Positions 1-64,000 of a stretch of 64,000 bases of DNA are shown piece after piece (position 1 is the stretch's first letter; every line of letters begins with the position of its first letter). This stretch comes from Streptomyces sp. NBC_00483 (GTDB lineage Bacteria > Actinomycetota > Actinomycetes > Streptomycetales > Streptomycetaceae): contig NZ_CP107880.1 in assembly GCF_036013745.1 (NCBI RefSeq), positions 9,052,001 to 9,116,000 on the forward strand, in the 5' to 3' direction. The notes under the pieces are model-generated. The model was not told the DNA's origin and did not search any database. It was given only the letters and a program-made list of their open reading frames with translations. Position numbers and translations under genes: made by a program.

Positions 1-31
1 GCCGGAACCCGCTCCGTAGGAGATACGACGA

Positions 32-58
32 AGTCCCCGGCGCGGGGCGCCGGGGACT
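32..58. terminator. Perfect 12-bp stem hairpin, candidate terminator
   Basis: AGTCCCCGGCGC (32-43) is followed by a GGG loop and its exact reverse complement (47-58). There is no T-tract, as is common for high-GC actinobacterial terminators. It lies about 95 bases past the stop of the TerD-domain gene, which is read leftward, and could also end a rightward gene outside the window. Bases 59-152 hold purine-rich, ribosome-site-like runs (for example GAGGAGG at 81-87) but no gene that I trust. Confidence 0.6.
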
Positions 59-152
59 CGAAGTCGGCGGTGAGGAAAGCGAGGAGGCTAATTCATTGAA
101 AGGAGTTGAGAAGGAAGCCTCTTCATGGCCTCACCGCGCTCGACGCTACCAG

Positions 153-2333
153 TCACTCAGGGATCGCGTCGCGCAGATTTTCCGGGGTGAGGATCCACGA
201 CTCGGGGTGCAGCCCTTCGGGGCGCTGCATCCCTATGTAGGTGACCGGCCCTTCCGGAACGCTCTTGCCGTCCCACAAGGTCACCTCCGCAGCGCCCAGC
301 AGGCCCAACAGCCAGCGTACGGTCAGGAATTCGCGCTCGACGATGCCGCGCGCCAGCGCCTCCACCGTCACCCGGGTCTCCTCGACACGGTTCGCGGCTG
401 GCATGCCCTTGAGGTACAAGTGCAGCCAGTGCGCGCACCATTGGCCGTCCTCGCCGCGCCGGAACACCAGCGGCAGCGCCACCCGGCCGGGGCCCCGCAG
501 ATCCGACTTCATCCGCACGGTGCGCGGTTCGAACGGCCGCCCCTTCTGCTCGCCTTCCCGCAGCATGAACCCGAAGAACGACTCCTCGACGTCCATGAAG
601 CCCTCGCCGGAGAACAGCAGGACCTGCGGCACGACGAAGCTGCCGCGCACCGCTCCGAGCCGCAGCTCGATGAACTCCGAGGCGCCCTCGGGCGCTTCGA
701 CGATGTCCCCGGAGTGCCGCCCCTCCACGTCCGTCAGCTGGGTGTACGAGAGCCAGGTGACCTGCTCGTAGTTCTCGTCGAGGATCACCGCGGACAGGTC
801 GTAGTCGGTGGTCAGGCTCTGCTGCTTCCAGTACACGAAGAACCGCAGCAGCTCACCCTCGACCGGTGACACCGAACCGCGCGGCAGCACACCAAGCCCG
901 GCCGAGACCGCCTTGCCGCTGAGCGGCAGCGCGACATCGAGGACGTCCGGGTCGACGAGCACCGCGCCGGCCTCCGGCAGCCGGCGCGCGATCTCGGCGT
1001 CGAGCAGCCCGACGAGTCGCTCCTTGACGGGACCCGGCAGCGCGGGACGCGTGTCCTCGGCGACCCAGGCGCGCCCGAGGCGGTTGATGAACACCCGGCG
1101 CGCACCTGCCCGTTCGAGCCGGTCGCCGCGGTTCAGCAGGTGCTGGCGCACCGAGAGCAGGACCCGCCCGGCAGCCTGCGGGGCGGCCTCCTCGACACCG
1201 CTGAGCACGGCCGTGCACTCCTCGTCCGTGCGGGCGGAGCGCAGCAGCCGGTCCACGGACCGCAGCAGCACACCGGGTGCGGACTTCAGCAGCTCGACCG
1301 CGCCGAGCAGGTCGCCCCGGTCGAGCAGCTCCTCGGTCCGGCTCGCGAAGGACCGCACCCGCTGCTCGCCGCGTGCCACCGCGAACACCTGGGCGGCGTA
1401 CGGCCACTGGGGGAACTCGTGCGGGTGCAGCCGCTCGCCGAGGCGCTTCCACATCTCCCGGTGCGCGGCCACATCGGCGAGCTTCGCGGGCGCCGCGGCG
1501 ACCACGGCGTCCAGACCCGCGAGCAGCGCTCGGCGCGTGGGCCGCGACAACTTCCCGAACCTGGTGGGCTCGACGAGGGACACGTCGCCGTCAGGGCCCG
1601 CCAACGCGCAGGCGAGACGCAGCACATCGGTGACAGTGTCGAGAAGTAGCCCCGAACCCACCTGCAGACGCGCCTTGTTGATGACCGCGCGGTTCTCCCG
1701 CACGGGGATCTCCTCGGGCTGCGGGCCGTCCACGCAGTGCGCCGCCAGCACGTCGAGGTCGCGAAGGTCCTCCTCGCCCAGGGGTGTGCGGCTGCCCGCG
1801 AGCTTCAGGTACAGCTCGCAGACCTCGGCCCGCGCGTCCTGCCCGAGATGCAGCACCGTCATCCGGTCACCGGCCGCCGCGATCAACTCGTCGTGGTGGC
1901 CGAGCATTTCGGTGTACGTGTGCTGGTAGCGTCCGTAGGACGGCAGTGTCAGCAGGTTCACCACTCCGGTGCCCAGCTGCTTGAGGGTGTCTTCGCGGGC
2001 GTCGTCGTCGGCGAGCGCCTCGCGGATGCACCGCATCCAAAAGTCCATGGTGTCCGGCACATGCGCCGGGAAGTCGACGAAGTACGTGTTGTGCCGCACA
2101 TGGTCACCGACCAGCTCACGCACACCGGCCAGCGTACGCACGGCGACATCGACCACCGCCGCCTCGGACAGCAAGGCCAGCCGCTCCAGCAGCGGCGCGG
2201 ACAACTTGAAGCCCACGGACATCAGCGCGGCATCGAACTGCCGCGCGGCGACGGCACCTTGACCGGCCGCGCCCTCGGGGGCGGGCAGACGGTGGGCGTG
2301 CCGGACGACCAGATGCTCGAGAGGATGAACCAT
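153..2333 (-). CDS. TerD-domain protein, MXAN_6230/SCO0854-like
   Basis: About 726 residues. The C-terminal third carries a TerD-like segment (LSAVILDENYEQVTWLSY, then a run with HSGDIVEAPEGASEFIEL), typical of tellurium-resistance/calcium-binding TerD folds. The middle, including MWKRLGERLHPHEFPQWPYA, resembles the large SCO0854/MXAN_6230 family as I recall it. Members of that family are usually longer and start with a RING-type zinc motif; no Cys/His cluster is visible here, so this looks like a short form. The start is uncertain: ATG at 2333 gives MVHPLEHL, a further ATG at 2369 adds 12 residues, and neither has a clear ribosome site. A TetR gene lies upstream on the same strand, 57-92 bases away depending on the start. 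The cellular role is unknown; TerD proteins are generally tied to stress responses and metal binding. Confidence 0.7.
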   Translation of the reverse strand: MVHPLEHLVVRHAHRLPAPEGAAGQGAVAARQFDAALMSVGFKLSAPLLERLALLSEAAVVDVAVRTLAGVRELVGDHVRHNTYFVDFPAHVPDTMDFWMRCIREALADDDAREDTLKQLGTGVVNLLTLPSYGRYQHTYTEMLGHHDELIAAAGDRMTVLHLGQDARAEVCELYLKLAGSRTPLGEEDLRDLDVLAAHCVDGPQPEEIPVRENRAVINKARLQVGSGLLLDTVTDVLRLACALAGPDGDVSLVEPTRFGKLSRPTRRALLAGLDAVVAAAPAKLADVAAHREMWKRLGERLHPHEFPQWPYAAQVFAVARGEQRVRSFASRTEELLDRGDLLGAVELLKSAPGVLLRSVDRLLRSARTDEECTAVLSGVEEAAPQAAGRVLLSVRQHLLNRGDRLERAGARRVFINRLGRAWVAEDTRPALPGPVKERLVGLLDAEIARRLPEAGAVLVDPDVLDVALPLSGKAVSAGLGVLPRGSVSPVEGELLRFFVYWKQQSLTTDYDLSAVILDENYEQVTWLSYTQLTDVEGRHSGDIVEAPEGASEFIELRLGAVRGSFVVPQVLLFSGEGFMDVEESFFGFMLREGEQKGRPFEPRTVRMKSDLRGPGRVALPLVFRRGEDGQWCAHWLHLYLKGMPAANRVEETRVTVEALARGIVEREFLTVRWLLGLLGAAEVTLWDGKSVPEGPVTYIGMQRPEGLHPESWILTPENLRDAIPE

Positions 2334-2400
2334 GTGGGAATGGTGACAGCGGGGTGCAGGTGCACGCACTCAGGTTTTTGCGGCGCCCATCTCCCGGCCG

Positions 2401-2443
2401 GACCTATCTCCCGGCCTGCAGTGACCTATTTCCCGGCCTGCAG
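2401..2443. repeat. 21-bp tandem duplication over a TetR stop codon
   Basis: GACCTATYTCCCGGCCTGCAG occurs at 2401-2421 and again at 2423-2443 with one mismatch and a one-base gap. A partial third copy (CATCTCCCGGCCG) precedes it at about 2388-2400. The right copy contains the stop codon of the TetR gene on the minus strand, so the left copy looks like a duplicated gene end. Confidence 0.75.
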
Positions 2444-3046
2444 ATACAGCGTGATCATGTCGACCAGTTCCTTCTCCAGGCGTTCGACCTGAACGGCGTG
2501 GGGCGTCGCCATGAGCTTGTGGGTGTTCAACTCGACCGTTCCCAGGATCAGTTCGGCGGCCATGTCGAGATCCTGTACGTGGACGTCCGGATGCCGTGCG
2601 AGCAGATCGCGCAGCTGGGCGACGCGCGTCGCGCCGTGCTGGTCGACCGCCTCGATCAGTTCGCTGGAGACCGGTGCCTGCTCGATCATGATCCGCAGCA
2701 GTTGCGGGTCTTCGCGGTGGTGGTCGATCGCGTCACGTACCAGGGAGCGCACCAGGTCCCTCAGGCTGCCGGGCGTCAGCTCGATCCGGTCGGCCCCTGT
2801 CCAGGCGCCGCGGTCGATGTGCCGCACCAGCAGCTCGGCGAGGATGGCGTCCTTGTTCGGGAAGTACTGGTACAGCGATCCGATCGACATGTGGGCGTGC
2901 TCGGCGATGCGGTTGGTGGTGCCGGCGGCGTAGCCGTACTCCGCGAAAACGTGAGCAGCCGAGTTGAGGATGCGCTCGCGGGTGAGCTCGGCGCGTACCT
3001 GGCGGGGCTTGCGACGTGGGGTGAGGCGGCGATCGGCCGATGCCAT
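2426..3046 (-). CDS. TetR/AcrR family transcriptional regulator
   Basis: 206 residues. Basic N-terminus, then a helix-turn-helix at about residues 20-65 (TRERILNSAAHVFAEYGYAA through SIGSLYQYFPNKDAILAEL), the TetR signature. The C-terminal half is an all-helical ligand/dimer domain. It is divergent from the PPOX-ferredoxin reductase fusion gene at 3158, and a 5-bp inverted repeat lies in the 111-base space between them, so it probably represses itself and that gene. The ligand cannot be told from sequence. Confidence 0.93.
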   Translation of the reverse strand: MASADRRLTPRRKPRQVRAELTRERILNSAAHVFAEYGYAAGTTNRIAEHAHMSIGSLYQYFPNKDAILAELLVRHIDRGAWTGADRIELTPGSLRDLVRSLVRDAIDHHREDPQLLRIMIEQAPVSSELIEAVDQHGATRVAQLRDLLARHPDVHVQDLDMAAELILGTVELNTHKLMATPHAVQVERLEKELVDMITLYLQAGK

Positions 3047-3088
3047 CAGGTGATCCTTTCCGGCCGGGAAAAGCGAGTAGCCAAAGAG

Positions 3089-3104
3089 CTGAGCTTTTAC
3101 TCAG
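3089..3104. promoter_or_regulatory. Candidate TetR operator
   Basis: CTGAG (3089-3093), six bases CTTTTA, CTCAG (3100-3104): an inverted repeat in the gap between the divergent TetR gene and the reductase fusion. On the minus strand it reads TGAGTAAAAGCTCA, a shape common for TetR-family sites. It sits about 50 bases before the GTG start of the fusion, where a repressor could block a promoter. Confidence 0.5.
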
Positions 3105-3157
3105 AATACTGTCATGACCTGCGTGAATACCCGAAACCCCGATACGGGGGATGGCAC

Positions 3158-5356
3158 GTGAACCCCAAGCAGCACGCGTCCCCGCCGGACCTGCCCGACC
3201 CGCCCCACCGGCTCACCACCGTCGAGGAGCTGGAGTCGACCATCGGCCGGCCGGCCGCGATGATCACCCGCAAGCAGGTCCGCGCGCTGGACGAGGGCAG
3301 TCGCGCGGTGCTGGCCCGCTGCCCGGTCGCCGCCTTCGGCTACCGCGATGCCTCGGGCGCCGCGCGGACCACGTTCGTCGGCGGTGCGCCCGGCTTCGCA
3401 CACGTCCACTCCCCGACGGAGATCTCCTTCGCCGTGCCAGGACCGGAGGTCGCCCGTGGCCCGGTCTCGGCGTTCTTTCTGCTGCCGGGCGTGGGTGAGG
3501 TGTTGCGCGTCAACGGCACAGCGGCAGGCCGCCGAGGCGGAGAGGTGTTCGTGGAGGTCGCCGAGGCGTACGTGCACTGCGCGCAGGCCGTCATCCGCTC
3601 ACGTCTGTGGGAGGCCCCCGCCGCGGCTGCGACAACCGAACCGGTCGCGGGCGAGGGCCCGTTGGCCGGGCCCGGGGTGGCCGACTTCCTGGCCGCCGCG
3701 CCCTTCCTGGCCCTGTCCAGCTGGGACACCGACGGCGGCAGTGACACCAGCCCGCGCGGCGAGCGGCAGCCGGTGGCCCGCATCCTGGACGGTCGTAGGC
3801 TCGTCATCGCCGACCGCAGGGGCAACAAGCGCGCCGACACCCTGCACAACCTGCTCCAGGACGACCGGCTCTCCCTCGCGGCCCTCGTGCCCGGCCGCAG
3901 CGGCGTGCTGCATGTCCGCGGGCGCGGCGCGATCACCGACGACCTTGCGCTGCGGGAGACGATGGCGCTGCGGGGCGTACCCCCTCACCTGGCCCTCGTC
4001 ATCGACGTGGAGCACGCCGAGGTGACCGGCAACGCCGCCGTGGCGGATGCTCGACTGTGGGACCCGGGCCGGGCGGAGAGCGGCGAGGCGCCCGACATGA
4101 TGGCCCTCGGCAGCGCGCACCTTGCCGCCAACTCGGCTGAATCCGGGCGAGGTTCGGCATGGTTGATCAAGGCCTTCGCCGCGATCCCGGGAGTGTCCCG
4201 GCTGATGCGCAAGGTGATGGACCGCGGCTACCGCTTCGCCCTGCAAAAGGAGGGCTACGAGGAAGTGCGGATTCCTGCCGGCACCCGTACCGGTGAGCCG
4301 GCGCGGCCGAGCGAGGCGGACGGTGCGCTGCGGCAGGTGCGCGTGGCCGAGGTGCGGCAGGAGACACCGACGGCCCGCACCCTCGTCCTGCGGGACGCAT
4401 CCGAGGAGGAGAGGCCCTTCGACTTCCGGCCCGGGCAGTTCTTCACCCTGATCGTGGACGTCGCCGGCCACCCGGTACGACGCGCCTACTCGGCGTCGTC
4501 CGCCCCCGGCGCCACGCACCTCGACGTCACCGTCAAGCAGGTGGACGGCGGGCACTTCTCCACCCACGTCCACCGCGACCTGCGCGTGGGGGACCGCCTC
4601 GCCGTGCGCGGGCCGTCCGGCACCTTCCACACCCGGGACGAGCCGCAACGGCACCTCGTCCTCATCGCGGCCGGCAGCGGCATCACACCCATGATGAGCA
4701 TGATCCGTTCTCGGCTGGCCGACCCGGCGGGTGACGGCCGCATCGCACTGCTCTACAGCAGCCGCACCCACGAAGAGTTCATCTTCGCCGACGAACTGGC
4801 CCGGCTGGAGAAGGAGCACCCGGAACGCTTCACCGTCACCCACGTCCTGACCCGGCGGGACGGCCGGCTCGATGCCCGAGGGGTGCGGCACTGGGTCACC
4901 ACCGAGGCCGCTCGGGCCCTTCCCGACGGTGCGCACCACTACCTCTGCGGCCCGGAGGCGCTGATGGACACCGTGCAGGGCGTCATGCGTGAACTGGGTG
5001 TCCCGGACGAGCGCGTGCACCAGGAGCGCTTCACCGCTGCCGCGACTCCGGCCGCGGTGGCGGGCCCGCAGCAGATGCGGGTCGAGGAGGGCGGCGCGCC
5101 CGTGGGCGCCACGATCGTCGAGCCGGGCCAGACCCTTCTCGACGCGGGCCTCGCCGCCCGCCTGCCGATGCCGTACTCCTGCACCGTCGGCAACTGCGGA
5201 GACTGTGCGGTGCGGCTACGGGATGGCGACGTCACGCAGGCCGAGCCCAACTGCCTCACGCCCGAGCAGCGGGCCGACGGGTATGTGCTGGCGTGTGTGA
5301 GTTGCCCGCTGTCGAACGTGACTCTCGACATCGGGCCGCAGCCGCCACTCGCCTGA
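3158..5356 (+). CDS. PPOX-like / ferredoxin reductase / 2Fe-2S triple fusion
   Basis: 732 residues from GTG 3158; GGGGGA at 3146-3151 gives a good ribosome site, which is why the much longer open frame upstream is rejected. The N-terminal half has two pyridoxamine-phosphate-oxidase-like (split-barrel, flavin-binding) stretches, the second around ILDGRRLVIADRRGNKRADT. Then comes an FAD/NAD(P)H reductase module with RRAYSASSAPG (FAD), AAGSGITPMMSM (nucleotide) and YLCGPEALM. A C-terminal plant-type ferredoxin has Cys at about 675, 680 and 683 plus a later Cys in VLACVSCP. Electrons would pass from NAD(P)H to FAD to 2Fe-2S and to the split-barrel flavin or a partner oxygenase. It is probably a soluble cytoplasmic enzyme under the divergent TetR regulator. 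The substrate is unknown. Confidence 0.88.
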   Translation: MNPKQHASPPDLPDPPHRLTTVEELESTIGRPAAMITRKQVRALDEGSRAVLARCPVAAFGYRDASGAARTTFVGGAPGFAHVHSPTEISFAVPGPEVARGPVSAFFLLPGVGEVLRVNGTAAGRRGGEVFVEVAEAYVHCAQAVIRSRLWEAPAAAATTEPVAGEGPLAGPGVADFLAAAPFLALSSWDTDGGSDTSPRGERQPVARILDGRRLVIADRRGNKRADTLHNLLQDDRLSLAALVPGRSGVLHVRGRGAITDDLALRETMALRGVPPHLALVIDVEHAEVTGNAAVADARLWDPGRAESGEAPDMMALGSAHLAANSAESGRGSAWLIKAFAAIPGVSRLMRKVMDRGYRFALQKEGYEEVRIPAGTRTGEPARPSEADGALRQVRVAEVRQETPTARTLVLRDASEEERPFDFRPGQFFTLIVDVAGHPVRRAYSASSAPGATHLDVTVKQVDGGHFSTHVHRDLRVGDRLAVRGPSGTFHTRDEPQRHLVLIAAGSGITPMMSMIRSRLADPAGDGRIALLYSSRTHEEFIFADELARLEKEHPERFTVTHVLTRRDGRLDARGVRHWVTTEAARALPDGAHHYLCGPEALMDTVQGVMRELGVPDERVHQERFTAAATPAAVAGPQQMRVEEGGAPVGATIVEPGQTLLDAGLAARLPMPYSCTVGNCGDCAVRLRDGDVTQAEPNCLTPEQRADGYVLACVSCPLSNVTLDIGPQPPLA

Positions 5357-5441
5357 AGCGTCAGCGGCAAGTACCACCGCAGGCCCGGCGGCGAGTACCA
5401 CCGACCGTCGTGCCGATCAACTCCCCGTTCGTGTAACGCCG

Positions 5442-5468
5442 TTGTCCACAGGCGCCGGGTCGTCCACA
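5442..5468. promoter_or_regulatory. Two DnaA-box-like nonamers
   Basis: TTGTCCACA at 5442-5450 and TCGTCCACA at 5460-5468, in the same orientation and 18 bases apart. The first matches the Streptomyces DnaA-box consensus as I remember it. They lie in the 233-base gap between the reductase fusion and the small membrane ORF. That gap also holds a near repeat, GGCRAGTACCACCG, at about 5369 and 5391. A pair this small is not an origin; it could be a DnaA regulatory or titration site, or chance. Confidence 0.35.
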
Positions 5469-5589
5469 GATTGCGGCGGCCCGGCCGTTCGCGGTCTGTG
5501 GCGGGCTAGCTTCATGGGTGTGCGACGGCGAGGTGCCGGAGCGAGGAAGCGGTCGGGGAAGCGGCCAGGCGGATGACGGGGGAGCGGGT

Positions 5590-5706
5590 ATGGGCAGTGG
5601 GCTGCCGGTTGTCGGAGTGAGTGTTCTTGTGTACGCGGTGGTGGGCGCCGTAGTGCTTTTCAGGGCCGCGGTACGGCGGCTCGTTCGGGGGCGTGGACAT
5701 GTATGA
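5590..5706 (+). CDS. Small membrane peptide before the glycosyltransferase
   Basis: 38 residues from ATG 5590, with GGAG at 5581-5584 as ribosome site. One hydrophobic helix (about residues 5-24, VVGVSVLVYAVVGAVVLF) is followed by a basic tail. Its end overlaps the start of the glycosyltransferase in another frame, so the two are translationally coupled or, alternatively, one gene split by a +1 shift near the G5 run at 5687-5691. Processive family-2 glycosyltransferases of the NodC/PgaC kind normally begin with such a helix, and the downstream protein lacks one. Either a genuine tiny partner subunit or the detached N-terminus. Confidence 0.45.
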   Translation: MGSGLPVVGVSVLVYAVVGAVVLFRAAVRRLVRGRGHV

Positions 5707-6760
5707 CGTGACAGTGATCGTGCCCGCGCACAACGAGGAGGCCGGGCTTCCGGCGACCCTGGAGTCGATCGCGGCACAGACCGTGCCGCCGCGCAGGGTG
5801 ATCGTGGTGGACGACGCGTCCGTCGACGCCACCGGCGAGGTCGCGAGACGGTACGGCGCCGAGGTTCTGCGCCCGCGGAGCAACCTCGGCAGCAAGGCGA
5901 AGGCGCAGAACCACGCGCTGCCGCACTGCACTTCGGAGCTCGTCCTCGCGGTGGACGCGGACACGGTGCTCGCGCCCGACTACATCGAGAAGGTCGCGCC
6001 GGTCTTCGCCGACCCGCGCGTGACGATCGCGGCGGGCAATGTGCAGACCCGGTTCGCCCGGACGCTGTGGGAGCGGGGCCGGTCGGTGGAGTATCTGCAC
6101 GGATTCCACTGGCAGCGGCCGATCCAGGCGGGCGCGGGCAGCCCGATGGTGTGCTCGGGGTGCTGCTCGATGTTCCGACGCAGCGCCCTTGGGAAGCACG
6201 GGTTCCCCGAGCGGACCATCGTGGAGGACATGGACTTCACGTGGTCCGAGCAGATCGCGGGGCGGCGCGCGGTGTACGTGGGCGAAGCGGTGGCATGGGC
6301 GGCCGACCCGGAGAGCCTGCTGTATCTGCGCAAGCAGGTGTGGAGGTGGATGGCGGGCTTCTGTCAGAACGTCCGGCTGCACGCAGGGCAGTTGGCGCTG
6401 CGCAAGCCGATGCTCGCGCTGTGGGTGGTCCTCGCGCTGATGGAGATTCTCCTCGCCCCGCTGTGGTGGGGCGCGCCCCTGGTGCTCACCTTCGGGTTCG
6501 GACGACCTGCCGTGGAGACGTTCGGCTGGTGGCTCGGGTCCGAACTCGCACTGACCCTTCCGCCGTTGATCTATGCGTCGCGCCGACGGCGGGTGCCGTT
6601 GAGATCGGTGCTGGTGAATCTCCTGTGTGTGTATCCGACCAAGCTCGTCAATGTCGTCTACGCCTGGAAGGCGGTCGTGGTGGAGCTGGTCCTGGTGCCG
6701 CTGGGCCGGTCGAAAGGCCTGGTCGTGTACGAGAAGGGGCGGGCGCCGACGGCCATATGA
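5699..6760 (+). CDS. Processive-type family 2 glycosyltransferase
   Basis: About 353 residues from ATG 5699 (GTG 5693 is an alternative). GT2 fold: VTVIVPAHNEEAG at the N-terminus, VVDDAS, the metal/UDP motif in LAVDADTVLA, the catalytic ED in IVEDMDFTW, and QVWRW, which fits the QxxRW motif of processive polymer synthases (NodC, hyaluronan and PgaC/IcaA types). The C-terminal third is membrane-spanning (helices around ALWVVLALMEILLAPLWW and LTLPPLIYA). The product is probably an extracellular or capsular polysaccharide; sugar and linkage cannot be read. No N-terminal helix is encoded in this frame; see the small ORF just upstream. Confidence 0.85.
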   Translation: MYDVTVIVPAHNEEAGLPATLESIAAQTVPPRRVIVVDDASVDATGEVARRYGAEVLRPRSNLGSKAKAQNHALPHCTSELVLAVDADTVLAPDYIEKVAPVFADPRVTIAAGNVQTRFARTLWERGRSVEYLHGFHWQRPIQAGAGSPMVCSGCCSMFRRSALGKHGFPERTIVEDMDFTWSEQIAGRRAVYVGEAVAWAADPESLLYLRKQVWRWMAGFCQNVRLHAGQLALRKPMLALWVVLALMEILLAPLWWGAPLVLTFGFGRPAVETFGWWLGSELALTLPPLIYASRRRRVPLRSVLVNLLCVYPTKLVNVVYAWKAVVVELVLVPLGRSKGLVVYEKGRAPTAI

Positions 6761-6964
6761 GCCCGGGGCGCGGAAATCCGCCCGAATGCCGCCAACTCGC
6801 CCGCGAGGCGACGCGATTCAAGATCCTGGACGGCTTCACTCGAACGTGTGGTGGGAGGTAGGGTCGCAAGCGGCAGGTGGGCTTCCGCGCCTTCCCTCCT
6901 ACCCCCGACCCGTCCCCTCCTCGCAGTCGGCCCCCACGCCCTGTTCTCCTCGAGGTCCGCATAC

Positions 6965-8482
6965 ATGATTGAGATACCCGAGCTGGCCGCGGGTGCCCTG
7001 GCCGCCGGGACCGTGTCGGCGTTCGTGCTCGGCGGCGGCTTGCTGAAGGCCCGTCAACACAGCGGCAGGCAGCGCGACGAGACAGATTCGCTCCGCTCCC
7101 GCCTCGAAGCCTCCCGCGAGGAGCTGGAGGCCGCCCGCGAGGAACTCGACGATCTCGCCGCGGCGTTCGCCTCCGAGGTCGCCCACCTGTCCGGCACGCG
7201 CATGCCGGCAGCGGCCACCCACACCGCCCACCCGCACTACCAGGTGCCGGGACCCCTGCAGCCCGACCTCGGCGGCAAGGAGCTGGCCGCGGGCCTCGAC
7301 TCCGTGCTCGACGGGCTGCGCACCGCCATCGCCCAGGAGCGCAAGCGGGTCGACGCCGCCGCCCGTGCCGGGATGCGGGGTGCGACGCGCGAGATCCAGG
7401 CGGGCCTGTACCGGCTGCAGGACGTCCTGCGCGGGCTCCAGGAGCGCTACGACGACCCCGAGTTGGCGCAGACGCTGTTCGCGCTCGACCACGAGAACGA
7501 GCAGTCGCTGCGCCGGGCGCAGGTCGCCGCCGTGGTCTGCGGGGCCTGGGTCGGGCTCGCTCGCGGGGAGTCGCACCTGGTGGAGGCCGTTACCGGCGGC
7601 CAGTCGCGGCTCGCCGGGTACGAGCGGGTGGAGATCCACAACCACCTTGAGGACGGCACCGGGCTGATCTCGCACGCCGTCGAGCCGGTCGCCATCATCG
7701 TGGCCGAACTACTCGACAACGCCCTGCGCCACTCCTCGCCCGACACCACCGTGGGCGTGCACCTCGAACGCGTCCACCACGGCGTCAGCGTGACCGTCGA
7801 CGACGCCGGTGTCGGGATGAGCTCCGACGAACGGGCCAATGCCCAGCGGATGGTGGCGGGGGAGGAGCCCATCCTCCTGTCGGAGCTCGGCGATCCGCCG
7901 CGCATGGGGCTCGCCGCGATCGGCCAGCTGACCCGGCAGTTCGACCTGTCCGTAGACCTGTCCTCGCCCTCGCCGTACGGCGGTGTCCGCGCGGTCCTGC
8001 TCGTGCGGGACCACCTCCTGTGCCGGATCGCCCCCGAGGAGCGCAGGCCGGCCGCCGCGGCTCCCCGGTCCACCCGCGACACCACGCGCGACGTCTCCCA
8101 CGACTCCACCCACGCCCTCGCGGCGGACGAGGCGCCGGCGGCATCCGCGTCCGCGCCCGCACAGGCCGCCGCCCCGGCCCCGGCGGCGACACCCGCCCGG
8201 CCGGACACCCCGCTCACTGACGGCGACGAACTGCCCCGGCGCCGCCGGGTCCGCACCGAAGCGAAGCCCGACGCACAGTCCGACGCGCGCCCCGCCCCGT
8301 CGAAGCCACGGCCCGCCGCGCACCGCAGCCCCGAGGAGCAGGCCGCCGCGCTCGGCGCCCTGCAAGCGGCCACCGCCGCGGCGCGGAGCGCCGCACCGGG
8401 GGACGGCGAGGCCGCACAGCAACCGCACGACACCGCGGGCGACCGCCCCGGCACCAGTGAAGGGAACACGCCCGATGAGTAG
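6965..8482 (+). CDS. cvnA: Conservon CvnA: membrane sensor-kinase-like ATPase
   Basis: 505 residues from ATG 6965, with GAGG nine bases upstream. One N-terminal membrane helix (about residues 8-27), a charged coiled-coil region (about 35-65), a middle region, and a GHKL/HATPase domain with N-box ELLDNALRHSS (about 248) and G-boxes DDAGVGMS (about 278) and MGLAAIG (about 314). From about 355 to the end it is a disordered Pro/Ala/Arg-rich tail. First gene of the classic conservon order. CvnA proteins are thought to act with CvnB, CvnC and CvnD as a membrane-associated complex resembling eukaryotic G-protein signalling, affecting development and antibiotic production. The next gene starts within its stop region. 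Confidence 0.93.
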   Translation: MIEIPELAAGALAAGTVSAFVLGGGLLKARQHSGRQRDETDSLRSRLEASREELEAAREELDDLAAAFASEVAHLSGTRMPAAATHTAHPHYQVPGPLQPDLGGKELAAGLDSVLDGLRTAIAQERKRVDAAARAGMRGATREIQAGLYRLQDVLRGLQERYDDPELAQTLFALDHENEQSLRRAQVAAVVCGAWVGLARGESHLVEAVTGGQSRLAGYERVEIHNHLEDGTGLISHAVEPVAIIVAELLDNALRHSSPDTTVGVHLERVHHGVSVTVDDAGVGMSSDERANAQRMVAGEEPILLSELGDPPRMGLAAIGQLTRQFDLSVDLSSPSPYGGVRAVLLVRDHLLCRIAPEERRPAAAAPRSTRDTTRDVSHDSTHALAADEAPAASASAPAQAAAPAPAATPARPDTPLTDGDELPRRRRVRTEAKPDAQSDARPAPSKPRPAAHRSPEEQAAALGALQAATAAARSAAPGDGEAAQQPHDTAGDRPGTSEGNTPDE

Positions 8483-8909
8483 CCGTGACCTCGGCGACAG
8501 CGCTTGGGTCCTCGATCCGATCCTGGAGATCCCGCACGTCCAGGCCGCCGTCCTGCTCACCAGGGACGGCCTGCTCTCCGGACACACCGAGGCGTTGACG
8601 CAGGCTTCCGCGGAGCGCGTCGCCGCCATCACCAGTACCGTGCAGGGCGCCTGTCGCACCGCGGCGGCCGCCTTCGCCGACCAGGAGACCGCGGACGTAC
8701 GCCAGGTGGTCATCGAGTCCGACCACGGCTACATCCTCGTCGCGCCCACCGCGCACGGCACTTGCGTGGCCGCCTTCGGAGACCCCGAGGTACGGCTCGA
8801 TCTGCTCGGCCACCGTGTCCACTCGCAGGTGGCCAGGCTCGGCGAGAAGGCCATGGCGGCCGCGCCCCGCGGGGTCGACGGCGGCATCGCCGGCGGCACT
8901 GGGGAATGA
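8475..8909 (+). CDS. cvnB: Conservon CvnB: roadblock/LC7 protein
   Basis: 144 residues. The start ATG overlaps the end of cvnA by eight bases. The sequence has the roadblock/LC7 pattern: VLDPILEIPHVQAAVLLTRDGLL, then a GYILVAPTAHGTCVAAFGDPE beta-hairpin region (shown here in two parts of one continuous motif around residues 85-110). Roadblock proteins dimerise and in bacteria commonly serve as GTPase-activating or scaffold subunits for MglA-like GTPases, here CvnD. The last four bases, ATGA, are shared with cvnC. Confidence 0.93.
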   Translation: MSSRDLGDSAWVLDPILEIPHVQAAVLLTRDGLLSGHTEALTQASAERVAAITSTVQGACRTAAAAFADQETADVRQVVIESDHGYILVAPTAHGTCVAAFGDPEVRLDLLGHRVHSQVARLGEKAMAAAPRGVDGGIAGGTGE

Positions 8910-9265
8910 CGGGCCGCCGGAGCGGCCGGCCGCTGGTCCCCGCGTACCTCGCCACCGGCGGGGTCGCGCAGCCCAGCCGCAACAGCCTGGAGCGGCTGTC
9001 CGTGCTGACCGGCGTCGGCGCGCCCTGGCCCGCAGGACTGCCCGCCGCGCAGCACGCCCTGCTGCGCACCCTGGACGGCGGCTCGCTCACGGTGGTCGAG
9101 TCCGCCGCCCTGCTCGAACTGCCGGTCTCCGCCGTACGGGTGCTCGCCGCCGCACTGGTCGACCAGGGGCTCGTGGGTGCCCGCCCGCCGGTCCCGCCCG
9201 CCGCGCAGCCCGATCCCGATCTGTTGAAGAGAGTCGCCGATGGCCTCCGCGCCCTCAAGCGCTAA
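8906..9265 (+). CDS. cvnC: Conservon CvnC: DUF742 protein
   Basis: 119 residues, start ATG in an ATGA overlap with cvnB. DUF742 features: RPLVPAYLATGG at the N-terminus (usual form RPYxxTGGR), then a winged-helix-like stretch (ALLELPVSAVRVLAAALVDQGLV) and the end LLKRVADGLRALKR. It is an obligate member of conservons. Its biochemical role is undefined, probably a linker between the sensor and the GTPase. The 3' end overlaps cvnD by 26 bases, so expression is tightly coupled. Confidence 0.93.
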   Translation: MTGRRSGRPLVPAYLATGGVAQPSRNSLERLSVLTGVGAPWPAGLPAAQHALLRTLDGGSLTVVESAALLELPVSAVRVLAAALVDQGLVGARPPVPPAAQPDPDLLKRVADGLRALKR

Positions 9266-9902
9266 GTCCGCGCCGGCAGGCGCCGAGCTTGCGCCGTCAG
9301 ACCCCGCGCCCGCAGGCGCCAAGAGCGCAGTGCATCTCCCGGACACCGCACGGGAGTTGGTGAAGATCCTGGTCACAGGACCCTTCGGGGTGGGCAAGAC
9401 CACCCTGATCGACTCCGTCTCCGAGATCCGCCCGCTGCACACCGAGGAGCAGCTCACCGAGGCGTCGGCCGCGGTCGACGACCTCGCGGGTGTGCGGGAG
9501 AAGACGACCACGACCGTCGCCATCGACTTCGGGCGGATCAGCCTCAAGGGCGGCGCCGTCCTTTACCTGTTCGGCACCCCGGGGCAGGAGCGCTTCCGTG
9601 CGCTGTGGGACGACATCGCGTACGGCGCGCTCGGTGCCCTCGTGCTGGTCGACACCCGCAGGATCGACGAGTCCTTCGAGGTCCTCGGCCTCGTCGAGGA
9701 GTCGGGTCTGCCCTACGCCGTCGCCCTCAACACCTTCCCGGATTCGCGCAGTTACACCGAGGAGCAGCTGCGGCTCTCCCTCGACCTGGACGACGACACC
9801 CCGATGGTGATCTGCGACGCCCGCGACACGTACTCCTCCGTCGACGCCCTGCTCGCCCTCGTGCAGCACCTGATCGACCGCAGCTTCCCGGAGCCCCGAT
9901 GA
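9240..9902 (+). CDS. cvnD: Conservon CvnD: small GTPase
   Basis: 220 residues. An Ala/Pro-rich N-terminal extension of about 38 residues precedes a Ras-like fold: P-loop GPFGVGKTT (about 47), a switch region with TTTTVAIDFG, and GTPGQERFRALW (about 111). The usual NKxD guanine motif is replaced by ALNTFPD, as often happens in this ATP/GTP-binding family. Start ATG 9240 lies inside cvnC; a later start closer to VHLPDTAREL is possible. It should cycle under control of CvnA-C and pass the signal to the downstream P450 proteins or another output. Confidence 0.93.
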   Translation: MASAPSSAKSAPAGAELAPSDPAPAGAKSAVHLPDTARELVKILVTGPFGVGKTTLIDSVSEIRPLHTEEQLTEASAAVDDLAGVREKTTTTVAIDFGRISLKGGAVLYLFGTPGQERFRALWDDIAYGALGALVLVDTRRIDESFEVLGLVEESGLPYAVALNTFPDSRSYTEEQLRLSLDLDDDTPMVICDARDTYSSVDALLALVQHLIDRSFPEPR

Positions 9903-11143
9903 CGTATCCCGCGCAGGCCGAGGACTTCCACCTGTCCGCGCCGGTCCGCCTGTGGGAGGACGGCTTCGCCGCCGACTCGCACAGCTACTACGAGGCCCTG
10001 CGCGCCCAGGGCCCGGTCGGCCACGCCGAACTCGCCCCCGGCGTACCCGCGTACGTCGTCACGGACCGGCGGGCCGCCCTCGACCTGCTCCACGACACCG
10101 AGGCCTGGTCGCACGACCCGCGGCCGTGGGAGGAGACCGTCGACGGCGACGCGCCGATCCTCGGCATGATGCGGTGGCGGCCCAACGCCCTGTTCAACGA
10201 CGGCGAGTTGCACGGGCGCTACCGGCGCTCCCTCTCCGACGCCTTCGACCTCGTGGAGCCGCACGACCTGCGCGAGCGGGTGCACCGCGCCGTGGACGTG
10301 CTGGCCGCAGGGATGGCGTCCCGGGGGCGGGCCGACCTCGTGAGCGAGTTCGCCCGCCCGCTGATGTCGCTGGTCTTCAACGACCTCTTCGGGCTGCCGG
10401 ACAGCGAGAGCGACCGCCTCCAGGACGCGATCGCGCGGGTGATGGACGGCGGCGACCAGGCGGCGCGCGGCGAGGAGGAGTTCGGGCGCTACATCCTGGA
10501 CCTCGTCGCCGCCAAGAGCGCGCAGCGCGGCCAGGACCTCACCAGCTGGCTGCTCGACCACCCCCTCGGCCTCACCCCCGAGGAGGTCACCTGGCAGGTC
10601 TTCCTCATGCTCGGCGCGGGCCACGAGCCCACGGCCAACCTCGTCTCCAACGCCCTGTCGCGGATCCTCGGCAACCCGGCGTACTACTCGACGCTGACCA
10701 GCGGCTCCCGGCCGGTCATGGACGCGGTCGTCGAGGTCCTGCGGCACGAGACTCCGCTGGCCAACTACGGCATCCACTTCGCCCGCAAGCCGCTCACGTT
10801 CCACGGCGTGTGGGTGCGCGCCGCCGTCCCCGTCGTCATCTCCTACGGGGCCATCGGACTCACCGCGGAGGAGGCGGCCAAGCAGTCACCGGTCGCCCGT
10901 CACCCGCAGGACGCCTCGCACCTGTCCTGGTCGGCCGGTGAGCACTCCTGCCCGGTCAAGCAGCACACCCTGCTCATCGCCACCGAGGCCATCGAACGCC
11001 TCACCCAGTGGCTCCCCGACCTGGAGCCGACCACTCCGCGCGAGCAACTGACGTGGCGCACCGGGCCGTTCAACCGCTCCCTGACGGAACTGCCCGTCCG
11101 CTTCGTGCCCCGTACCGCATCCCAGTCAGGAGCGTCCGAGTGA
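9899..11143 (+). CDS. cvnE: Conservon CvnE: CYP157-like cytochrome P450
   Basis: 414 residues, ATGA overlap with cvnD. The I-helix region reads GAGHEPTANL. The haem loop is unorthodox, SWSAGEHSCPV with the Cys near residue 351: the usual leading Phe and the Gly residues around the Cys are changed, as in the conservon P450s of family CYP157. CYP157 members are known for lacking the K-helix ExxR motif, often having EVLW-like sequence; here the position reads EVLRHE (about 279), so ExxR is formally present. The function of CvnE P450s is unresolved and may be regulatory rather than catalytic. Confidence 0.88.
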   Translation: MTYPAQAEDFHLSAPVRLWEDGFAADSHSYYEALRAQGPVGHAELAPGVPAYVVTDRRAALDLLHDTEAWSHDPRPWEETVDGDAPILGMMRWRPNALFNDGELHGRYRRSLSDAFDLVEPHDLRERVHRAVDVLAAGMASRGRADLVSEFARPLMSLVFNDLFGLPDSESDRLQDAIARVMDGGDQAARGEEEFGRYILDLVAAKSAQRGQDLTSWLLDHPLGLTPEEVTWQVFLMLGAGHEPTANLVSNALSRILGNPAYYSTLTSGSRPVMDAVVEVLRHETPLANYGIHFARKPLTFHGVWVRAAVPVVISYGAIGLTAEEAAKQSPVARHPQDASHLSWSAGEHSCPVKQHTLLIATEAIERLTQWLPDLEPTTPREQLTWRTGPFNRSLTELPVRFVPRTASQSGASE

Positions 11144-12378
11144 CCGAGACCGCGTCTTCGCCCCGTATCGCCATCGACCCGTTCGGCGCCGACCTGCCGG
11201 CCGAGGCCGCCCGACTGCGCGCGGCGGGATCCGTGGTCCCCGTCGCACTGCCCGGCGGCATCCCGGCCTGGGCACCGACCCGCTACGACACCCTCCGGTC
11301 GCTGATCCTGGATCCGCAGGTGAGCAAGGACCCGCGCAAGCACTGGTCGCTCTGGCCCGAGATCGGCGAACACCCCGAGTGGGGCTGGGTGCTCGGCTGG
11401 GTCGGCGTGGTCAACATGCTCTCCACCTACGGCCCCGACCACACGCGGCTGCGCAAGCTCGTCGCACCCAGCTTCACCGCCCGCCGCACCGAGCTGATGC
11501 GCCCCCGCGTCGAGAAGATCACCGAGGAGCTCCTCGCGGCCCTGGACGCGGCGGCGGCCGACGAGGTCGTGGATCTGCGCGCCCTGTACGCCAACCAGTT
11601 GCCGATGCAGCTGATCTGCGAACTCTTCGGCGTACCCGACCACTTGCTCGGCCCGGTCGAGCGTCTCGTCGACGCCATCATGGACACCTCCGACCCGAGC
11701 CCCGAGCACGGCGCGTTCGTGCAGGAGCAGATCGCCGCCGTGCTGCCGGCGATCATCGCCCACCGCACCGAGCACCCCGGCGACGACATGACCACCGAGC
11801 TGCTGCGGGTGCGCGCGGAGGACGGCGACCGGCTCAGCGACGAGGAGCTGCTCTACACCCTGCTCCTCGTCATCGGCGCCGGCTTCGAGACGACGGTCAA
11901 CCTGATCGGCAACGCGGTCGTCGCCCTGCTCACCCACCCCGAACAGCTCGCCGCCGTCCGCTCGGGCGAGATCGCCTGGGACGCCGTCATCGACGAGACG
12001 CTGCGCGTGCACCCCTCCATCGCCAGCCTGCCGCTGCGGTTCGCGGTCACCGACGTGACCGTCGACGGGGTGACGATCCCGGCGGGCGACGCCATCCTCA
12101 CCACGTACGCCGCCTCGGGCTACGACCCCGAGCACTACGGGCCCACGGCCTCGGAGTTCGACGCGACCCACGCGGCCGACGACCACATGTCCTTCGGTAT
12201 CGGCGTCCACCGCTGCATCGGCGCCCCGCTCGCCCGCCTGGAGGCGCGCACCGCCCTGCCCGCCCTCTTCGACCGCTACCCGAACCTGCGTCTCGACGTC
12301 GGCGAGGAGGAGCTGCGTCAGGTCCCGTCGTTCATCGCGTACGGCTGGCAGCAGATCCCGGTGCGCCTGCACGGCTGA
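11140..12378 (+). CDS. cvnF: Conservon CvnF: CYP154-like cytochrome P450
   Basis: 412 residues from GTG 11140, in a GTGA overlap with the cvnE stop; AGGAG at 11128-11132 supports this start. All catalytic motifs are canonical: I-helix GAGFETT, K-helix ETLR, haem loop FGIGVHRCIG with the Cys near residue 358. In S. coelicolor several conservons carry a CYP157/CYP154 pair, and this pair fits. It should be a real monooxygenase needing ferredoxin and reductase from elsewhere. Substrate unknown. It ends 24 bases from the convergent FdhF-type gene. Confidence 0.9.
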   Translation: MTETASSPRIAIDPFGADLPAEAARLRAAGSVVPVALPGGIPAWAPTRYDTLRSLILDPQVSKDPRKHWSLWPEIGEHPEWGWVLGWVGVVNMLSTYGPDHTRLRKLVAPSFTARRTELMRPRVEKITEELLAALDAAAADEVVDLRALYANQLPMQLICELFGVPDHLLGPVERLVDAIMDTSDPSPEHGAFVQEQIAAVLPAIIAHRTEHPGDDMTTELLRVRAEDGDRLSDEELLYTLLLVIGAGFETTVNLIGNAVVALLTHPEQLAAVRSGEIAWDAVIDETLRVHPSIASLPLRFAVTDVTVDGVTIPAGDAILTTYAASGYDPEHYGPTASEFDATHAADDHMSFGIGVHRCIGAPLARLEARTALPALFDRYPNLRLDVGEEELRQVPSFIAYGWQQIPVRLHG

Positions 12379-12402
12379 GCCGCACCGGTTCCGGCCGGCC
12401 CG

Positions 12403-14720
12403 TCATGTCGAGAGTGTCACCGTCACCTTGACGTGCTTCATGATGGGCTGGTCGCTCTGCGTGCTGTGGTCGCCGATCGCGCACAGCACGTTCATCTCCG
12501 GCATGTACCCGGCCGCGCAGCCGCGCGGGATGTCGTACGGGACGGCCAGATAGCCCGCGAGGCTGCGCCGGCTGCCGTCCCTGGCGGTGCTCGTGATGTC
12601 GACCGGGTCGAACTCGCCGATGCCGCGCTCGCGCATGTCGTCCTGGTTCAGGAAGACCAGCGTGCGCAGGTTCTTGATGCCCCGGTAGCGGTCGTTGTCC
12701 GAGTAGATCGTCGTGTTCCACTGGTCGTGGGAGCGCATCGTGCCCAGCGCGAGCGTGCCGGGTTCCGGGATGACGTCGGGCAGTGGGGCGGCGGAGAACT
12801 CGGCGCGGCCCGAGTCGGTGAGGAAGACCAACTCCCTTGCGGGCTGCTTGATGCGGAAGCCGAGCGGGAGGCGCACCCGGCGGTTGCAGTCCTCGAACCC
12901 GTCGATGACCTGCGCCATGGTGTCGCGGACGCGGTCGTAGTCCTCGACGTACCACTCCCAGGGCGTACCGCTGTCGGGCAGCGAGGCGCGCGCCATGCCC
13001 GCGATGATCGCCGGCTCGGACAGCAGGTGCTTGGACGCGGGGCGCTTCATGCCGACGGACAGGTGCACCATGCTCATCGAGTCCTCGACCGATGTGGCCT
13101 GGAGGCCGCCGCGCTGCTCGTCCTTCTCGGTGCGGCCCAGGCACGGCAGGATCAACGCCCTGCGGCCGTGCACCAGATGGCTGCGGTTGAGCTTCGTACT
13201 CACCTGCACCGTCAGCTCACAGGTGCGCAACGCCTCGTACGTATAAGGGGTGTCGGGCGCCGCGAGCGCGAAGTTGCCGCCCATGCCGACGAACACCTTC
13301 ACGTCGCCGCGCCGCATCGCCTCGATCGTGCCGACGGTGTCGAGCCCGTGCGCACGCGGCGCGTCGATGTCGCAGGCCTCCGCGAGACGGGCCAGGAACG
13401 CGTCGCTCGGCCGGTGGTCGATGCCGCAGGTCCGGTTGCCCTGGACGTTGCTGTGCCCGCGTACGGGGGAGGGGCCCGCACCCTCGCGGCCCAGATTGCC
13501 GCGCAGCAGAAGGACGTTGACGATCTCGCGGACCGTGTCGACGCCGTGCTCGTGCTGCGTCACGCCCAGGCACCAGCTGATGATGCTGCGGTCCGCGTCG
13601 CGGTACACGCGGGCCGCCTTGAGGATCGCGTCGCGGTCCAGCCCCGACTGGCGCTCGATCTCGTCCCAGGGAGTCGCCTCGCACAGCGCGCGGTACGCGT
13701 CGAAGCCCTCGGTGTGGCGGTCGATGAACTCCCTGTCGAGCGCCTTCGGATCGGATCCTGACTGTTCCAGGACCGCCTTGGCGATGCCGCGCAGGAACGC
13801 CATGTCGCCGCCGATGCGCACCTGGAGGTTCAGGGTGCTGGTCCGCGTCGCCTTGTTGAGCGCCATGTCCTTGAAGTCGTGCGGGATGATCGTGCGGGTC
13901 GCCGCCGCTTCGACGAGCGGGTTGACGTGCACGACCTGCGCGCCACGCTCGTACGCCTCGGCCAGCGCGGTCAGCATCCGCGGGGCGTTGGAGGCCGCGT
14001 TGACGCCCATGATGAACAGGGCGTCCGTCCTCTCCCAGTCCGCGAGGTCGCAGGTCCCCTTGCCAGTGCCCAGGGACGCCTGCAGGGCGCGGCCGCTGGC
14101 CTCGTGGCACATGTTGGAGCAGTCGGGCAGGTTGTTCGTGCCCAGTTCGCGCGCCCACAACTGGTAGAGGAACGTGGCCTCGTTGCCGAGCCGCCCCGAC
14201 GTGTAGAACGAGGCCTGGTTCGGGTTGTCCAGCTCCCGCACCGTCCGGCCCACCAGCTCGAACGCGTCCTTCCAGCTGATCGGGACGTAGTGGTCGGTCT
14301 CCGGGTCGTAACTCATCGGCTCGGTCAGCCGGCCCTGGTCCTCGAGCGCGAAGTCGCTCCACCCGGACAGCTCGCTCACCGAATGCTCGGCGAAGAACTC
14401 GCGCCCGACCCGCTTGCGCGTCATTTCCCAGGTGACGTGCTTGATCCCGTTCTCGCAGATGTCCAGGTGCAGGCCCTTGAGGTCGTCCGGCCAGGCGCAG
14501 CCGGGACAGTCGAAGCCGCCGTTCTCGTGGTTCATCTTCAGGATGGCCCGGGGCCCGTCGAGCAGTTCGCGCTCGCGCACCATGAACCGGGTGACGCTCT
14601 TGGCGGCGCCCCAGCCCGCCGCCGGGTGGTGGTACGGGTGGAAGTCCGGCTTCTCGTCGGGCGCAGGGCCGACGCGCGGCTCCGGTGTGTCCTGACCGTC
14701 CTGGGAGGCGTTCACTGGAC

Positions 14721-14724
<4 letters not shown>
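12403..14724 (-). CDS. FdhF/YdeP family molybdopterin oxidoreductase
   Basis: 773 residues. Near the N-terminus FDCPGCAW and ICENG provide Cys spaced as for an iron-sulfur cluster. NMCHEASG (about 204) and the long central domain (FIMGVNAASNAPRML, GGDMAFLRGIAKA, SWCLGVTQHEHGVD, RGNLGREGAGPSPVRGHSN) are typical of molybdenum-cofactor oxidoreductases related to formate dehydrogenase H and YdeP. YdeP in E. coli is linked to acid resistance; formate activity of actinobacterial members is unproven. The ATG overlaps the stop of the Clp gene (ATGA), so the two are translationally coupled. No Tat signal is seen, so it is cytoplasmic. Confidence 0.92.
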
Positions 14725-17222
<2,498 letters not shown>

Positions 17223-17490
17223 GGTGACTCCAAGTGCGCAATGGGTTTCTCCAAGCCAACCCCTGCCCTTGATCCCCCGCAAGCTGATCTTCGCAGAAGG
17301 AACGCCATGACCAGGCGCCCTTCGGAAATTCTGGTAATCGCCACAAAAACCTTTGTCGGGCCGCACAAGACGGCTATCGATTCAACCGTGATGGTTCAAG
17401 CCGGTGCAATTCAAATAGATTCTTTGTTTGACTTGTTCGGTAATTTCCCGGACGGTGAGAAAAAGATTCCCGGGTCGTTTGGACAGTTGA

Positions 17491-19245
17491 GTGAGACACC
17501 TGCCGCGTGTGGCCGAGCGGGTACGGCGGGCGCTCTCGCCGCGTGGCGCCCTCGCGTTGCACAGCGAGGACGGAACCCTTTCGTTCGGGTTCCGTGCCGC
17601 CCTTGCCATGGCTCTGGTCGCCGTCCCGATGGCGCTCGCCGGGCAGGCCGAAGCGTCCGTCTACGCGATGATGGGCGCATTCACCACGACGTTCGGACGC
17701 AACTTCCCTTACGCCCGCCGGGCCCGGGTGCTCGCCCTTGTCGCGCTCTCCATGACGGCCTCCGTCGGTGCCGGAGCGGCGCTCGGCGTCTGGGCCCGCC
17801 CGCAGGACGGGGGAGCGGGCGCCGCCGTGGTGGTCGCCGCCATGGCGGTCGTGGCCGGGGTCGCGAAGGCCGGCTGCGACGCGGCCCGGTTGAGAGGGCT
17901 CGGCGCGGTACTGCTGCTGTTCTCGTTCGCGGTGTCCGCCTACGGAGCCCCGACACCGTCCGACGTTCAGGTGCGCACAGCACTGGCGGCACTGGGCGCG
18001 GCCGTGGCCTGGGTGCTGGCGATGGCCGGCCGGTACGCACATCCCGACCGGCCCCAACGGCTGGCCGTGGCCGTGGCGCTGCGTGAGCTCGCCGGGCTGC
18101 TCGATGCCACCATCGACGACGGCGGGACGGACCGGCTCGCGCGCCACCGGGCGACCGCCGCCGTGCTCGAGGCGCACCGGGCCCTCGGCCTGGCACCCGC
18201 GACCGCCGCCGAACGCGGGAGCGAGGGCGGGCCCTGCGTCCGCCTGGCAGCCATCTCGTGGTCCGTGCTGATCCGCTCCGCGAGCCGCCCGCCGGACCTG
18301 CCGGCGGGGCCGGCCGGACACCTGCGCGGCCAGGTGGTCATCCTCCTGGGGCGTCGCCGAGGGGAACCGGAGCTGCTCCCAGGCGTGGAGGCGCTCGCGG
18401 GGATCGGAACCGGGACCGGTGCGCGCGACACCCGGGGCACTCAACCCGCCGCCCCGGCCCGCGTGGACGGGCCACTCGCCCTGGAACAGCGAGCCGCCGT
18501 CCTGACCATCGGGCGCCGCGCCGACGCGGCAGGCCGCGCCTCCCGCCGCGCCGTCCTGCTCGTGCCCGCCCTGCGCATGACGCTCGGCACCGGCCTCGCC
18601 GGAGGCATCGCCCTGCTGCTCGGCCTGGGCCACGGCTACTGGGCGGCGATCTCCGCGGCCGCCGTGCTCCACTCGATCAACGTGCGCACCGCCGCCCAGC
18701 GCGCTGTCCAGCGCACCCTGGGCACCGCCGCCGGACTGGCGCTCGCCGTCGCCGTGCTGGCGCTGCACCCCGGGCCCCTGACGCTCGTCCTCGTCATCGT
18801 GCTCCTGGAGTTCCTGCTGGAGTACGGGGTCGCGCACAACTACGGCATCGGGGTCGTGTTCCTGACGCCCCTGGCCCTGCTGATGAGCGACCTCGCGAAC
18901 CCCGTATCGGCCGAAGACCTGGTTCAGGACCGGGTGTTGGGCAGCGCTGTGGGCATCGTCGTGGCCCTGCTGTGCGCGCTCGTCCTCATCCACGGTCGTG
19001 CGGCGGAGCGGGTGCGGCGCGCGCTGACGGCATGCGGCGCCGCGGCCGAACTCGCCGAGCGGGCCCTGGCGAACCCGGGCACTTCCACGCTGCCTGAGTT
19101 GCGGTCGCGGCTGGCCGAGGCCGTCGTCGAACTCCGTGACGCCGACGACGCCGCGGCAGGCGAACTGTGGCCCGCCGAGCTCGATCCCACCGAACTCGCC
19201 GCCGCCGAACAGCGCGCGCACGGGATCCTGCGGCGCCTGGAGTGA
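17491..19245 (+). CDS. FUSC-family inner membrane transporter
   Basis: 584 residues from GTG 17491. There are two blocks of hydrophobic helices (about residues 30-180 and 360-500) separated by a cytoplasmic stretch, the duplicated architecture of FUSC/aromatic-acid-exporter proteins. The second block has the characteristic GHGYWAAISAAAVLHS. Such proteins are proposed to export fusaric or aromatic acids. The C-terminal soluble end is helical. The 268 bases upstream (17223-17490), shared with the divergent Clp gene, include a markedly AT-rich stretch at about 17330-17475 that probably contains both promoters. Confidence 0.88.
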   Translation: MRHLPRVAERVRRALSPRGALALHSEDGTLSFGFRAALAMALVAVPMALAGQAEASVYAMMGAFTTTFGRNFPYARRARVLALVALSMTASVGAGAALGVWARPQDGGAGAAVVVAAMAVVAGVAKAGCDAARLRGLGAVLLLFSFAVSAYGAPTPSDVQVRTALAALGAAVAWVLAMAGRYAHPDRPQRLAVAVALRELAGLLDATIDDGGTDRLARHRATAAVLEAHRALGLAPATAAERGSEGGPCVRLAAISWSVLIRSASRPPDLPAGPAGHLRGQVVILLGRRRGEPELLPGVEALAGIGTGTGARDTRGTQPAAPARVDGPLALEQRAAVLTIGRRADAAGRASRRAVLLVPALRMTLGTGLAGGIALLLGLGHGYWAAISAAAVLHSINVRTAAQRAVQRTLGTAAGLALAVAVLALHPGPLTLVLVIVLLEFLLEYGVAHNYGIGVVFLTPLALLMSDLANPVSAEDLVQDRVLGSAVGIVVALLCALVLIHGRAAERVRRALTACGAAAELAERALANPGTSTLPELRSRLAEAVVELRDADDAAAGELWPAELDPTELAAAEQRAHGILRRLE

Positions 19246-19257
19246 CTCAGCAGCGTG

Positions 19258-20505
19258 CTAGCCGTCGGTGTCCATTCGGACGGCGTCCGTCGCGGTCACC
19301 AGCTCCGCCAGCGAGCGCGGATCACTGAGCGAGCGGCCGGTGAGTTCGCGGACGCGGTTCAGCCGGTACCGGACGGTGTTCGGGTGGCAGTGCAGCACGC
19401 GCGCCGCGCTCTCGGCCGACCCGGCCTGATCGACGTAGGCCCGCAGCGTCTGCAGCAGCGCGACGCGGTCCTCCTGGGGCAGGGCGAGCACAGGACCGAG
19501 CACCTCCTTGGCCAGTCGCCGCCCCTCGTCCGGGTCGTAGGCGATCAGCGCGGAGAGGGGGCTGGTGCTGAACTCCCGTACCCCGGCCTTCCCGACAGGG
19601 ATGTCGGCGAGCGCCGCCCGGGCGAGGTGAAGCGCGCGCGGTGTGTCGGCGAGCGACTCGTACGCGGGGCTCACACCGGTACGGGACGCGGCGGCCGCGC
19701 GCAGCACGCCCAGGACTTCGTCGCGCTGCTCGTCGCGCAGCGCGATCACTCCGGCCTGGAGAGCAGGCGTGAGATGCCAGGCCGACACGATGCCGAGCCC
19801 GCCCAGCATGCGTTCCACGCCGACCAGGCTCTCCTCGGCGAGACCGGCGGTCTCCGCGGCCGCCACCGTCAGCTTCGTGTCGAGGGGCAGCCCCAGCAGC
19901 CTGCCGACCTCCCACGAACCGGACTCGGGCACCAGCCGGCCGGTGAACAGCGCCTCCATGAGGGCCGAACGCCGCCGCTGCTGTGCGACCAGCAGCTCCG
20001 CGGTCGCCGATCGGTAGGCCTCCGTGAGGGCGAGCGCGTGCTCGTCGGAGAGCCGCCACAGGGTGCTCGACGCGGCGAGCAGCGCGTCCAGGAAGTCCGG
20101 GCGGGCGACGCGCCGGGCGTGCTCGACGAACAGGTCCCAGAGCATCGCGCAGGCGATGCGGTAGCAGCGCAGCACCTCGGGCAGCGGCGCCCGCTGGTGC
20201 GCGCGGCGCCGCCCCGTCTCGGCGGGCGCAGACAGGTCGGGCGCGGTCCTGGGTCCGGTACCGATTCCTGCGTCAGTCCTGCGCTCCGCGAGACCGTCGA
20301 GGATGAACTGCAGGTTGACCGCTACAGAGGCGCGCAACTCCGCGCCCGGGACGATGCTTTCGTCGCGGTAGAGGTCGATGCGGTCGCGGGTGGCCGCGCA
20401 CACGTCGTCGATCAGCCGGGGCAGTTGCTGCTCCGCCCACGCGACCAGCTCACCGAGCAGAGGGTCCGGCACTCGGCCGTCTGTGTCCGCGATGTGCCCA
20501 GCCAT
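19258..20505 (-). CDS. PucR-family transcriptional regulator
   Basis: 415 residues from ATG 20505, with GGGGAAG five bases upstream. The N-terminal half is an uncharacterised sensory region; the C-terminal 65 residues carry the PucR/CdaR helix-turn-helix (LRAYVDQAGSAESAARVL, then HCHPNTVRYRLNRVRELTG). It ends 12 bases from the FUSC stop and is divergent from the DUF1345 membrane gene at 20639. By position it may control the DUF1345 gene. Confidence 0.9.
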   Translation of the reverse strand: MAGHIADTDGRVPDPLLGELVAWAEQQLPRLIDDVCAATRDRIDLYRDESIVPGAELRASVAVNLQFILDGLAERRTDAGIGTGPRTAPDLSAPAETGRRRAHQRAPLPEVLRCYRIACAMLWDLFVEHARRVARPDFLDALLAASSTLWRLSDEHALALTEAYRSATAELLVAQQRRRSALMEALFTGRLVPESGSWEVGRLLGLPLDTKLTVAAAETAGLAEESLVGVERMLGGLGIVSAWHLTPALQAGVIALRDEQRDEVLGVLRAAAASRTGVSPAYESLADTPRALHLARAALADIPVGKAGVREFSTSPLSALIAYDPDEGRRLAKEVLGPVLALPQEDRVALLQTLRAYVDQAGSAESAARVLHCHPNTVRYRLNRVRELTGRSLSDPRSLAELVTATDAVRMDTDG

Positions 20506-20638
20506 GAGTGCTTCCCCTGTTGCGCCGGAGGTGGGGGCCAGAAGTAGCCGTGGCGCCTCGCGATCGTCAAGTCGGCGCGGCCGTGTCGCGACAACCATCG
20601 GGGGCGATGTGGCACGGACCCGTCTAGTGTGACGAGCC

Positions 20639-21274
20639 ATGAGCGCCTGGTTGCCGACGTCCGCGGTTCCCCGCCTGGCCGTCTCCGTGGGGGTCGGCCT
20701 TGTGGCCGCGGTGGCCGTCGGCCTTCCGGTCAGTGTGCCGATGGGCATCCTCGCGGGCATCGCCGCCGCGGAGCTGGTCTTCGTGGTGACGGGCTGGCTG
20801 GTGATGTGGCCGATGGACGCCACCGCCACGCGCCGCGAGGCACGGCGTGAGGACTTCGCCCCCGTCACCGAGGAGTTCGCGGTGGTCGGCACGGCACTGT
20901 GCGGGCTTGGAGCCATCGTGGTGCTGCTGCTCCTCGACGGCTCCGGAGCCCGGCACGCGGGGGCCGCGGTCGCCCTGGGCGGTGTGTTCATGGCGTGGGC
21001 GGCCCTGCACCTGATGTACGCCGCGCGCTATGCCTATCTGTACTACCAGGGCTCCGCGGGCGGAATCGACTTCAACTCCGAGGACCCTCCGGCGTACCGG
21101 GACTTCTTCTATTTCAGTTACAACCTCGGAATGACGTACCAGGTATCCGACACCGACGTCTCCAGTTCGGTGATCCGGTCGGTCGTGCTGCGGCACTCGC
21201 TCCTTTCGTACCTCTTCGGCACCAGCCTTCTGGCCACCGCCATCAATTTGGTCGCGGGCATGGTCACGGGCTGA
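20639..21274 (+). CDS. DUF1345 membrane protein
   Basis: 211 residues with five to six hydrophobic helices. The signature segment [20 protein letters not shown] (about 157-176) followed by a run of the [12 protein letters not shown] type marks DUF1345. The family function is unknown. It is divergent from the PucR gene with 133 bases between, and converges on the serine hydrolase gene 25 bases away. Confidence 0.9.
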
Positions 21275-21299
21275 CGGACCGGCGCCGCTCGGTGCGAGG

Positions 21300-22646
21300 T
21301 CAACCCGTGAAGCGCGCCGCCGCCCGGCTGTTGTGGAGGTACTGCGCCCGCCCGTCCGCGTCCTTGCCGATCAGGACGAAAACCTCGTGTCGCCCCGCGC
21401 GTTCCTCGACGGTGATCAGTCGGTCGGGGCCGAGGCCGACCAACTGCTGGGTGATGCTGTCCTTGCCGAGCAACACCCTGGCCTCGCTGGTGCGCGGCGT
21501 GGTGGTCAGTGACGTGGTGCCGTCGTCGTGGACGGTGAGGTCGAAATCGAGCAACGTGGAGCGGTACGTGCCGGTGGCGCGGTGCGCGTCGACCGGTGCC
21601 GGCTGCTCGGGGACCCGGGGCAGGGCGGGCAGCCGTGCGTCGGCGAGTTCGCCGAGCAGGTGACCGCCGAGGTCCTGGAAGAGCGCCGCCGCGTCGCCGC
21701 CGTTGGTGAGCACGGCGACGGCGACGCCCGCCTCCGGCACGACCCGCAAGAACGCGTACTGTCCGATCGTGCCGCCGTCGTGGCCGATCATGGAACGCTC
21801 GGGCTGGTCGTACAGCATCCAGCCGAGCCCCCAGCGGTCGCCCAGCGCCCCCAGGGGTGGCGCTGTCACCTGCGTCTCGCGCATCACATCGAACGCGCGC
21901 TCATCCAGGTGGAGTTGGACGAACCCGAGCAGGCTGCGCGCCGGCATCGCAAGTGCGGCGCCGGCCGGGGCGGTGGAGGGCGGCAGCCCGTAGACCGGCG
22001 CGGGCTGCGAGTCGGGGCCGAGGTGGCCGATGGCGGGCAGTTCCAGGATGGCCTCGCCGACATGGGTCGCCACGTGGGCGAGGCCGAGGGGCGCGATCAG
22101 GTGCTCGCGCAGCGCCGCGTTGAAGGTCTGCTCGCGCAGCACCTCGACGAGGCGGCCGAGGACGACGTAGCCGCTGTTGCAGTACGAGAACTGTTCGCCC
22201 GGCGGGTACAGCTGCTCGGCGTCGGCCAGGGTGGGCAGATAGCGCTCGATCGCGTCGTCGTTCGCGCCCGTGTCGGTGAACCGGTCGCCTTCGACTCCCG
22301 AGGTGTGGCAGAGCAGTTGGCGGACGGTGACGCTGGCGGCTGCGTGCTCGTCGGCCAGGGCGAACTCCGGCAGGTACTGCCGCACCGGGCGGTCCAGGTC
22401 GAGCCGACCCTCGTTCGCCAGCTGCTGGATCAGGGTCGCCGTCCAGACCTTGGTGATCGACCCGATCTGGAAGACCGCGTCCGGGGTGACGGGCACCCCG
22501 GTGGCCCTGTTCACGACACCGGCGGCCGCGTCCACCACCTCGCCGTCCACGAGCACGGCGACCTGGGCGCCGGGCACCTTGTGCACGGCTGTCAGCTTGG
22601 GCAGATGCTCCGCGATCCAGGCCTGAGCGGTGGACGCTCGTGACAT
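21300..22646 (-). CDS. Serine hydrolase, class C beta-lactamase/PBP4* fold
   Basis: 448 residues from ATG 22646, with GGGAG upstream; an in-frame ATG at 22673 is less likely. Catalytic motifs: SITK (SxxK, about residue 66), YCN (Tyr-x-Asn, about 155) and HDGG in the third-motif position (about 293). The C-terminal 110 residues form an extra beta-rich domain as in ClbP/EstB-like esterases and peptidases. No signal peptide is seen, so it is probably cytoplasmic. Activity could be esterase, D-aminopeptidase or beta-lactamase-like; resistance should not be assumed. Confidence 0.9.
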   Translation of the reverse strand: MSRASTAQAWIAEHLPKLTAVHKVPGAQVAVLVDGEVVDAAAGVVNRATGVPVTPDAVFQIGSITKVWTATLIQQLANEGRLDLDRPVRQYLPEFALADEHAAASVTVRQLLCHTSGVEGDRFTDTGANDDAIERYLPTLADAEQLYPPGEQFSYCNSGYVVLGRLVEVLREQTFNAALREHLIAPLGLAHVATHVGEAILELPAIGHLGPDSQPAPVYGLPPSTAPAGAALAMPARSLLGFVQLHLDERAFDVMRETQVTAPPLGALGDRWGLGWMLYDQPERSMIGHDGGTIGQYAFLRVVPEAGVAVAVLTNGGDAAALFQDLGGHLLGELADARLPALPRVPEQPAPVDAHRATGTYRSTLLDFDLTVHDDGTTSLTTTPRTSEARVLLGKDSITQQLVGLGPDRLITVEERAGRHEVFVLIGKDADGRAQYLHNSRAAARFTG

Positions 22647-22769
22647 GACTTCTCCCTCGTGGCGCGTGCTCATGGGCGCAGGCTCGTTGGCGCACGTCAG
22701 TCAGCCAATGGTGCTACCAGGCCCGGCGTTTCGGAACAAGGCGGTGCCGGGCGCCGGTCGCGGGCGGGT

Positions 22770-23306
22770 TCAGAGGCCGAGGCCCGCGTGGGCGAGGGCC
22801 TGTTTGAGGAGGGCGCCGTGGCCGCCGGGCATCTCGTCCTGCATGGCCGACGAGACCGCGTCCTCGGGGCTGAACCAGACCAGGTCGAGCGCGTCCTGCC
22901 GGGGCTGGCAGTCCCCGGCCACTGGAACGATGTAGGCCAGCGAGACCGCGTGCTGGCGCGGGTCGTGGTACGGCGTGACGCCTTGCGTCGGGAAGTACTC
23001 GGCGACGGTGAACGGTTGCAGGGAGGCCGGCACCCGGGGCAGCGCCACCGGGCCGAGATCCTTTTCGAGGTGGCGCAGGAGGGCGTCGCGGACCCGTTCG
23101 TGATGCAGCACGCGGCCGGAGACCAGCGTGCGGCTCACGTTGCCGTCGGGGCCGATGCGGAGCAGCAGTCCTACGCTGGTCACCTCGCCGCTGTCCGCGA
23201 CGCGCACCGGCACGGCTTCGACGTAGAGGATCGGCATGCGGGCACGGACCAGCTCCAGCTCGTCGGAGGCCAGCCACCCGGGCGTTGTCTCTGTCATGTC
23301 GGGCAT
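22770..23306 (-). CDS. DUF4916 Nudix-like protein
   Basis: 178 residues. LVSGRVLHHERVRDALLRHL and YFPTQGVTPYHDPRQHAVSLAY match the actinobacterial DUF4916 (Nudix-fold) family as I recall it. A full GX5EX7REUXEEXGU Nudix box is not evident, so hydrolase activity is uncertain. ATG 23306 (MPDM) or ATG 23297 (MTET) could be the start. It lies in a same-strand row with the kinase-like and lipoprotein genes. Confidence 0.8.
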   Translation of the reverse strand: MPDMTETTPGWLASDELELVRARMPILYVEAVPVRVADSGEVTSVGLLLRIGPDGNVSRTLVSGRVLHHERVRDALLRHLEKDLGPVALPRVPASLQPFTVAEYFPTQGVTPYHDPRQHAVSLAYIVPVAGDCQPRQDALDLVWFSPEDAVSSAMQDEMPGGHGALLKQALAHAGLGL

Positions 23307-23396
23307 GGCGTGATCATATTTCAGCGGCTCCGGTCTGTGGCCGAATTGGACCCGTCCGGGCCTCGCCGATCCGACACGCGCCGAACGGCGGGGGAG

Positions 23397-23921
23397 TCAG
23401 CCGAGCGACAGCCACCGGTGCACGGCCCACTCCCGCCACCCCGCCCACCCGGGCGGCGGGCCGTCGATCCGCCGGCCCTCGAGCTCCGCCGCGTCGGGCT
23501 CTTCGAACAGCGACCTCCAGCGCAGGAGTTCCGCCTCGCTCATGGGGAAGGTCTGGTCCGGGGTGGTCGCCTGGCGATGGGCGATGCGGGCGCGCTGGGT
23601 GTCGTGGTCCACCGGCACGTACACCAGGTGGCAGGACGCGCCCTCGGATGTCACCAGCGAGCGGATCGCGGATCGCTCGTCACGGGACCAGCAGCCGAAA
23701 TCCAGCACGACATCGGTGCCAACCCGCAGTGCCTCCAGGGCCAGCCACAGCAGGCGCCCCTCCAGCACGTCCCGCTTTCCGTCAGCGTCCGGCTCGCCGA
23801 ACAGCGGAATCATCCACTCGTCCGGCGTCAGTCGAAGGGCCCCGTGCTCCTCGGCCAGTTGCCGGGCCCGCGTGGTCTTGCCGGCCCCGGGCAGGCCGAC
23901 CGTCAGGAACAACTTGGTCAT
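23397..23921 (-). CDS. P-loop kinase-like ATPase
   Basis: 174 residues from ATG 23921. Walker A GLPGAGKTT at residues 9-17. Further features are TPDEWM, DVVLDFGCWSRDERSAIR (Walker-B-like) and an arginine-rich lid (QRARIAHRQ), typical of the AAA_33/zeta-toxin-like small kinases. The substrate may be an antibiotic, nucleotide or small metabolite. No antitoxin partner is adjacent. Confidence 0.85.
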   Translation of the reverse strand: MTKLFLTVGLPGAGKTTRARQLAEEHGALRLTPDEWMIPLFGEPDADGKRDVLEGRLLWLALEALRVGTDVVLDFGCWSRDERSAIRSLVTSEGASCHLVYVPVDHDTQRARIAHRQATTPDQTFPMSEAELLRWRSLFEEPDAAELEGRRIDGPPPGWAGWREWAVHRWLSLG

Positions 23922-23973
23922 GCCTGAAGGATGGCCGCACGGGTCGAGGAGATGCACGGACGCGCCGACGGTC

Positions 23974-24615
23974 CTACTTGGCGGTGTGCGTCGGGTAGAC
24001 CTGGACGTCGGTGTAGGCGCCCTTGATGTCTCCCGCGCCCGCGGGCCAGTCCAGGGTCACGGAGTGGGTCTCGTTCGGGGGCGTCACCACGATGTTGGTC
24101 GGGGACGAGAGGCTCTCACCGGAGCTGTCGATGTCGTAGGAGAGGTTGAAGATCGCGGAGTCGCCCGGCTTCAGGGTGGTGACACGCGGTTCGGCGTGGC
24201 CGCGCTCGATGGGGTTCGAGGTGTTGTCCTTGTCCTTGATGTCGACGCCCGCGAAGCCCGTCGCCGAGCAGGTGGTCGAACCCCGGTTGACCATGGAGAT
24301 GTCGATCCGGCCCGAGGTCTCGTCGGGCGCGGCGTCCACGGCGTTGATGGCCAGGTCCTCCGTCTTGCAGAAGGTGGCCTTGGTGCCGGACTGCGTCCCG
24401 CTGTTCGCGGCGCCGGCCTTGACCTCGGTGTCGCTGCCGGAGCCCGCCTTCGCGTCGCCGGCCTCCGACTTCGAGCCGCTGTCGGAGGACGAGGACGAAG
24501 AAGTGGCCGAGGAGTCCTTGGCGGAGGCGTCGGAGTCACCGCCGCCGCAGGCGGTGAGCGAGAGGGTGGCGGCGACGCCGATGGCGGCGAAAGCGGAGAT
24601 GCGGGTGTACTTCAT
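23974..24615 (-). CDS. DUF4232-type lipoprotein
   Basis: 213 residues. The signal peptide MKYTRISAFAAIGVAATLSLTACGGG has lipobox LTAC at Cys 23 (quoted in part; hydrophobic core residues 8-20). A Ser/Asp-rich spacer of about 50 residues follows, then a DUF4232 domain with conserved Cys (ATFCKTEDL, TTCSATGFAG). It is a surface-anchored protein of unknown function, common and multicopy in Streptomyces. Confidence 0.88.
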   Translation of the reverse strand: MKYTRISAFAAIGVAATLSLTACGGGDSDASAKDSSATSSSSSSDSGSKSEAGDAKAGSGSDTEVKAGAANSGTQSGTKATFCKTEDLAINAVDAAPDETSGRIDISMVNRGSTTCSATGFAGVDIKDKDNTSNPIERGHAEPRVTTLKPGDSAIFNLSYDIDSSGESLSSPTNIVVTPPNETHSVTLDWPAGAGDIKGAYTDVQVYPTHTAK

Positions 24616-24805
24616 GGGGTTCCCCCGTGGGTGGCTCGGTGTGTGCGGTCTGAAGTATTTGTATCCCGCACCGAGTTACAGGCAGTGCTTCGGGGTGTCT
24701 TCGTTCTGTCACAGGCGTATCGAGTAAGGGCAGGTGGCAGCCCGACCGGCCGGTCCCGTAGGTACCTCGGGGCCGGCCGGTGGAACGTCGCTCAGCGGAC
24801 GTGCT

Positions 24806-24844
24806 CAGGTGTCTCGTTCAGGTGTCTCGTTCAGGTGTCTCGCT
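24806..24844. repeat. Three tandem copies of a 13-bp unit
   Basis: CAGGTGTCTCGTT at 24806-24818 and 24819-24831, then CAGGTGTCTCGCT at 24832-24844; further CTCAG-ending pentamers follow to 24886. It lies just downstream of the betaine methyltransferase gene (read leftward), in the 267-base stretch before the lipoprotein start, which otherwise shows nothing beyond a plausible promoter. Confidence 0.8.
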
Positions 24845-24882
24845 CAGCACTACCGCTCAGCCGTACAGCTCAGCCGCACCGC

Positions 24883-26535
24883 TCAGTCATCGCCACCGAG
24901 CCTGAAGTGGAAGATGCCCCACGTGAGATGGGTGTCGCGGCCACCGTTGACCCAGTGGCCGAGTCCCGTCTTCATCTGGGAGAGGTAGTCGTGGCTGATC
25001 CTTCTGGCCAGCCCCTCGGCCTCCAGACGCTCGGTCTCCTCGAGGACCCGCGTGTAATGGTTCACCAACTGCTCGCGGTGCTCCTCGAAACCGCCGTCGA
25101 CGGCGGTGAACCCGAGCCGCTTCAGTTCGCGCGTGTAGAAGCCGGGCGAGCCCATGTCGTCCAGGTGGATCCGGTCGAGAATCGGCTGCAGCACGTCGGC
25201 GCGGCCGCCCTCCGTCGCCGCCATCGGGTCGGTGAAGATGAGTTGGCCGCCGGGCCGCAGCACCCGGGCGATCTCCTTGAGGACCTGCTCCCGGTTCCCG
25301 CTGTGCAGGAAGGCGTCCTGGGACCAGACGACATCGACCTGGTCGGCCGGGTACGGGATGTCCTCGAAGGACCCGTCCACGACCTCGATCCTGTCGGTGA
25401 GCCCGCGGGCCGAGTTCAGCTGCTTGTGGCGCTGGTTCTCCACCTCGCTGAGGTTGAGGGCCAGGACCCGGCAGCCGTACGTCTCCGCGAGGTACCGGGC
25501 CGAACCGCCGAAGCCGGAACCGAGATCGAGTACGACGGAGTCCCGGGTCAGCCCGAGCTTCGACGCCATCTGTTCGACGGTCCGCCGGCTGGCGTCCGCG
25601 ATGGGCTCGTCGGCGCTCTCGTACAGGCCGATGTGGATGTCCTCGCCGCCCCACACCGTGGAGTAGAAGGTGTCGGCGTCGGGCGAGTTGTAGTAGCTGC
25701 GGGCGGTGCCGACCGCGCCCTTGTACTGCTCCTCTCCCTCGGTCCTGTACTCCTTCTCCGCGACATGGATGAAGAAGTCCGGCTGCTCACGACGGTAGGT
25801 GTGCTGGAAGTCGCCGTAGGTCTCGATGCGCTGGAAACCGACGTCCGACATCAGCTTCCGCGTGTAGTCCTTCCGGAGCGGAAACATGTTGAGGTAGTAC
25901 ATCGAGCTGTCCGGGAAGCTGTACCGCATGCGGCACAGTCCCTCGTCGACGTACTCCGGCTCCACGATGACGTCTTCACCGCAGTAGTAGTAGCGGTGCT
26001 TGCTCGTGTACCCGTCGTCCAGCATCGCGTCGTAATTGCGCTGATCCAGGATGAGAATTCCGTCGTGCTTGAGCATCGCGTAGAACTCGGCCAGCGCCTT
26101 GCGCCGGTCGCGTTCCGAGAAGAGATGCGTGAAGGAGTTGCCGAGACAGACGATGGCGTCGTACTCCCCGTGGACGTCACGGTTGAGCCATCGCCAGTCC
26201 GCCTGAACGACCCGCAGGATGTGGTCTCCCCGCTTCTGGCCGTTCTCGAAGGCCCGCGCCAGCATCTCCGCGCTGCCGTCCGCGCTGACGGTCTCGAATC
26301 CCGCGGACAGGAGCGCCACGGAGTGGAATCCCGTGCCCGTCGCCACATCGAGCACGCTCTTCACCCCCCACTTCCGCAGCAGGTCGATGAAGAAATTTCC
26401 TTCGCTGTCCGCCCTCTTCTCCCAATCTATGAGGGAGTCCCATTTCTCGACGAAGCTGGGGACGTACTCCTCCGTGTAGTGCCCGGTTTCGCGTACTTCG
26501 ACAGGGTTGTCGCCGAACTCTTGGGCCGGTTGCAC
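24883..26535 (-). CDS. Fused glycine/sarcosine and sarcosine/dimethylglycine N-methyltransferase
   Basis: About 550 residues if GTG 26535 is used, which begins just before the conserved GDNPVEVRETGHYTEEYV. The frame stays open upstream to 26646 but without homology or a good ribosome site. The N-half is a GSMT-type methyltransferase: VLDVATGTGFHSVALL for SAM, then DWRWLNRDVHGEYDAIVCLG. The C-half is an SDMT-type methyltransferase with its own SAM loop, VVLDLGSGFGGSARYL. Together they make glycine betaine from glycine by three SAM-dependent steps; fused forms are known from halophilic actinomycetes (Actinopolyspora), whereas other halophiles use two proteins. The likely role is osmoprotection. 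Confidence 0.88.
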   Translation of the reverse strand: MQPAQEFGDNPVEVRETGHYTEEYVPSFVEKWDSLIDWEKRADSEGNFFIDLLRKWGVKSVLDVATGTGFHSVALLSAGFETVSADGSAEMLARAFENGQKRGDHILRVVQADWRWLNRDVHGEYDAIVCLGNSFTHLFSERDRRKALAEFYAMLKHDGILILDQRNYDAMLDDGYTSKHRYYYCGEDVIVEPEYVDEGLCRMRYSFPDSSMYYLNMFPLRKDYTRKLMSDVGFQRIETYGDFQHTYRREQPDFFIHVAEKEYRTEGEEQYKGAVGTARSYYNSPDADTFYSTVWGGEDIHIGLYESADEPIADASRRTVEQMASKLGLTRDSVVLDLGSGFGGSARYLAETYGCRVLALNLSEVENQRHKQLNSARGLTDRIEVVDGSFEDIPYPADQVDVVWSQDAFLHSGNREQVLKEIARVLRPGGQLIFTDPMAATEGGRADVLQPILDRIHLDDMGSPGFYTRELKRLGFTAVDGGFEEHREQLVNHYTRVLEETERLEAEGLARRISHDYLSQMKTGLGHWVNGGRDTHLTWGIFHFRLGGDD

Positions 26536-26975
26536 GATGATGGGGAACCCTTCAGCTAGGAGGAATCTTGCCCTGGCGCGGCAGCCCAAGACGGCACAGA
26601 ACTCCAGCACTCGGGAGCCGCACGGTCTGAGCGCATCGCTGTCCAAGACTGCGCGGTCTCATGCCTCCAAAGTTCGTATACAGGGCCGGGGTTGAGGCAA
26701 ACAGCGGACCTGGCCAGCGCCTCTCCGTTCCAAGATTGTTTGAGGTGGAGAGAGTGAAACCGCCTCGGATAAAGGTCATTCACGGAGGAACCGCCGCGAC
26801 GGCGATAGTCGGCCAGGGCCGGAAACCGCTGCATGGCGGCCCCGCCCGGCGTGCAGAGGTGTTGACGGGCGGTCCACCCTGCGTGAGATCTTGGGCCCCG
26901 TTCAGGACTGTTCGACAAGTCAGAGGCTGTTCGGTATCCCGAACGAAGCCGTAACTCCCGTGAAAGGGGAGGGGC
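26536..26975. other. 440-base divergent intergenic region
   Basis: Lies between the betaine methyltransferase (leftward) and the GH127 gene (rightward) and must hold both promoters. A minus-strand ORF of 36 codons (26662 to 26552) ends 16 bases before the methyltransferase start, but its GGAGG sits only one base from the ATG, so it is doubtful as a leader peptide. I looked for a glycine riboswitch on both strands and found no convincing match. Confidence 0.5.
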
Positions 26976-29351
26976 ATGACGACGTTCGGTGGCCGGTCCA
27001 TACGACGACGTGACTTCATGGCCGCTTCGGCCCTCGGTACCGCCGCCGTGGCGGCCGGCTCCTGGCCGGCGGCCGCCACGGCGCCAGAGCCCGGCACCGG
27101 CGCGGCCCGCGCGCTCGCGTCCCACGCGCTCGCGCAGGGTCTCCCGCCGTACGTCGGCGCGGGCAGCACGGCGCCCGTCCGGCCCTTCCGGCTGAACGAA
27201 GTGGCCCTGGGCAAGGGCCTGTTCCAGGAGAAACGCGACAGGGTGAAGGCGTTCATCCGCGCCTACGACGAGCGGCGCTTCCTCGTGCTGTTCAACAAGG
27301 TCGCGGGCCGGCCCAACCCGCCCGGCGTCGAGGTGCCCGGCGGCTGGGAGGACGGCGGCCTGCTCAGCGGCCACTGGGCAGGCCACTACCTCACGGCCCT
27401 CGCGCAGTCCCATGTCGACCAGGGTGAACAGGTCTACAAGGACAAGCTCGACCGGATGGTGTCCGAACTGGGCGCCTGCCAGGACGCCCTGAAGGGCAAG
27501 ACGGTGCATCCGGGCTACCTGGGCGCACTGCCCGAGGACACCGTGCTGCGCGCGGGCCCGCCCAGGTTCGCCGTGTACGGCAGCGACCCGGACACCAACA
27601 CCTGGGCTTCCTGGTACACCCAGCACAAGATCATGCGCGGCCTCCTCGACGCGTACACCCTCACCGGCAACGAGCAGGCCTTCGAGATCGTCCGGACCAT
27701 GGCGGACTGGGCCCACCTGGCCCTGACACTCGGCGACATCGAACACCCCGACTACAAGGGGCCCGTCACCCGCGACGACCTGAACTACCTGTGGGACACC
27801 TACATCGCGGGGGAGTACGGCGGCGCCAACGAGGTCCTCGCCGAGATCCACGCACTCACCGGCGACGGGCGCCATTTGGAGACCGCCCGGCTCTTCGACA
27901 GCCGCGAGTCCCTCTTCGAGGCCTGCGTCGAGAACCGCGACATCCTCGTCACCACCGACGAGAACCGCCCTGGCCGCAGACGCCCGAACCACCTGCACGC
28001 CAACACGCACGTCCCCAACTTCATCGGCTATCTACGGGTCTTCGAGCAGAACCGGGACGACGACTACCGGCGTGCGGCGGAGAACTTCTTCGGCATGGTC
28101 GTCCCGCACCGGATGTTCGCGCACGGTGGCACCAGCGGGACTGTCCCCGGCAGCAACACCAACCCCGAGGCGTTCCAGAATCGCGACAACATCGCCCACG
28201 CCATCGCCGGAGACGGCGCCGAGTCCTGCACCACGTACAACCTGCTCAAGCTGGCGCGCAATCTCTTCAGCTTCGACCCCGACCCGGCCTACATGGACTA
28301 CTACGAGCGCGGCCTGGTCAACATGGTGCTGGGGCAGCGCGCCGACACGGACCGGACGGACGATCCGCAGCTCGCCTACTTCCAGCCGCTGACCCCGGGC
28401 GCCGCCCGTGAGTACGACAACACCGGAACCTGCTGCGGCGGCAGCGGCCTCGAAGGCGGCACCAAGTACCAGGAGACGGTGTACTTCCGTTCGGCCGACG
28501 ACAAGACCCTGTGGGTCAACCTGTACGTCCCCTCCACCCTGCGCTGGCGGGACCGGGACTTCACGGTCACCCAGACGACCGGCTTCCCGCGCGAACAGCG
28601 CAGCACCCTGAAGATCGACGGCCTCGGCCGGCTGGCCCTCAAGCTGCGCGTCCCCGGCTGGGTGGCCGACACCAAGGACGGCTTTACGGTCTCGGTCAAC
28701 GGGCGCCGCCGCACCGGCCCGCGCCCGAAGCCGGGCAGCTACCTCACGATCGACCGTGACTGGCGCCCCGGCGACACCGTCGAGGTCTCGATGCCGTTCA
28801 CCGTCCGCATCGAGCGCGCCATCGACCGCCCGGAGGTCCAATCGGTCTTCTGGGGACCGCTGTTGATGCCGGTACTCGGCGAGGTGGCCAAGGGCGAATT
28901 CCAGGAGCTGACGCTCTACCGGCACCTGAAGCGCGACGGGAACTACGCCCGGTCGGCGATCACCCCGCGCCGCGGCCAGACCCTCGCCGTCGGCGACCTC
29001 ACACTGCGCCCGCACTACGTCGGCGACCGGCAGCCCCAGTCCGCCTACTTCAAGCGCGTGGAGCCCGAGGTGGTCTTCGGCTCCATCGCCACCGGAGTGC
29101 CCAACCGTAAGCGCGACGACAACCTCCCGGACTACGACGTGCCGGTCGAGGGTGTCACCTCACCCGGCGACGACGGCCTGACCTTCCTCGACGTGGTGTG
29201 GGACGGCGCACCGTTCGCCGAGCACCGCGACTTCGTCCGCCGGGTGGAGCGGACCGCGGACGCATGGGCCGCCGCCGGGCTCTTCACGAAGGGGCAGCGC
29301 GCCACCGTCGTCGAGCACGCGGCCGCGGCGGAGCGGGAGTTGACGCCCTAG
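26976..29351 (+). CDS. Tat-exported GH127/DUF1680 glycosidase
   Basis: 791 residues from ATG 26976, ribosome site AGGGGAGGGG. The twin-arginine signal RRRDFMAASALGTAAVAAGS shows folded export. The body is the alpha/alpha barrel of the DUF1680/GH127 family (HVPNFIGYLRVFE, then a CCGGSGLEGGTKYQE stretch near 485). In characterised GH127 beta-L-arabinofuranosidases a Zn-bound Cys is the nucleophile, and the double Cys here fits. The C-terminus is beta-rich. Likely substrates are plant arabinan or glycoprotein sugars. It converges on the M1 peptidase gene. Confidence 0.9.
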   Translation: MTTFGGRSIRRRDFMAASALGTAAVAAGSWPAAATAPEPGTGAARALASHALAQGLPPYVGAGSTAPVRPFRLNEVALGKGLFQEKRDRVKAFIRAYDERRFLVLFNKVAGRPNPPGVEVPGGWEDGGLLSGHWAGHYLTALAQSHVDQGEQVYKDKLDRMVSELGACQDALKGKTVHPGYLGALPEDTVLRAGPPRFAVYGSDPDTNTWASWYTQHKIMRGLLDAYTLTGNEQAFEIVRTMADWAHLALTLGDIEHPDYKGPVTRDDLNYLWDTYIAGEYGGANEVLAEIHALTGDGRHLETARLFDSRESLFEACVENRDILVTTDENRPGRRRPNHLHANTHVPNFIGYLRVFEQNRDDDYRRAAENFFGMVVPHRMFAHGGTSGTVPGSNTNPEAFQNRDNIAHAIAGDGAESCTTYNLLKLARNLFSFDPDPAYMDYYERGLVNMVLGQRADTDRTDDPQLAYFQPLTPGAAREYDNTGTCCGGSGLEGGTKYQETVYFRSADDKTLWVNLYVPSTLRWRDRDFTVTQTTGFPREQRSTLKIDGLGRLALKLRVPGWVADTKDGFTVSVNGRRRTGPRPKPGSYLTIDRDWRPGDTVEVSMPFTVRIERAIDRPEVQSVFWGPLLMPVLGEVAKGEFQELTLYRHLKRDGNYARSAITPRRGQTLAVGDLTLRPHYVGDRQPQSAYFKRVEPEVVFGSIATGVPNRKRDDNLPDYDVPVEGVTSPGDDGLTFLDVVWDGAPFAEHRDFVRRVERTADAWAAAGLFTKGQRATVVEHAAAAERELTP

Positions 29352-29369
29352 GCTCCTACGACAGTCTCC

Positions 29370-29399
29370 TACGACTACGACTACGACTACGACTACGAC
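29370..29399. repeat. (TACGAC)5 hexamer repeat across a stop codon
   Basis: Five perfect TACGAC units, 29370-29399. They start in the 41-base gap after the GH127 stop and run through the stop codon (CTA at 29393-29395 on the plus strand) of the convergent M1 peptidase gene into its last codons. A change in unit number would leave the reading frame and a stop intact. Confidence 0.85.
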
Positions 29400-30850
29400 G
29401 AACTCACCAGCACCGGAACCTCCGGCAGCGCCGTCTCGTGGACCCACGCACGGAACACCTCGTCCACGGGCCGGCGCGCGAACCGCTCCATGTGCGCCGC
29501 GAACATCTCGGTCGTGACGACGCCGTGCCGGTGCAGGTCCGTCCACGCGCGCAGCGCCTGGAAGAACGCCTGGTCGCCGAGTGAGCATCGCAGGGCGTGG
29601 ATCGCCAGGGCGCCGCGCTCGTAGAGGCGGTCGTCGAACATGTGCTTACGGCCGGGGTCGGCCAGGGACAGGTTCTCGGGGAGCTCGGCGAGCAGGCCGT
29701 GGGCCGCGGCGGCGAGGTCCTGGGCGCCGCGGCCGCCCGAGCGTTCGCACCAGAGCCACTCCGCGTACTTGGCGAGACCCTCGTGGAGCCAGATGTGCTG
29801 CCAGTCGGCGACGGTGACGCTGTTGCCGAACCACTGGTGGGCCAGCTCGTGGGCGATGAGCCGCTCCGAACTCCGGGCGCCGTCCACGTGGTTGGTGCCG
29901 AACAGCGACAGGCCCTGCGCCTCCACGGGCACGTCGAGCTCCTCGTCGGCCACCACGACCGCGTACTCGCCGAACGGGTAGGGGCCGAACAGCTCCTGGA
30001 ACAGGGCCATCATCTGCGGCTGGCGCGCGAAGTCGCGGGAGAAGGCGGTGAGCAGATGGGCCGGGAAGTGGCCGGTCTGCGGGACCCCGTCGAGGCCCGG
30101 ATCGCCGAGCAGCGCCGTCTGGAATCTGCCGATGGCCAGGCCGACGAGATAGCTGGAGGTGGGGGCGGCCTGTTCGTACAGCCAGGTCGTGGTCGAGGCC
30201 CTGGTCGTACGCGTGAGGAGGCGGCCGCCGATCACCACCTGGTACGCGGAGGGGGTGGTGAGCGAGATCTGGTACGCGGCCTTGTCGGCGGGGCGGTCGT
30301 TGCACGGGTACCAGGAGGGGGCGCCGACCGGCTGGCTGGCGACGAGCGCGCCGTCGGTCAGCTCCTCCCAACCCAGGCCGCCCCAGGCGCTCTTCACCGG
30401 CTTCGGGTTGCCGGAGTAGTGCACCTCGACGGTGAACGCGGCGCTCGCGGCCAGCGGCTTCGCCGGCCGGATCCGCAGTCGGCCGCCGCGCAGCGTGTAG
30501 TGCGCGGGGCGGCCGTCGACCCGGATCCGGCCGATACGGAAGTCGGCGAAGTTCAGCTGGAATTCATCCAGTTCGGCGCGGCCCGCAATGGCGCTGAGCC
30601 GGGCCGTGCCGGCCAGCCGGTTGGGCTCGGGCCGGTAGTCCAGGTCGAGTTCGTAGCGGTGCACCCGGTAGCGGGGGTCCCCATTGGACGGGAAGTAGGA
30701 GTCAGGCCCGTGGTGCCCGTGGTGCCGGCCGCCGTGGTGCTGACCGTAGTGCTGCCCGTTCACGCCTCGTCCGCTCCCTGTCCCTGTGCCCGTACTCGTC
30801 TTCGTACCCGTACGACATGGCCAACGTGCCTTCAGGGCCCGCCAATTCAC
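29393..30850 (-). CDS. M1 family zinc metallopeptidase
   Basis: About 485 residues from GTG 30850, which overlaps the synthetase stop (GTGA); GTG 30763 is an alternative start just before a His-rich stretch. The catalytic site is HELAHQW (about 332) with the second Glu in LHEGLAKYAEW, a gluzincin HExxH-18-E arrangement. The usual GAMEN exopeptidase motif is replaced by VEAQGLSLFG. No signal peptide. Epsilon-poly-lysine producers are known to have aminopeptidase-type polymer-degrading enzymes; being coupled to a Pls-like synthetase, this is a candidate polymer trimming or self-protection enzyme (inference). Its end lies in a hexamer repeat. Confidence 0.88.
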   Translation of the reverse strand: MNWRALKARWPCRTGTKTSTGTGTGSGRGVNGQHYGQHHGGRHHGHHGPDSYFPSNGDPRYRVHRYELDLDYRPEPNRLAGTARLSAIAGRAELDEFQLNFADFRIGRIRVDGRPAHYTLRGGRLRIRPAKPLAASAAFTVEVHYSGNPKPVKSAWGGLGWEELTDGALVASQPVGAPSWYPCNDRPADKAAYQISLTTPSAYQVVIGGRLLTRTTRASTTTWLYEQAAPTSSYLVGLAIGRFQTALLGDPGLDGVPQTGHFPAHLLTAFSRDFARQPQMMALFQELFGPYPFGEYAVVVADEELDVPVEAQGLSLFGTNHVDGARSSERLIAHELAHQWFGNSVTVADWQHIWLHEGLAKYAEWLWCERSGGRGAQDLAAAAHGLLAELPENLSLADPGRKHMFDDRLYERGALAIHALRCSLGDQAFFQALRAWTDLHRHGVVTTEMFAAHMERFARRPVDEVFRAWVHETALPEVPVLVSSS

Positions 30851-33800
30851 GGGCGCCAGGCCTCTATCGGGTTGCCGAGCCACCGGCTGCCCGGCGGCAC
30901 CGACTCGCCGGCCATCACCAGGGACGCGGGCCCCAGCGTGCTGCGGGCACCGACCTCGCTGCCCGGCAGCACGATTCCGCCCGGACCCAGCGTGGCGCCC
31001 TCGCGAAGGGTCACAGTATCCGTCCGCAAGATCCGGTCGTGGAAGAGGTGCGTCTGCAGGACACAGCCCCGGTTCACGGTCGCCCCGGCCTCCAGGGTGA
31101 CCAGGTCGGTCTCCGGCAGCCAGTAACTCTCGCACCACACGCCCGCCCCGATGTGCGCGCCGAGGCCGCGCAGCCAGGCGGTGAGGACCGGGGTGCCGGG
31201 CACCGACCCGGCGAGCCACGGCACCGCGAGCATCTCCACGAAGGTGTCGGCCAGTTCGTCCCGCCACACGAAACCGCACCACAGCGGGTGCTCGCTCGCG
31301 CGATGGCGGCCGACCAGCAGCCACTTGGCCACGATCGACACCGCGCACGCGAGGACACCCGCGGCCAGCAGAACAGGGCCGCTGACGAGCGCGGCCGCCC
31401 ACAGGCCGTGCCTCGCCGCGATGGCGGCCAGCGCGCCGAGGACCAGGACGATCAGGGCGGCCGAGCAGAACACCGGGACGAGGCGGCCCAGTTCGACCAG
31501 GGCGCGCGCCCAGCGCAGCCGGACCGGCGGTGTGTAGGTGCGGGCCGGATCGACGCCGGTGGCCGGGCGGGGCAGCCGGACCGGCGGCAGACCCAGGTAC
31601 GAACTGCCCTGCTTGGCCTTCTTCGGGGTGGCCGACAGGACGCCGACCAGGCCGTCGTCCGGCACCGAGCGGCCGGGCGCCGTCATGCCCGAGTTGCCGA
31701 GGAACGCCCGGCGGCCGATCCGGGCGCGCCCGATCCGCACCCAGCCGCCCCCGAGTTCGTACGGCGCGGTCAGCGTGTCGTCGGCGAGGAACGCGCCGTC
31801 GCCGACCGTGGTGAGGCCGGGCAGCGCGAGCACCGTGGACACCTCGGCGTCCCGGCCGACGCGCATGCCGAGCAGCCGCATCCACACCGGCGTGACGAGC
31901 CCCGCGTACAGGGGGAACAACGTCTGCCGGGACAGGTCCATCAGCTGGGTCACGGTCCAGGACTGCCAGCCCGCCCGGCTGTGCACCGGGAACGTTCCGG
32001 AGGTCAGGCCGAGCCCGGCGAGCCGCACACCGGCCAGGATCAGCACGGCGTACGTGAGTCCGTAGGCGAGGGCTGCGGGGGCGGCGGCGAGGAGCCCGTC
32101 GCGCAGCGCATCGCCGAGCCCGGCGCCCGCGGGCACGAAGGCGCGCGCGACGAGCAGGGCCGGGAGGGCGGACAGGAGCGGGAGGAGAGTGAGGGCGAGG
32201 CCCGCGGCGCCGTACATCGCGCGCCAGCCCACCGTGCGCGGCGGCCGCTGCGCGGGCCACTCCCGCTTGGCCTTGCCGAGCTTGACCGCCGGGGAGCCCG
32301 CCCAGCGCTGGCCGGTCGGTACGTGTCCCTGGACGGCGGAGCCCGGTGCGATCTCGGCGCGCTTGCCCACCCGGGCCCCCGGGAAGAGGACGCTCCGCGT
32401 GCCGACCACGGCGCCCGCGCCGACCTTCACGGCGCCGATCTCCAGGCGGTCGCCGTCGAGCCAGTGCCCCGACAGGTCGACCTCGCTCTCGACGGCGCAG
32501 CCGCGGCCGAGCTTGAGCAGGCCGGTGACCGGCGGCAGCGAGTGCAGGTCGACGTCGGGGCCGACCCTGGCGCCGAGCGCGCGGGCGTAACGCTGCAGCC
32601 AGGAACCGGTCAGCGAGGTCGCGCCGCTGTGCTCGGCGAGCCGCTCGGCGGTCCACAGCCGCAGATGGACGCCACCGCCTCTCGGATACGTCCCCGGGCC
32701 GACGCCGCGCAGCAGCAGCCGGGCGCCGCCCACCGCCACGGCGAGCCGGCCCGGCGGACTGAACAGGACCAGCGCCGCGGGCGCGAGCAGCCACCAGGAG
32801 GCGGATGGGGCCCACGCGTAGCCGCCGAACCGGTGCAGGACGTCGGCCAGCGCGGCGAGCGCGATCGTCCAGCGCAGGCCGTTGAGGGTGAACAGCGGTA
32901 TCAGGAGCAGCAGTTGGACGAGTTTGGCGCGGTTCGGGACCGGGGCGATCGTCCGCTCCGCGCCGTCGTCCTGCGCCGACTTCTCCAGGCGGCGGGCCAG
33001 CTTACGGAGGACTGGACGCTCGTAGAGGTCGATGACGGCCGCGTCCGGGTAGCGGGTGCGCAGTCGGGTGGTCAGCTGGGCGGCGGCGAGGCTGCCGCCT
33101 CCGATGGTGAAGAAGTTGTCGTGCGCGTCGGTGACGGGGACGCCGAGGGTCTCGCTCCACTGCTCGGCGAGCCAGGCCTCGGTGCCGTAGAGCTGCTCGG
33201 CCGGGGCGTCGGTCGCCACGTCGGGCAGCGGCCACGGCAGCGCGTCGCGGTCGACCTTGCCGGAGGTGCGCGTGGGCAGTTCGGCGACGGGAGCGAGCAA
33301 CGGCACGAGCGCGGCGGGCAGTTCGGAGCGCAGCTTGTCCACGGCGGCCGCGTGCTGCCAGCCCTCCTGGGTGACGATGTAGCCGACGAGCAGCTGGTTG
33401 CCGCCGCGCGCGGTGCGGACGGCGCAGGCCGCACCCGCGACGCCGGGCAGCGCCTGCAGCGCGGAGTCGACCTCGCCGAGCTCGATGCGCCGCCCGCCGA
33501 GCTTGATCTGCTCGTCGCCGCGCCCAAGGAAGACCAGGCCCTCGGGGTCGGCCTTGACCAGGTCGCCGCTGCGGTAGGCGCGCTCCCAGCCGAGGGCGGG
33601 CAGCGGCGGATACTTCTCGGCGTCCTTGACCGGGTCGAGATAGCGGGCCAACCCCACGCCACCGATGACGAGTTGTCCGCTGGCGCCCATCGGGACGGGC
33701 CGGTCGGCCTCGTCGACGACGGCGAGTTCCCAGCCGTCCAGCGGCAGTCCGATGCGGATCGGCTCGGCGCCGGTCATCAGGGAGGCGCAGGTGACGACGG

Positions 33801-34737
33801 TGGCCTCGGTGGGCCCGTACGTGTTCCAGACCTCGCGGCCCTCGGTGACCAGGCGCTGGACGAGCTCGGGCGGACACGCCTCGCCGCCGAAGATCAGCAG
33901 CCGGACGTCGTTGAGGGCCTCCGGCTCCCAGAGCGCGGCCAGCGTCGGCACGGTGGAGATGACGGTGATCTCCTGCTCGGCCAGCCAGGGCCCGAGGTCG
34001 GCGCCGCCACGCACCTGGGCGCGCGGCACCGGCACCAGGCAGGCGCCGTGCCGCCACGCCAGCCACATCTCCTCGCAGGACGCGTCGAACGCGACGGACA
34101 GGCCCGCCATGACCCGGTCGCCGGGCCCGATCGGATCCTCGGCGAGGAAGAGCGCGGCCTCCGCGTCCACGAACGCCGCGGCGCTGCGGTTACGGACGGC
34201 GACGCCCTTGGGCCGCCCGGTCGAACCGGACGTGAAGATGATCCACGCGTCGTCCCCGGGCCCGGGCCGCCCGGCGGGAACGGGGGAGGACTCCGCGACG
34301 GTGAAGGCGTGCCCCGCCCCGATCACGGTCCGCACCCCCGCCTCACCGAAGACGAGTTCGGCCCGCTCGTCCGGATCCTCGGCATCCACGGGTACGTACG
34401 CGGCGCCCGCCGCGAGCACGGCGAGAATCGCCACGTACAGGTCGTTCGTCCCCGACGGCACCCGCACGCCGACCCGGTCGCCGCGCCCCACCCCGGCCCC
34501 GGCCAGACGGCTGCGCAGCCGGCCGACCTCAACGTCCAGCGCGCGGTACGTCAGTCGGCGCAGGCCGTCGTCGAGGGCGAGCTCGTCGGGGTGCTTTCGG
34601 ACGGTCGCGTCGAGGATGTCGACCAGGGTGCGCGGTGCGGCGGCGTCCTTCGCGAAGAAGTGCGCCGGAGCGTCGAGCCGTTCGGTCAGCTCCGCTTCGA
34701 GCAGGCTGAGCTCGTCGTGTGCGCGAGTGGCGTCCAT
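30847..34737 (-). CDS. Pls/PosA-type membrane NRPS (poly-amino-acid synthetase)
   Basis: 1296 residues from ATG 34737; epsilon-poly-lysine synthetase Pls is about 1320. Adenylation domain (about 30-500): IIFTSGSTGRPKG (about 165), FDASCEEMW, NTYGPTEAT, YRSGDLVKA, TSGKVDRDAL. Thiolation domain: DNFFTIGGGSL, Ser near 548. Then three pairs of membrane helices (about 606-670, 820-900, 1060-1125) alternate with three C-like domains full of hexapeptide (left-handed helix) repeats. No TE or ordinary condensation domain. This is the Pls architecture, in which tandem C-like domains join free and carrier-bound amino acids into an isopeptide chain at the membrane. The binding pocket read by hand suggests lysine or another diamino acid. 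Upstream 34738-34943 should hold the promoter; the M1 peptidase gene is coupled downstream. Confidence 0.92.
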   Translation of the reverse strand: MDATRAHDELSLLEAELTERLDAPAHFFAKDAAAPRTLVDILDATVRKHPDELALDDGLRRLTYRALDVEVGRLRSRLAGAGVGRGDRVGVRVPSGTNDLYVAILAVLAAGAAYVPVDAEDPDERAELVFGEAGVRTVIGAGHAFTVAESSPVPAGRPGPGDDAWIIFTSGSTGRPKGVAVRNRSAAAFVDAEAALFLAEDPIGPGDRVMAGLSVAFDASCEEMWLAWRHGACLVPVPRAQVRGGADLGPWLAEQEITVISTVPTLAALWEPEALNDVRLLIFGGEACPPELVQRLVTEGREVWNTYGPTEATVVTCASLMTGAEPIRIGLPLDGWELAVVDEADRPVPMGASGQLVIGGVGLARYLDPVKDAEKYPPLPALGWERAYRSGDLVKADPEGLVFLGRGDEQIKLGGRRIELGEVDSALQALPGVAGAACAVRTARGGNQLLVGYIVTQEGWQHAAAVDKLRSELPAALVPLLAPVAELPTRTSGKVDRDALPWPLPDVATDAPAEQLYGTEAWLAEQWSETLGVPVTDAHDNFFTIGGGSLAAAQLTTRLRTRYPDAAVIDLYERPVLRKLARRLEKSAQDDGAERTIAPVPNRAKLVQLLLLIPLFTLNGLRWTIALAALADVLHRFGGYAWAPSASWWLLAPAALVLFSPPGRLAVAVGGARLLLRGVGPGTYPRGGGVHLRLWTAERLAEHSGATSLTGSWLQRYARALGARVGPDVDLHSLPPVTGLLKLGRGCAVESEVDLSGHWLDGDRLEIGAVKVGAGAVVGTRSVLFPGARVGKRAEIAPGSAVQGHVPTGQRWAGSPAVKLGKAKREWPAQRPPRTVGWRAMYGAAGLALTLLPLLSALPALLVARAFVPAGAGLGDALRDGLLAAAPAALAYGLTYAVLILAGVRLAGLGLTSGTFPVHSRAGWQSWTVTQLMDLSRQTLFPLYAGLVTPVWMRLLGMRVGRDAEVSTVLALPGLTTVGDGAFLADDTLTAPYELGGGWVRIGRARIGRRAFLGNSGMTAPGRSVPDDGLVGVLSATPKKAKQGSSYLGLPPVRLPRPATGVDPARTYTPPVRLRWARALVELGRLVPVFCSAALIVLVLGALAAIAARHGLWAAALVSGPVLLAAGVLACAVSIVAKWLLVGRHRASEHPLWCGFVWRDELADTFVEMLAVPWLAGSVPGTPVLTAWLRGLGAHIGAGVWCESYWLPETDLVTLEAGATVNRGCVLQTHLFHDRILRTDTVTLREGATLGPGGIVLPGSEVGARSTLGPASLVMAGESVPPGSRWLGNPIEAWRP

Positions 34738-34943
34738 CGGGTCCCAACGTCGAGAAGACGGCAGCCCCGGCCGGAGCGACGCAACTGCCCCCGAACTGCC
34801 CGAAGTTGCCCGGATGGAGCCGGGCAACCGGGACATGCTACGGCGTCCGGGGTGTCGGACGCGGATCGTGCAGGTCAATCGGGACGCGGCGAACTCCACG
34901 GGGGTGGTGTCGAGTTGGCCGGAGAGGCAGTGTGCCGGGGTGG

Positions 34944-36542
34944 TCAGATGACCGTGCCGACGTCCTTGGCGGCGATGCTGTCCATGGCGCGCTCGGCCAC
35001 CGCGGCGATGGTCATCGAGGGGTTGCAGGCGCCGGTGGTGCCGGGGATGAGCGCGCCGTCGAGGACGTAGAGGCCGCGCTGCCCCTGGACGCGTCCCTCC
35101 AGGTCGCACACGGTGCCCATCGGGGCGCCGCCCAGTGGGTGCCAGGTGCTGTTGACCAGGGAGTTGGTGTCGATGAGGGTGCCGAGGCCCCGGGAGATCT
35201 TCGTGACCCGCTGATGGATGGCGCGGTAGCTGGTGTCGTCGCCGCCCGCGGGCCAGTGCAGGGACACGGAGTCGCTGGCCGCGTTGTAGCGCAGGCGGCC
35301 GCGGTCGGGGCTGACGCCGAAGCCCACCAGCATGGTCGTGCGGGTGTCGAGGCCCAGGGGCGGGAGGGAGGCCTGGATGACCGTGTTCGCGGTGGCCGGG
35401 TCGGTCCAGTCCTTGCTGCCGTAGACGACGGGACCGCCCTGCTCGCCGCCGAAGTCCTCCTGGAGGCTGGTCCACGCGTAGATGCGGTCGCCGTTGGTGC
35501 CCCAGCCCTCGCCGAGCCCGTCGGGCAGGTCGGGGACGGCTCCGGTCGCGCCGGCGCGGACCAGGAGTTTGCTGGTGTTGACGCTGCCGGCCGCCATGAT
35601 CAGGGCGCGGGTGGTGAGCACCTTCTGTTCCAGCACGGTGCCGGAGTCGTCGGTGCGGTCGACATGCACCTCCCAGCGGCCGTCGGCGGCGCGGGCCACG
35701 GAGGTGACGTTGTGGTGGGTGGCGACGGTGACCTTGCCGGTCGCCTCGGCCTGCTTCAGATAGGTCACGTCCACGGAGTGCTTGCCGCCGTTGTTGACGC
35801 CGAGCGCGCAGTCTCCGTTCGTGTACGAGGGCTTCATGTCGCCGCGCAGTTCGGCCAGGGCGTAGTCCCAGTCGATCGGCATGGGGATCTTCTCCAGGCC
35901 GTATCCGGCCTTGCGGACCCGCTCTCCGAAGACTCGCGACGCGAAGTAGTTGGGCGAGTCGATCAGTTGGTCGGGAGCGGTGGCCGCCTTGAGCATGCGC
36001 GCGACGCGCGGATAGTGGACGCGGTCCATGCGCCGGTAGTCGAGGCCTTCGGGCAGCCAGGTGTTGAAGACGGCCTCCGAGGGCTGGAGGGTCATGCCCT
36101 GGTAGACGAGCGAACCGCCGCCGACCCCGGCCGCGCACACGCTCAGGATGTTCTCCCCGAGGACCGGCTCCAGGAGGCCGGTGTAGGGCGCGAAGCCGAG
36201 CGGGGTGCCGATCAGGCGTGCGAGCGGCCTGACGGCTTCGGGCAGGGTGCCGTACCAGAGCACCCGCTTGTCGAGGCCGGAGACGTGCGGGAAGGTCTCC
36301 GCGTTCGGGCCGGTCGGCCAGCGCCGCCCGCGTTCGAGGACGGTCACCGGGACGCCGGCCTGGGCGAGCCGCAGTGCGGCGACGCCGCCGCCGAATCCCG
36401 ATCCGATGACGACGACGCGGTGTTCCTCGCGGGTCAGACGCACGCGGGCTGGTGCGGCCGCCGCGACCCGGGCCGGAAGGGCGGCGGCGGTGGCGAGGGC
36501 GGTGGCGCCGGTGAGCAGGGCGCGCCTGGTGGGGGAGGGCAT
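34944..36542 (-). CDS. Secreted cholesterol oxidase (GMC family)
   Basis: 532 residues from ATG 36542, with AAGGAG seven bases upstream. Twin-arginine signal (TRRALLTGATALATAAALPA). FAD fold VVVIGSGFGGGVAALRLA, a GVGGGSLVYQGM stretch, and the C-terminal catalytic pair in WHPLGGAPMG (His) and CNPSMT (Asn) as in Streptomyces class I cholesterol oxidases. It oxidises and isomerises cholesterol to cholestenone outside the cell; in polyene producers such enzymes are also linked to macrolide pathways. It is divergent from a TetR gene with a perfect operator between. Confidence 0.9.
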   Translation of the reverse strand: MPSPTRRALLTGATALATAAALPARVAAAAPARVRLTREEHRVVVIGSGFGGGVAALRLAQAGVPVTVLERGRRWPTGPNAETFPHVSGLDKRVLWYGTLPEAVRPLARLIGTPLGFAPYTGLLEPVLGENILSVCAAGVGGGSLVYQGMTLQPSEAVFNTWLPEGLDYRRMDRVHYPRVARMLKAATAPDQLIDSPNYFASRVFGERVRKAGYGLEKIPMPIDWDYALAELRGDMKPSYTNGDCALGVNNGGKHSVDVTYLKQAEATGKVTVATHHNVTSVARAADGRWEVHVDRTDDSGTVLEQKVLTTRALIMAAGSVNTSKLLVRAGATGAVPDLPDGLGEGWGTNGDRIYAWTSLQEDFGGEQGGPVVYGSKDWTDPATANTVIQASLPPLGLDTRTTMLVGFGVSPDRGRLRYNAASDSVSLHWPAGGDDTSYRAIHQRVTKISRGLGTLIDTNSLVNSTWHPLGGAPMGTVCDLEGRVQGQRGLYVLDGALIPGTTGACNPSMTIAAVAERAMDSIAAKDVGTVI

Positions 36543-36666
36543 GGGCAACTCCTTGACCAAGTGGGGGAGAGGGAGGGCACAAGGGGGCACAGGGGCGTAC
36601 GCCGGCCAACTCCGGTCGAGAGCACGGTGGTTACTCGCCGGTCAGCTACCGCAGAGTAGAGTCGCG

Positions 36667-36681
36667 TGTCACTCAGTGACA
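36667..36681. promoter_or_regulatory. Perfect palindromic operator between TetR and cholesterol oxidase
   Basis: TGTCAC-TCA-GTGACA, 6-bp arms with a 3-base centre, ending 10 bases before the TetR ATG in the 149-base divergent gap. Its position and symmetry suggest autoregulation by the TetR protein and shared control of the oxidase gene. Confidence 0.65.
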
Positions 36682-36691
36682 AGATGGCGGC

Positions 36692-37342
36692 ATGCGACAG
36701 ATGCCATGGGAAGAGTGGCGGCAGGAGGCGACGCCGACGGACGAGCGGCCTTCGCTCGCCGAACGCCGCAAGGCCGCGCTCCGGTTCGAGATCGCCTGCG
36801 AAGCGGTGCGCCTGTTCACCTCCCAGGGCGTCACCGCCACGACGGGAGCGCAGATAGCGGGGGCCGTCGGCGTCTCCTCACGCACCCTGTGGCGGCACTT
36901 CCCGACGAAGGAGAGCTGCGTGCTCCCGCTGCTCGCGGCGGGACTCGACTTCGCGGTGACCCAACTGCGCCACTGGCCACCGCAGATGAGTCTGCTGGAC
37001 TTCTTCACCGAGTCGCGCGGAACGGGAGATCTCCCGCAGGGCACGCCCACCATCCTCGCCCTGATCCGCATGACCTCGACCGAGCCCGCGCTGCGCGCCG
37101 TCTGGCTCCAGGCCCACGACGACGCGCTCCCCGTCCTCGGCCGCCTGCTCGCGGAACGCTCCGGCGGCCAAGCCGACGACCTGCGCGTGACGGTGCACGC
37201 CGCGACCCTCAACGGCGCCCTGCGCGCGGCCGCGGAGAACTTCGCCCGCCGCTACGCGGACCAACCCGATGCCTCGTACGACGAGTTCGCGGCATGCCTC
37301 GACGTCGCCCTGCGCGCGGCGTCGGAGGGGCTGCCGTACTGA
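36692..37342 (+). CDS. TetR family regulator
   Basis: 216 residues. The helix-turn-helix at about residues 30-75 contains FEIACEAVRLFTSQGVTAT and GVSSRTLWRHFPTKESCVLP. No ribosome site is seen before ATG 36692; ATG 36701 is an alternative, and the close operator may mean a very short leader. Divergent from cholesterol oxidase, its likely target. Ligand unknown, possibly a sterol or polyene-related compound. Confidence 0.9.
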   Translation: MRQMPWEEWRQEATPTDERPSLAERRKAALRFEIACEAVRLFTSQGVTATTGAQIAGAVGVSSRTLWRHFPTKESCVLPLLAAGLDFAVTQLRHWPPQMSLLDFFTESRGTGDLPQGTPTILALIRMTSTEPALRAVWLQAHDDALPVLGRLLAERSGGQADDLRVTVHAATLNGALRAAAENFARRYADQPDASYDEFAACLDVALRAASEGLPY

Positions 37343-37366
37343 GAGCAGCTGTGGCCGACAGGCTGT

Positions 37367-38695
37367 CTAGGCGGACGCGTCCAAGGAGGTACCCACGGAC
37401 GCATCCCACAGGGAGCGAGTGCCGAACCCGGCCAGATCCAGGGCCAGTTCCGCATACATGGCATTGGCCCAGGAGAACCAGTCGCGGGTGAACCTGTCCG
37501 GGTCGTCCTTGTGGAAGGACTCGTGCATCGCCCCGGTTCCGGCGTCGGTGTTGATCAGGGTGTGCAGCAACCGCAGCCGCCGCTCGGGGTCGTTGCTGGT
37601 CAGTCCCTCCACGGCGAGGGCGATGGGCCAGATGTAGCCGTCAGGGGTGTGCGGGCTGCCCACACCCTCGGCGGCCGTTCCGCGGTACCAGGTCGGGTTG
37701 GCGGGCGAGAGGACGAACGCGCGGGTGGCCAGGTACAGCGGGTCCTTCGGCGAGATGTCGGCGACCAGCGGCAGCGACAGCAGGCTGGGCATGTTGGCGT
37801 CGTCCGCCAGGAGCGCGTTGCCGAGCCCGTCGACCTCGTAGGCGTAGATCGAGCCGTGGTCGGGGTGGTCGACGGTGCCGTGCTGCCGGGTCGCCGCGCG
37901 CAGTTCGACCGCCAACTCGGCCGCATCGTCGGCGAGTTCGGTGTCCTGAACCTGCCGCGCCATGTTGGCGACGCCGTCGAGGGCAGCGGCGGCGCACAGG
38001 TTGGCGGGCACGTTGTAGCCATAGGTGCACGCGTCGTCGCTGGGCCTGAACCCGCTCCAGGTCATCCCGGTCTCGGCGACGGGAGTTCCGCGCCCCTCGT
38101 TCCGCAGGGTGTCGGTCGGCGGTACGTTCGCCCGCACGAAGCGGTACTTGGAGAGGTGCTCATGGTCCTGCTCCGTGCGCCACACGGAGATCGCGGCGCG
38201 CGCCGCCTCCAACGCCTGCGCCAAGTGGTCGGTGCGCCCGGTCGCCCGCCAGAAGCGATGGGCCAGCAGGAGCGGGAAGGCGAGGGAGTCGACCTCGTAC
38301 TTCTCCTCCCAGACCCAGGGGTCCTCGCACAGGTCGTCCGTGTCGTGCGCCCGTCCGGAGGCCTCGGCGTTGAACGCGTTGGCGTACGGATTGTGCGCGA
38401 TCTGCCGGAACTGGCGGCGCAGCACGGCGAGAAGAAGGTCCTGCAGGTCCTCGTCGCCCTCGAGCAGCGCCAGGTACGGCATCATCTGCGTCGTCGAGTC
38501 GCGCAGCCACATCGCGGGGATGTCACCCGTCACGACGAAGGCGGTGCCGTCGGGCATCGGGCGGATGGTGCGGGCCAGCGTGTCGTCCAGGCAGCGCAGC
38601 AGCGTCTGTCCGAAGCGGGGGTCGCCGAGCTCGTCGAGGCGGCGAACCGCCTGCTGGACGACCGGATTGTGCTGGACGCTGGTGGGAAACGGCAT
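37367..38695 (-). CDS. GH125 exo-alpha-1,6-mannosidase
   Basis: 442 residues from ATG 38695, GAAAGG six bases upstream. An (alpha/alpha)6 barrel enzyme of the metal-independent GH125 type: TGDIPAMWLRDSTTQMMPYL near residue 50, then NAFNAEASGRAHDTDD, WEEKYEVDSLAFPLLLA, TWSGFRPSDDACTYGYNVP, MHESFHKDDPDRFTRDWFSW. No signal peptide, so it would trim imported or internal mannosides. It converges with the TetR gene 24 bases away. Confidence 0.9.
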   Translation of the reverse strand: MPFPTSVQHNPVVQQAVRRLDELGDPRFGQTLLRCLDDTLARTIRPMPDGTAFVVTGDIPAMWLRDSTTQMMPYLALLEGDEDLQDLLLAVLRRQFRQIAHNPYANAFNAEASGRAHDTDDLCEDPWVWEEKYEVDSLAFPLLLAHRFWRATGRTDHLAQALEAARAAISVWRTEQDHEHLSKYRFVRANVPPTDTLRNEGRGTPVAETGMTWSGFRPSDDACTYGYNVPANLCAAAALDGVANMARQVQDTELADDAAELAVELRAATRQHGTVDHPDHGSIYAYEVDGLGNALLADDANMPSLLSLPLVADISPKDPLYLATRAFVLSPANPTWYRGTAAEGVGSPHTPDGYIWPIALAVEGLTSNDPERRLRLLHTLINTDAGTGAMHESFHKDDPDRFTRDWFSWANAMYAELALDLAGFGTRSLWDASVGTSLDASA

Positions 38696-38813
38696 CGTCG
38701 GCCTTTCGGTGGCGGGGCGATGCCAAACGTAGATCACGACCGTGGGGCGGGGAAGAGCGCGGCAGACATCGAGCCCGGGCGCCGCCCCGCCACATCGGGG
38801 ACCCTACGGCCGA

Positions 38814-39401
38814 CTATCGGCGGACGGGATACCGCAGGTGGAGGGCGCGGCGCCCCTGGACGACGACCGGGTCCTCGAGGAGGAGGTGGCCGCGCGCCAG
38901 CTTCGCGAAGTAGGGGATCCCCTCGCCGAACAGTACGGGGACGAGGCTGACGCACACCTCGTCGACCAGACCGAGGTCGAGCGCCTGCTGGGTGATCGCC
39001 GCGCTCGCGATGGTGATGTCCTGATCGCCGGCGATCTCCTTGGCCCGGACGATCGCGGCCTCGACTCCGTCGACGAACGTCGTGGTGGGCCACTTCGTGG
39101 CGGCGTCCTCGGGCGCGCGGTGAGTGACCACCACGACCGGTGCGCCCACCGGGTGCTTGTCACCCCAGCCGTCGGCGATGTCGAACAGGCGCCGGCCGGC
39201 GACGAGGGCGCCGCAATTGGCGGTCAACTCTCCCATCACCTGGGCGCCGGCGTCGTCGACCTGGGAGTCGACGGACTCGTTCGGGTCGGGGACGTTCACG
39301 CCTCCCGCCTCGTACCACTCGAACAGCTCCCCGATCTCGTCCTTCGGGCTCGCGATGAAGCCGTCCAGCGACATCGTCATGTGCGTGAACACCTTGGCCA
39401 T
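38814..39401 (-). CDS. Dihydrofolate reductase/RibD-C family protein
   Basis: 195 residues from ATG 39401, with GGGAG eight bases upstream; the frame stays open further but lacks a better start. The pattern FTHMTMSLDGFIAS near the N-terminus, LVAGRRLFDIADGWG and LVPVLFGEGIPYF mark the RibD C-terminal/DHFR-like fold. Probably an NADPH-dependent reductase of unknown substrate. It is divergent from the P450 gene at 39562. A second, distinct member lies at 50351. Confidence 0.9.
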   Translation of the reverse strand: MAKVFTHMTMSLDGFIASPKDEIGELFEWYEAGGVNVPDPNESVDSQVDDAGAQVMGELTANCGALVAGRRLFDIADGWGDKHPVGAPVVVVTHRAPEDAATKWPTTTFVDGVEAAIVRAKEIAGDQDITIASAAITQQALDLGLVDEVCVSLVPVLFGEGIPYFAKLARGHLLLEDPVVVQGRRALHLRYPVRR

Positions 39402-39561
39402 CGGGGATCTCCCACCGTTTGTCGTCGTCTCGTCCGTCACGGGTATCGACTGCCTGTTCCCTCGAAACTCATCGGCCTCCCGGCGTCGCACTTCAAATCC
39501 GTGATCGACGGCTGCCCGCACGTCCATTGACAGTGCGTCAGGAGTCACCCACCGTGCCGCC

Positions 39562-40767
39562 ATGAGTATCGTCCCGCCACCCGCCCGATTCCTACCCCGC
39601 GGTGCCGAGTCCTGGCGCGACCCCTACGCGATGTACGCGGCCCTGCGCGACCACGATCCGCTGCACCACGTCGAGGGCGGCGACCACTGGGTGCTCTCCC
39701 GCTACGACGACGTCCTGGACGCGCTGCGCCACCCCGAGCTGTTCTCGTCACGCCAGGGTCTGACGGTGGTCCGCGACGACATGGCCGCGGCCGGTGTGGA
39801 GGCCGCGCCGCCGCTGGTCATGCTCGACCCGCCGGAGCACACGGAGTTCCGCGGGCTGCTCACCAAGGGGTTCACTCCTCGCCGCGTGGAATCCGTGGCG
39901 GACGCGATACGCGACTTCGTACGCACCCGGCTCGACGCGATCGCGGAGATGACCGCAGCGGGCGAACCGGTCGACATCGTCGCCGAACTGGTGCGGCCGC
40001 TCCCGTGTTTCGTCGTCGCCCACTACCTGGGGGTCGACGAAGCCGACCGGCAGCGTTTCGCGGGCTGGACACAGTCGATCGTGCAGGCGGGCGCCCAGGG
40101 CCACGCGCTCGACGCGCGCGAGGCGGTCGCCGACCTCTTCGCGTACTTCGCGGAACTGATCGAGCGGCGCCGCGCACACCCGGCCGACGACACCGTCTCC
40201 GACCTCGTCCGCGTCCTGGCCGACGATCCGCAGGCCGCGATCCGGATCCTGGGATTCGCCTTCACCATGATCGCCGGCGGCAACGACACGACCATCGGCC
40301 TGCTCACCACCGTATCGCAACTCCTCACCGAACAGCCAGAGTTACGAGCCCGTTTCGCATCCGACCCGGAGTCGGCCGGGCCCTTCGTCGAGGAGGCGCT
40401 GCGCCTGGCGTCGCCGGTGCAGGGCCTGGCCCGCACCCTCACCGAAGACCTGAGCCTGCACGGCAGGACCGCGCCGGCCGGGGACAAGGTGCTGCTGCTC
40501 TACGGCTCCGCCAACCGCGACCCGCGCGCCTTCGGCCCCCATGCCGACGAGGTCGACCTGGAGCGCACGACGCCACAACACCTGGCCTTCGGCTACGGCC
40601 CGCACCACTGCCTGGGCGCCGCGGCGGCCCGCCTCCAGGGACGGATCGCGCTCACCGAACTCCTCGCCCGTTTTCCGCACTTCACGGTCGACGCGCCCCG
40701 CGGTACGTTCGCGGACGGCTGCTACGTGCGCCGGTACGAGACGCTGCCGTTCGCGGCCGGTGGGTGA
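39562..40767 (+). CDS. Cytochrome P450 of a ketone-degradation operon
   Basis: 401 residues. I-helix AGGNDTT (about 235), K-helix EALR (about 275), haem loop FGYGPHHCLG (Cys about 348): fully canonical class I P450. It is first in a rightward set with an HSL-type esterase and a Baeyer-Villiger monooxygenase. By analogy to terpene and cyclic-alkane pathways it would hydroxylate a ring carbon which, after oxidation to a ketone, is handled by the BVMO and esterase. No ferredoxin or alcohol dehydrogenase gene is adjacent. Confidence 0.9.
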   Translation: MSIVPPPARFLPRGAESWRDPYAMYAALRDHDPLHHVEGGDHWVLSRYDDVLDALRHPELFSSRQGLTVVRDDMAAAGVEAAPPLVMLDPPEHTEFRGLLTKGFTPRRVESVADAIRDFVRTRLDAIAEMTAAGEPVDIVAELVRPLPCFVVAHYLGVDEADRQRFAGWTQSIVQAGAQGHALDAREAVADLFAYFAELIERRRAHPADDTVSDLVRVLADDPQAAIRILGFAFTMIAGGNDTTIGLLTTVSQLLTEQPELRARFASDPESAGPFVEEALRLASPVQGLARTLTEDLSLHGRTAPAGDKVLLLYGSANRDPRAFGPHADEVDLERTTPQHLAFGYGPHHCLGAAAARLQGRIALTELLARFPHFTVDAPRGTFADGCYVRRYETLPFAAGG

Positions 40768-40936
40768 GCCGAGGACCCGTTGCGCGAGCCGGCCTCCGCC
40801 GAGGTCTGGACCTCGCGAGGATCTCCGGCGAGCATGGTCCGTGCACGGTACAGCGGCCGGTGCGCGGGGCCGGGCCCGCCTGCCGTACGAGCATCACCTC
40901 CGAGAAGACGAGCAGGATCGACGAGGGGACGGCCGT

Positions 40937-41881
40937 ATGCCACTGGAACCGGTGACCCAGGCGTTTCTGGCGGAACTGGCCAAGGCCGACGGCCCGGCGA
41001 TGCACGAGTCCACGCCGGCCATCGCCCGTCTGCACGCCCCCATCCTCTCCGGTATCAGCGGCCGGGGCCCGGAGGTCGGCGCGGTACGGGACGTCAAGAT
41101 CGAGGGCCGCGACGGCGGGCGATTCCGCACCAGGGTGCTGCGTCCCGAGGGCACCCCGCAGGCGGTCGTCGTGTACTTCCACGGCGGCGGCTGGGTCGTC
41201 GGGGACATCGACCTGCAGTACGACCACGTGGGCCGCCGGCTCTCGAACGCGACGCAGTCGACCGTGGTGATGGTCAACTACCGCAAGGCGCCCGAGCATC
41301 CGTTCCCGACAGCCATCGAGGACAGCTGGGCCGCCCTGACCTGGACCGCCGAGCACGGGGACGAACTCGCCCCGCAAGGCGCCCCGTTGCTCGTCGCCGG
41401 CGACAGCGCGGGCGGCAATATCGCAGCGGTGATGACCCGCTGGGCCCGCGACCGCGGCGGGCCCGCCGTCGACTACCAGGCCCTGATCTATCCCGTCACC
41501 GACTGCGACCTGGACCGGCCCTCGTACCTCGCCCCGCAGAACCAACTCATGCTCACCCGCGACACCATGGCCTGGTTCTGGGACCACTACCTCCCCGACG
41601 AGCGGGCCCGCACGCACCCGGACGCCTCCCCGCTGCGCGCCGACAGCCTCGCGGGCCTGCCCCCGGCGCTCGTGTACGTCGCCGAGTGCGATCCGCTGCA
41701 CGACGAGGGAGTCGCCTACGCGCACGCGCTGCGCGAGGCGGGCGTCCCGGTGGCACTTGAAGAGGCCGCGGGCCAGATGCACGCCTTCTTCCAGATGGCG
41801 GGCATCCTGCCGGGCTTCGAGGACGGGCTGCGTCTTGTGGCGGAGCACATCAACAAGTTCGTCGCCGAAAGGACGGTGTGA
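40937..41881 (+). CDS. HSL-family alpha/beta hydrolase
   Basis: 314 residues from ATG 40937, with AGGGG at 40924-40928. Hormone-sensitive-lipase family signature: oxyanion motif HGGGW (about 80) and nucleophile elbow GDSAGG (about 156); Asp and His expected near DPLHDEG (about 255) and GQMHAF (about 283). Three bases before the BVMO start. Its likely role is hydrolysis of the ester or lactone made by that enzyme. Confidence 0.9.
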   Translation: MPLEPVTQAFLAELAKADGPAMHESTPAIARLHAPILSGISGRGPEVGAVRDVKIEGRDGGRFRTRVLRPEGTPQAVVVYFHGGGWVVGDIDLQYDHVGRRLSNATQSTVVMVNYRKAPEHPFPTAIEDSWAALTWTAEHGDELAPQGAPLLVAGDSAGGNIAAVMTRWARDRGGPAVDYQALIYPVTDCDLDRPSYLAPQNQLMLTRDTMAWFWDHYLPDERARTHPDASPLRADSLAGLPPALVYVAECDPLHDEGVAYAHALREAGVPVALEEAAGQMHAFFQMAGILPGFEDGLRLVAEHINKFVAERTV

Positions 41882-41884
41882 GCC

Positions 41885-43477
41885 ATGGCCGACCACGACG
41901 TGCTCGTCATCGGCGCCGGTTTCGCCGGCCTCTACCAGCTGCACCGGCTGCGCGCGCTCGGCTTCGACACCTGCGTGATCGAGGCAGGCGCGGACGTCGG
42001 CGGCACCTGGTACTGGAACCGCTACCCGGGCGCCCGCTGCGACATCGAGTCCGTCGAGTACTCCTACTCCTTCGACTCCGAGCTCGAGCAGGAATGGGAC
42101 TGGAGCGAGCGCTACGCGGCCCAGCCGGAGATCCTCGCCTACGTACGCCATGTGGCCGACCGGTTCGACCTGCGCAGGGACGTCGTCTTCAACACCCGTG
42201 TGGAATCGCTCGATTGGGACGACGCGGCGGAGCGCTGGACGGTCCGGGCCTCCGACGGAACACCCCGCACCGCCCGGTACGTCATCGCGGCCACCGGGTG
42301 CCTGTCCATGCCGTCCCGGCCCGACTTCGAGGGCCTCACGGACTTCGCGGGGGAGGTGCTGTGGACGTCCAACTGGCCGCACGAGGACGCCGACCTGGCC
42401 GGCAAGCGGGTGGCCGTGATCGGCACCGGATCCTCCGGACTGCAGACGATCACCGCGATCGCCCCGCTGGTGGGCTCGCTCACCGTCTTCCAGCGCACCC
42501 CGTCCTACGCGGTGCCCGCCCACAACGGCCCCAACGCCTCCCGTCTCGCCGCGGCGCGGGCGCGCTACCCCGAACGACGCGAGGTCTCCCGCGCCTCATC
42601 GAAGGGCTTCGACTGCGACGAAGAGGCGCAGGTGCTCGTTGTCGAGACCGAAGAGGAGGAAATCGTAAGGGAGTTGGACCGGCGCTGGGACATCGGTGGT
42701 CTGTGCTTCGGCAGCGGCTTCAGTGACCTGCTCAGGGACGCGGAGGCCAACGAGGCCGTCGCCGAGTACGTCCGCGCACGGATCCGCGAGAAGGTGAAGA
42801 GCCCCGAACTCGCCGAGCGGCTCACCCCGCGCACGTACCCGATCGCCAGCAAGCGGATGTGCGTCGACACCGGCTACTTCGAGGTGTTCAACCAGGACAA
42901 CGTCACCCTGGTCGACCTCGTCGAGCGGCCGATCGACCGGATGACCGAGCGCGGGATCCGCACCGAGGACGGGGGCGCGTACGACGTCGACGTCATCGTC
43001 ATGGCGACCGGATTCGACGCGATGACCGGCGCCCTGAACGCCATCGACATCAGGGGCGCCGACGGCCTCGCGCTGCGCGAAAAGTGGGCGCACGGCCCGC
43101 GTACGTATCTGGGCCTGATGTCGGCCGGCTTCCCCAACCTCTTCACGGTGACCGGCCCCCAGAGCCCGTCCGTCCTCTCCAACATGATGACCTCGATCGA
43201 GCACCACGTGGACTGGATCACCCGCGCCCTCACGCACCTGCGCGAGCGCGGACTGCACCGCATGGAGGCCGACCCGAACGCCGAGGACAACTGGGTCAAC
43301 ACCACCAACGACCTCGCCGACCTCACGCTCATGCCCCAGGCCGCGTCCTGGTACATGGGCGCCAACATCCCCGGGAAACAACGGGTGTTCATGCCCTTCA
43401 TCGGCGGCGTCGGCCTCTACCGCGACCTCACCGACGGCATCGCGGTGAGCCACTACCACGGCTTCGAACTGAGCTGA
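41885..43477 (+). CDS. Baeyer-Villiger-type flavin monooxygenase
   Basis: 530 residues. FAD motif GAGFAGLY at the N-terminus, GGTWYWNRYPGARCD (strongly typical of BVMOs), NADPH motif GTGSSG, and the fingerprint region at residues 154-165. That region reads FAGEVLWTSNWP, while the rule is FxGxxxHxxxWP: the His is Trp at residue 160. The DNA there (TGG at 42362-42364) is unambiguous in this sequence. The enzyme would insert oxygen next to a ketone carbonyl to give an ester or lactone. It ends 22 bases from the convergent TerD gene. Confidence 0.9.
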   Translation: MADHDVLVIGAGFAGLYQLHRLRALGFDTCVIEAGADVGGTWYWNRYPGARCDIESVEYSYSFDSELEQEWDWSERYAAQPEILAYVRHVADRFDLRRDVVFNTRVESLDWDDAAERWTVRASDGTPRTARYVIAATGCLSMPSRPDFEGLTDFAGEVLWTSNWPHEDADLAGKRVAVIGTGSSGLQTITAIAPLVGSLTVFQRTPSYAVPAHNGPNASRLAAARARYPERREVSRASSKGFDCDEEAQVLVVETEEEEIVRELDRRWDIGGLCFGSGFSDLLRDAEANEAVAEYVRARIREKVKSPELAERLTPRTYPIASKRMCVDTGYFEVFNQDNVTLVDLVERPIDRMTERGIRTEDGGAYDVDVIVMATGFDAMTGALNAIDIRGADGLALREKWAHGPRTYLGLMSAGFPNLFTVTGPQSPSVLSNMMTSIEHHVDWITRALTHLRERGLHRMEADPNAEDNWVNTTNDLADLTLMPQAASWYMGANIPGKQRVFMPFIGGVGLYRDLTDGIAVSHYHGFELS

Positions 43478-43499
43478 GCGGGAGCGGTATTGGTCCGGC

Positions 43500-44033
43500 T
43501 CAACTCTGCCGGGCGCTGCCCATTTCGGCCGGGAACGCGCTCGCGTCGCAGTCGAAGCCCTGGATCAGTTCGTGGAGTTTCCAGGCCCCGGAGTCATTCC
43601 GCCGGAACTCCACGATGGTCGCGGCGGTGGCCCCGGCGACCGGCGTGAAGTCGGTCTCCAGAAGCTCCGTGTACTTCTCCACGACCACGACCCCGGCATT
43701 CTCGATGTCGGAGAAGGTGCGCGGGTCGGCGTCCTGATGGATCACCACTCCGACCACCACTCGCGCGTAGGAGGACGCCAGTCGGTCGAGTTCGAGAGTC
43801 ATGACCTCGACGAAGCCGAAACCCATCCCGGTCTTGCTGTCCCGGATCATGTTGATGGTGCCGTCGGGGGAGCGGCTGTCGTAGTGGACGACGTACGCGG
43901 GATCCCCGTCGACGTCGTCGTCGGAGTACGTCGCGGCGACGATGTCGAGATGGCGCGGTGACTCCCCGACGGGGCTGGGGTCCCACCGAAGCCTGACCTC
44001 GATCTTCTGCAGTCCCGTCGTGACGCTGCTCAC
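43500..44033 (-). CDS. TerD family protein
   Basis: 177 residues. Compact TerD-type beta-sandwich: IEVRLRWDPSPVG at the N-terminus, LDIVAATYSDD, VVHYDSRSPDGTI, IRDSKTGMGFGFVEVMTLEL. Family members bind calcium through acidic loops and are linked to tellurite, phage and oxidative stress. It stands alone, unlike the usual ter gene clusters, and is divergent from the VOC gene across about 130 bases. Confidence 0.88.
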   Translation of the reverse strand: MSSVTTGLQKIEVRLRWDPSPVGESPRHLDIVAATYSDDDVDGDPAYVVHYDSRSPDGTINMIRDSKTGMGFGFVEVMTLELDRLASSYARVVVGVVIHQDADPRTFSDIENAGVVVVEKYTELLETDFTPVAGATAATIVEFRRNDSGAWKLHELIQGFDCDASAFPAEMGSARQS

Positions 44034-44164
44034 CGAACGCCGCCTCCTTGCCTCGAGTCAACGAGGGGCCATCCCGCCCCCGTGCCCTCAAGTATGTCCT
44101 GCTACCAGCGGCTTGATGGTCCCTTAACGCAATTCGCGGCCGCCCGACTCGTAGCATGCAACGC

Positions 44165-44602
44165 ATGGCCATCAAACTTGAGAACGTCGCCATCGCTGTT
44201 CGCGACCTCGAAGCAACGATCTCCTTCTTCACCGACCTCGGCCTCACGGTCCTCGGCCGGGACACGGTCAGTGGGGAGTGGACCGATACCGCCGTCGGAC
44301 TCGATGGCAATCACGCCAAGATCGCGATGCTCCAGACGCCGGACGGACAGGGTCGCCTGGAGCTCTTCGAGTACATCCACCCCGATGCGATCGAGACGGA
44401 GCCGACCCTCCCCAACGAGATCGGTATGCACCGCGTCGCCTTCTCGGTCGACAACATCGAAGAGGCCCTCGAGACGGCCGCCAAGCACGGGTGCCACCCG
44501 CTTCGCGGCGTGGGCACCTATGAGGACATCTACAAGCTCACGTATGTCCGCGGCCCCAGCGGCATCATCGTGATGTTCGCCGAGGAACTGAAGAAGGGCT
44601 GA
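44165..44602 (+). CDS. VOC superfamily (glyoxalase/epimerase-like) protein
   Basis: 145 residues from ATG 44165, or 148 from ATG 44156. No ribosome site precedes either; TAGCAT at 44152-44157 could be a -10 box, making a leaderless mRNA starting at 44165 plausible. The fold starts IKLENVAIAVRDLEATISFF and has metal-ligand candidates in ENVAI (lost His), RLELFEY and GMHRVAF. The layout resembles small dioxygenase or methylmalonyl-CoA-epimerase-like proteins. Substrate unknown. Confidence 0.85.
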   Translation: MAIKLENVAIAVRDLEATISFFTDLGLTVLGRDTVSGEWTDTAVGLDGNHAKIAMLQTPDGQGRLELFEYIHPDAIETEPTLPNEIGMHRVAFSVDNIEEALETAAKHGCHPLRGVGTYEDIYKLTYVRGPSGIIVMFAEELKKG

Positions 44603-44873
44603 CGGCCGATCGGGTCAATCGGCCTCCCGGCTCCTGCGCGCGTGTCGGGCAGGGCGGGAGGCCGTGCGCCGGGCCGTCGCGACGGGCAGGGCCGAGACCG
44701 TGTGCCGGGACGTCGGGGCGTCGGGATGCCGAGCCCCGGGGAGGCTGGGACGATCGGCGGGCGTCCGCTTCGTGCCCGTTTGCGGAGTCGCCGTGAGGGC
44801 GGCGGGCGCACGGGGTGACCTGGGCGCGGGAGCGGCACGGATCTCCCCGGCCCACGGCACGAAAGGCCCACCC

Positions 44874-45563
44874 ATGCACTCTGTACCCGTGAAGCGGAGC
44901 AACCGAAGCGCGCGAGGGCGTGCCGTCGGCGTCGTGTGCGCCGTCGCCGCATCGCTCTCCCTGCTGAGCGCGTGCTCGTCGGACGACGGGGACGACACCT
45001 CCTCGGGCGCCAAGAAGAGCGAGAGCGCCTCCCAGCAGGACCAGGCCGGCGACGCGACCCCGACCGGCCGGCTGAACGAGGACCAGGCCGAGCGCAAGAA
45101 GCTGCTCTCCGCGACGAAGGTCGGCTGGGACAAGGCGGCACGCACCGCCGAGAAGGAGGTCTCCGGCAGCAAGCTCCTGGACATCGAGCTCGGAGACGAC
45201 AACCAGGGCAACCCGGAGTGGGAAGCAGAGGTCGTCGCGTCCGACGGCACGAGCACCGACGTACGCGTCGATGCCGTCACCGGCAAGGTGAGCGGCTCTA
45301 CGACGGACAAGGACCAGGACGCGGACGACAAGAAGGAGAACTCCGACAAGCTCGCCGCGGCCAAGATCACGGCGGTGAAGGCCGCCGATACGGCCACAGA
45401 GCGGAAGAAGGGCAAGGTCACCTCCGTCGCCCTCGACGACTCCGACAGCGGGTCCACGGTCTGGTCGGTCGACGTGGTCACCCCTGCCACCTGGGACAAG
45501 ACGTCGTTCGACATCGACGCGGCCAACGGCAAGGTCCTGAACGAGCACGTCGACAAGGACTGA
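44874..45563 (+). CDS. PepSY-domain lipoprotein
   Basis: 229 residues from ATG 44874, GAAAGG seven bases upstream. The signal peptide ends in lipobox LSAC (Cys about 34). Two PepSY repeats follow, each ending in a 'VDAVTGKV' or 'IDAANGKV' type motif, within a very Lys/Asp-rich protein. Surface lipoprotein, perhaps a protease inhibitor or a sensor of extracytoplasmic state. The 271 bases upstream (44603-44873) show no gene. Confidence 0.88.
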   Translation: MHSVPVKRSNRSARGRAVGVVCAVAASLSLLSACSSDDGDDTSSGAKKSESASQQDQAGDATPTGRLNEDQAERKKLLSATKVGWDKAARTAEKEVSGSKLLDIELGDDNQGNPEWEAEVVASDGTSTDVRVDAVTGKVSGSTTDKDQDADDKKENSDKLAAAKITAVKAADTATERKKGKVTSVALDDSDSGSTVWSVDVVTPATWDKTSFDIDAANGKVLNEHVDKD

Positions 45564-45699
45564 ATTCCCCCGGCCCCCGGACGCGTTCGGCCGACCACAC
45601 GGACCGATGGTTCCTTGGCGACCCCGGGTCATCATGAAGGACGGCACCCGAGGCCTGCGCGGATCACCGCGGAGCACATCGACCGGGTGTGTCCACGAC

Positions 45700-46917
45700 C
45701 TACGAGGCGTGAGGCGCCGCCGGTTCCAGCATGGTTTCCAGGTTCTTGCGGGCGATCTGCTTGCGGAACTCCCCTTCGTAGGTGGTGTCACCGGAGTCGT
45801 GCATGGTCTGCGTCATCCGGACAGCGGATGCCTGGCGCTCCCATGTGTGGTTCAGGCAGGTGTCGGAGTAGCTGTCGAGCAGGGTCGAGTCGTTCTTCTC
45901 CACCTGCCGGACGACCGCCTTGGCCAGTGCGTCGGCGTCGTGGAGGGCGAGGCTCATGCCCTCCGCGCTCATCGGGGAGATGAGGTGGGCCGCGTCCCCG
46001 AGCAGGTACAGGCGTCCATGGCGCATGGGGCTGAAGACCACTCCGCGCAGCGGTACGACCTGCCTGCTGGTGATCGGGCCCCTGGGCTCCACGGGCCCAC
46101 CGAAGCGAGCCTCCAGTTCGTTCCAGATGCGCTCGTCGGGCCACTGTTCGACGGTGTCCGTGAGTGGACACTGCAAGTAGAGACGGCTCGCGTGCGGGCC
46201 ACGGGTGATCCGCGCGGCGAAACCGCGCGAGTGCACGGCCAGCACGGCCAGGGGATCCGCCGGCGCCTGCGTCATCGCGCTCAGCCAGGCGTAGCCGAAC
46301 TCGTAGGTGGAGCTGGTGAGTACGTCGTCGGGGACGGCCGTCCGGCTGACGCCGCGGTAGCCATCGCTGCCGGCGACGAAGGCGCACGTGAGCGTCCGCG
46401 TCGAGCCGTCGGCGTCCCGGTAGCGAACAGTCGGCTGCTCGGTGCCGGTGCCGGTGCCGGTGCCGGTGTCGGTGCCGATGTCGATGTCGATGTCGATGTC
46501 GTGCAGGGATACGTCCTGCGCTCCGAAGCGCAGGTCACCGCCATCGCGCAGGAAGATCCTGATCAGATTGCGGACGAGGATCTGCTGCGGGCAGAACGCC
46601 CCGTCGACCTCGTCCTCGTCGTCACCGCCGCCCACCCTCCACTGTCGTTCCTCTCCGTCGATCAGCAGCGGCACACCCGCGTCGGAGTCCCCATGGCTGT
46701 AGCCCTCGACGGCCTCTCCCAGCCCCCACTCGTTCAGTACACGCACACCGTTGGCATCGAGAGCCCCGGCCCTCTGCCGCTGCTCCACATAGTCACGACT
46801 GTGCTTTTCGAGGACGACGCAACCGATCCCCTTGCCCAGGAGAAAATTGCCCAGCGTGAGTCCGGCGACTCCGCCCCCGACGATCACGACGGTCGTGTCC
46901 CTGCCGGTTTCGGTCAT
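45700..46917 (-). CDS. PobA-like FAD aromatic hydroxylase
   Basis: 405 residues from ATG 46917. FAD motif VGGGVAGLTLGNFL, QRQRAGALDANGV (the RxRAG region of 4-hydroxybenzoate hydroxylase), GSDGYRG (DG motif) and LLGDAAHLISPMSAEGMSLAL (GD motif). An internal low-complexity run of about 22 residues of DI and GT/DT pairs is encoded by a hexamer repeat (46441-46500) and does not belong to the normal fold. It probably hydroxylates 4-hydroxybenzoate or a related phenol. An AraC gene lies upstream on the same strand, an arrangement seen with PobR/PobA. Confidence 0.87.
   Translation of the reverse strand: MTETGRDTTVVIVGGGVAGLTLGNFLLGKGIGCVVLEKHSRDYVEQRQRAGALDANGVRVLNEWGLGEAVEGYSHGDSDAGVPLLIDGEERQWRVGGGDDEDEVDGAFCPQQILVRNLIRIFLRDGGDLRFGAQDVSLHDIDIDIDIGTDTGTGTGTGTEQPTVRYRDADGSTRTLTCAFVAGSDGYRGVSRTAVPDDVLTSSTYEFGYAWLSAMTQAPADPLAVLAVHSRGFAARITRGPHASRLYLQCPLTDTVEQWPDERIWNELEARFGGPVEPRGPITSRQVVPLRGVVFSPMRHGRLYLLGDAAHLISPMSAEGMSLALHDADALAKAVVRQVEKNDSTLLDSYSDTCLNHTWERQASAVRMTQTMHDSGDTTYEGEFRKQIARKNLETMLEPAAPHAS
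46441..46500. repeat. 60-bp in-frame hexamer microsatellite
   Basis: GGTGCC x4, GGTGTC, GGTGCC, then GATGTC x4 (plus strand), inside the PobA-like gene. On the coding strand this gives alternating Asp-Ile and Gly/Asp-Thr pairs. Unit changes by slippage would alter protein length by two residues without frameshift. Confidence 0.9.
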
Positions 46918-47090
46918 GGTTTTTCGAGCTCCTTGCAGAAGGTGGGGCCGCGCACTCCGCGCTGCGGGGGCGGCCGTGCCGCCTGGGCGGCGGCGTACTG
47001 ACACCACTGTGGAACCGGCATCAGCCGTCACCAACCGGTGAATGGACACGTGATACCGAAAACCCGCCAATGTGCGGAGGAGCGGCACAC

Positions 47091-47894
47091 CTAGGGCATC
47101 GCGGGGCTGTTGCGCAGGTCCGCCTGGTAGCTGCCCGGGGTTTGGCCGACGACGTCGTTGAAGGCGTCGATGAAGCTGGACGGGTTCGACCAGCCGCACG
47201 CCATCGCGGTGTCGGTGACCGACATGCCCTCCGTCAGATGGGCCAGCGCGTGATGGATGCGCAGGATGGTGCGCCACCGGTGGAAGCTCATGCCGAGCTC
47301 CGTGTGGAACAGGCGGCTCAGTGTGCGCTCGCTGGCTCCCGCGACGCGTCCGAGCTCGGACAGTGTCGCGGGCCGGGCCGGATCGGCGTGCAGAAGATCG
47401 GTGACGGCACGGAGCCGATCATCGTCCGCCTCGGGCAGATGCAGGGACAGCTCGGGGGTGTTGGACAGCTCGTCGATGACCACGGCGAGCAGCCGCTGGT
47501 GGGCGCCGGGACGTGTCTCGGGCCGGTCGCCGGTGAGGGCGAGGACGGCCTCGCGCAGCAGCGGGCCGACCGCGAACACGCTTGGATGCGCGATCAGTTC
47601 ATGGCACAGCTCGACCGGAACGGTCAGCAGTCGCGTGTCGGTGCGGCCGTAGAAGCGGTGGGAGTGGGCGAAGCCGGGCGGCGTCCACGTCACGCGGTTG
47701 GCGGGAGCGACCCAGGTGCCGCGCTCCGTCGTGGTGGCCAGCGTCCCGGCGGCTGCGTAGACGAGCTGCCCCGCCTCGTGGGTGTGCGAGGCCATCGCGT
47801 AGCCGTGCGGCAGCCACCCGGCTCCGCTGGGCATGTCCTGCGGAGCCGAGGACTTCAAGGGGGCCGACGGCGGCTGGCGGGTTTTCGGCATCAA
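47091..47894 (-). CDS. AraC family regulator with cupin sensor
   Basis: 267 residues. N-terminal cupin-like domain (SHTHEAGQLVYAAAGTLA, VTWTPPGFAHSH) and C-terminal double helix-turn-helix (LSELGRVAGASERTLSRLF, VTDTAMACGWSNPSSFIDAF). It lies 173 bases upstream of the PobA-like gene on the same strand and downstream of hydrolase and P450 genes. Likely activator of the aromatic hydroxylase, by analogy with AraC-type PobR. Confidence 0.92.
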   Translation of the reverse strand: MMPKTRQPPSAPLKSSAPQDMPSGAGWLPHGYAMASHTHEAGQLVYAAAGTLATTTERGTWVAPANRVTWTPPGFAHSHRFYGRTDTRLLTVPVELCHELIAHPSVFAVGPLLREAVLALTGDRPETRPGAHQRLLAVVIDELSNTPELSLHLPEADDDRLRAVTDLLHADPARPATLSELGRVAGASERTLSRLFHTELGMSFHRWRTILRIHHALAHLTEGMSVTDTAMACGWSNPSSFIDAFNDVVGQTPGSYQADLRNSPAMP

Positions 47895-47964
47895 GGGCCA
47901 GTTTACCGACGGTACGAGGCCCTCGACTCCGATGCCCGGGCCGCAGGTGCTACGGACGACCTGC

Positions 47965-48846
47965 TCAACCGGTGTGGGACACCACGGCGTCGATGAGGTC
48001 CGGCCAGAGCTCTGGGGGGCGGTCGTGGCCCATGTCGGGGATCAGCAGGAGTTCCGCACCCGGCACCAGCTCCGCGGTGCGCTTTCCGCCGCTGGGGTCG
48101 ATCAGCGTGTCGTCCAGACCGTGGATCACCAGCGTCGGCACCCGCAGTTCGCGGAGGGCGTCCGCGCGTGAACCGCTGAGGATCATCGCGCCGAGTTGCC
48201 GCCCGATCCCCGCGGGGTAGTACGAGCGGTCGTGGCTCGCGGCGGCCAGCTCACGCAGCGCCGCCGCGTCGCCGTAGCGCTTGGAGGCCCACACCAGCTC
48301 CTTCTCCGCCGCCGCGACGTATCCCTCGCGATCCGCCGGCTTCGGAGTGAACAGTGCCGCCTGCGCTTCCGGGCTGGACCGGCCGTACTCACTCTCGCCG
48401 GTCGAGGACATCATCGACGTCAAGGTAAGCACCCGGTCCGGGGAGGAGAGGGCCATCGTCTGGGCGATCATCCCGCCCATCGAGGCGCCGACCACGTGGG
48501 CGCGTTCGATACCGAGAGCGGTGAGCAGGCCGAGTCCGTCGTCGGCCATGTCGCTAAGCCGGTAGGGAACCATCGCGAGGGCGGTGGGAAGGTCACCCGA
48601 GCCGACGGCGGCGATGAACTCGCCCATGTCAACAGGGTGTTCGTCGAACTTGGTGGACAGCCCGCAGTCTCGGTTGTCGTATCGGATCACGTACCGGCCG
48701 CGGTCCGCCAGCGCCCGGCAGAAGTCCTCGTGCCAGCCGAGCAGCTGCGCGCCGAAACCCATCACGAGCAGGACGGGTGGATCCCCGGGGTCGCCGAAGC
48801 TCTCGTACGCGATGGACACCTCGGGAGACACGACAACGTTCGGCAT
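47965..48846 (-). CDS. Alpha/beta hydrolase
   Basis: 293 residues. VLLVMGFGAQLLGWHEDF, RYDNRDCGLS, nucleophile elbow GASMGG (about 121), acid in HGLDDTLI and His in DMGHDRPPEL. The closest look-alikes are esterases and aclacinomycin methylesterase RdmC-type enzymes. It starts 34 bases after the P450 stop, so it is probably in the same transcript. Confidence 0.9.
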   Translation of the reverse strand: MPNVVVSPEVSIAYESFGDPGDPPVLLVMGFGAQLLGWHEDFCRALADRGRYVIRYDNRDCGLSTKFDEHPVDMGEFIAAVGSGDLPTALAMVPYRLSDMADDGLGLLTALGIERAHVVGASMGGMIAQTMALSSPDRVLTLTSMMSSTGESEYGRSSPEAQAALFTPKPADREGYVAAAEKELVWASKRYGDAAALRELAAASHDRSYYPAGIGRQLGAMILSGSRADALRELRVPTLVIHGLDDTLIDPSGGKRTAELVPGAELLLIPDMGHDRPPELWPDLIDAVVSHTG

Positions 48847-48880
48847 ACAGGAATCCTGTCATGAGGCCGACGGGCAGGCC

Positions 48881-50053
48881 CTAGACGCTCACCGTGACCT
48901 CCAGATGCTCCAGCCCGCGCAGCCCGTTGTTGAGCAGCGGCCTCGAGGACACGGTCTCGAACCGGCTCACCCGGTCGGCGAGGCGCTCCAGGAGCGTGCC
49001 CATCTCCACGCGGGCCAGGTGCATGCCGACGCAGACGTGTTCGCCGCGGCCGAAGGCCAGGTGGTCCGAGGGGCGGCGGGTGATGTCGAAGCGTTCGGGG
49101 TCCGGGTAGTGGCGCTCGTCGCGGTTCGCGGAGCCGTAGAGCAGGGCCACACGGCTGCCGGCGGGGATACCTACGCCGTCGATCTCGTGGTCCTCGGTGA
49201 GGACGCGGCTGAACTGCGGCACCGGGGTCTCCAGGCGCAGCGACTCATTGATGGCGTGGGGAATCAGGGACCGGTCGGCCCGTAACAGGTCCCATTGGTC
49301 CGGGTGTTGGGCGAAGAGCGCGATCGCGTTCGTGATCGCGAGAATCGTGGTGTCGAGGCTCGGCGTGACGTAGTCGAGCATCAGCGCCGGGCACTTCTCT
49401 CGCGGCAACTCCCCGCGGTCGGCCGCCTGATGGAGGTTGGCGGCCCAGCCGTCGGGGTCGATGCGCCCGGGGACCGCCTCGTGGGCGACGTAGTCCATGA
49501 ACTCCTCGGCCACGGGCGCCGCCTTCGTGAAGCGCTCGTTGGCGGGCCCCTGCATGTCCCACATGGCCGCGGCCCACTCCAGCATCTTGTCGCGTCCCCG
49601 GTCGGGCAGGCCGACGAGGTCGGAGACGACGGCCATGGGCAGGTGCTCGGCCAGCTCCGTCGCGGCGTCGAACCGGCCCCGCTCGACCAGCTCCGCGACG
49701 ATCCGCTCGGCCTCCGCCTCGATGGTGGGGGTGACGTCGCGCATCCGGTCCTGGCGCAGCGGACGGCCCAACACCGCTCGCATCGCGGTGTGTTCCGGCG
49801 GATCGCTGCACAGCGTGATCCCCTCGAGCTGCGCGTTCATGTCCGGATCGACGAACACGCCGCGGGCCGAGGAGAACGTCCGCCAGTCCATGAGCGCCGC
49901 GCGCACTTCCTGGTAGCGGGGGAGGGCGTAGAGGTCGTAGCGGGACAGGTGCACCACAGGACCGAGCGCCCGTAACTCCTTGTAGATCGAGTACGGGTCG
50001 GCCCGCGCGCCGGGCGTGTAGAGATCGACGTCGCTCACCGGTATCGCGGACAT
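48881..50053 (-). CDS. Cytochrome P450
   Basis: 390 residues from ATG 50053, with AGGAG six bases upstream. K-helix ESLR, haem loop FGRGEHVCVG (Cys about 337). The I-helix reads VTPSLDTT where AGxDTT is normal, so the Gly is replaced; I recall Ser-Leu-Asp-Thr-Thr in some P450s that act on small aromatic acids, but cannot verify it. With the hydrolase, AraC and PobA-like genes downstream it may feed a 4-hydroxybenzoate route. Confidence 0.9.
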   Translation of the reverse strand: MSAIPVSDVDLYTPGARADPYSIYKELRALGPVVHLSRYDLYALPRYQEVRAALMDWRTFSSARGVFVDPDMNAQLEGITLCSDPPEHTAMRAVLGRPLRQDRMRDVTPTIEAEAERIVAELVERGRFDAATELAEHLPMAVVSDLVGLPDRGRDKMLEWAAAMWDMQGPANERFTKAAPVAEEFMDYVAHEAVPGRIDPDGWAANLHQAADRGELPREKCPALMLDYVTPSLDTTILAITNAIALFAQHPDQWDLLRADRSLIPHAINESLRLETPVPQFSRVLTEDHEIDGVGIPAGSRVALLYGSANRDERHYPDPERFDITRRPSDHLAFGRGEHVCVGMHLARVEMGTLLERLADRVSRFETVSSRPLLNNGLRGLEHLEVTVSV

Positions 50054-50350
50054 GCGCGCTCCTGGGGACGGGGGCCCGAACGTCGTTCGGTGCGGGCCCG
50101 GTTCGTCGTCGGGTACGGAAGGTCCGAGCGATCGTGGCACGCGGCCCGCGCCCATTAGGCGTATGTCATGAACACAGGACATCTTTGTGACGGTCCCGAC
50201 CGTAGGGGTCTTTCCGGCCGGAGCGGCCGGATCCGGGATGAAGCGACCTCGGCGTAGGCCTCGCCAGGGCGATGAGTTCGCCTGCTGCCTGGAGTCTCCC
50301 GCTGTGACCACGGAGCCTTTCCGCGCCGTGCAAGAGAGAGGGAGGCCGGC

Positions 50351-50935
50351 ATGCGCAATCCGATTCGGCTGTACATGTCGATGTCGCTCGACGGCTTCAT
50401 CGCCGGTCCGGACGATCGACCGGGCCAGGAGCTCGGCCGCGACGGCGGACGCCTCTTCAACTGGCTCGACGACAGGAAATCCGACGGCCCCAGCGGACAG
50501 GTCTACCGCGAGGCGCTGGCGACCGGCGCGGTGATCTCCGGCCGTCGCACCTTCGAACTCGCCGGACGCTGGCAGGGCGACCACCACGACGGGGCGCCGA
50601 TCTTCGTCCTCACCCATCACGTGGACGACGGGGACGTACCGCCCGGCCACGCACGATTCGTCACCGACGTCGAGGACTGCGCCCGGCAGGCCCGCGCGGC
50701 CGCCGGGGACCGGCCGGTCATGGTCCACGGGGCGGGCGCGGCCCAGGCGCTCCTGCGGGCCGGCCACATCGACGAGATGGAGATCCACCTGATCCCGGTC
50801 CTCCTCGGAGACGGCCGGCGCCTGTTCGACCACCTCGGTGCCGACCACATCGAACTCGACCTCACCCGACGCCTCGACGACCGGGACGTCACGTACTTGC
50901 GCTACCGGGTGCGCGGCTCCGAGGGGGCTGCGTAA
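50351..50935 (+). CDS. Dihydrofolate reductase/RibD-C family protein
   Basis: 194 residues, ribosome site GGGAGG five bases before ATG 50351. RLYMSMSLDGFIAGPDD, VISGRRTFELAGRW and HLIPVLLGDGRRLF mark the family. It is divergent from the P450; the 297-base gap (50054-50350) holds no gene but must hold two promoters. Substrate unknown. Confidence 0.9.
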   Translation: MRNPIRLYMSMSLDGFIAGPDDRPGQELGRDGGRLFNWLDDRKSDGPSGQVYREALATGAVISGRRTFELAGRWQGDHHDGAPIFVLTHHVDDGDVPPGHARFVTDVEDCARQARAAAGDRPVMVHGAGAAQALLRAGHIDEMEIHLIPVLLGDGRRLFDHLGADHIELDLTRRLDDRDVTYLRYRVRGSEGAA

Positions 50936-50992
50936 AGACCCTCTTCGTCTCTTACCGCGTCACTGACCTGGACCGCTCGAAGACGTCGTGGC

Positions 50993-51343
50993 TCAGGAGT
51001 CGGTGGCCTCCGTCGGCGGCGGTTCGGGGGTGGCGAGCAGGAGGCGGGCGGTGCCGGAGATGTCCAGGACCCGGCGGACGGGGCCGCTGACGGCGATCAG
51101 GCGCAGGCTGCCTCCCGCGTCGGCGGCCAGCTGTTGATGGCGCACGAGGAGGTTGATGCCGGTCGAGTCGGTGAACGGCACCTCGGCGAAGTCGAGTTCG
51201 CAGCGCCGTGGGTGCAACGGGACAAGCACCCGGTCGAGGCCGGGCGCGGTGTTCAGGTCGAGTTCCCCGCGCGCGCGGAGGAGGACGAGGTCTCCGGCGT
51301 CGACGACGTTGATGTCGAAGAGGGGTGAGGTCGGCGTGCTCAT
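50993..51343 (-). CDS. STAS-domain anti-sigma factor antagonist
   Basis: 116 residues from ATG 51343, with GAGGAG seven bases upstream. The STAS fold carries the phosphorylation site motif FTDSTGINLLV (Ser about 60) of SpoIIAA/BldG-like antagonists. It would bind an anti-sigma kinase when unphosphorylated and release a sigma factor. No cognate kinase gene is in the window. Confidence 0.9.
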   Translation of the reverse strand: MSTPTSPLFDINVVDAGDLVLLRARGELDLNTAPGLDRVLVPLHPRRCELDFAEVPFTDSTGINLLVRHQQLAADAGGSLRLIAVSGPVRRVLDISGTARLLLATPEPPPTEATDS

Positions 51344-51642
51344 GTTGTTGCTCCTCGGCCTACCCGCTTGAGGTGCGTTGAGTGTTCCATGGAAGCACCG
51401 AGCGCCCGGTCCTGGCATCCGAACCGGCGGAAGGCGGCCAAGGTTGCTTGTTGGTCATGCCTACGGCATATGGTGGAGGGGCCTATTGGCGGCGAGCATA
51501 CGGTCCTGGGCGTACGTTGGCATATGGCGCCGCCATCGTGCGAGACGGCCAAGGCGTGCGGGCCGCCCACGTGTTGTCGCCCTCCCCGTCGCGGTGGCAG
51601 TGCGGTGCCGGGATCGTGGCCACTCCCGCGTAATCTCCTCCT
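51344..51642. other. 299-base divergent gap, no gene supported
   Basis: Between the STAS gene and the GlxA-type gene. GGCATATGG occurs twice, at 51465-51473 and 51529-51537, each with a CATATG palindrome, a possible pair of regulator sites. TAATCT at 51631-51636 lies seven bases before the GTG of the GlxA-type gene and could be a -10 box for a leaderless message. Open frames here lack protein-like features. Confidence 0.4.
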
Positions 51643-52599
51643 GTGTCAGCCTCCCGCCCGCACCATGTCGCCGTCCTCGTGCTCGAGGGCGCCAAGCCGC
51701 TCGACGTCGGGATTCCCGCGCAGGTGTTCACGGCCCGCGCGAGCATGCCGTACGAGGTGCGGGTGTGCGGGGCGGAGCCCGGGCTCGTGACCGGCGGCGA
51801 CGGACTCGCGTACTCCGTGGCGTACGGGCTCGAAGCCCTCGCGTGGGCCGACATCGTCTTCGTTCCCGGCTACCGGTTCCCCGACCGCGAGGACCCGCCG
51901 CGGGCCGTCGTCGACGCGCTGCTCGCCGCCCACGAGCGGGGCGCCCGGCTCGCCGCCATCTCGACCGGCGCCTTCGCGCTCGCCGCCACGGGACTGCTCG
52001 ACGGCAGGCGCGCCACGACGCACTGGCACTACACGCGCGCCCTCGCGGCCAGGCATCCGCTCGTCCAGGTCGACGAGAACGTGCTGTTCGTCGACGAGGG
52101 CAGCGTGCTCACCTCGGCCGGCGCCGCCTCCGGCATCGACCTGTGCCTGCACATCCTGCGCGGCGACCTCGGAGTCGCCGCGTCCAACCACGCCGCCCGC
52201 CGCCTGGTCGCCGCGCCCTACCGCAGCGGCGGCCAGGCCCAGTACGTGCCGCGCAGCGTCCCCGAGCCGCTCGGGGAGCGATTCGCCGCCACCCGCGAAT
52301 GGGCGCTGCACCGGCTCGGCGAGCCCCTCACCCTCGACACGCTGGCGCGGCAGGCCGGGGTGTCACCGCGCACCTTCTCCCGGCGCTTCGTCGACGAGAC
52401 CGGCTACACCCCGATGCAGTGGGTGATGCGCGCCCGTATCGACCTGGCCCGCGAACTGCTCGAGCGCTCGCAGCGCAGCGTCGAACAGATCGCCGCCGAC
52501 GTCGGGCTCGGCACCGGCGCGAACCTGAGGCTGCACTTCCAGCGCATCCTCGGCACCACACCGAGCGAGTACCGGCGCACCTTCACCCCGGGCGGCTGA
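51643..52599 (+). CDS. GlxA-type regulator (DJ-1/PfpI + AraC)
   Basis: 318 residues from GTG 51643, without a ribosome site. The N-terminal DJ-1/PfpI amidase-like domain (VAVLVLEGAKPLDVGIPAQVF, VFVPGYRF) has Ser-Thr-Gly in the nucleophile position (AISTGAFALA) instead of Cys, so it is a ligand domain. The C-terminal AraC helix-turn-helix contains LDTLARQAGVSPRTFSRRF and VEQIAADVGLG. Probable regulator of a nearby or distant catabolic gene. Confidence 0.9.
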   Translation: MSASRPHHVAVLVLEGAKPLDVGIPAQVFTARASMPYEVRVCGAEPGLVTGGDGLAYSVAYGLEALAWADIVFVPGYRFPDREDPPRAVVDALLAAHERGARLAAISTGAFALAATGLLDGRRATTHWHYTRALAARHPLVQVDENVLFVDEGSVLTSAGAASGIDLCLHILRGDLGVAASNHAARRLVAAPYRSGGQAQYVPRSVPEPLGERFAATREWALHRLGEPLTLDTLARQAGVSPRTFSRRFVDETGYTPMQWVMRARIDLARELLERSQRSVEQIAADVGLGTGANLRLHFQRILGTTPSEYRRTFTPGG

Positions 52600-52717
52600 C
52601 CCGCCCCGGGGCCGCTCGACGCCGCGTGGCGGGATCCTTTTGAAGCGTGGCGATCCCGCCACTGTCCGCACCGCGAGCCGCGCGCGAGCCTGGTGGGGAA
52701 CGGAAGGGACACCATTC

Positions 52718-53716
52718 ATGACTCGCATCGCCATCAACGGATTCGGCCGCATCGGCCGCAATGTGCTGCGCTCCCTGCTGGAGCGCGACAGCGACCTCGA
52801 GGTCGTCGCCGTCAACGACCTGACGGAGCCCGCCACGCTCGCCCGGCTGCTCGCCTTCGACAGCACGGCAGGACGGCTCGGGCGCCCGGTCACCGTCGAC
52901 GGGAACACCCTCGTCGTCGACGGCCGGCGGATCACGGTGACGGCCGAACGCGAACCGGCGCAGCTGCCGTGGGCCGAACTCGGCGTCGACCTCGTCCTGG
53001 AGGCCACCGGCCGCTTCACCTCGGCCAAGGCGGCCCGCGCCCACCTCGACGCGGGCGCGAAGAAGGTGCTCGTCAGCGCCCCGTCGGACGGCGCCGACGT
53101 CACCCTCGCGTACGGGGTCAACAGTGACGCGTACGACCCGGCCGTGCACACGATCGTCTCGAACGCCTCCTGCACCACCAACGCGCTCGCGCCCCTGGCC
53201 AAGGTGCTCGACGAACTCGCCGGTATCGAGCACGGGTTCATGACGACGGTGCACGCCTACACGCAGGAGCAGAACCTCCAGGACGGCCCGCACCGCGACG
53301 CCCGCCGCGCCCGCGCCGCCGGGGTCAACATCGTGCCGACCACGACCGGCGCCGCCAAGGCGATCGGCCTGGTCCTCCCGAACCTCGACGGCAGGCTGTC
53401 GGGCGACTCGATCCGCGTCCCCGTACCGGTGGGCTCGATCGTCGAACTCAACACGACCGTCGCCCGCGACGTGACGCGCGACGAGGTGCTGGCCGCCTAC
53501 CGCGCCGCGGCCGATGGCCCGCTCGCCGGCGTCCTCGAATACTCCGAGGACGCGCTCGTGTCCTCCGACATCGTGGGCAACCCCGCCTCGTCGATCTTCG
53601 ACTCGGCCCTCACCCGCGTCGACGGCCGACACATCAAGGTGGTCGCCTGGTACGACAACGAGTGGGGCTTCTCGAACCGGGTGATCGACACGCTGGAACT
53701 CCTCGCCGCCCGCTGA
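52718..53716 (+). CDS. gap: Glyceraldehyde-3-phosphate dehydrogenase
   Basis: 332 residues from ATG 52718 (ribosome site GGAAGGGA). NAD fold INGFGRIGRN, catalytic SNASCTTN (Cys about 152), HAYTQEQNLQDGPHRDARRA, and WYDNEWGFSNRV near the end: a complete phosphorylating GAPDH. It stands alone, without pgk or tpi, so it is probably a paralogue of the glycolytic copy. A strong hairpin follows the stop. Confidence 0.95.
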   Translation: MTRIAINGFGRIGRNVLRSLLERDSDLEVVAVNDLTEPATLARLLAFDSTAGRLGRPVTVDGNTLVVDGRRITVTAEREPAQLPWAELGVDLVLEATGRFTSAKAARAHLDAGAKKVLVSAPSDGADVTLAYGVNSDAYDPAVHTIVSNASCTTNALAPLAKVLDELAGIEHGFMTTVHAYTQEQNLQDGPHRDARRARAAGVNIVPTTTGAAKAIGLVLPNLDGRLSGDSIRVPVPVGSIVELNTTVARDVTRDEVLAAYRAAADGPLAGVLEYSEDALVSSDIVGNPASSIFDSALTRVDGRHIKVVAWYDNEWGFSNRVIDTLELLAAR

Positions 53717-53725
53717 CCGGAAGCG

Positions 53726-53752
53726 CCCGGCCCGTCGGTTACGCGGGCCGGG
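53726..53752. terminator. Bidirectional hairpin terminator after gap
   Basis: CCCGGCCCG (53726-53734), nine-base loop, CGGGCCGGG (53744-53752): a perfect 9-bp GC stem 10 bases after the gap stop. It overlaps the last codons of the convergent Sua5-type gene, so it could serve both directions. Confidence 0.65.
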
Positions 53753-54743
53753 GCCCGGCCGCGCGGCGCAAGCGGTTGGCGATCGCGAGGCCGAGGCCCT
53801 CCTGCGCCGGCAGCGACGCGAGGATGAGGTCGCAGCCCTGCTCGTCGAGTTCGCGCAGGTAGCCGTAGAGGCCGCGCGCGTAGGCGTCCAGCGACGCGGG
53901 GACGGCGACCACGGCGTGCGCCTTCACCGTCTCCGGAGCGTCGGCGAGTGTCGACGGCAGGAACACGCCCACCCGGCGGCCGAGTTCGTGCGCGCGGACC
54001 GTCTCGGCGAGGATCTCCTCCGGCTCGACGAGGACGACGCGCGCGTTTGGCGCGTAGTGCGAAGGATGCTGGCCCGGTACGCGCACCTCGCTGGTGTCGG
54101 GGACGTCGAGGGGGCGTCCCAGCGCCTGTTCGAGGTCCTCGCGCGTCACGCCGCCCGGCCGCAGAATGCTCAGCGACTCGCTCGTGGCATCCACGATGGT
54201 CGACTCGACGCCGACCTCACAGGGGCCGCCGTCGAGCACGAAGTCGACACCGTCACCGAGCTCCGCGCGGACGTGATCGGCGGTGGTGGGGCTGACCGAG
54301 CCGAACCGGTTGGCGGACGGGGCCGCGATGCCGCCGCCGAAGGCGTTGAGCAGCTCCAGTGCGACGGGGTGATCGGGCACGCGCAGCCCCACCGTCTCGA
54401 GCCCGCCGGTGGTTTCGTGAGGCACCCGGCCGCTGCGCCGCAGGACCAGCGTGAGCGGCCCCGGCCAGAAGCGCTCCGCGAGCAGGCGCGCCGCCTCGGG
54501 CACGTCCTCGGCCCAGTCGCCCAGGTTCTCGGCGCCGCCGATGTGGACGATCAGCGGGTGGTTGGGCGGGCGGCCCTTGGTCTCGAAGATGCGGGCGACG
54601 GCGGCCGGGTTCTCGGCGTCGGCGCCCAGGCCGTAGACCGTCTCCGTCGGGAGGGCGACGAGCCCACCGGCGCGCAGCACGGCGACCGCCTTGTCGATGT
54701 GGATGTCGCTGGTGGGTGCCGGCACCCTCGCGTTGTCCTTCAC
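53739..54743 (-). CDS. Sua5/YrdC-type threonylcarbamoyl-AMP synthase
   Basis: 334 residues from GTG 54743. YrdC domain: LVALPTETVYGLGADA, KGRPPNHPLIVH, RFWPGPLTLVL, APSANRFGSVSPTTADHV, followed by a separate C-terminal Sua5 domain after a Pro/His-rich linker (GQHPSHYAP). It makes threonylcarbamoyl-AMP for the t6A modification of ANN-decoding tRNAs. In Streptomyces this full-length form often exists beside a short YrdC. Confidence 0.93.
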   Translation of the reverse strand: MKDNARVPAPTSDIHIDKAVAVLRAGGLVALPTETVYGLGADAENPAAVARIFETKGRPPNHPLIVHIGGAENLGDWAEDVPEAARLLAERFWPGPLTLVLRRSGRVPHETTGGLETVGLRVPDHPVALELLNAFGGGIAAPSANRFGSVSPTTADHVRAELGDGVDFVLDGGPCEVGVESTIVDATSESLSILRPGGVTREDLEQALGRPLDVPDTSEVRVPGQHPSHYAPNARVVLVEPEEILAETVRAHELGRRVGVFLPSTLADAPETVKAHAVVAVPASLDAYARGLYGYLRELDEQGCDLILASLPAQEGLGLAIANRLRRAAGPRPA

Positions 54744-54773
54744 TGTGGTGCGCTTCTTTCGATGGGGCGGGGG

Positions 54774-55415
54774 TCAGAGTGCGGCGTCGGCGGTTTCGCT
54801 CAGGCCGTGGGAGGCGACCAGCTGCGCGGTGCCGTCGGCCAGTCGGTAGGACAGGCCCACCACGGCGAGGCGTCCTGCGGCCACCTGCTCGGACAGCACA
54901 CGGGAACGGTCCAGCAGCAGGTCGACGGTGTGCCGTATGTGCTCGTGCAGGATCTCCTGGTCCGAACCGCGGCCGTCGGCGCGGGCCGCGAGCACGCTCG
55001 GCGTCACGCGCTCGACGACGTCACGCACGAAACCGGCGGGTGCCCTGCCACCGTCGGCGGCGTCCTTGGCGGCGGCGATCGCCCCGCAGGAGTCATGGCC
55101 GAGGACCACGACCAGCGGGCAGCCCAGCACGCTCACCCCGTACTCGATGCTGCCCAGCACCTCCGAACCGACCACGTGGCCGGCCGTGCGGACCACGAAC
55201 ATGTCCCCGAGCCCCTGGTCGAAGATGATCTCGGCGGCAAGGCGGGAGTCGGAGCAGCCGAACAGCACCGCGAAGGGGTTCTGCCCGGGCGCGGTCTCGG
55301 TACGGCGCGCGGCGTCCTGGTTGGGATGTCCGGGGGTGCCGGTGACGAAGCGTCGGTTGCCGTCCAGCAGCATCGCGAAGGCGTCGTCGGGAGTGGGATT
55401 CAGCGTCTCGGTCAC
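54774..55415 (-). CDS. Beta-class carbonic anhydrase
   Basis: 213 residues from GTG 55415. Zinc ligands in GCSDSR (Cys, then the Asp-Arg dyad) and GHDSCGA (His, Cys); MFVVRTAGHVV and SIEYGVSVLG are conserved. It interconverts CO2 and bicarbonate in the cytoplasm. Its GTG start overlaps the stop of a 71-codon open stretch upstream. Confidence 0.94.
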   Translation of the reverse strand: MTETLNPTPDDAFAMLLDGNRRFVTGTPGHPNQDAARRTETAPGQNPFAVLFGCSDSRLAAEIIFDQGLGDMFVVRTAGHVVGSEVLGSIEYGVSVLGCPLVVVLGHDSCGAIAAAKDAADGGRAPAGFVRDVVERVTPSVLAARADGRGSDQEILHEHIRHTVDLLLDRSRVLSEQVAAGRLAVVGLSYRLADGTAQLVASHGLSETADAAL

Positions 55416-55627
55416 GACGGCAGGCTACGACTCGGCTCGCGGAAGCGTGCAGTCAGGTCCACCGAACCCCGACGAAGGCAACCCTGGTAGCCCCCGAAAT
55501 ATGTGTGGTCCGCCAGCGCGAGGGCGCGCAACAGGCCGCGCAGACGGACCAGTTGGCGGGCGGCGGCCCGGACGGGGGTGGAGGCGGCGAGGGGAGTGGG
55601 CGGCGGCCCACAGGGCGGGTACGCGGT
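55412..55627 (-). other. Possible gene remnant upstream of carbonic anhydrase
   Basis: A minus-strand frame open for 71 codons whose TGA (55414-55412) overlaps the carbonic anhydrase GTG. The last part reads like protein (VRLRGLLRALALADHTYF, followed by GGYQGCLRRGSVDLTARF), but there is no good start codon or ribosome site and I do not recognise the family. It may be the decayed 3' end of a gene formerly upstream, next to the broken LysR gene. Nothing else is supported in 55416-55706. Confidence 0.25.
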
Positions 55628-55706
55628 TCATGCCAGCAGGATCCGGCGCCCCCACCCGGTCGGTCCAACAGATCGGATAGCTGCCTGCCATCGATAGAGT
55701 AGATGG

Positions 55707-56170
55707 ATGGAGATGCGTCAGCTCCGTCACTGACCACCGGACGCGTGTCCATCGGCACGATCCAGACCCTCACCCCCCGTGGACCTGCCCACGGAACTCG
55801 CGGCGTGCCATCGCCGACTGCCCGGCATCCAGGTGTCCGCACGCGACGCGCCGGTCGACGAGCTGTACGCCGCACTGCGCGCCGGCGAACTCGACCTCGC
55901 CTACCTCGCCCCGGACGCGGCCGAACTCCCCGAAGGACTGGTGGAGTTCGTATCCTGGCACGAGGAACTGGTGCTCATCACGGCCCCCGGGCACCCCCTC
56001 GCACACGCGGGCCGCACCCTGATCCGGGACCTCGCCCATGAGTCCTTCATCGACTTCCGCGCGGGCACGGGCCTGGAGACGGCGGTGCGCAGGCTGTCGA
56101 GCACCTCACCCGCGGCTCGGGCGGGACTCCGGCCACGCGTCGGTAGCCGTCACCCGCCCGAGGGCCGCGG
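55707..56170 (+). pseudogene. Degraded LysR-family regulator
   Basis: Three LysR pieces lie in order on two frames. ATG 55707 gives MEMRQLRH and stops at once, as in the start of many LysR proteins. The next frame reads GRVSIGTIQTLT, the opening of the effector domain, so the DNA-binding domain (about 80 residues) is deleted. After the C-run at about 55773-55779 the effector domain continues back in the first frame (VDLPTELAACHRRLPGIQVS to GTGLETAVRRLSS) and then loses similarity near 56100. The catalase gene converges on it. Confidence 0.8.
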
Positions 56171-56177
56171 GTGTACC

Positions 56178-57701
56178 TCAGGCCTTGTCCTGCATGCTGC
56201 TGCGCGCCGGGTTGGCCTGCTCCGCCGCCTTGGGGTCCTTCTCGCCGGCCTTGGCCTGCACGCCCTGCTTGATGCGCTCACCGATGGTCCGGTCGATGTT
56301 GGACCAGTACTCGAACGCACGGTGCAGCACCGGCTCGCTCACGTCGTTGAGCAGGTGGCCGACGACGTTGTCCACGAGACGGTCGCGCGCGGCGTCGTCG
56401 AGGACCTCGCGGACCATCGTGCCCGCCTGGCCCCAGTCGTCGTCCTCGGCGTGGTCGACGTAGGCGGCGCGGGTGATGTCACCGTCCGCGGACCAGCTGG
56501 GCGGTGTGCCGTAGCGGTCCGTGTCGGCCGCCGGGCCGCCCTTGGAGTTCGGCGCGTACACCGGGTCCGTGGTCTTGCGGTAGGCCATGGCCCCGTCTTT
56601 GGAGTACGTGTTCACGGGCGCGACGGGAGCGTTGACCGGCAGCTGCTGGTAGTTGCCCCCGATCCGGTGCCGGTGCGCGTCGGCGTAGGAGAACAGCCGG
56701 CCGAGCAGCATCCGGTCGGGGCTCGGGCCGATCCCCGGGACCAGGTTGTTCGGCTGGAACGCCGCCTGCTCGATCTCCGCGTGGTTGTCCGTCGGATTGC
56801 GGTCGAGCGTCATCTTGCCGACCTCGACCAGCGGGTAGTCGGCGTGCGGCCACACCTTGGTCAGGTCGAACGGGTTGAAGCGGTACGTGGCGGCGTCGTC
56901 GTACGGCATGATCTGCACGTACAGCGTCCAGCTCGGGTACTCCCCGTCGCGGATGTGCTCGAAGAGATCACGGGTGTGGTAATCCGTGTCGGCCGCGCAC
57001 ATCTGGTCGGCCTCGTGCTGGGTGAAGCACTCGATGCCCTGGTCGGTCTTGAAGTGGTACTTCACCCAGAACCGCTCGCCCTGGGCGTTGATCCACATGT
57101 AGGTGTGGGACGTGTAGCCGTTCATGTGGCGCCAGGTCCGCGGAATGCCCCGGTCGCCCATCAGCCAGGTGACCTGGTGCGCGGACTCGGGCGAGAGGGT
57201 CCAGAAGTCCCACTGCATGTCGTGGTCGCGGAGGTTGTTGTCCGCGCGGCGCTTCTGGGAGCGGATGAAGTGCTGGAACTTCATCGGGTCCTTGATGAAG
57301 AACACCGGGGTGTTGTTCCCCACCATGTCGTAGTTGCCCTCGGTGGTGTAGAACTTCACCGCGAATCCGCGGGGGTCGCGCCAGGTGTCCGGGCTCCCGC
57401 GCTCGCCGGCGACCGTGGAGAACCGGGTCACCAGCTCGGTCCGCGTCCCGGGCTGGAACAGCGCGGCCTTCGTGTAGGGGCTGACGTCGGCGGTGACCTG
57501 GAAGTGGCCGAAGGCGCCGCTGCCCTTGGCGTGCGGCTGCCGCTCCGGGATCCGCTCCCGGTTGAACTGCGCCATCTGCTCGATCAGATAGGAGTCCTGC
57601 AGGAGGATCGGGCCGCCGGCGCCGACCGTGAGCGAGTGCTCATCGCTTTCGACCGGAACGCCGGCATCCGTGGTCGTCGCTTTGGCTGTGTCGTCACTCA
57701 T
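56178..57701 (-). CDS. katA: Haem catalase
   Basis: 507 residues. Typical small-subunit clade 3 catalase: [20 protein letters not shown] (and the RIPER motif after it), [14 protein letters not shown] with the distal catalytic His, [12 protein letters not shown] with the distal Asn, and [14 protein letters not shown] with the haem-ligand Tyr. It decomposes hydrogen peroxide in the cytoplasm. The 181-base upstream gap (57702-57882) contains its promoter. No Fur/CatR-type regulator gene is adjacent; the neighbouring LysR gene is broken. Confidence 0.95.
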
Positions 57702-57882
57702 GGGCTACGCGTGCCTTTCGACGGAGGTCCTAAACGCCTCGGCGCCCTGTGGGTGCAGCCTCGGAGGACGTTTCAGGCGGAGCCGCCTCTCGAAGGGCAC
57801 ACCGGGCAAACCGACGACATGACCATGCTGCGGCCTCCGTGCGGACCCGGCCATTCGGACCGCGTGGGCCCACGCGGTCCGC

Positions 57883-58833
57883 TCACGCGGAGCGGGCGCC
57901 CACCCGTCGCCCGGCGACGCAGAGCAGGGCGACGGCGGCGCCGGCCAGGAGGATGTGGCCTGCGAGATTGACGGTGCCCGCGGAGCCCTGGTCCGGGGTC
58001 TGGCCGAAGCCGACCCAGGCGTAGGTCAACGTGGCGCCGGCGGCCAGGGCGAAGATGTGCGGCGGCGCCCAGTCACGCGCGCGTGCCCAATGGTGGACAA
58101 GGCCCGCGGCCGCGACGGCGATCGCGAGCGCGGCGGCCACGCCCAGCCAGCTCGGCTGGAGAACCAGCCAGAAGGCGCTGGTGACCGCGCACGAGGCGAT
58201 GCCGACGAACAGCGGCCGGGGAGCGCCGCGGGAGTCGAGCCCGGCGCGCGGGCGGGGGATCAGGAACGCGGCGGCCACGAGCGCGGCCACCACGGCGGCC
58301 GTGCCGGCCAGCAGCGGCCAAGGGGCCATGTAACCGCTGTCGTCGTAGCTGCCCCAGCCGACCACCACGGCCCCCAGCACCAGCAGTCCGGCCGTGACGG
58401 TGAACCCGGTCCTGCCGAGCCACGGACGCTCAGCGCGCTGCGGGACGAGGGCTTCCATGAGCGCGATCGGCACGGTGATGCTCCACAGCGCGTGCACGGC
58501 CAGGACGGAGATCAGGCCGTAGGCGCCGGTGCCGACCAGGGGGATGGGCGTCACGGTGACCATGTCGTAGTTGCCGGAGTAGTCGGCGTTGAACAGCATC
58601 TGGTCCAGCAGGCCCTCTTCGAGCAGCGCGTACGCGGCGCCCAGCAGCAGGATGGAGCCCCAGCCGCGACCGGTCCTGCGGACGAGTTCGCGGATGAGCA
58701 GGGCCCCGCTTCCGTAGAGGAGTGCGAGGACCGGCAGCAGCGCCAGGGCGTCGAGTGAGGTCGCGCCGAGGAGCATCTCGCCGATCAACGGCGCGAGGAA
58801 GAAGAGTCCCACCGCCGGCATGCTGTTTCTCAT
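57883..58833 (-). CDS. Polytopic membrane protein of unknown function
   Basis: 316 residues, about eight to nine hydrophobic helices (for example LLPVLALLYGSGALLI, LLVLGAVVVGWG, LLAGTAAVVAALVAAAFLI). A conserved-looking acidic pair sits in YALLEEGLLDQMLFN (about 75), faintly recalling CPBP-type intramembrane proteases, but the other motifs of that family are not evident. No clear operon partners. Confidence 0.75.
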   Translation of the reverse strand: MRNSMPAVGLFFLAPLIGEMLLGATSLDALALLPVLALLYGSGALLIRELVRRTGRGWGSILLLGAAYALLEEGLLDQMLFNADYSGNYDMVTVTPIPLVGTGAYGLISVLAVHALWSITVPIALMEALVPQRAERPWLGRTGFTVTAGLLVLGAVVVGWGSYDDSGYMAPWPLLAGTAAVVAALVAAAFLIPRPRAGLDSRGAPRPLFVGIASCAVTSAFWLVLQPSWLGVAAALAIAVAAAGLVHHWARARDWAPPHIFALAAGATLTYAWVGFGQTPDQGSAGTVNLAGHILLAGAAVALLCVAGRRVGARSA

Positions 58834-59017
58834 GCCGCCGACGCTACGGACGCCGGGCCCGCCCGCGAGTCGGCCGAGCGGCTGCCCTGGACGGCCGTGC
58901 GGCTACGGGCCCCCGGCCAGAAATATCCGAAGGTAGACCGCAGGGAGACTTTGGGCGGACCCAGCCGGGTGCGCACGCCATGGGCGGCGCACCCGGCACC
59001 CGTTCTCCGTGCCCCGC

Positions 59018-59704
59018 TCAGCCGATCGGCACCGGCAGCGGTGTCACCGCGTAGGCCAGCGTGATGGTGTCACCGGTCGACGGGTCGGACAGCTCCACCC
59101 GCCAGGCCTCGCCGAACTGGTCCACGCCCTCCGCCATCGGGATGGTCCCGGAGATCAGCACCGTGCCGGGGAGCAGCTCACCGCGCTCGCGCAGCACCTC
59201 GGCCCAGTACGACGGCGTGAGCAGCTCCGCGAGGGAGCCGTCCTGGATCAGGGACTCCTCGCCCTTCACCGTGACCCACGCGCGCAGCGTCAGGTCGTCC
59301 AGGCGGCCCTCGACGTCCGAGAGGCTCCAGGCGCGGCGGGCCAGGACATCCGGGCTCGCGTTCTTGCTCCAGGCCACGCCGTGCACCTCGAGTTCGCGGT
59401 CCGTGTGGTCGCACGCGGCCGTGAGCAGCAGCTCGCCGTCCTGCGCCACGACGAGCGCCCACTCCGCCTCGCCCGAGGTCCGTCCGTGCTGCACCGCGAC
59501 CCGCTCGGTCTGCTGCGCGAGGTAGGGGGAGATGGGGTACAGGGCCGGGGTGGTGGTCGGCGCGGGGACGCCGAGTTCGGCGAGTTCGGCGACGTGCGCG
59601 GCGACATCGTCCTGGCTGCGCCCGGCGTATCCGGCGTTGAGGACCTGGACGACGTCCACGTCGCGGGTGGAGCCGTCGGGCAGGTCGAACGTGAGCAGCG
59701 TCAT
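59018..59704 (-). CDS. DUF2848 family protein (FAH-like)
   Basis: 228 residues. YPISPYLAQQTERVAVQHGRTSGEAEW and LISGTIPMAEGVDQFG match DUF2848, a fold related to fumarylacetoacetate-hydrolase-like enzymes. It is divergent from the MFS transporter; the shared 165-base gap contains a GntR-type operator (59771-59796), so it belongs to the same catabolic regulon. Probably an intracellular hydrolase or isomerase of the imported substrate. Confidence 0.85.
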   Translation of the reverse strand: MTLLTFDLPDGSTRDVDVVQVLNAGYAGRSQDDVAAHVAELAELGVPAPTTTPALYPISPYLAQQTERVAVQHGRTSGEAEWALVVAQDGELLLTAACDHTDRELEVHGVAWSKNASPDVLARRAWSLSDVEGRLDDLTLRAWVTVKGEESLIQDGSLAELLTPSYWAEVLRERGELLPGTVLISGTIPMAEGVDQFGEAWRVELSDPSTGDTITLAYAVTPLPVPIG

Positions 59705-59770
59705 GGAAATCTCCAGGGGTGAGCAGGTAGGAGGGTTGCGAAGCGGTTAACTTCCCGTCCGGGGCTTGCG

Positions 59771-59796
59771 CATACGACCTGTATACAAGAAGTATG
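59771..59796. promoter_or_regulatory. GntR-type operator of the DUF2848/MFS divergent promoter
   Basis: Core CATAC-G-AC-C-TGTATAC starting at 59771; the GTATAC palindrome is at 59781-59786 and an outer inverted pair CATAC (59771-59775) / GTATG (59792-59796) frames it. The same 16-base pattern with two changes stands before the GntR gene (62811-62826). The symmetry and TGTATAC core fit FadR/FCD-type GntR repressors. Confidence 0.8.
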
Positions 59797-59869
59797 CCGG
59801 AAGGTCGATGTCTCCCCGAACGTCGACGTCCCCCCTCAGACCGTCGAAGCCCCCGAACCGAGGACCGAA

Positions 59870-61219
59870 ATGCTGCAAGACTCCCCACGCGGCCCGGCCG
59901 CCTCACCGGTTGTCACCCCGAACCGCTCCGGTCTCGTCCGGGCCTTCTTCGCGAGCCTCACCGGCACCGCCCTGGAGTGGTACGACTTCGCGGTCTACTC
60001 CGCCGCGTCGGCCCTGGTCTTCGGCGACCTGTTCTTCCCCTCCGAGGACCCGCTCACCGGCACCCTGCTGGCCTTCTCCACGTACGCCGTCGGCTACGTC
60101 TCGCGCCCGCTCGGCGGCATCGTCTTCGGTCGGCTCGGCGATGTGATCGGCCGCAAGAAGGTGCTGATCGCGACGCTCGTGCTGATCGGCGCGGCCACGT
60201 TCCTGATCGGCCTGCTGCCCACCCACAGCAGCATCGGCGCCGCCGCTCCCATCGCCCTGGTCGTGCTGCGGTTCGCGCAGGGCGTGGGCGTCGGCGGCGA
60301 GTGGGGCGGCGCCGTGCTGCTCTCCAGCGAGTTCGGCGACCCGAAGAAGCGCGGCTTCTTCGCCTCGGCCGCACAGGTCGGACCGCCCGCCGGCAACCTC
60401 CTCGCCAACGGCGTCCTGGCGGCGCTCGGCGCCCTGCTGACCGAGGACCAGTTCCTCTCCTGGGGCTGGCGCGTCGCCTTCCTGGTCTCCGGCGTCCTGG
60501 TCGGATTCGGCCTGTGGATCCGCGCGAAGCTGGAGGAGACCCCGGTCTTCAAGGCGATGGAGGCCGAGCAGAGCCGCCCCGAGGCGCCGGTGCGCGAGGT
60601 GCTCACCCGGCAGCCCCGCGCCCTGATCGCGGCGATGCTCGCCCGCGTCGCCCCGGACGTGCTGTACGCGCTGTTCACCGTGTTCGTGCTGACCTACGCC
60701 ACCGACGAGCTGGACATGTCGCGGGGGTCCGCGCTGACCGCCGTACTCATCGGCTCCTCGCTGCAGATCTTCCTGATCCCGCTCGCGGGAGCCCTGTCCG
60801 ACCGCGTCAACAGGCGCCTGCTGTACGGATGTTCGGCCGTCGGCGCCGGTGTGTGGCCGTTCATCTTCTTCAACATGGTCGACGGCGGCTCGTGGGGTCT
60901 GCTCGTCCTCGGTGTGATCGTCGCGCTGGTCCTGCACTCGCTGATGTACGGCCCGCAGGCCGCGTTCGTCGCCGAACAGTTCTCGCCGCGGCTGCGTTCC
61001 ACGGGCTCCTCGCTCGCGTATACGCTGGCCGGTCTGATCGGCGGCGCGATCGCTCCACTGCTGTTCACGGCGCTGCTCGGCTCGTTCAACAGCTGGGTGC
61101 CGCTCGCCGTATACGTTGCCGTCACCGCGGCCGTGACCGTCACCGGGCTCCTGCTGGGCCGCGACGCGGAGGCGGCCACGGACGAGGACACGGAGCTGGT
61201 CGCGCAGGCGACCGCCTGA
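59870..61219 (+). CDS. MFS (metabolite:H+ symporter) transporter
   Basis: 449 residues, 12 helices. The MHS-family pattern is plain: TALEWYDFAVYSAAS in helix 1, GRLGDVIGRKKVL in loop 2-3, RFAQGVGVGGEWGGAVLL in helix 4-5, and ALSDRVNRRLL in loop 8-9. It imports an organic acid or similar solute with protons. Followed after 46 bases by the nitrilase-family gene; controlled from the GntR-type operator upstream. Confidence 0.92.
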   Translation: MLQDSPRGPAASPVVTPNRSGLVRAFFASLTGTALEWYDFAVYSAASALVFGDLFFPSEDPLTGTLLAFSTYAVGYVSRPLGGIVFGRLGDVIGRKKVLIATLVLIGAATFLIGLLPTHSSIGAAAPIALVVLRFAQGVGVGGEWGGAVLLSSEFGDPKKRGFFASAAQVGPPAGNLLANGVLAALGALLTEDQFLSWGWRVAFLVSGVLVGFGLWIRAKLEETPVFKAMEAEQSRPEAPVREVLTRQPRALIAAMLARVAPDVLYALFTVFVLTYATDELDMSRGSALTAVLIGSSLQIFLIPLAGALSDRVNRRLLYGCSAVGAGVWPFIFFNMVDGGSWGLLVLGVIVALVLHSLMYGPQAAFVAEQFSPRLRSTGSSLAYTLAGLIGGAIAPLLFTALLGSFNSWVPLAVYVAVTAAVTVTGLLLGRDAEAATDEDTELVAQATA

Positions 61220-61265
61220 ACCGCACACCTACCGCCCCATCAGGCCTCATCAGGAGGGACACCCC

Positions 61266-62090
61266 ATGCTCATCGCCCTGAGCCAGCTCACCACCGGGCC
61301 CGACCCGGCCAAGAACCTCGACCTCATCGAGGAGCAGGCCCGGCGCGCGGCCGACGCTGGCGCCCGCGTCGTCGTCCTCCCCGAAGCGGCGATGGCCTGC
61401 TTCGGCACACCGCTCACCCCGCTCGCCGAGCCGCTCGACGGCCCGTGGGCGAACCGGCTGCGGGCCATCGCCGAGGCGGCCGGCATCGTCGTCGTCGCCG
61501 GGATGTTCACCCCGGCCGACGACGGGCGGGTGACCAACACTCTGCTCGCGACAGGCCCGGGCGTCGAGGAGACCTACGACAAGATCCACCTCTACGACGC
61601 CTTCGGCTTCGCGGAGTCCGACACCGTCGCGCCCGGAACGCGGGTGGTCACCATCGACGTCGACGGCGTCCGCCTGGGTCTCGCGACCTGCTACGACGTG
61701 CGCTTCCCCGAACTCTTCCGGGCCCACGCCGACGCGGGCGCCGTCGCCACGCTGCTCCCGGCGTCCTGGGGCGCGGGCCCCGGCAAGCGCGAGCAGTGGG
61801 AACTCCTCGTACGTGCCCGGGCCTTGGACGCCACTGTCTGGGTTGCCGCGGTGGGCCAGGCGGACCCGGCGGCGAGCGGCATCGACGTCAGTGGCACGGC
61901 CCCGACGGGCATCGGGCACAGCATGCTGGTCGGCCCGGACGGCACCGTGCGGGAGAGCCTCGGCGCCGAACCCGGCCTGATCGTCGTGGAGTTGGACGTC
62001 GCCGAGGTCGACCGGGTGCGCGGGAAGATCTCCGTGCTGGCCAACCGCAGGCTCGGGCGCGACGACGCGGTGATCACCTACCCGAAGTGA
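61266..62090 (+). CDS. Carbon-nitrogen hydrolase (nitrilase superfamily)
   Basis: 274 residues, ribosome site AGGAGGGACACCCC before ATG 61266. Catalytic triad: Glu in VVLPEAAM (about 40), Lys in YDKIHLYD (about 102), Cys in ATCYDVRFPEL (about 142). The YDVRFPE context matches Nit1/Nit2-like omega-amidases and deaminated-glutathione amidases. In this regulon it probably releases ammonia from the imported amide. Co-transcribed with the MFS gene. Confidence 0.92.
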   Translation: MLIALSQLTTGPDPAKNLDLIEEQARRAADAGARVVVLPEAAMACFGTPLTPLAEPLDGPWANRLRAIAEAAGIVVVAGMFTPADDGRVTNTLLATGPGVEETYDKIHLYDAFGFAESDTVAPGTRVVTIDVDGVRLGLATCYDVRFPELFRAHADAGAVATLLPASWGAGPGKREQWELLVRARALDATVWVAAVGQADPAASGIDVSGTAPTGIGHSMLVGPDGTVRESLGAEPGLIVVELDVAEVDRVRGKISVLANRRLGRDDAVITYPK

Positions 62091-62097
62091 TGCGGGT

Positions 62098-62127
62098 GGG
62101 CCGGCTCAGGGACACCCGGGCCGGCCC
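62098..62127. terminator. Hairpin between amidase and GntR genes
   Basis: GGGCCGG (62098-62104) pairs with CCGGCCC (62121-62127) across a 16-base loop, eight bases after the amidase stop, in the gap where the two convergent genes end. Confidence 0.45.
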
Positions 62128-62149
62128 GGATCACCCAGTCCGGCTCATA

Positions 62150-62779
62150 TCACCCCGCCAGAAGTACCTTCAGCGTCGACTCCAAGTGGCTGTCGATCGC
62201 CGCGCCCACCGCGTCCGTGTCACCCGCGGCGAGCGCGTCCAGGATCACCTTGTGCTCGTCGATGACCGACTTCTGCCGACCGCTCTGGTTGTACAACGCC
62301 ACGACACCCGCGCGCACTTGGCGGCTGCGCAGCCCGTCGTAGTGGCGGTCCAGCAGGCCGTTGCCCACGGCCTGGACGATCGTCGCGTGGAAGCGGTGGT
62401 CGATGGCGATGAACTCCTTGGCGTCGTCGGGCCCGCTCAACCCGCGCTGCCGCTCAAGGAGTTCGCCCAGTTCCTCCAGCGGCACCCGGTCCGCCTTGAT
62501 GACTTGCTCCGCCGCGTACCGTTCCACCATGCCGCGCAGTTCCATCAGCTCCGTGATCTGCCGCCCGGTCAGCCGGGAGACGCGCGCGCCGCGCCGGGGC
62601 ACCATCTCGACCAGATCCTCGGCGGCGAGCAGCAGCAGGGCCTCGCGGATGGGGGTGCGGGAGACGCCGATGCGGTCGGCGATCTCCTGCTCGGACAGGA
62701 ACTCGCCCTGCATCTCCGGATCGGTGAGCACCGTCCCCTTGAGGTAGGCGTACGCCTTCTCCCGACCGGACGTCGCCAT
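62150..62779 (-). CDS. GntR family (FCD) repressor
   Basis: 209 residues from ATG 62779, with GGAG six bases upstream. Winged helix with LSEQEIADRIGVSRTPIREA (about 28-47), then the all-helical FCD domain with metal-ligand candidates in AIDHRFHATIV and in DEHKVILDAL. The operator-like element 32 bases upstream of the start matches the one in front of the DUF2848/MFS genes, so it probably represses itself and the catabolic genes until the substrate binds. Confidence 0.93.
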   Translation of the reverse strand: MATSGREKAYAYLKGTVLTDPEMQGEFLSEQEIADRIGVSRTPIREALLLLAAEDLVEMVPRRGARVSRLTGRQITELMELRGMVERYAAEQVIKADRVPLEELGELLERQRGLSGPDDAKEFIAIDHRFHATIVQAVGNGLLDRHYDGLRSRQVRAGVVALYNQSGRQKSVIDEHKVILDALAAGDTDAVGAAIDSHLESTLKVLLAG

Positions 62780-62810
62780 GTGAGCTCCCGTGGACCGTGG
62801 TTCTGAATCG

Positions 62811-62836
62811 CATACAACTTGTATACGGAAGTTACC
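62811..62836. promoter_or_regulatory. GntR-type operator before the repressor gene
   Basis: CATAC-A-AC-T-TGTATAC at 62811-62826 followed by GGAAGT; compared with the site at 59771 only two of the first 16 bases differ, and GAAGT is shared further on. Its place just upstream of the GntR start indicates autoregulation. Confidence 0.8.
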
Positions 62837-62879
62837 ACGGGGTGGAGTTACCACGGGGTGGAGGAGGAGTGCCCGATCG

Positions 62880-63392
62880 CTACTCGGCGACCCCGTCGCG
62901 GGTGCGCTGGTAGTGGCGCCTCGCCTTCATCCGGTTTCCGCAGACGGCCATGGAGCACCAGCGGGCCCGGTTGGTCTTGCTGCGGTCGAGGAGGAACAGG
63001 CGGCACTCCGGGTTGGCGCACGGACGCAGCCGACCGGGCTTCGCCTTCTGTAGCGCACTCCATGCCAGGACCGCTTCCACAGCCGGTCGGCGCTCCGCGG
63101 GGACGTCGAGCTCCCAGGTCACGCCGTCGGGGGAGAGGTGCGGCCGGGAGCGCACGCCCTCAAGGATCGGGGCCAGTGACGTGGTCGGCCGGGCGCCGCG
63201 CACCACCTCCTGCAAGGCGTCGCGCGCCTGCACCAGGTGAGCGAGTTCCCGGGTGCTGCCGCTGCCGCCGTGCGCCTTCTGCCACGCCTTGGCCGCTTCA
63301 CGGTCGGCCAACTCGTCCGTAGGCGTTCCGTTGGTCACCGGTGTGGTGTTGAGGAGTTCCAGCAGTGTGTCCTGCTGCCCGGGGTCGATCAC
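62880..63392 (-). CDS. CGNR zinc-finger regulator
   Basis: 170 residues. An N-terminal ABATE-type helical stress-sensor domain is followed by a C-terminal CGNR finger: LRPCANPECRLFLLD, then RWCSMAVCGNRMKARRHYQR (four Cys). Divergent from the alpha/beta hydrolase at 63568, probably its regulator. The 175-base gap contains two copies of a palindromic motif. Confidence 0.9.
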   Translation of the reverse strand: MIDPGQQDTLLELLNTTPVTNGTPTDELADREAAKAWQKAHGGSGSTRELAHLVQARDALQEVVRGARPTTSLAPILEGVRSRPHLSPDGVTWELDVPAERRPAVEAVLAWSALQKAKPGRLRPCANPECRLFLLDRSKTNRARWCSMAVCGNRMKARRHYQRTRDGVAE

Positions 63393-63499
63393 TGCAGTAC
63401 CTCCTGTCCTGCGTTTCCTGCGTCGAGTTCGCCAGCAGGTTACTTGCCGCGAAGGTGCGGCAACCGCCGCCTACTCAACACTAACCCTTTAAAGCGCAT

Positions 63500-63544
63500 T
63501 GACCGGTTATCCCGACTGTGCTCCACTGGGCCTGTAACTGGTAA
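63500..63544. promoter_or_regulatory. Two palindromic TRACYGGTWA elements
   Basis: TGACCGGTTA at 63500-63509 and TAACTGGTAA at 63535-63544, centres 35 bases apart, both near-palindromic with the same core, between the CGNR gene and the hydrolase it probably regulates. CTAACCC (63481-63487) and GGGTTAG (63557-63563) form an outer inverted pair. Confidence 0.4.
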
Positions 63545-63567
63545 ATCGCGAATGAGGGGTTAGGGTC

Positions 63568-64000
63568 ATGTCTTCCACGGTCCACCACCGCACCGCCACC
63601 ATCAACGGTCTCGACGTCTTCTACCGGGAGGCCGGTGATCCGAAGGCGCCCGCCGTCGTGCTCCTGCACGGCTTCCCGACCAGTTCGCACATGTTCCGCA
63701 ACCTGATCCCGGCGCTCGCCGACCGCTATCACGTGATCGCACCCGACCACATCGGGTTCGGGCAGTCCGCGATGCCCGCGCTGCGGGACTTCCCGTACAC
63801 CTTCGGGGCGCTCGCCGACGTCACGTCCGGGCTGCTCCAGCACTTGGGTATCGACAGGTTCGCGATCTACGTGCAGGACTACGGCGCCCCGATCGGCTGG
63901 CGGCTCGCCCTGAAGGACCCGGAGCGGATCACCGCGGTCATCACGCAGAACGGCAACGCCTACGAGGAGGGCTTCGTCCGGCCGTTCTGGGACGGTCTTT
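63568..64000 (+). CDS. Alpha/beta hydrolase, haloalkane-dehalogenase-like (partial)
   Basis: First 144 residues from ATG 63568; the gene runs off the window. VVLLHGFPTSSHMFRNLIPAL carries the oxyanion HG motif (residues quoted in part, about 30-50), DHIGFGQS follows, and the nucleophile elbow reads VQDYGAPIG with Asp (about 104) rather than Ser. Asp nucleophiles mark haloalkane dehalogenases and epoxide hydrolases. The acid and His lie beyond the edge. Confidence 0.88.
   Translation, partial: MSSTVHHRTATINGLDVFYREAGDPKAPAVVLLHGFPTSSHMFRNLIPALADRYHVIAPDHIGFGQSAMPALRDFPYTFGALADVTSGLLQHLGIDRFAIYVQDYGAPIGWRLALKDPERITAVITQNGNAYEEGFVRPFWDGL

Follow-up and report, generated by a model that had tools for sequence, protein, structure and literature searches.

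A predicted epsilon-poly-L-lysine synthetase gene of Streptomyces is paired with an M1 peptidase gene lacking a signal-like N-terminus

Our analysis of a 64,000-nucleotide stretch of DNA from Streptomyces sp. NBC_00483 (NZ_CP107880.1; hereafter the window) identifies a synthetase gene of the Pls/PosA family followed directly by a gene for a zinc M1 peptidase. Taken as a whole, the sequence data are best explained by a two-gene unit for epsilon-poly-L-lysine, an antimicrobial food preservative from S. albulus, in which a polymer-cutting peptidase resides in the cytoplasm, and we hold this reading with good though not complete confidence. We propose that the synthetase would adenylate L-lysine and then load it onto its own carrier, and that three membrane-seated beta-helices of the acetyltransferase fold could join lysines repeatedly, the carboxylate of one to the epsilon-amine of another, with chain length presumably set by the synthetase itself. 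The M1 peptidase, which occupies the position of pldII in S. albulus, most likely degrades the polymer intracellularly, either ahead of export or with no export taking place, because it has no export signal, unlike its S. albulus counterpart. Such degradation could serve self-protection or lysine recycling. Features of the locus are collected in Table 1.

Table 1. Features of the pls-M1 locus, in window coordinates
Feature	Position	Strand	Remarks
pls-type gene	30847..34737	-	Pls/PosA-family synthetase, 1296 aa + stop; predicted epsilon-poly-L-lysine synthetase
Adenylation (A) domain, residues 19-506	33220..34683	-	top PDB match 7WEW
Nine of ten pocket residues (218, 219, 222, 261, 282, 284, 306, 314, 315)	33793..34086	-	
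Tenth pocket residue, K494	33256-33258	-	completes code DAESIGTVVK
Carrier (thiolation) domain, residues 522-584	32986..33174	-	IGGGS motif
C-terminal membrane polymerisation region, residues 607-1291	30865..32919	-	TIGR02353
C1 domain, residues about 674-828	32254..32718	-	left-handed beta-helix acetyltransferase fold
C2 domain, residues about 914-1055	31573..31998	-	profile homology to C1 and C3; no PDB row of its own
C3 domain, residues about 1145-1296	30850..31305	-	beta-helix
M1 zinc peptidase, 456 aa	29393..30763	-	starts at the conserved GTG; in the place of PldII; N-terminus not signal-like
M1 zinc site HELAH-18-E	29780..29851	-	
Shine-Dalgarno region ACAGGGAGCGGACG before GTG 30763	30768..30781	-	
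83-nt gap, pls stop to M1 start	30764..30846	-	no terminator-like site; RNA fold no better than shuffles
GTGA, M1 start of the initial annotation	30847..30850	-	not conserved; probably unused

The synthetase

Pfam places an AMP-binding domain at residues 43-365 and a PP-binding domain at 522-584 of the synthetase, with no thioesterase or ordinary condensation domain among the four families reported. Similarity to Pls is evident at the profile level, where TIGR02353, the model of the Pls/PosA C-terminal part, scores 819.8 bits over residues 607-1291 against a cut-off of 423.1, and the best PDB match of the A domain is that of an epsilon-poly-L-lysine synthase (7WEW, 1.9e-192). By hydropathy, with two overlapping windows taken as one, the C-terminal part holds six membrane segments arranged in three pairs. 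The AlphaFold2 model covering residues 590-1296 (pLDDT 91.6) has three helix pairs with a beta-helix after each. The complete Pls layout described in the initial annotation is thus borne out for the A domain, the carrier, the three helix pairs, the three tandem domains and the missing thioesterase. However, these tandem domains, there called C-like, are not condensation domains of the NRPS kind: profile and modelled fold match hexapeptide acetyltransferases instead, by which all three are of the left-handed beta-helix type. Within C3, the motif QTHLFHDR (residues 1228-1235) is invariant in 68 aligned sequences and is a candidate catalytic site. One further hydropathic segment lies inside the A domain.

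The best 120 of 7968 matches share 79-93% identity with the query along 98-100% of its length, and dN/dS in three comparisons lies between 0.23 and 0.27 (pls) and between 0.21 and 0.24 (M1), which together exclude a chance origin. Both genes are under purifying selection, which says only that they are in use.

Pocket code and predicted polymer

The window pocket is identical at all ten positions to that of L006, an S. albulus-type enzyme with an A domain that matches the letters of 7WEW at 92% identity. The same code is shared by all 120 close relatives listed and by 75 of 76 loci (L006 among them), although its sharing among the 80 loci gathered is partly by construction, since these were fetched by 7WEW similarity using peptide patterns, two of which hold one pocket residue each. 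Three distant family members from other genomes (L135-L137), 30-33% identical, have DF-type pockets. These fit a statement in PMC10522769 that pocket position 2 is Ala in lysine enzymes, Met in ornithine enzymes and Phe in diaminopropionate/diaminobutyrate enzymes. The identical pocket, together with the DF pockets of distant members, strongly indicates L-lysine as the substrate, and the earlier view that the exact polymer could not be predicted from the architecture has to be revised.

We consider it very unlikely that the synthetase makes another cationic homopolymer (poly-ornithine, poly-beta-lysine or poly-diaminobutyrate) or a mixed polymer. Several polymers are made within the family (PMC10522769), and in the pls tree the window clade stands apart from the S. 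albulus side; yet no pocket position departs from the S. albulus-type lysine enzyme and no precursor-making gene recurs nearby, only pls and M1 being present in all 12 regions compared. The more general proposal, that a membrane-bound enzyme makes a cationic isopeptide homopolymer and is accompanied by a peptidase possibly able to cut it, is supported.

The M1 gene and its start

The downstream frame encodes a zinc M1 peptidase, as originally called, with a Peptidase_M1 match in Pfam (8.7e-28), the HELAH-18-E site and a YERG tyrosine; among solved structures it is closest to a bacterial M1 metalloprotease (6A8Z). The initial annotation began this gene at a GTGA (30850-30847) overlapping the pls stop. 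Those letters are present, but none of 20 window-clade relatives has an M1-frame start at that place (-4 or -1), whereas all 20 have an ATG or GTG 22-138 nt downstream, with an exact CAGGGAGC ahead of the downstream start in 16. In addition, the N-terminus of the nearest annotated relative (457 aa, 92% identity) reads MNGQHYGQHHGG, which matches GTG 30763 and not GTG 30850. Conservation thus points to GTG 30763, and the M1 gene likely spans 29393-30763, separated from pls by 83 nt. Since the GTGA is probably not the start, the idea that its overlap causes the two proteins to be made in fixed proportion is not supported. An alternative in-frame ATG or GTG, 13 nt ahead of the last base of the pls stop, is found in 9 of the 20 relatives and is absent in the window; judged by sequence, this codon is the start of at least 4 annotated M1 proteins among the 120 nearest. 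There is no terminator-like site in the 83-nt gap, where RNA folds no better than in shuffles, and from this absence and the spacing we infer that pls and M1 probably form one transcription unit.

Location of the peptidase and output of the locus

By hydropathy, neither the window M1 nor its clade has a signal-like N-terminus. Such an N-terminus was found in none of 81 window-side M1s (20 from the window clade and 61 others) but in 9 of 9 M1s beside S. albulus-side pls, with a threshold chosen post hoc between groups whose nearest values are 1.36 (lowest S. albulus-side) and 1.08 (highest window-side). None of the 120 nearest M1 proteins has such an N-terminus; all 12 unlinked M1 paralogues do. 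Its lack makes a cytoplasmic location most likely for the window peptidase, with non-classical export possible. PldII is located outside the membrane according to PMC9223678. Because the window-side peptidase appears to stay in the cytoplasm, the published model of an exported peptidase would not be transferable unchanged.

A peptidase without a signal-like N-terminus would also suit a locus that is mostly silent, or whose product is destroyed intracellularly, with an intracellular short oligomer or lysine store as the real output. The presence of window-type pls in 48 of 150 Streptomyces genomes and the lack of detectable epsilon-PL in C. variabile culture (PMC8117764) point the same way. Against this stands the purifying selection on both genes, although it shows only that they are used, and we regard such an output as doubtful, though deserving some weight.

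Pairing and phylogeny

M1 lies directly downstream of pls in all 48 window-type genes from the 150 Streptomyces genomes, the window's own included, and is present in 69 of the 80 loci fetched by 7WEW similarity; these 69 include every one of the 60 named loci that the pls tree puts on the window side. The same pocket occurs without M1 in 2.9 kb of flank (G048/L138), a gene with 54% identity (G121/L139) has no M1 within 3.6 kb, and none lies beside the DF-pocket genes within 420, 3383 and 3477 bases of flank. The pairing had been suggested to define a new member of the family, but it is already published as pls-pldII and is regular among window-type genes. The pls tree, drawn without the proven Corynebacterium variabile enzyme, places the window clade opposite the S. 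albulus/Kitasatospora genes, with a branch of SH-aLRT 100 between them; along the aligned length, the window protein and L006 share 57% identity. One S. venezuelae entry (P0106) falls in the window clade; for strain NRRL B-65442 of that species, PMC12466573 lists a non-alpha poly-amino-acid region.

We think it unlikely that the M1 protein works as a general aminopeptidase, sharing an operon with pls but inactive on the polymer, or that it was recruited separately from S. albulus pldII. Its similarity to 6A8Z would suit such an enzyme, as would the midpoint-drawn M1 tree, in which S. albulus-side peptidases group with the unlinked paralogues (99/98) and not with the window side, and, according to the review PMC8506220, inactivation of Pld and PldII is without effect on yield or chain length. 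The constant association with pls on the window side argues otherwise. The M1 tree, which is unrooted and has the 12 unlinked paralogues together beyond a 100/100 branch, would allow a single origin of the pls-linked M1s provided that the root lies there. Moreover, the S. albulus counterpart is described in PMC9223678 as the major epsilon-PL-degrading enzyme.

Relation to known systems

The S. albulus system, as described in PMC8117764, PMC9223678 and PMC8506220, resembles the window in domain layout, in the ten-residue pocket (by L006) and in having a peptidase directly downstream, which in L006 and its kin is of the M1 type as in the window. The two differ in that 7 of 9 M1s on the S. albulus side begin within the pls stop, with an overlap of 1 or 4 nt, whereas the window M1 most likely starts beyond it. 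For PldII, translational coupling through a start/stop overlap is reported in S. albulus; the window has the GTGA letters, but conservation favours GTG 30763. The window side departs from the published pairing in that its peptidase is apparently unexported.

Pls-peptidase operons are also known from coryneforms (Corynebacterium variabile), with Pls pockets identical or highly similar to those of confirmed Pls, and the C. variabile enzyme (WP_041630296) makes epsilon-PL when expressed in S. coelicolor M145 from the S. albulus pls promoter (PMC8117764). According to PMC10522769, PosA, the delta-poly-L-ornithine synthetase of Acinetobacter, belongs to the same family, shares the pocket Asp and Glu, and has a C-terminal model resembling that of the window, one domain built of beta-helices; unlike the window, it has Met at pocket position 2 and a single-gene operon without a peptidase. 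Poly-diaminopropionate/diaminobutyrate synthetases belong to the TIGR02353 family, like the window enzyme, and have Phe at position 2 (PMC10522769).

If the preferred reading, a cytoplasmic polymer-cutting peptidase, is true for about a third of Streptomyces (48 of 150 sampled), the production bottleneck in those strains may be intracellular degradation and not missing genes, and the accepted external self-protection role of PldII would be limited to one side of the family. Few Streptomyces are known to produce epsilon-polylysine. More tentatively, and with the balance against it, most actinobacterial epsilon-polylysine loci could be of a second type, in which a cytoplasmic peptidase gates release by destroying the polymer before export. 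This would explain why many Streptomyces have an intact, selected pls while few producers are known, and deletion of the peptidase would then turn production on.

Genomic neighbourhood

A larger conserved cluster was considered and rejected. The GMC oxidoreductase, GH127 and GH125 neighbours of the window genes are beside none of 13 other pls loci, and in an all-against-all comparison of 12 regions, in which several groups are other frames of pls and M1, only these two genes recur throughout. A P450 of the window has one 34% match among the 13 loci, in L112. Sets of three or four of the 12 regions share further neighbours among themselves.

Identity of the synthetase

The genome (G000) is a single contig of 10.2 Mb in which the window spans positions 9052001-9116000. 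The pls product has AMP-binding and carrier domains (Pfam) and scores 819.8 bits against the Pls/PosA C-terminal model TIGR02353 (NCBIfam; cut-off 423.1). All adenylation motifs searched for (A3, A5, A7, A8 and A10) and the carrier motif IGGGS were found, and among solved structures the top match is an epsilon-poly-L-lysine (epsilon-PL) synthase adenylation domain, 7WEW (1.9e-192). A protein search yielded 7968 matches from 7995 candidates scored; the best 120 of these 7968 are 79-93% identical, and the organisms named among them are all Streptomyces. The gene is under purifying selection (dN/dS 0.23-0.27 against three relatives).

The ten pocket residues, placed by motif on GrsA numbering, read DAESIGTVVK. 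This pocket is identical in 120 of 120 relatives among the matches listed and in 75 of the 76 loci compared (of 80, four being cut or frame-broken), an agreement among loci that is partly built in because two of the six 7WEW-derived peptide patterns used to retrieve the loci each include one pocket residue; the remaining locus, L043, has DAESIGTVIK. As a control, three distant members of the TIGR02353 family, encoded in other Streptomyces genomes and sharing 30-33% identity, gave DFEYFGTVTK, DFECLSVVTK and DFECLSVVTK. According to PMC10522769, the second pocket position is alanine in lysine enzymes, methionine in PosA and phenylalanine in diaminopropionate/diaminobutyrate enzymes; we therefore predict L-lysine as the substrate, where the initial annotation had considered the exact polymer unpredictable. 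PMC8117764 assigns coryneform proteins by the same pocket argument and describes the C. variabile enzyme as shown to produce epsilon-PL; this enzyme shares 51% identity with S. albulus Pls. Judged from sequence, it is pocket and layout, rather than nesting in the tree, that give good support for counting the window pls among the epsilon-PL synthetases.

Features and their coordinates (window positions unless a contig is named)
Feature	Coordinates	Strand	Basis or content
pls synthetase gene, 1296 residues	34737-30847	minus	open frame
GTGA, pls stop overlapping the upstream M1 GTG	30850-30847		GTG at 30850
Downstream M1 GTG	30763		
M1 N-terminus	30710-30763		histidine/glycine-rich, NGQHYGQHHGGRHHGHHG
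Gene run	39562-43477	plus	cytochrome P450, alpha/beta hydrolase, flavin monooxygenase-like gene
Second, split TIGR02353 locus (L110)	G000:C1:7277000-7293000, 2213-9783	minus	
Apparently interrupted pls (G140)	G140:C1:8264171-8267984		split frames

Pairing with an M1 peptidase

The pairing, at first thought possibly new, is published: PMC8117764 reports an operon of pls and a peptidase gene, and PMC9223678 describes S. albulus pldII as translationally coupled to the adjacent pls, its enzyme sitting outside the membrane, with pldII repression giving lower epsilon-PL tolerance and altered chain length. By contrast, a review (PMC8506220) states that inactivation of Pld and PldII had no effect on yield or chain length.

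At least 48 of 150 Streptomyces genomes, the window's own included, carry a window-type pls (identity at least 78%), and among the matches listed M1 is the next gene on the same strand in 48 of 48, counting one partial pls (G014), one across two contigs (G139) and one interrupted (G140); at most four and at most ten candidates per genome were scored in the two tables of this survey. Ten further matches at 54-67% identity have M1 in eight cases; in the other two, G048 and G121, none was found in 2.9 and 3.6 kb downstream; the G048 pls has the lysine pocket. At 32-37% identity, M1 accompanied 0 of 3 pls among the matches listed. M1 is present in 69 of the 80 named loci, lying about 2 kb from a broken pls in L027. 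The 11 others comprise four that end within 757 bases and seven (L012, L015, L016, L022, L035, L043 and L076) in which no M1 was found in 2.4-7.6 kb of downstream flank; all seven fall on the S. albulus/Kitasatospora side of the pls tree. Lysine-type pls with no M1 found in the downstream flank occurs among these in Kitasatospora, S. rimosus, Kocuria and Streptomyces sp. MJM8645, and likewise in G048 (locus L138); the pocket of L043 differs from the lysine type by one residue. Where pls is apparently interrupted, in G140 and L027, the adjoining M1 match has no inner stop.

Start of the peptidase gene

The proposal that the GTGA overlap fixes the proportion of synthesis to peptidase finds no support in comparison: no start lies at -4 or -1 in any of 20 window-clade loci, and all 20 have an ATG/GTG 22-138 nt downstream of pls, preceded by exact CAGGGAGC in 16 and a near form in two. 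An in-frame ATG/GTG at -13 occurs in nine; in the remaining 11 no start of any kind overlaps pls, and the -13 start is absent from the window. Annotators are not unanimous, with -13 taken as the start in at least four of the nearest 120 annotated M1 proteins. Read from the upstream GTG, homology starts at residue 38-49 in 38 of 47 other window-type loci and further N-terminal in nine, three of them (G134, G083 and G042) with a stop inside the match. The window carries ACAGGGAGCGGACG ahead of the downstream GTG, and the closest relative with an annotation, at 92% identity and 457 aa, begins MNGQHYGQHHGG, the residues after that GTG. Overlaps of 1 or 4 nt are a frequent feature of the family (42 of 61 other window-side loci, 7 of 9 S. 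albulus-side loci), though not of the window clade. The histidine/glycine-rich start is partly common to the 92% relative (P0123), not to P0124-P0128.

Location of the peptidase

A signal-like N-terminus was scored by the peak of mean hydropathy over 15 residues N-terminal to the core (threshold 1.3, set after the values were known). It is present in 9 of 9 S. albulus-side peptidases (1.36-2.47; for example CSRRALIRGAALVPLAAAA) and all 12 Streptomyces M1 paralogues that are not linked to pls (at least 1.78 when read from one candidate start or another, for L125 solely an upstream one). Hydropathy detected none in 20 window-clade peptidases (10 too short to hold one), 61 others on the window side (15 too short) or the annotated forms of the 120 nearest M1 proteins. 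Sides follow the pls tree, except that L027, L121 and L122 were placed by the M1 tree; another three loci at contig ends, with neither an M1 nor a tree position, were assigned to the S. albulus side and stand outside these counts. By sequence, the window M1 is a variant in the PldII position that fails as PldII in the strict sense, because hydropathy gives no evidence of an export signal.

In the unrooted M1 tree (97 rows, two skipped) one 100/100 branch sets the 12 paralogues apart from the rest, and another does so for the S. albulus-side M1s, a split mirrored in the pls tree (95 rows); midpoint drawing puts the S. albulus side with the paralogues. If the pls-linked M1s share an origin, the export signal was most simply lost just once, on the window-side branch; alternatively, the two sides may have recruited M1 separately.

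The initial biochemical guess of a Pls-type synthetase with a peptidase partner stands, as far as pocket, layout and sequence can indicate. The synthetase would activate lysine and build the polymer at the membrane. The peptidase is probably made from the same transcript with its own ribosome site and would most likely act on polymer inside the cell. M1 is under purifying selection (dN/dS 0.21-0.24 against three relatives).

Other loci

L110 encodes an 809-aa carrier-plus-membrane protein (TIGR02353, 763.2 bits) without an A domain. Its neighbours are a separate A-T protein with pocket DIWQSTADDK, a TauD oxygenase, an ornithine-cyclodeaminase-like protein and a PLP enzyme, resembling SbnA/SbnB-type diaminopropionate supply. 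The plus-strand run in the window may form a small operon for catabolism or tailoring.
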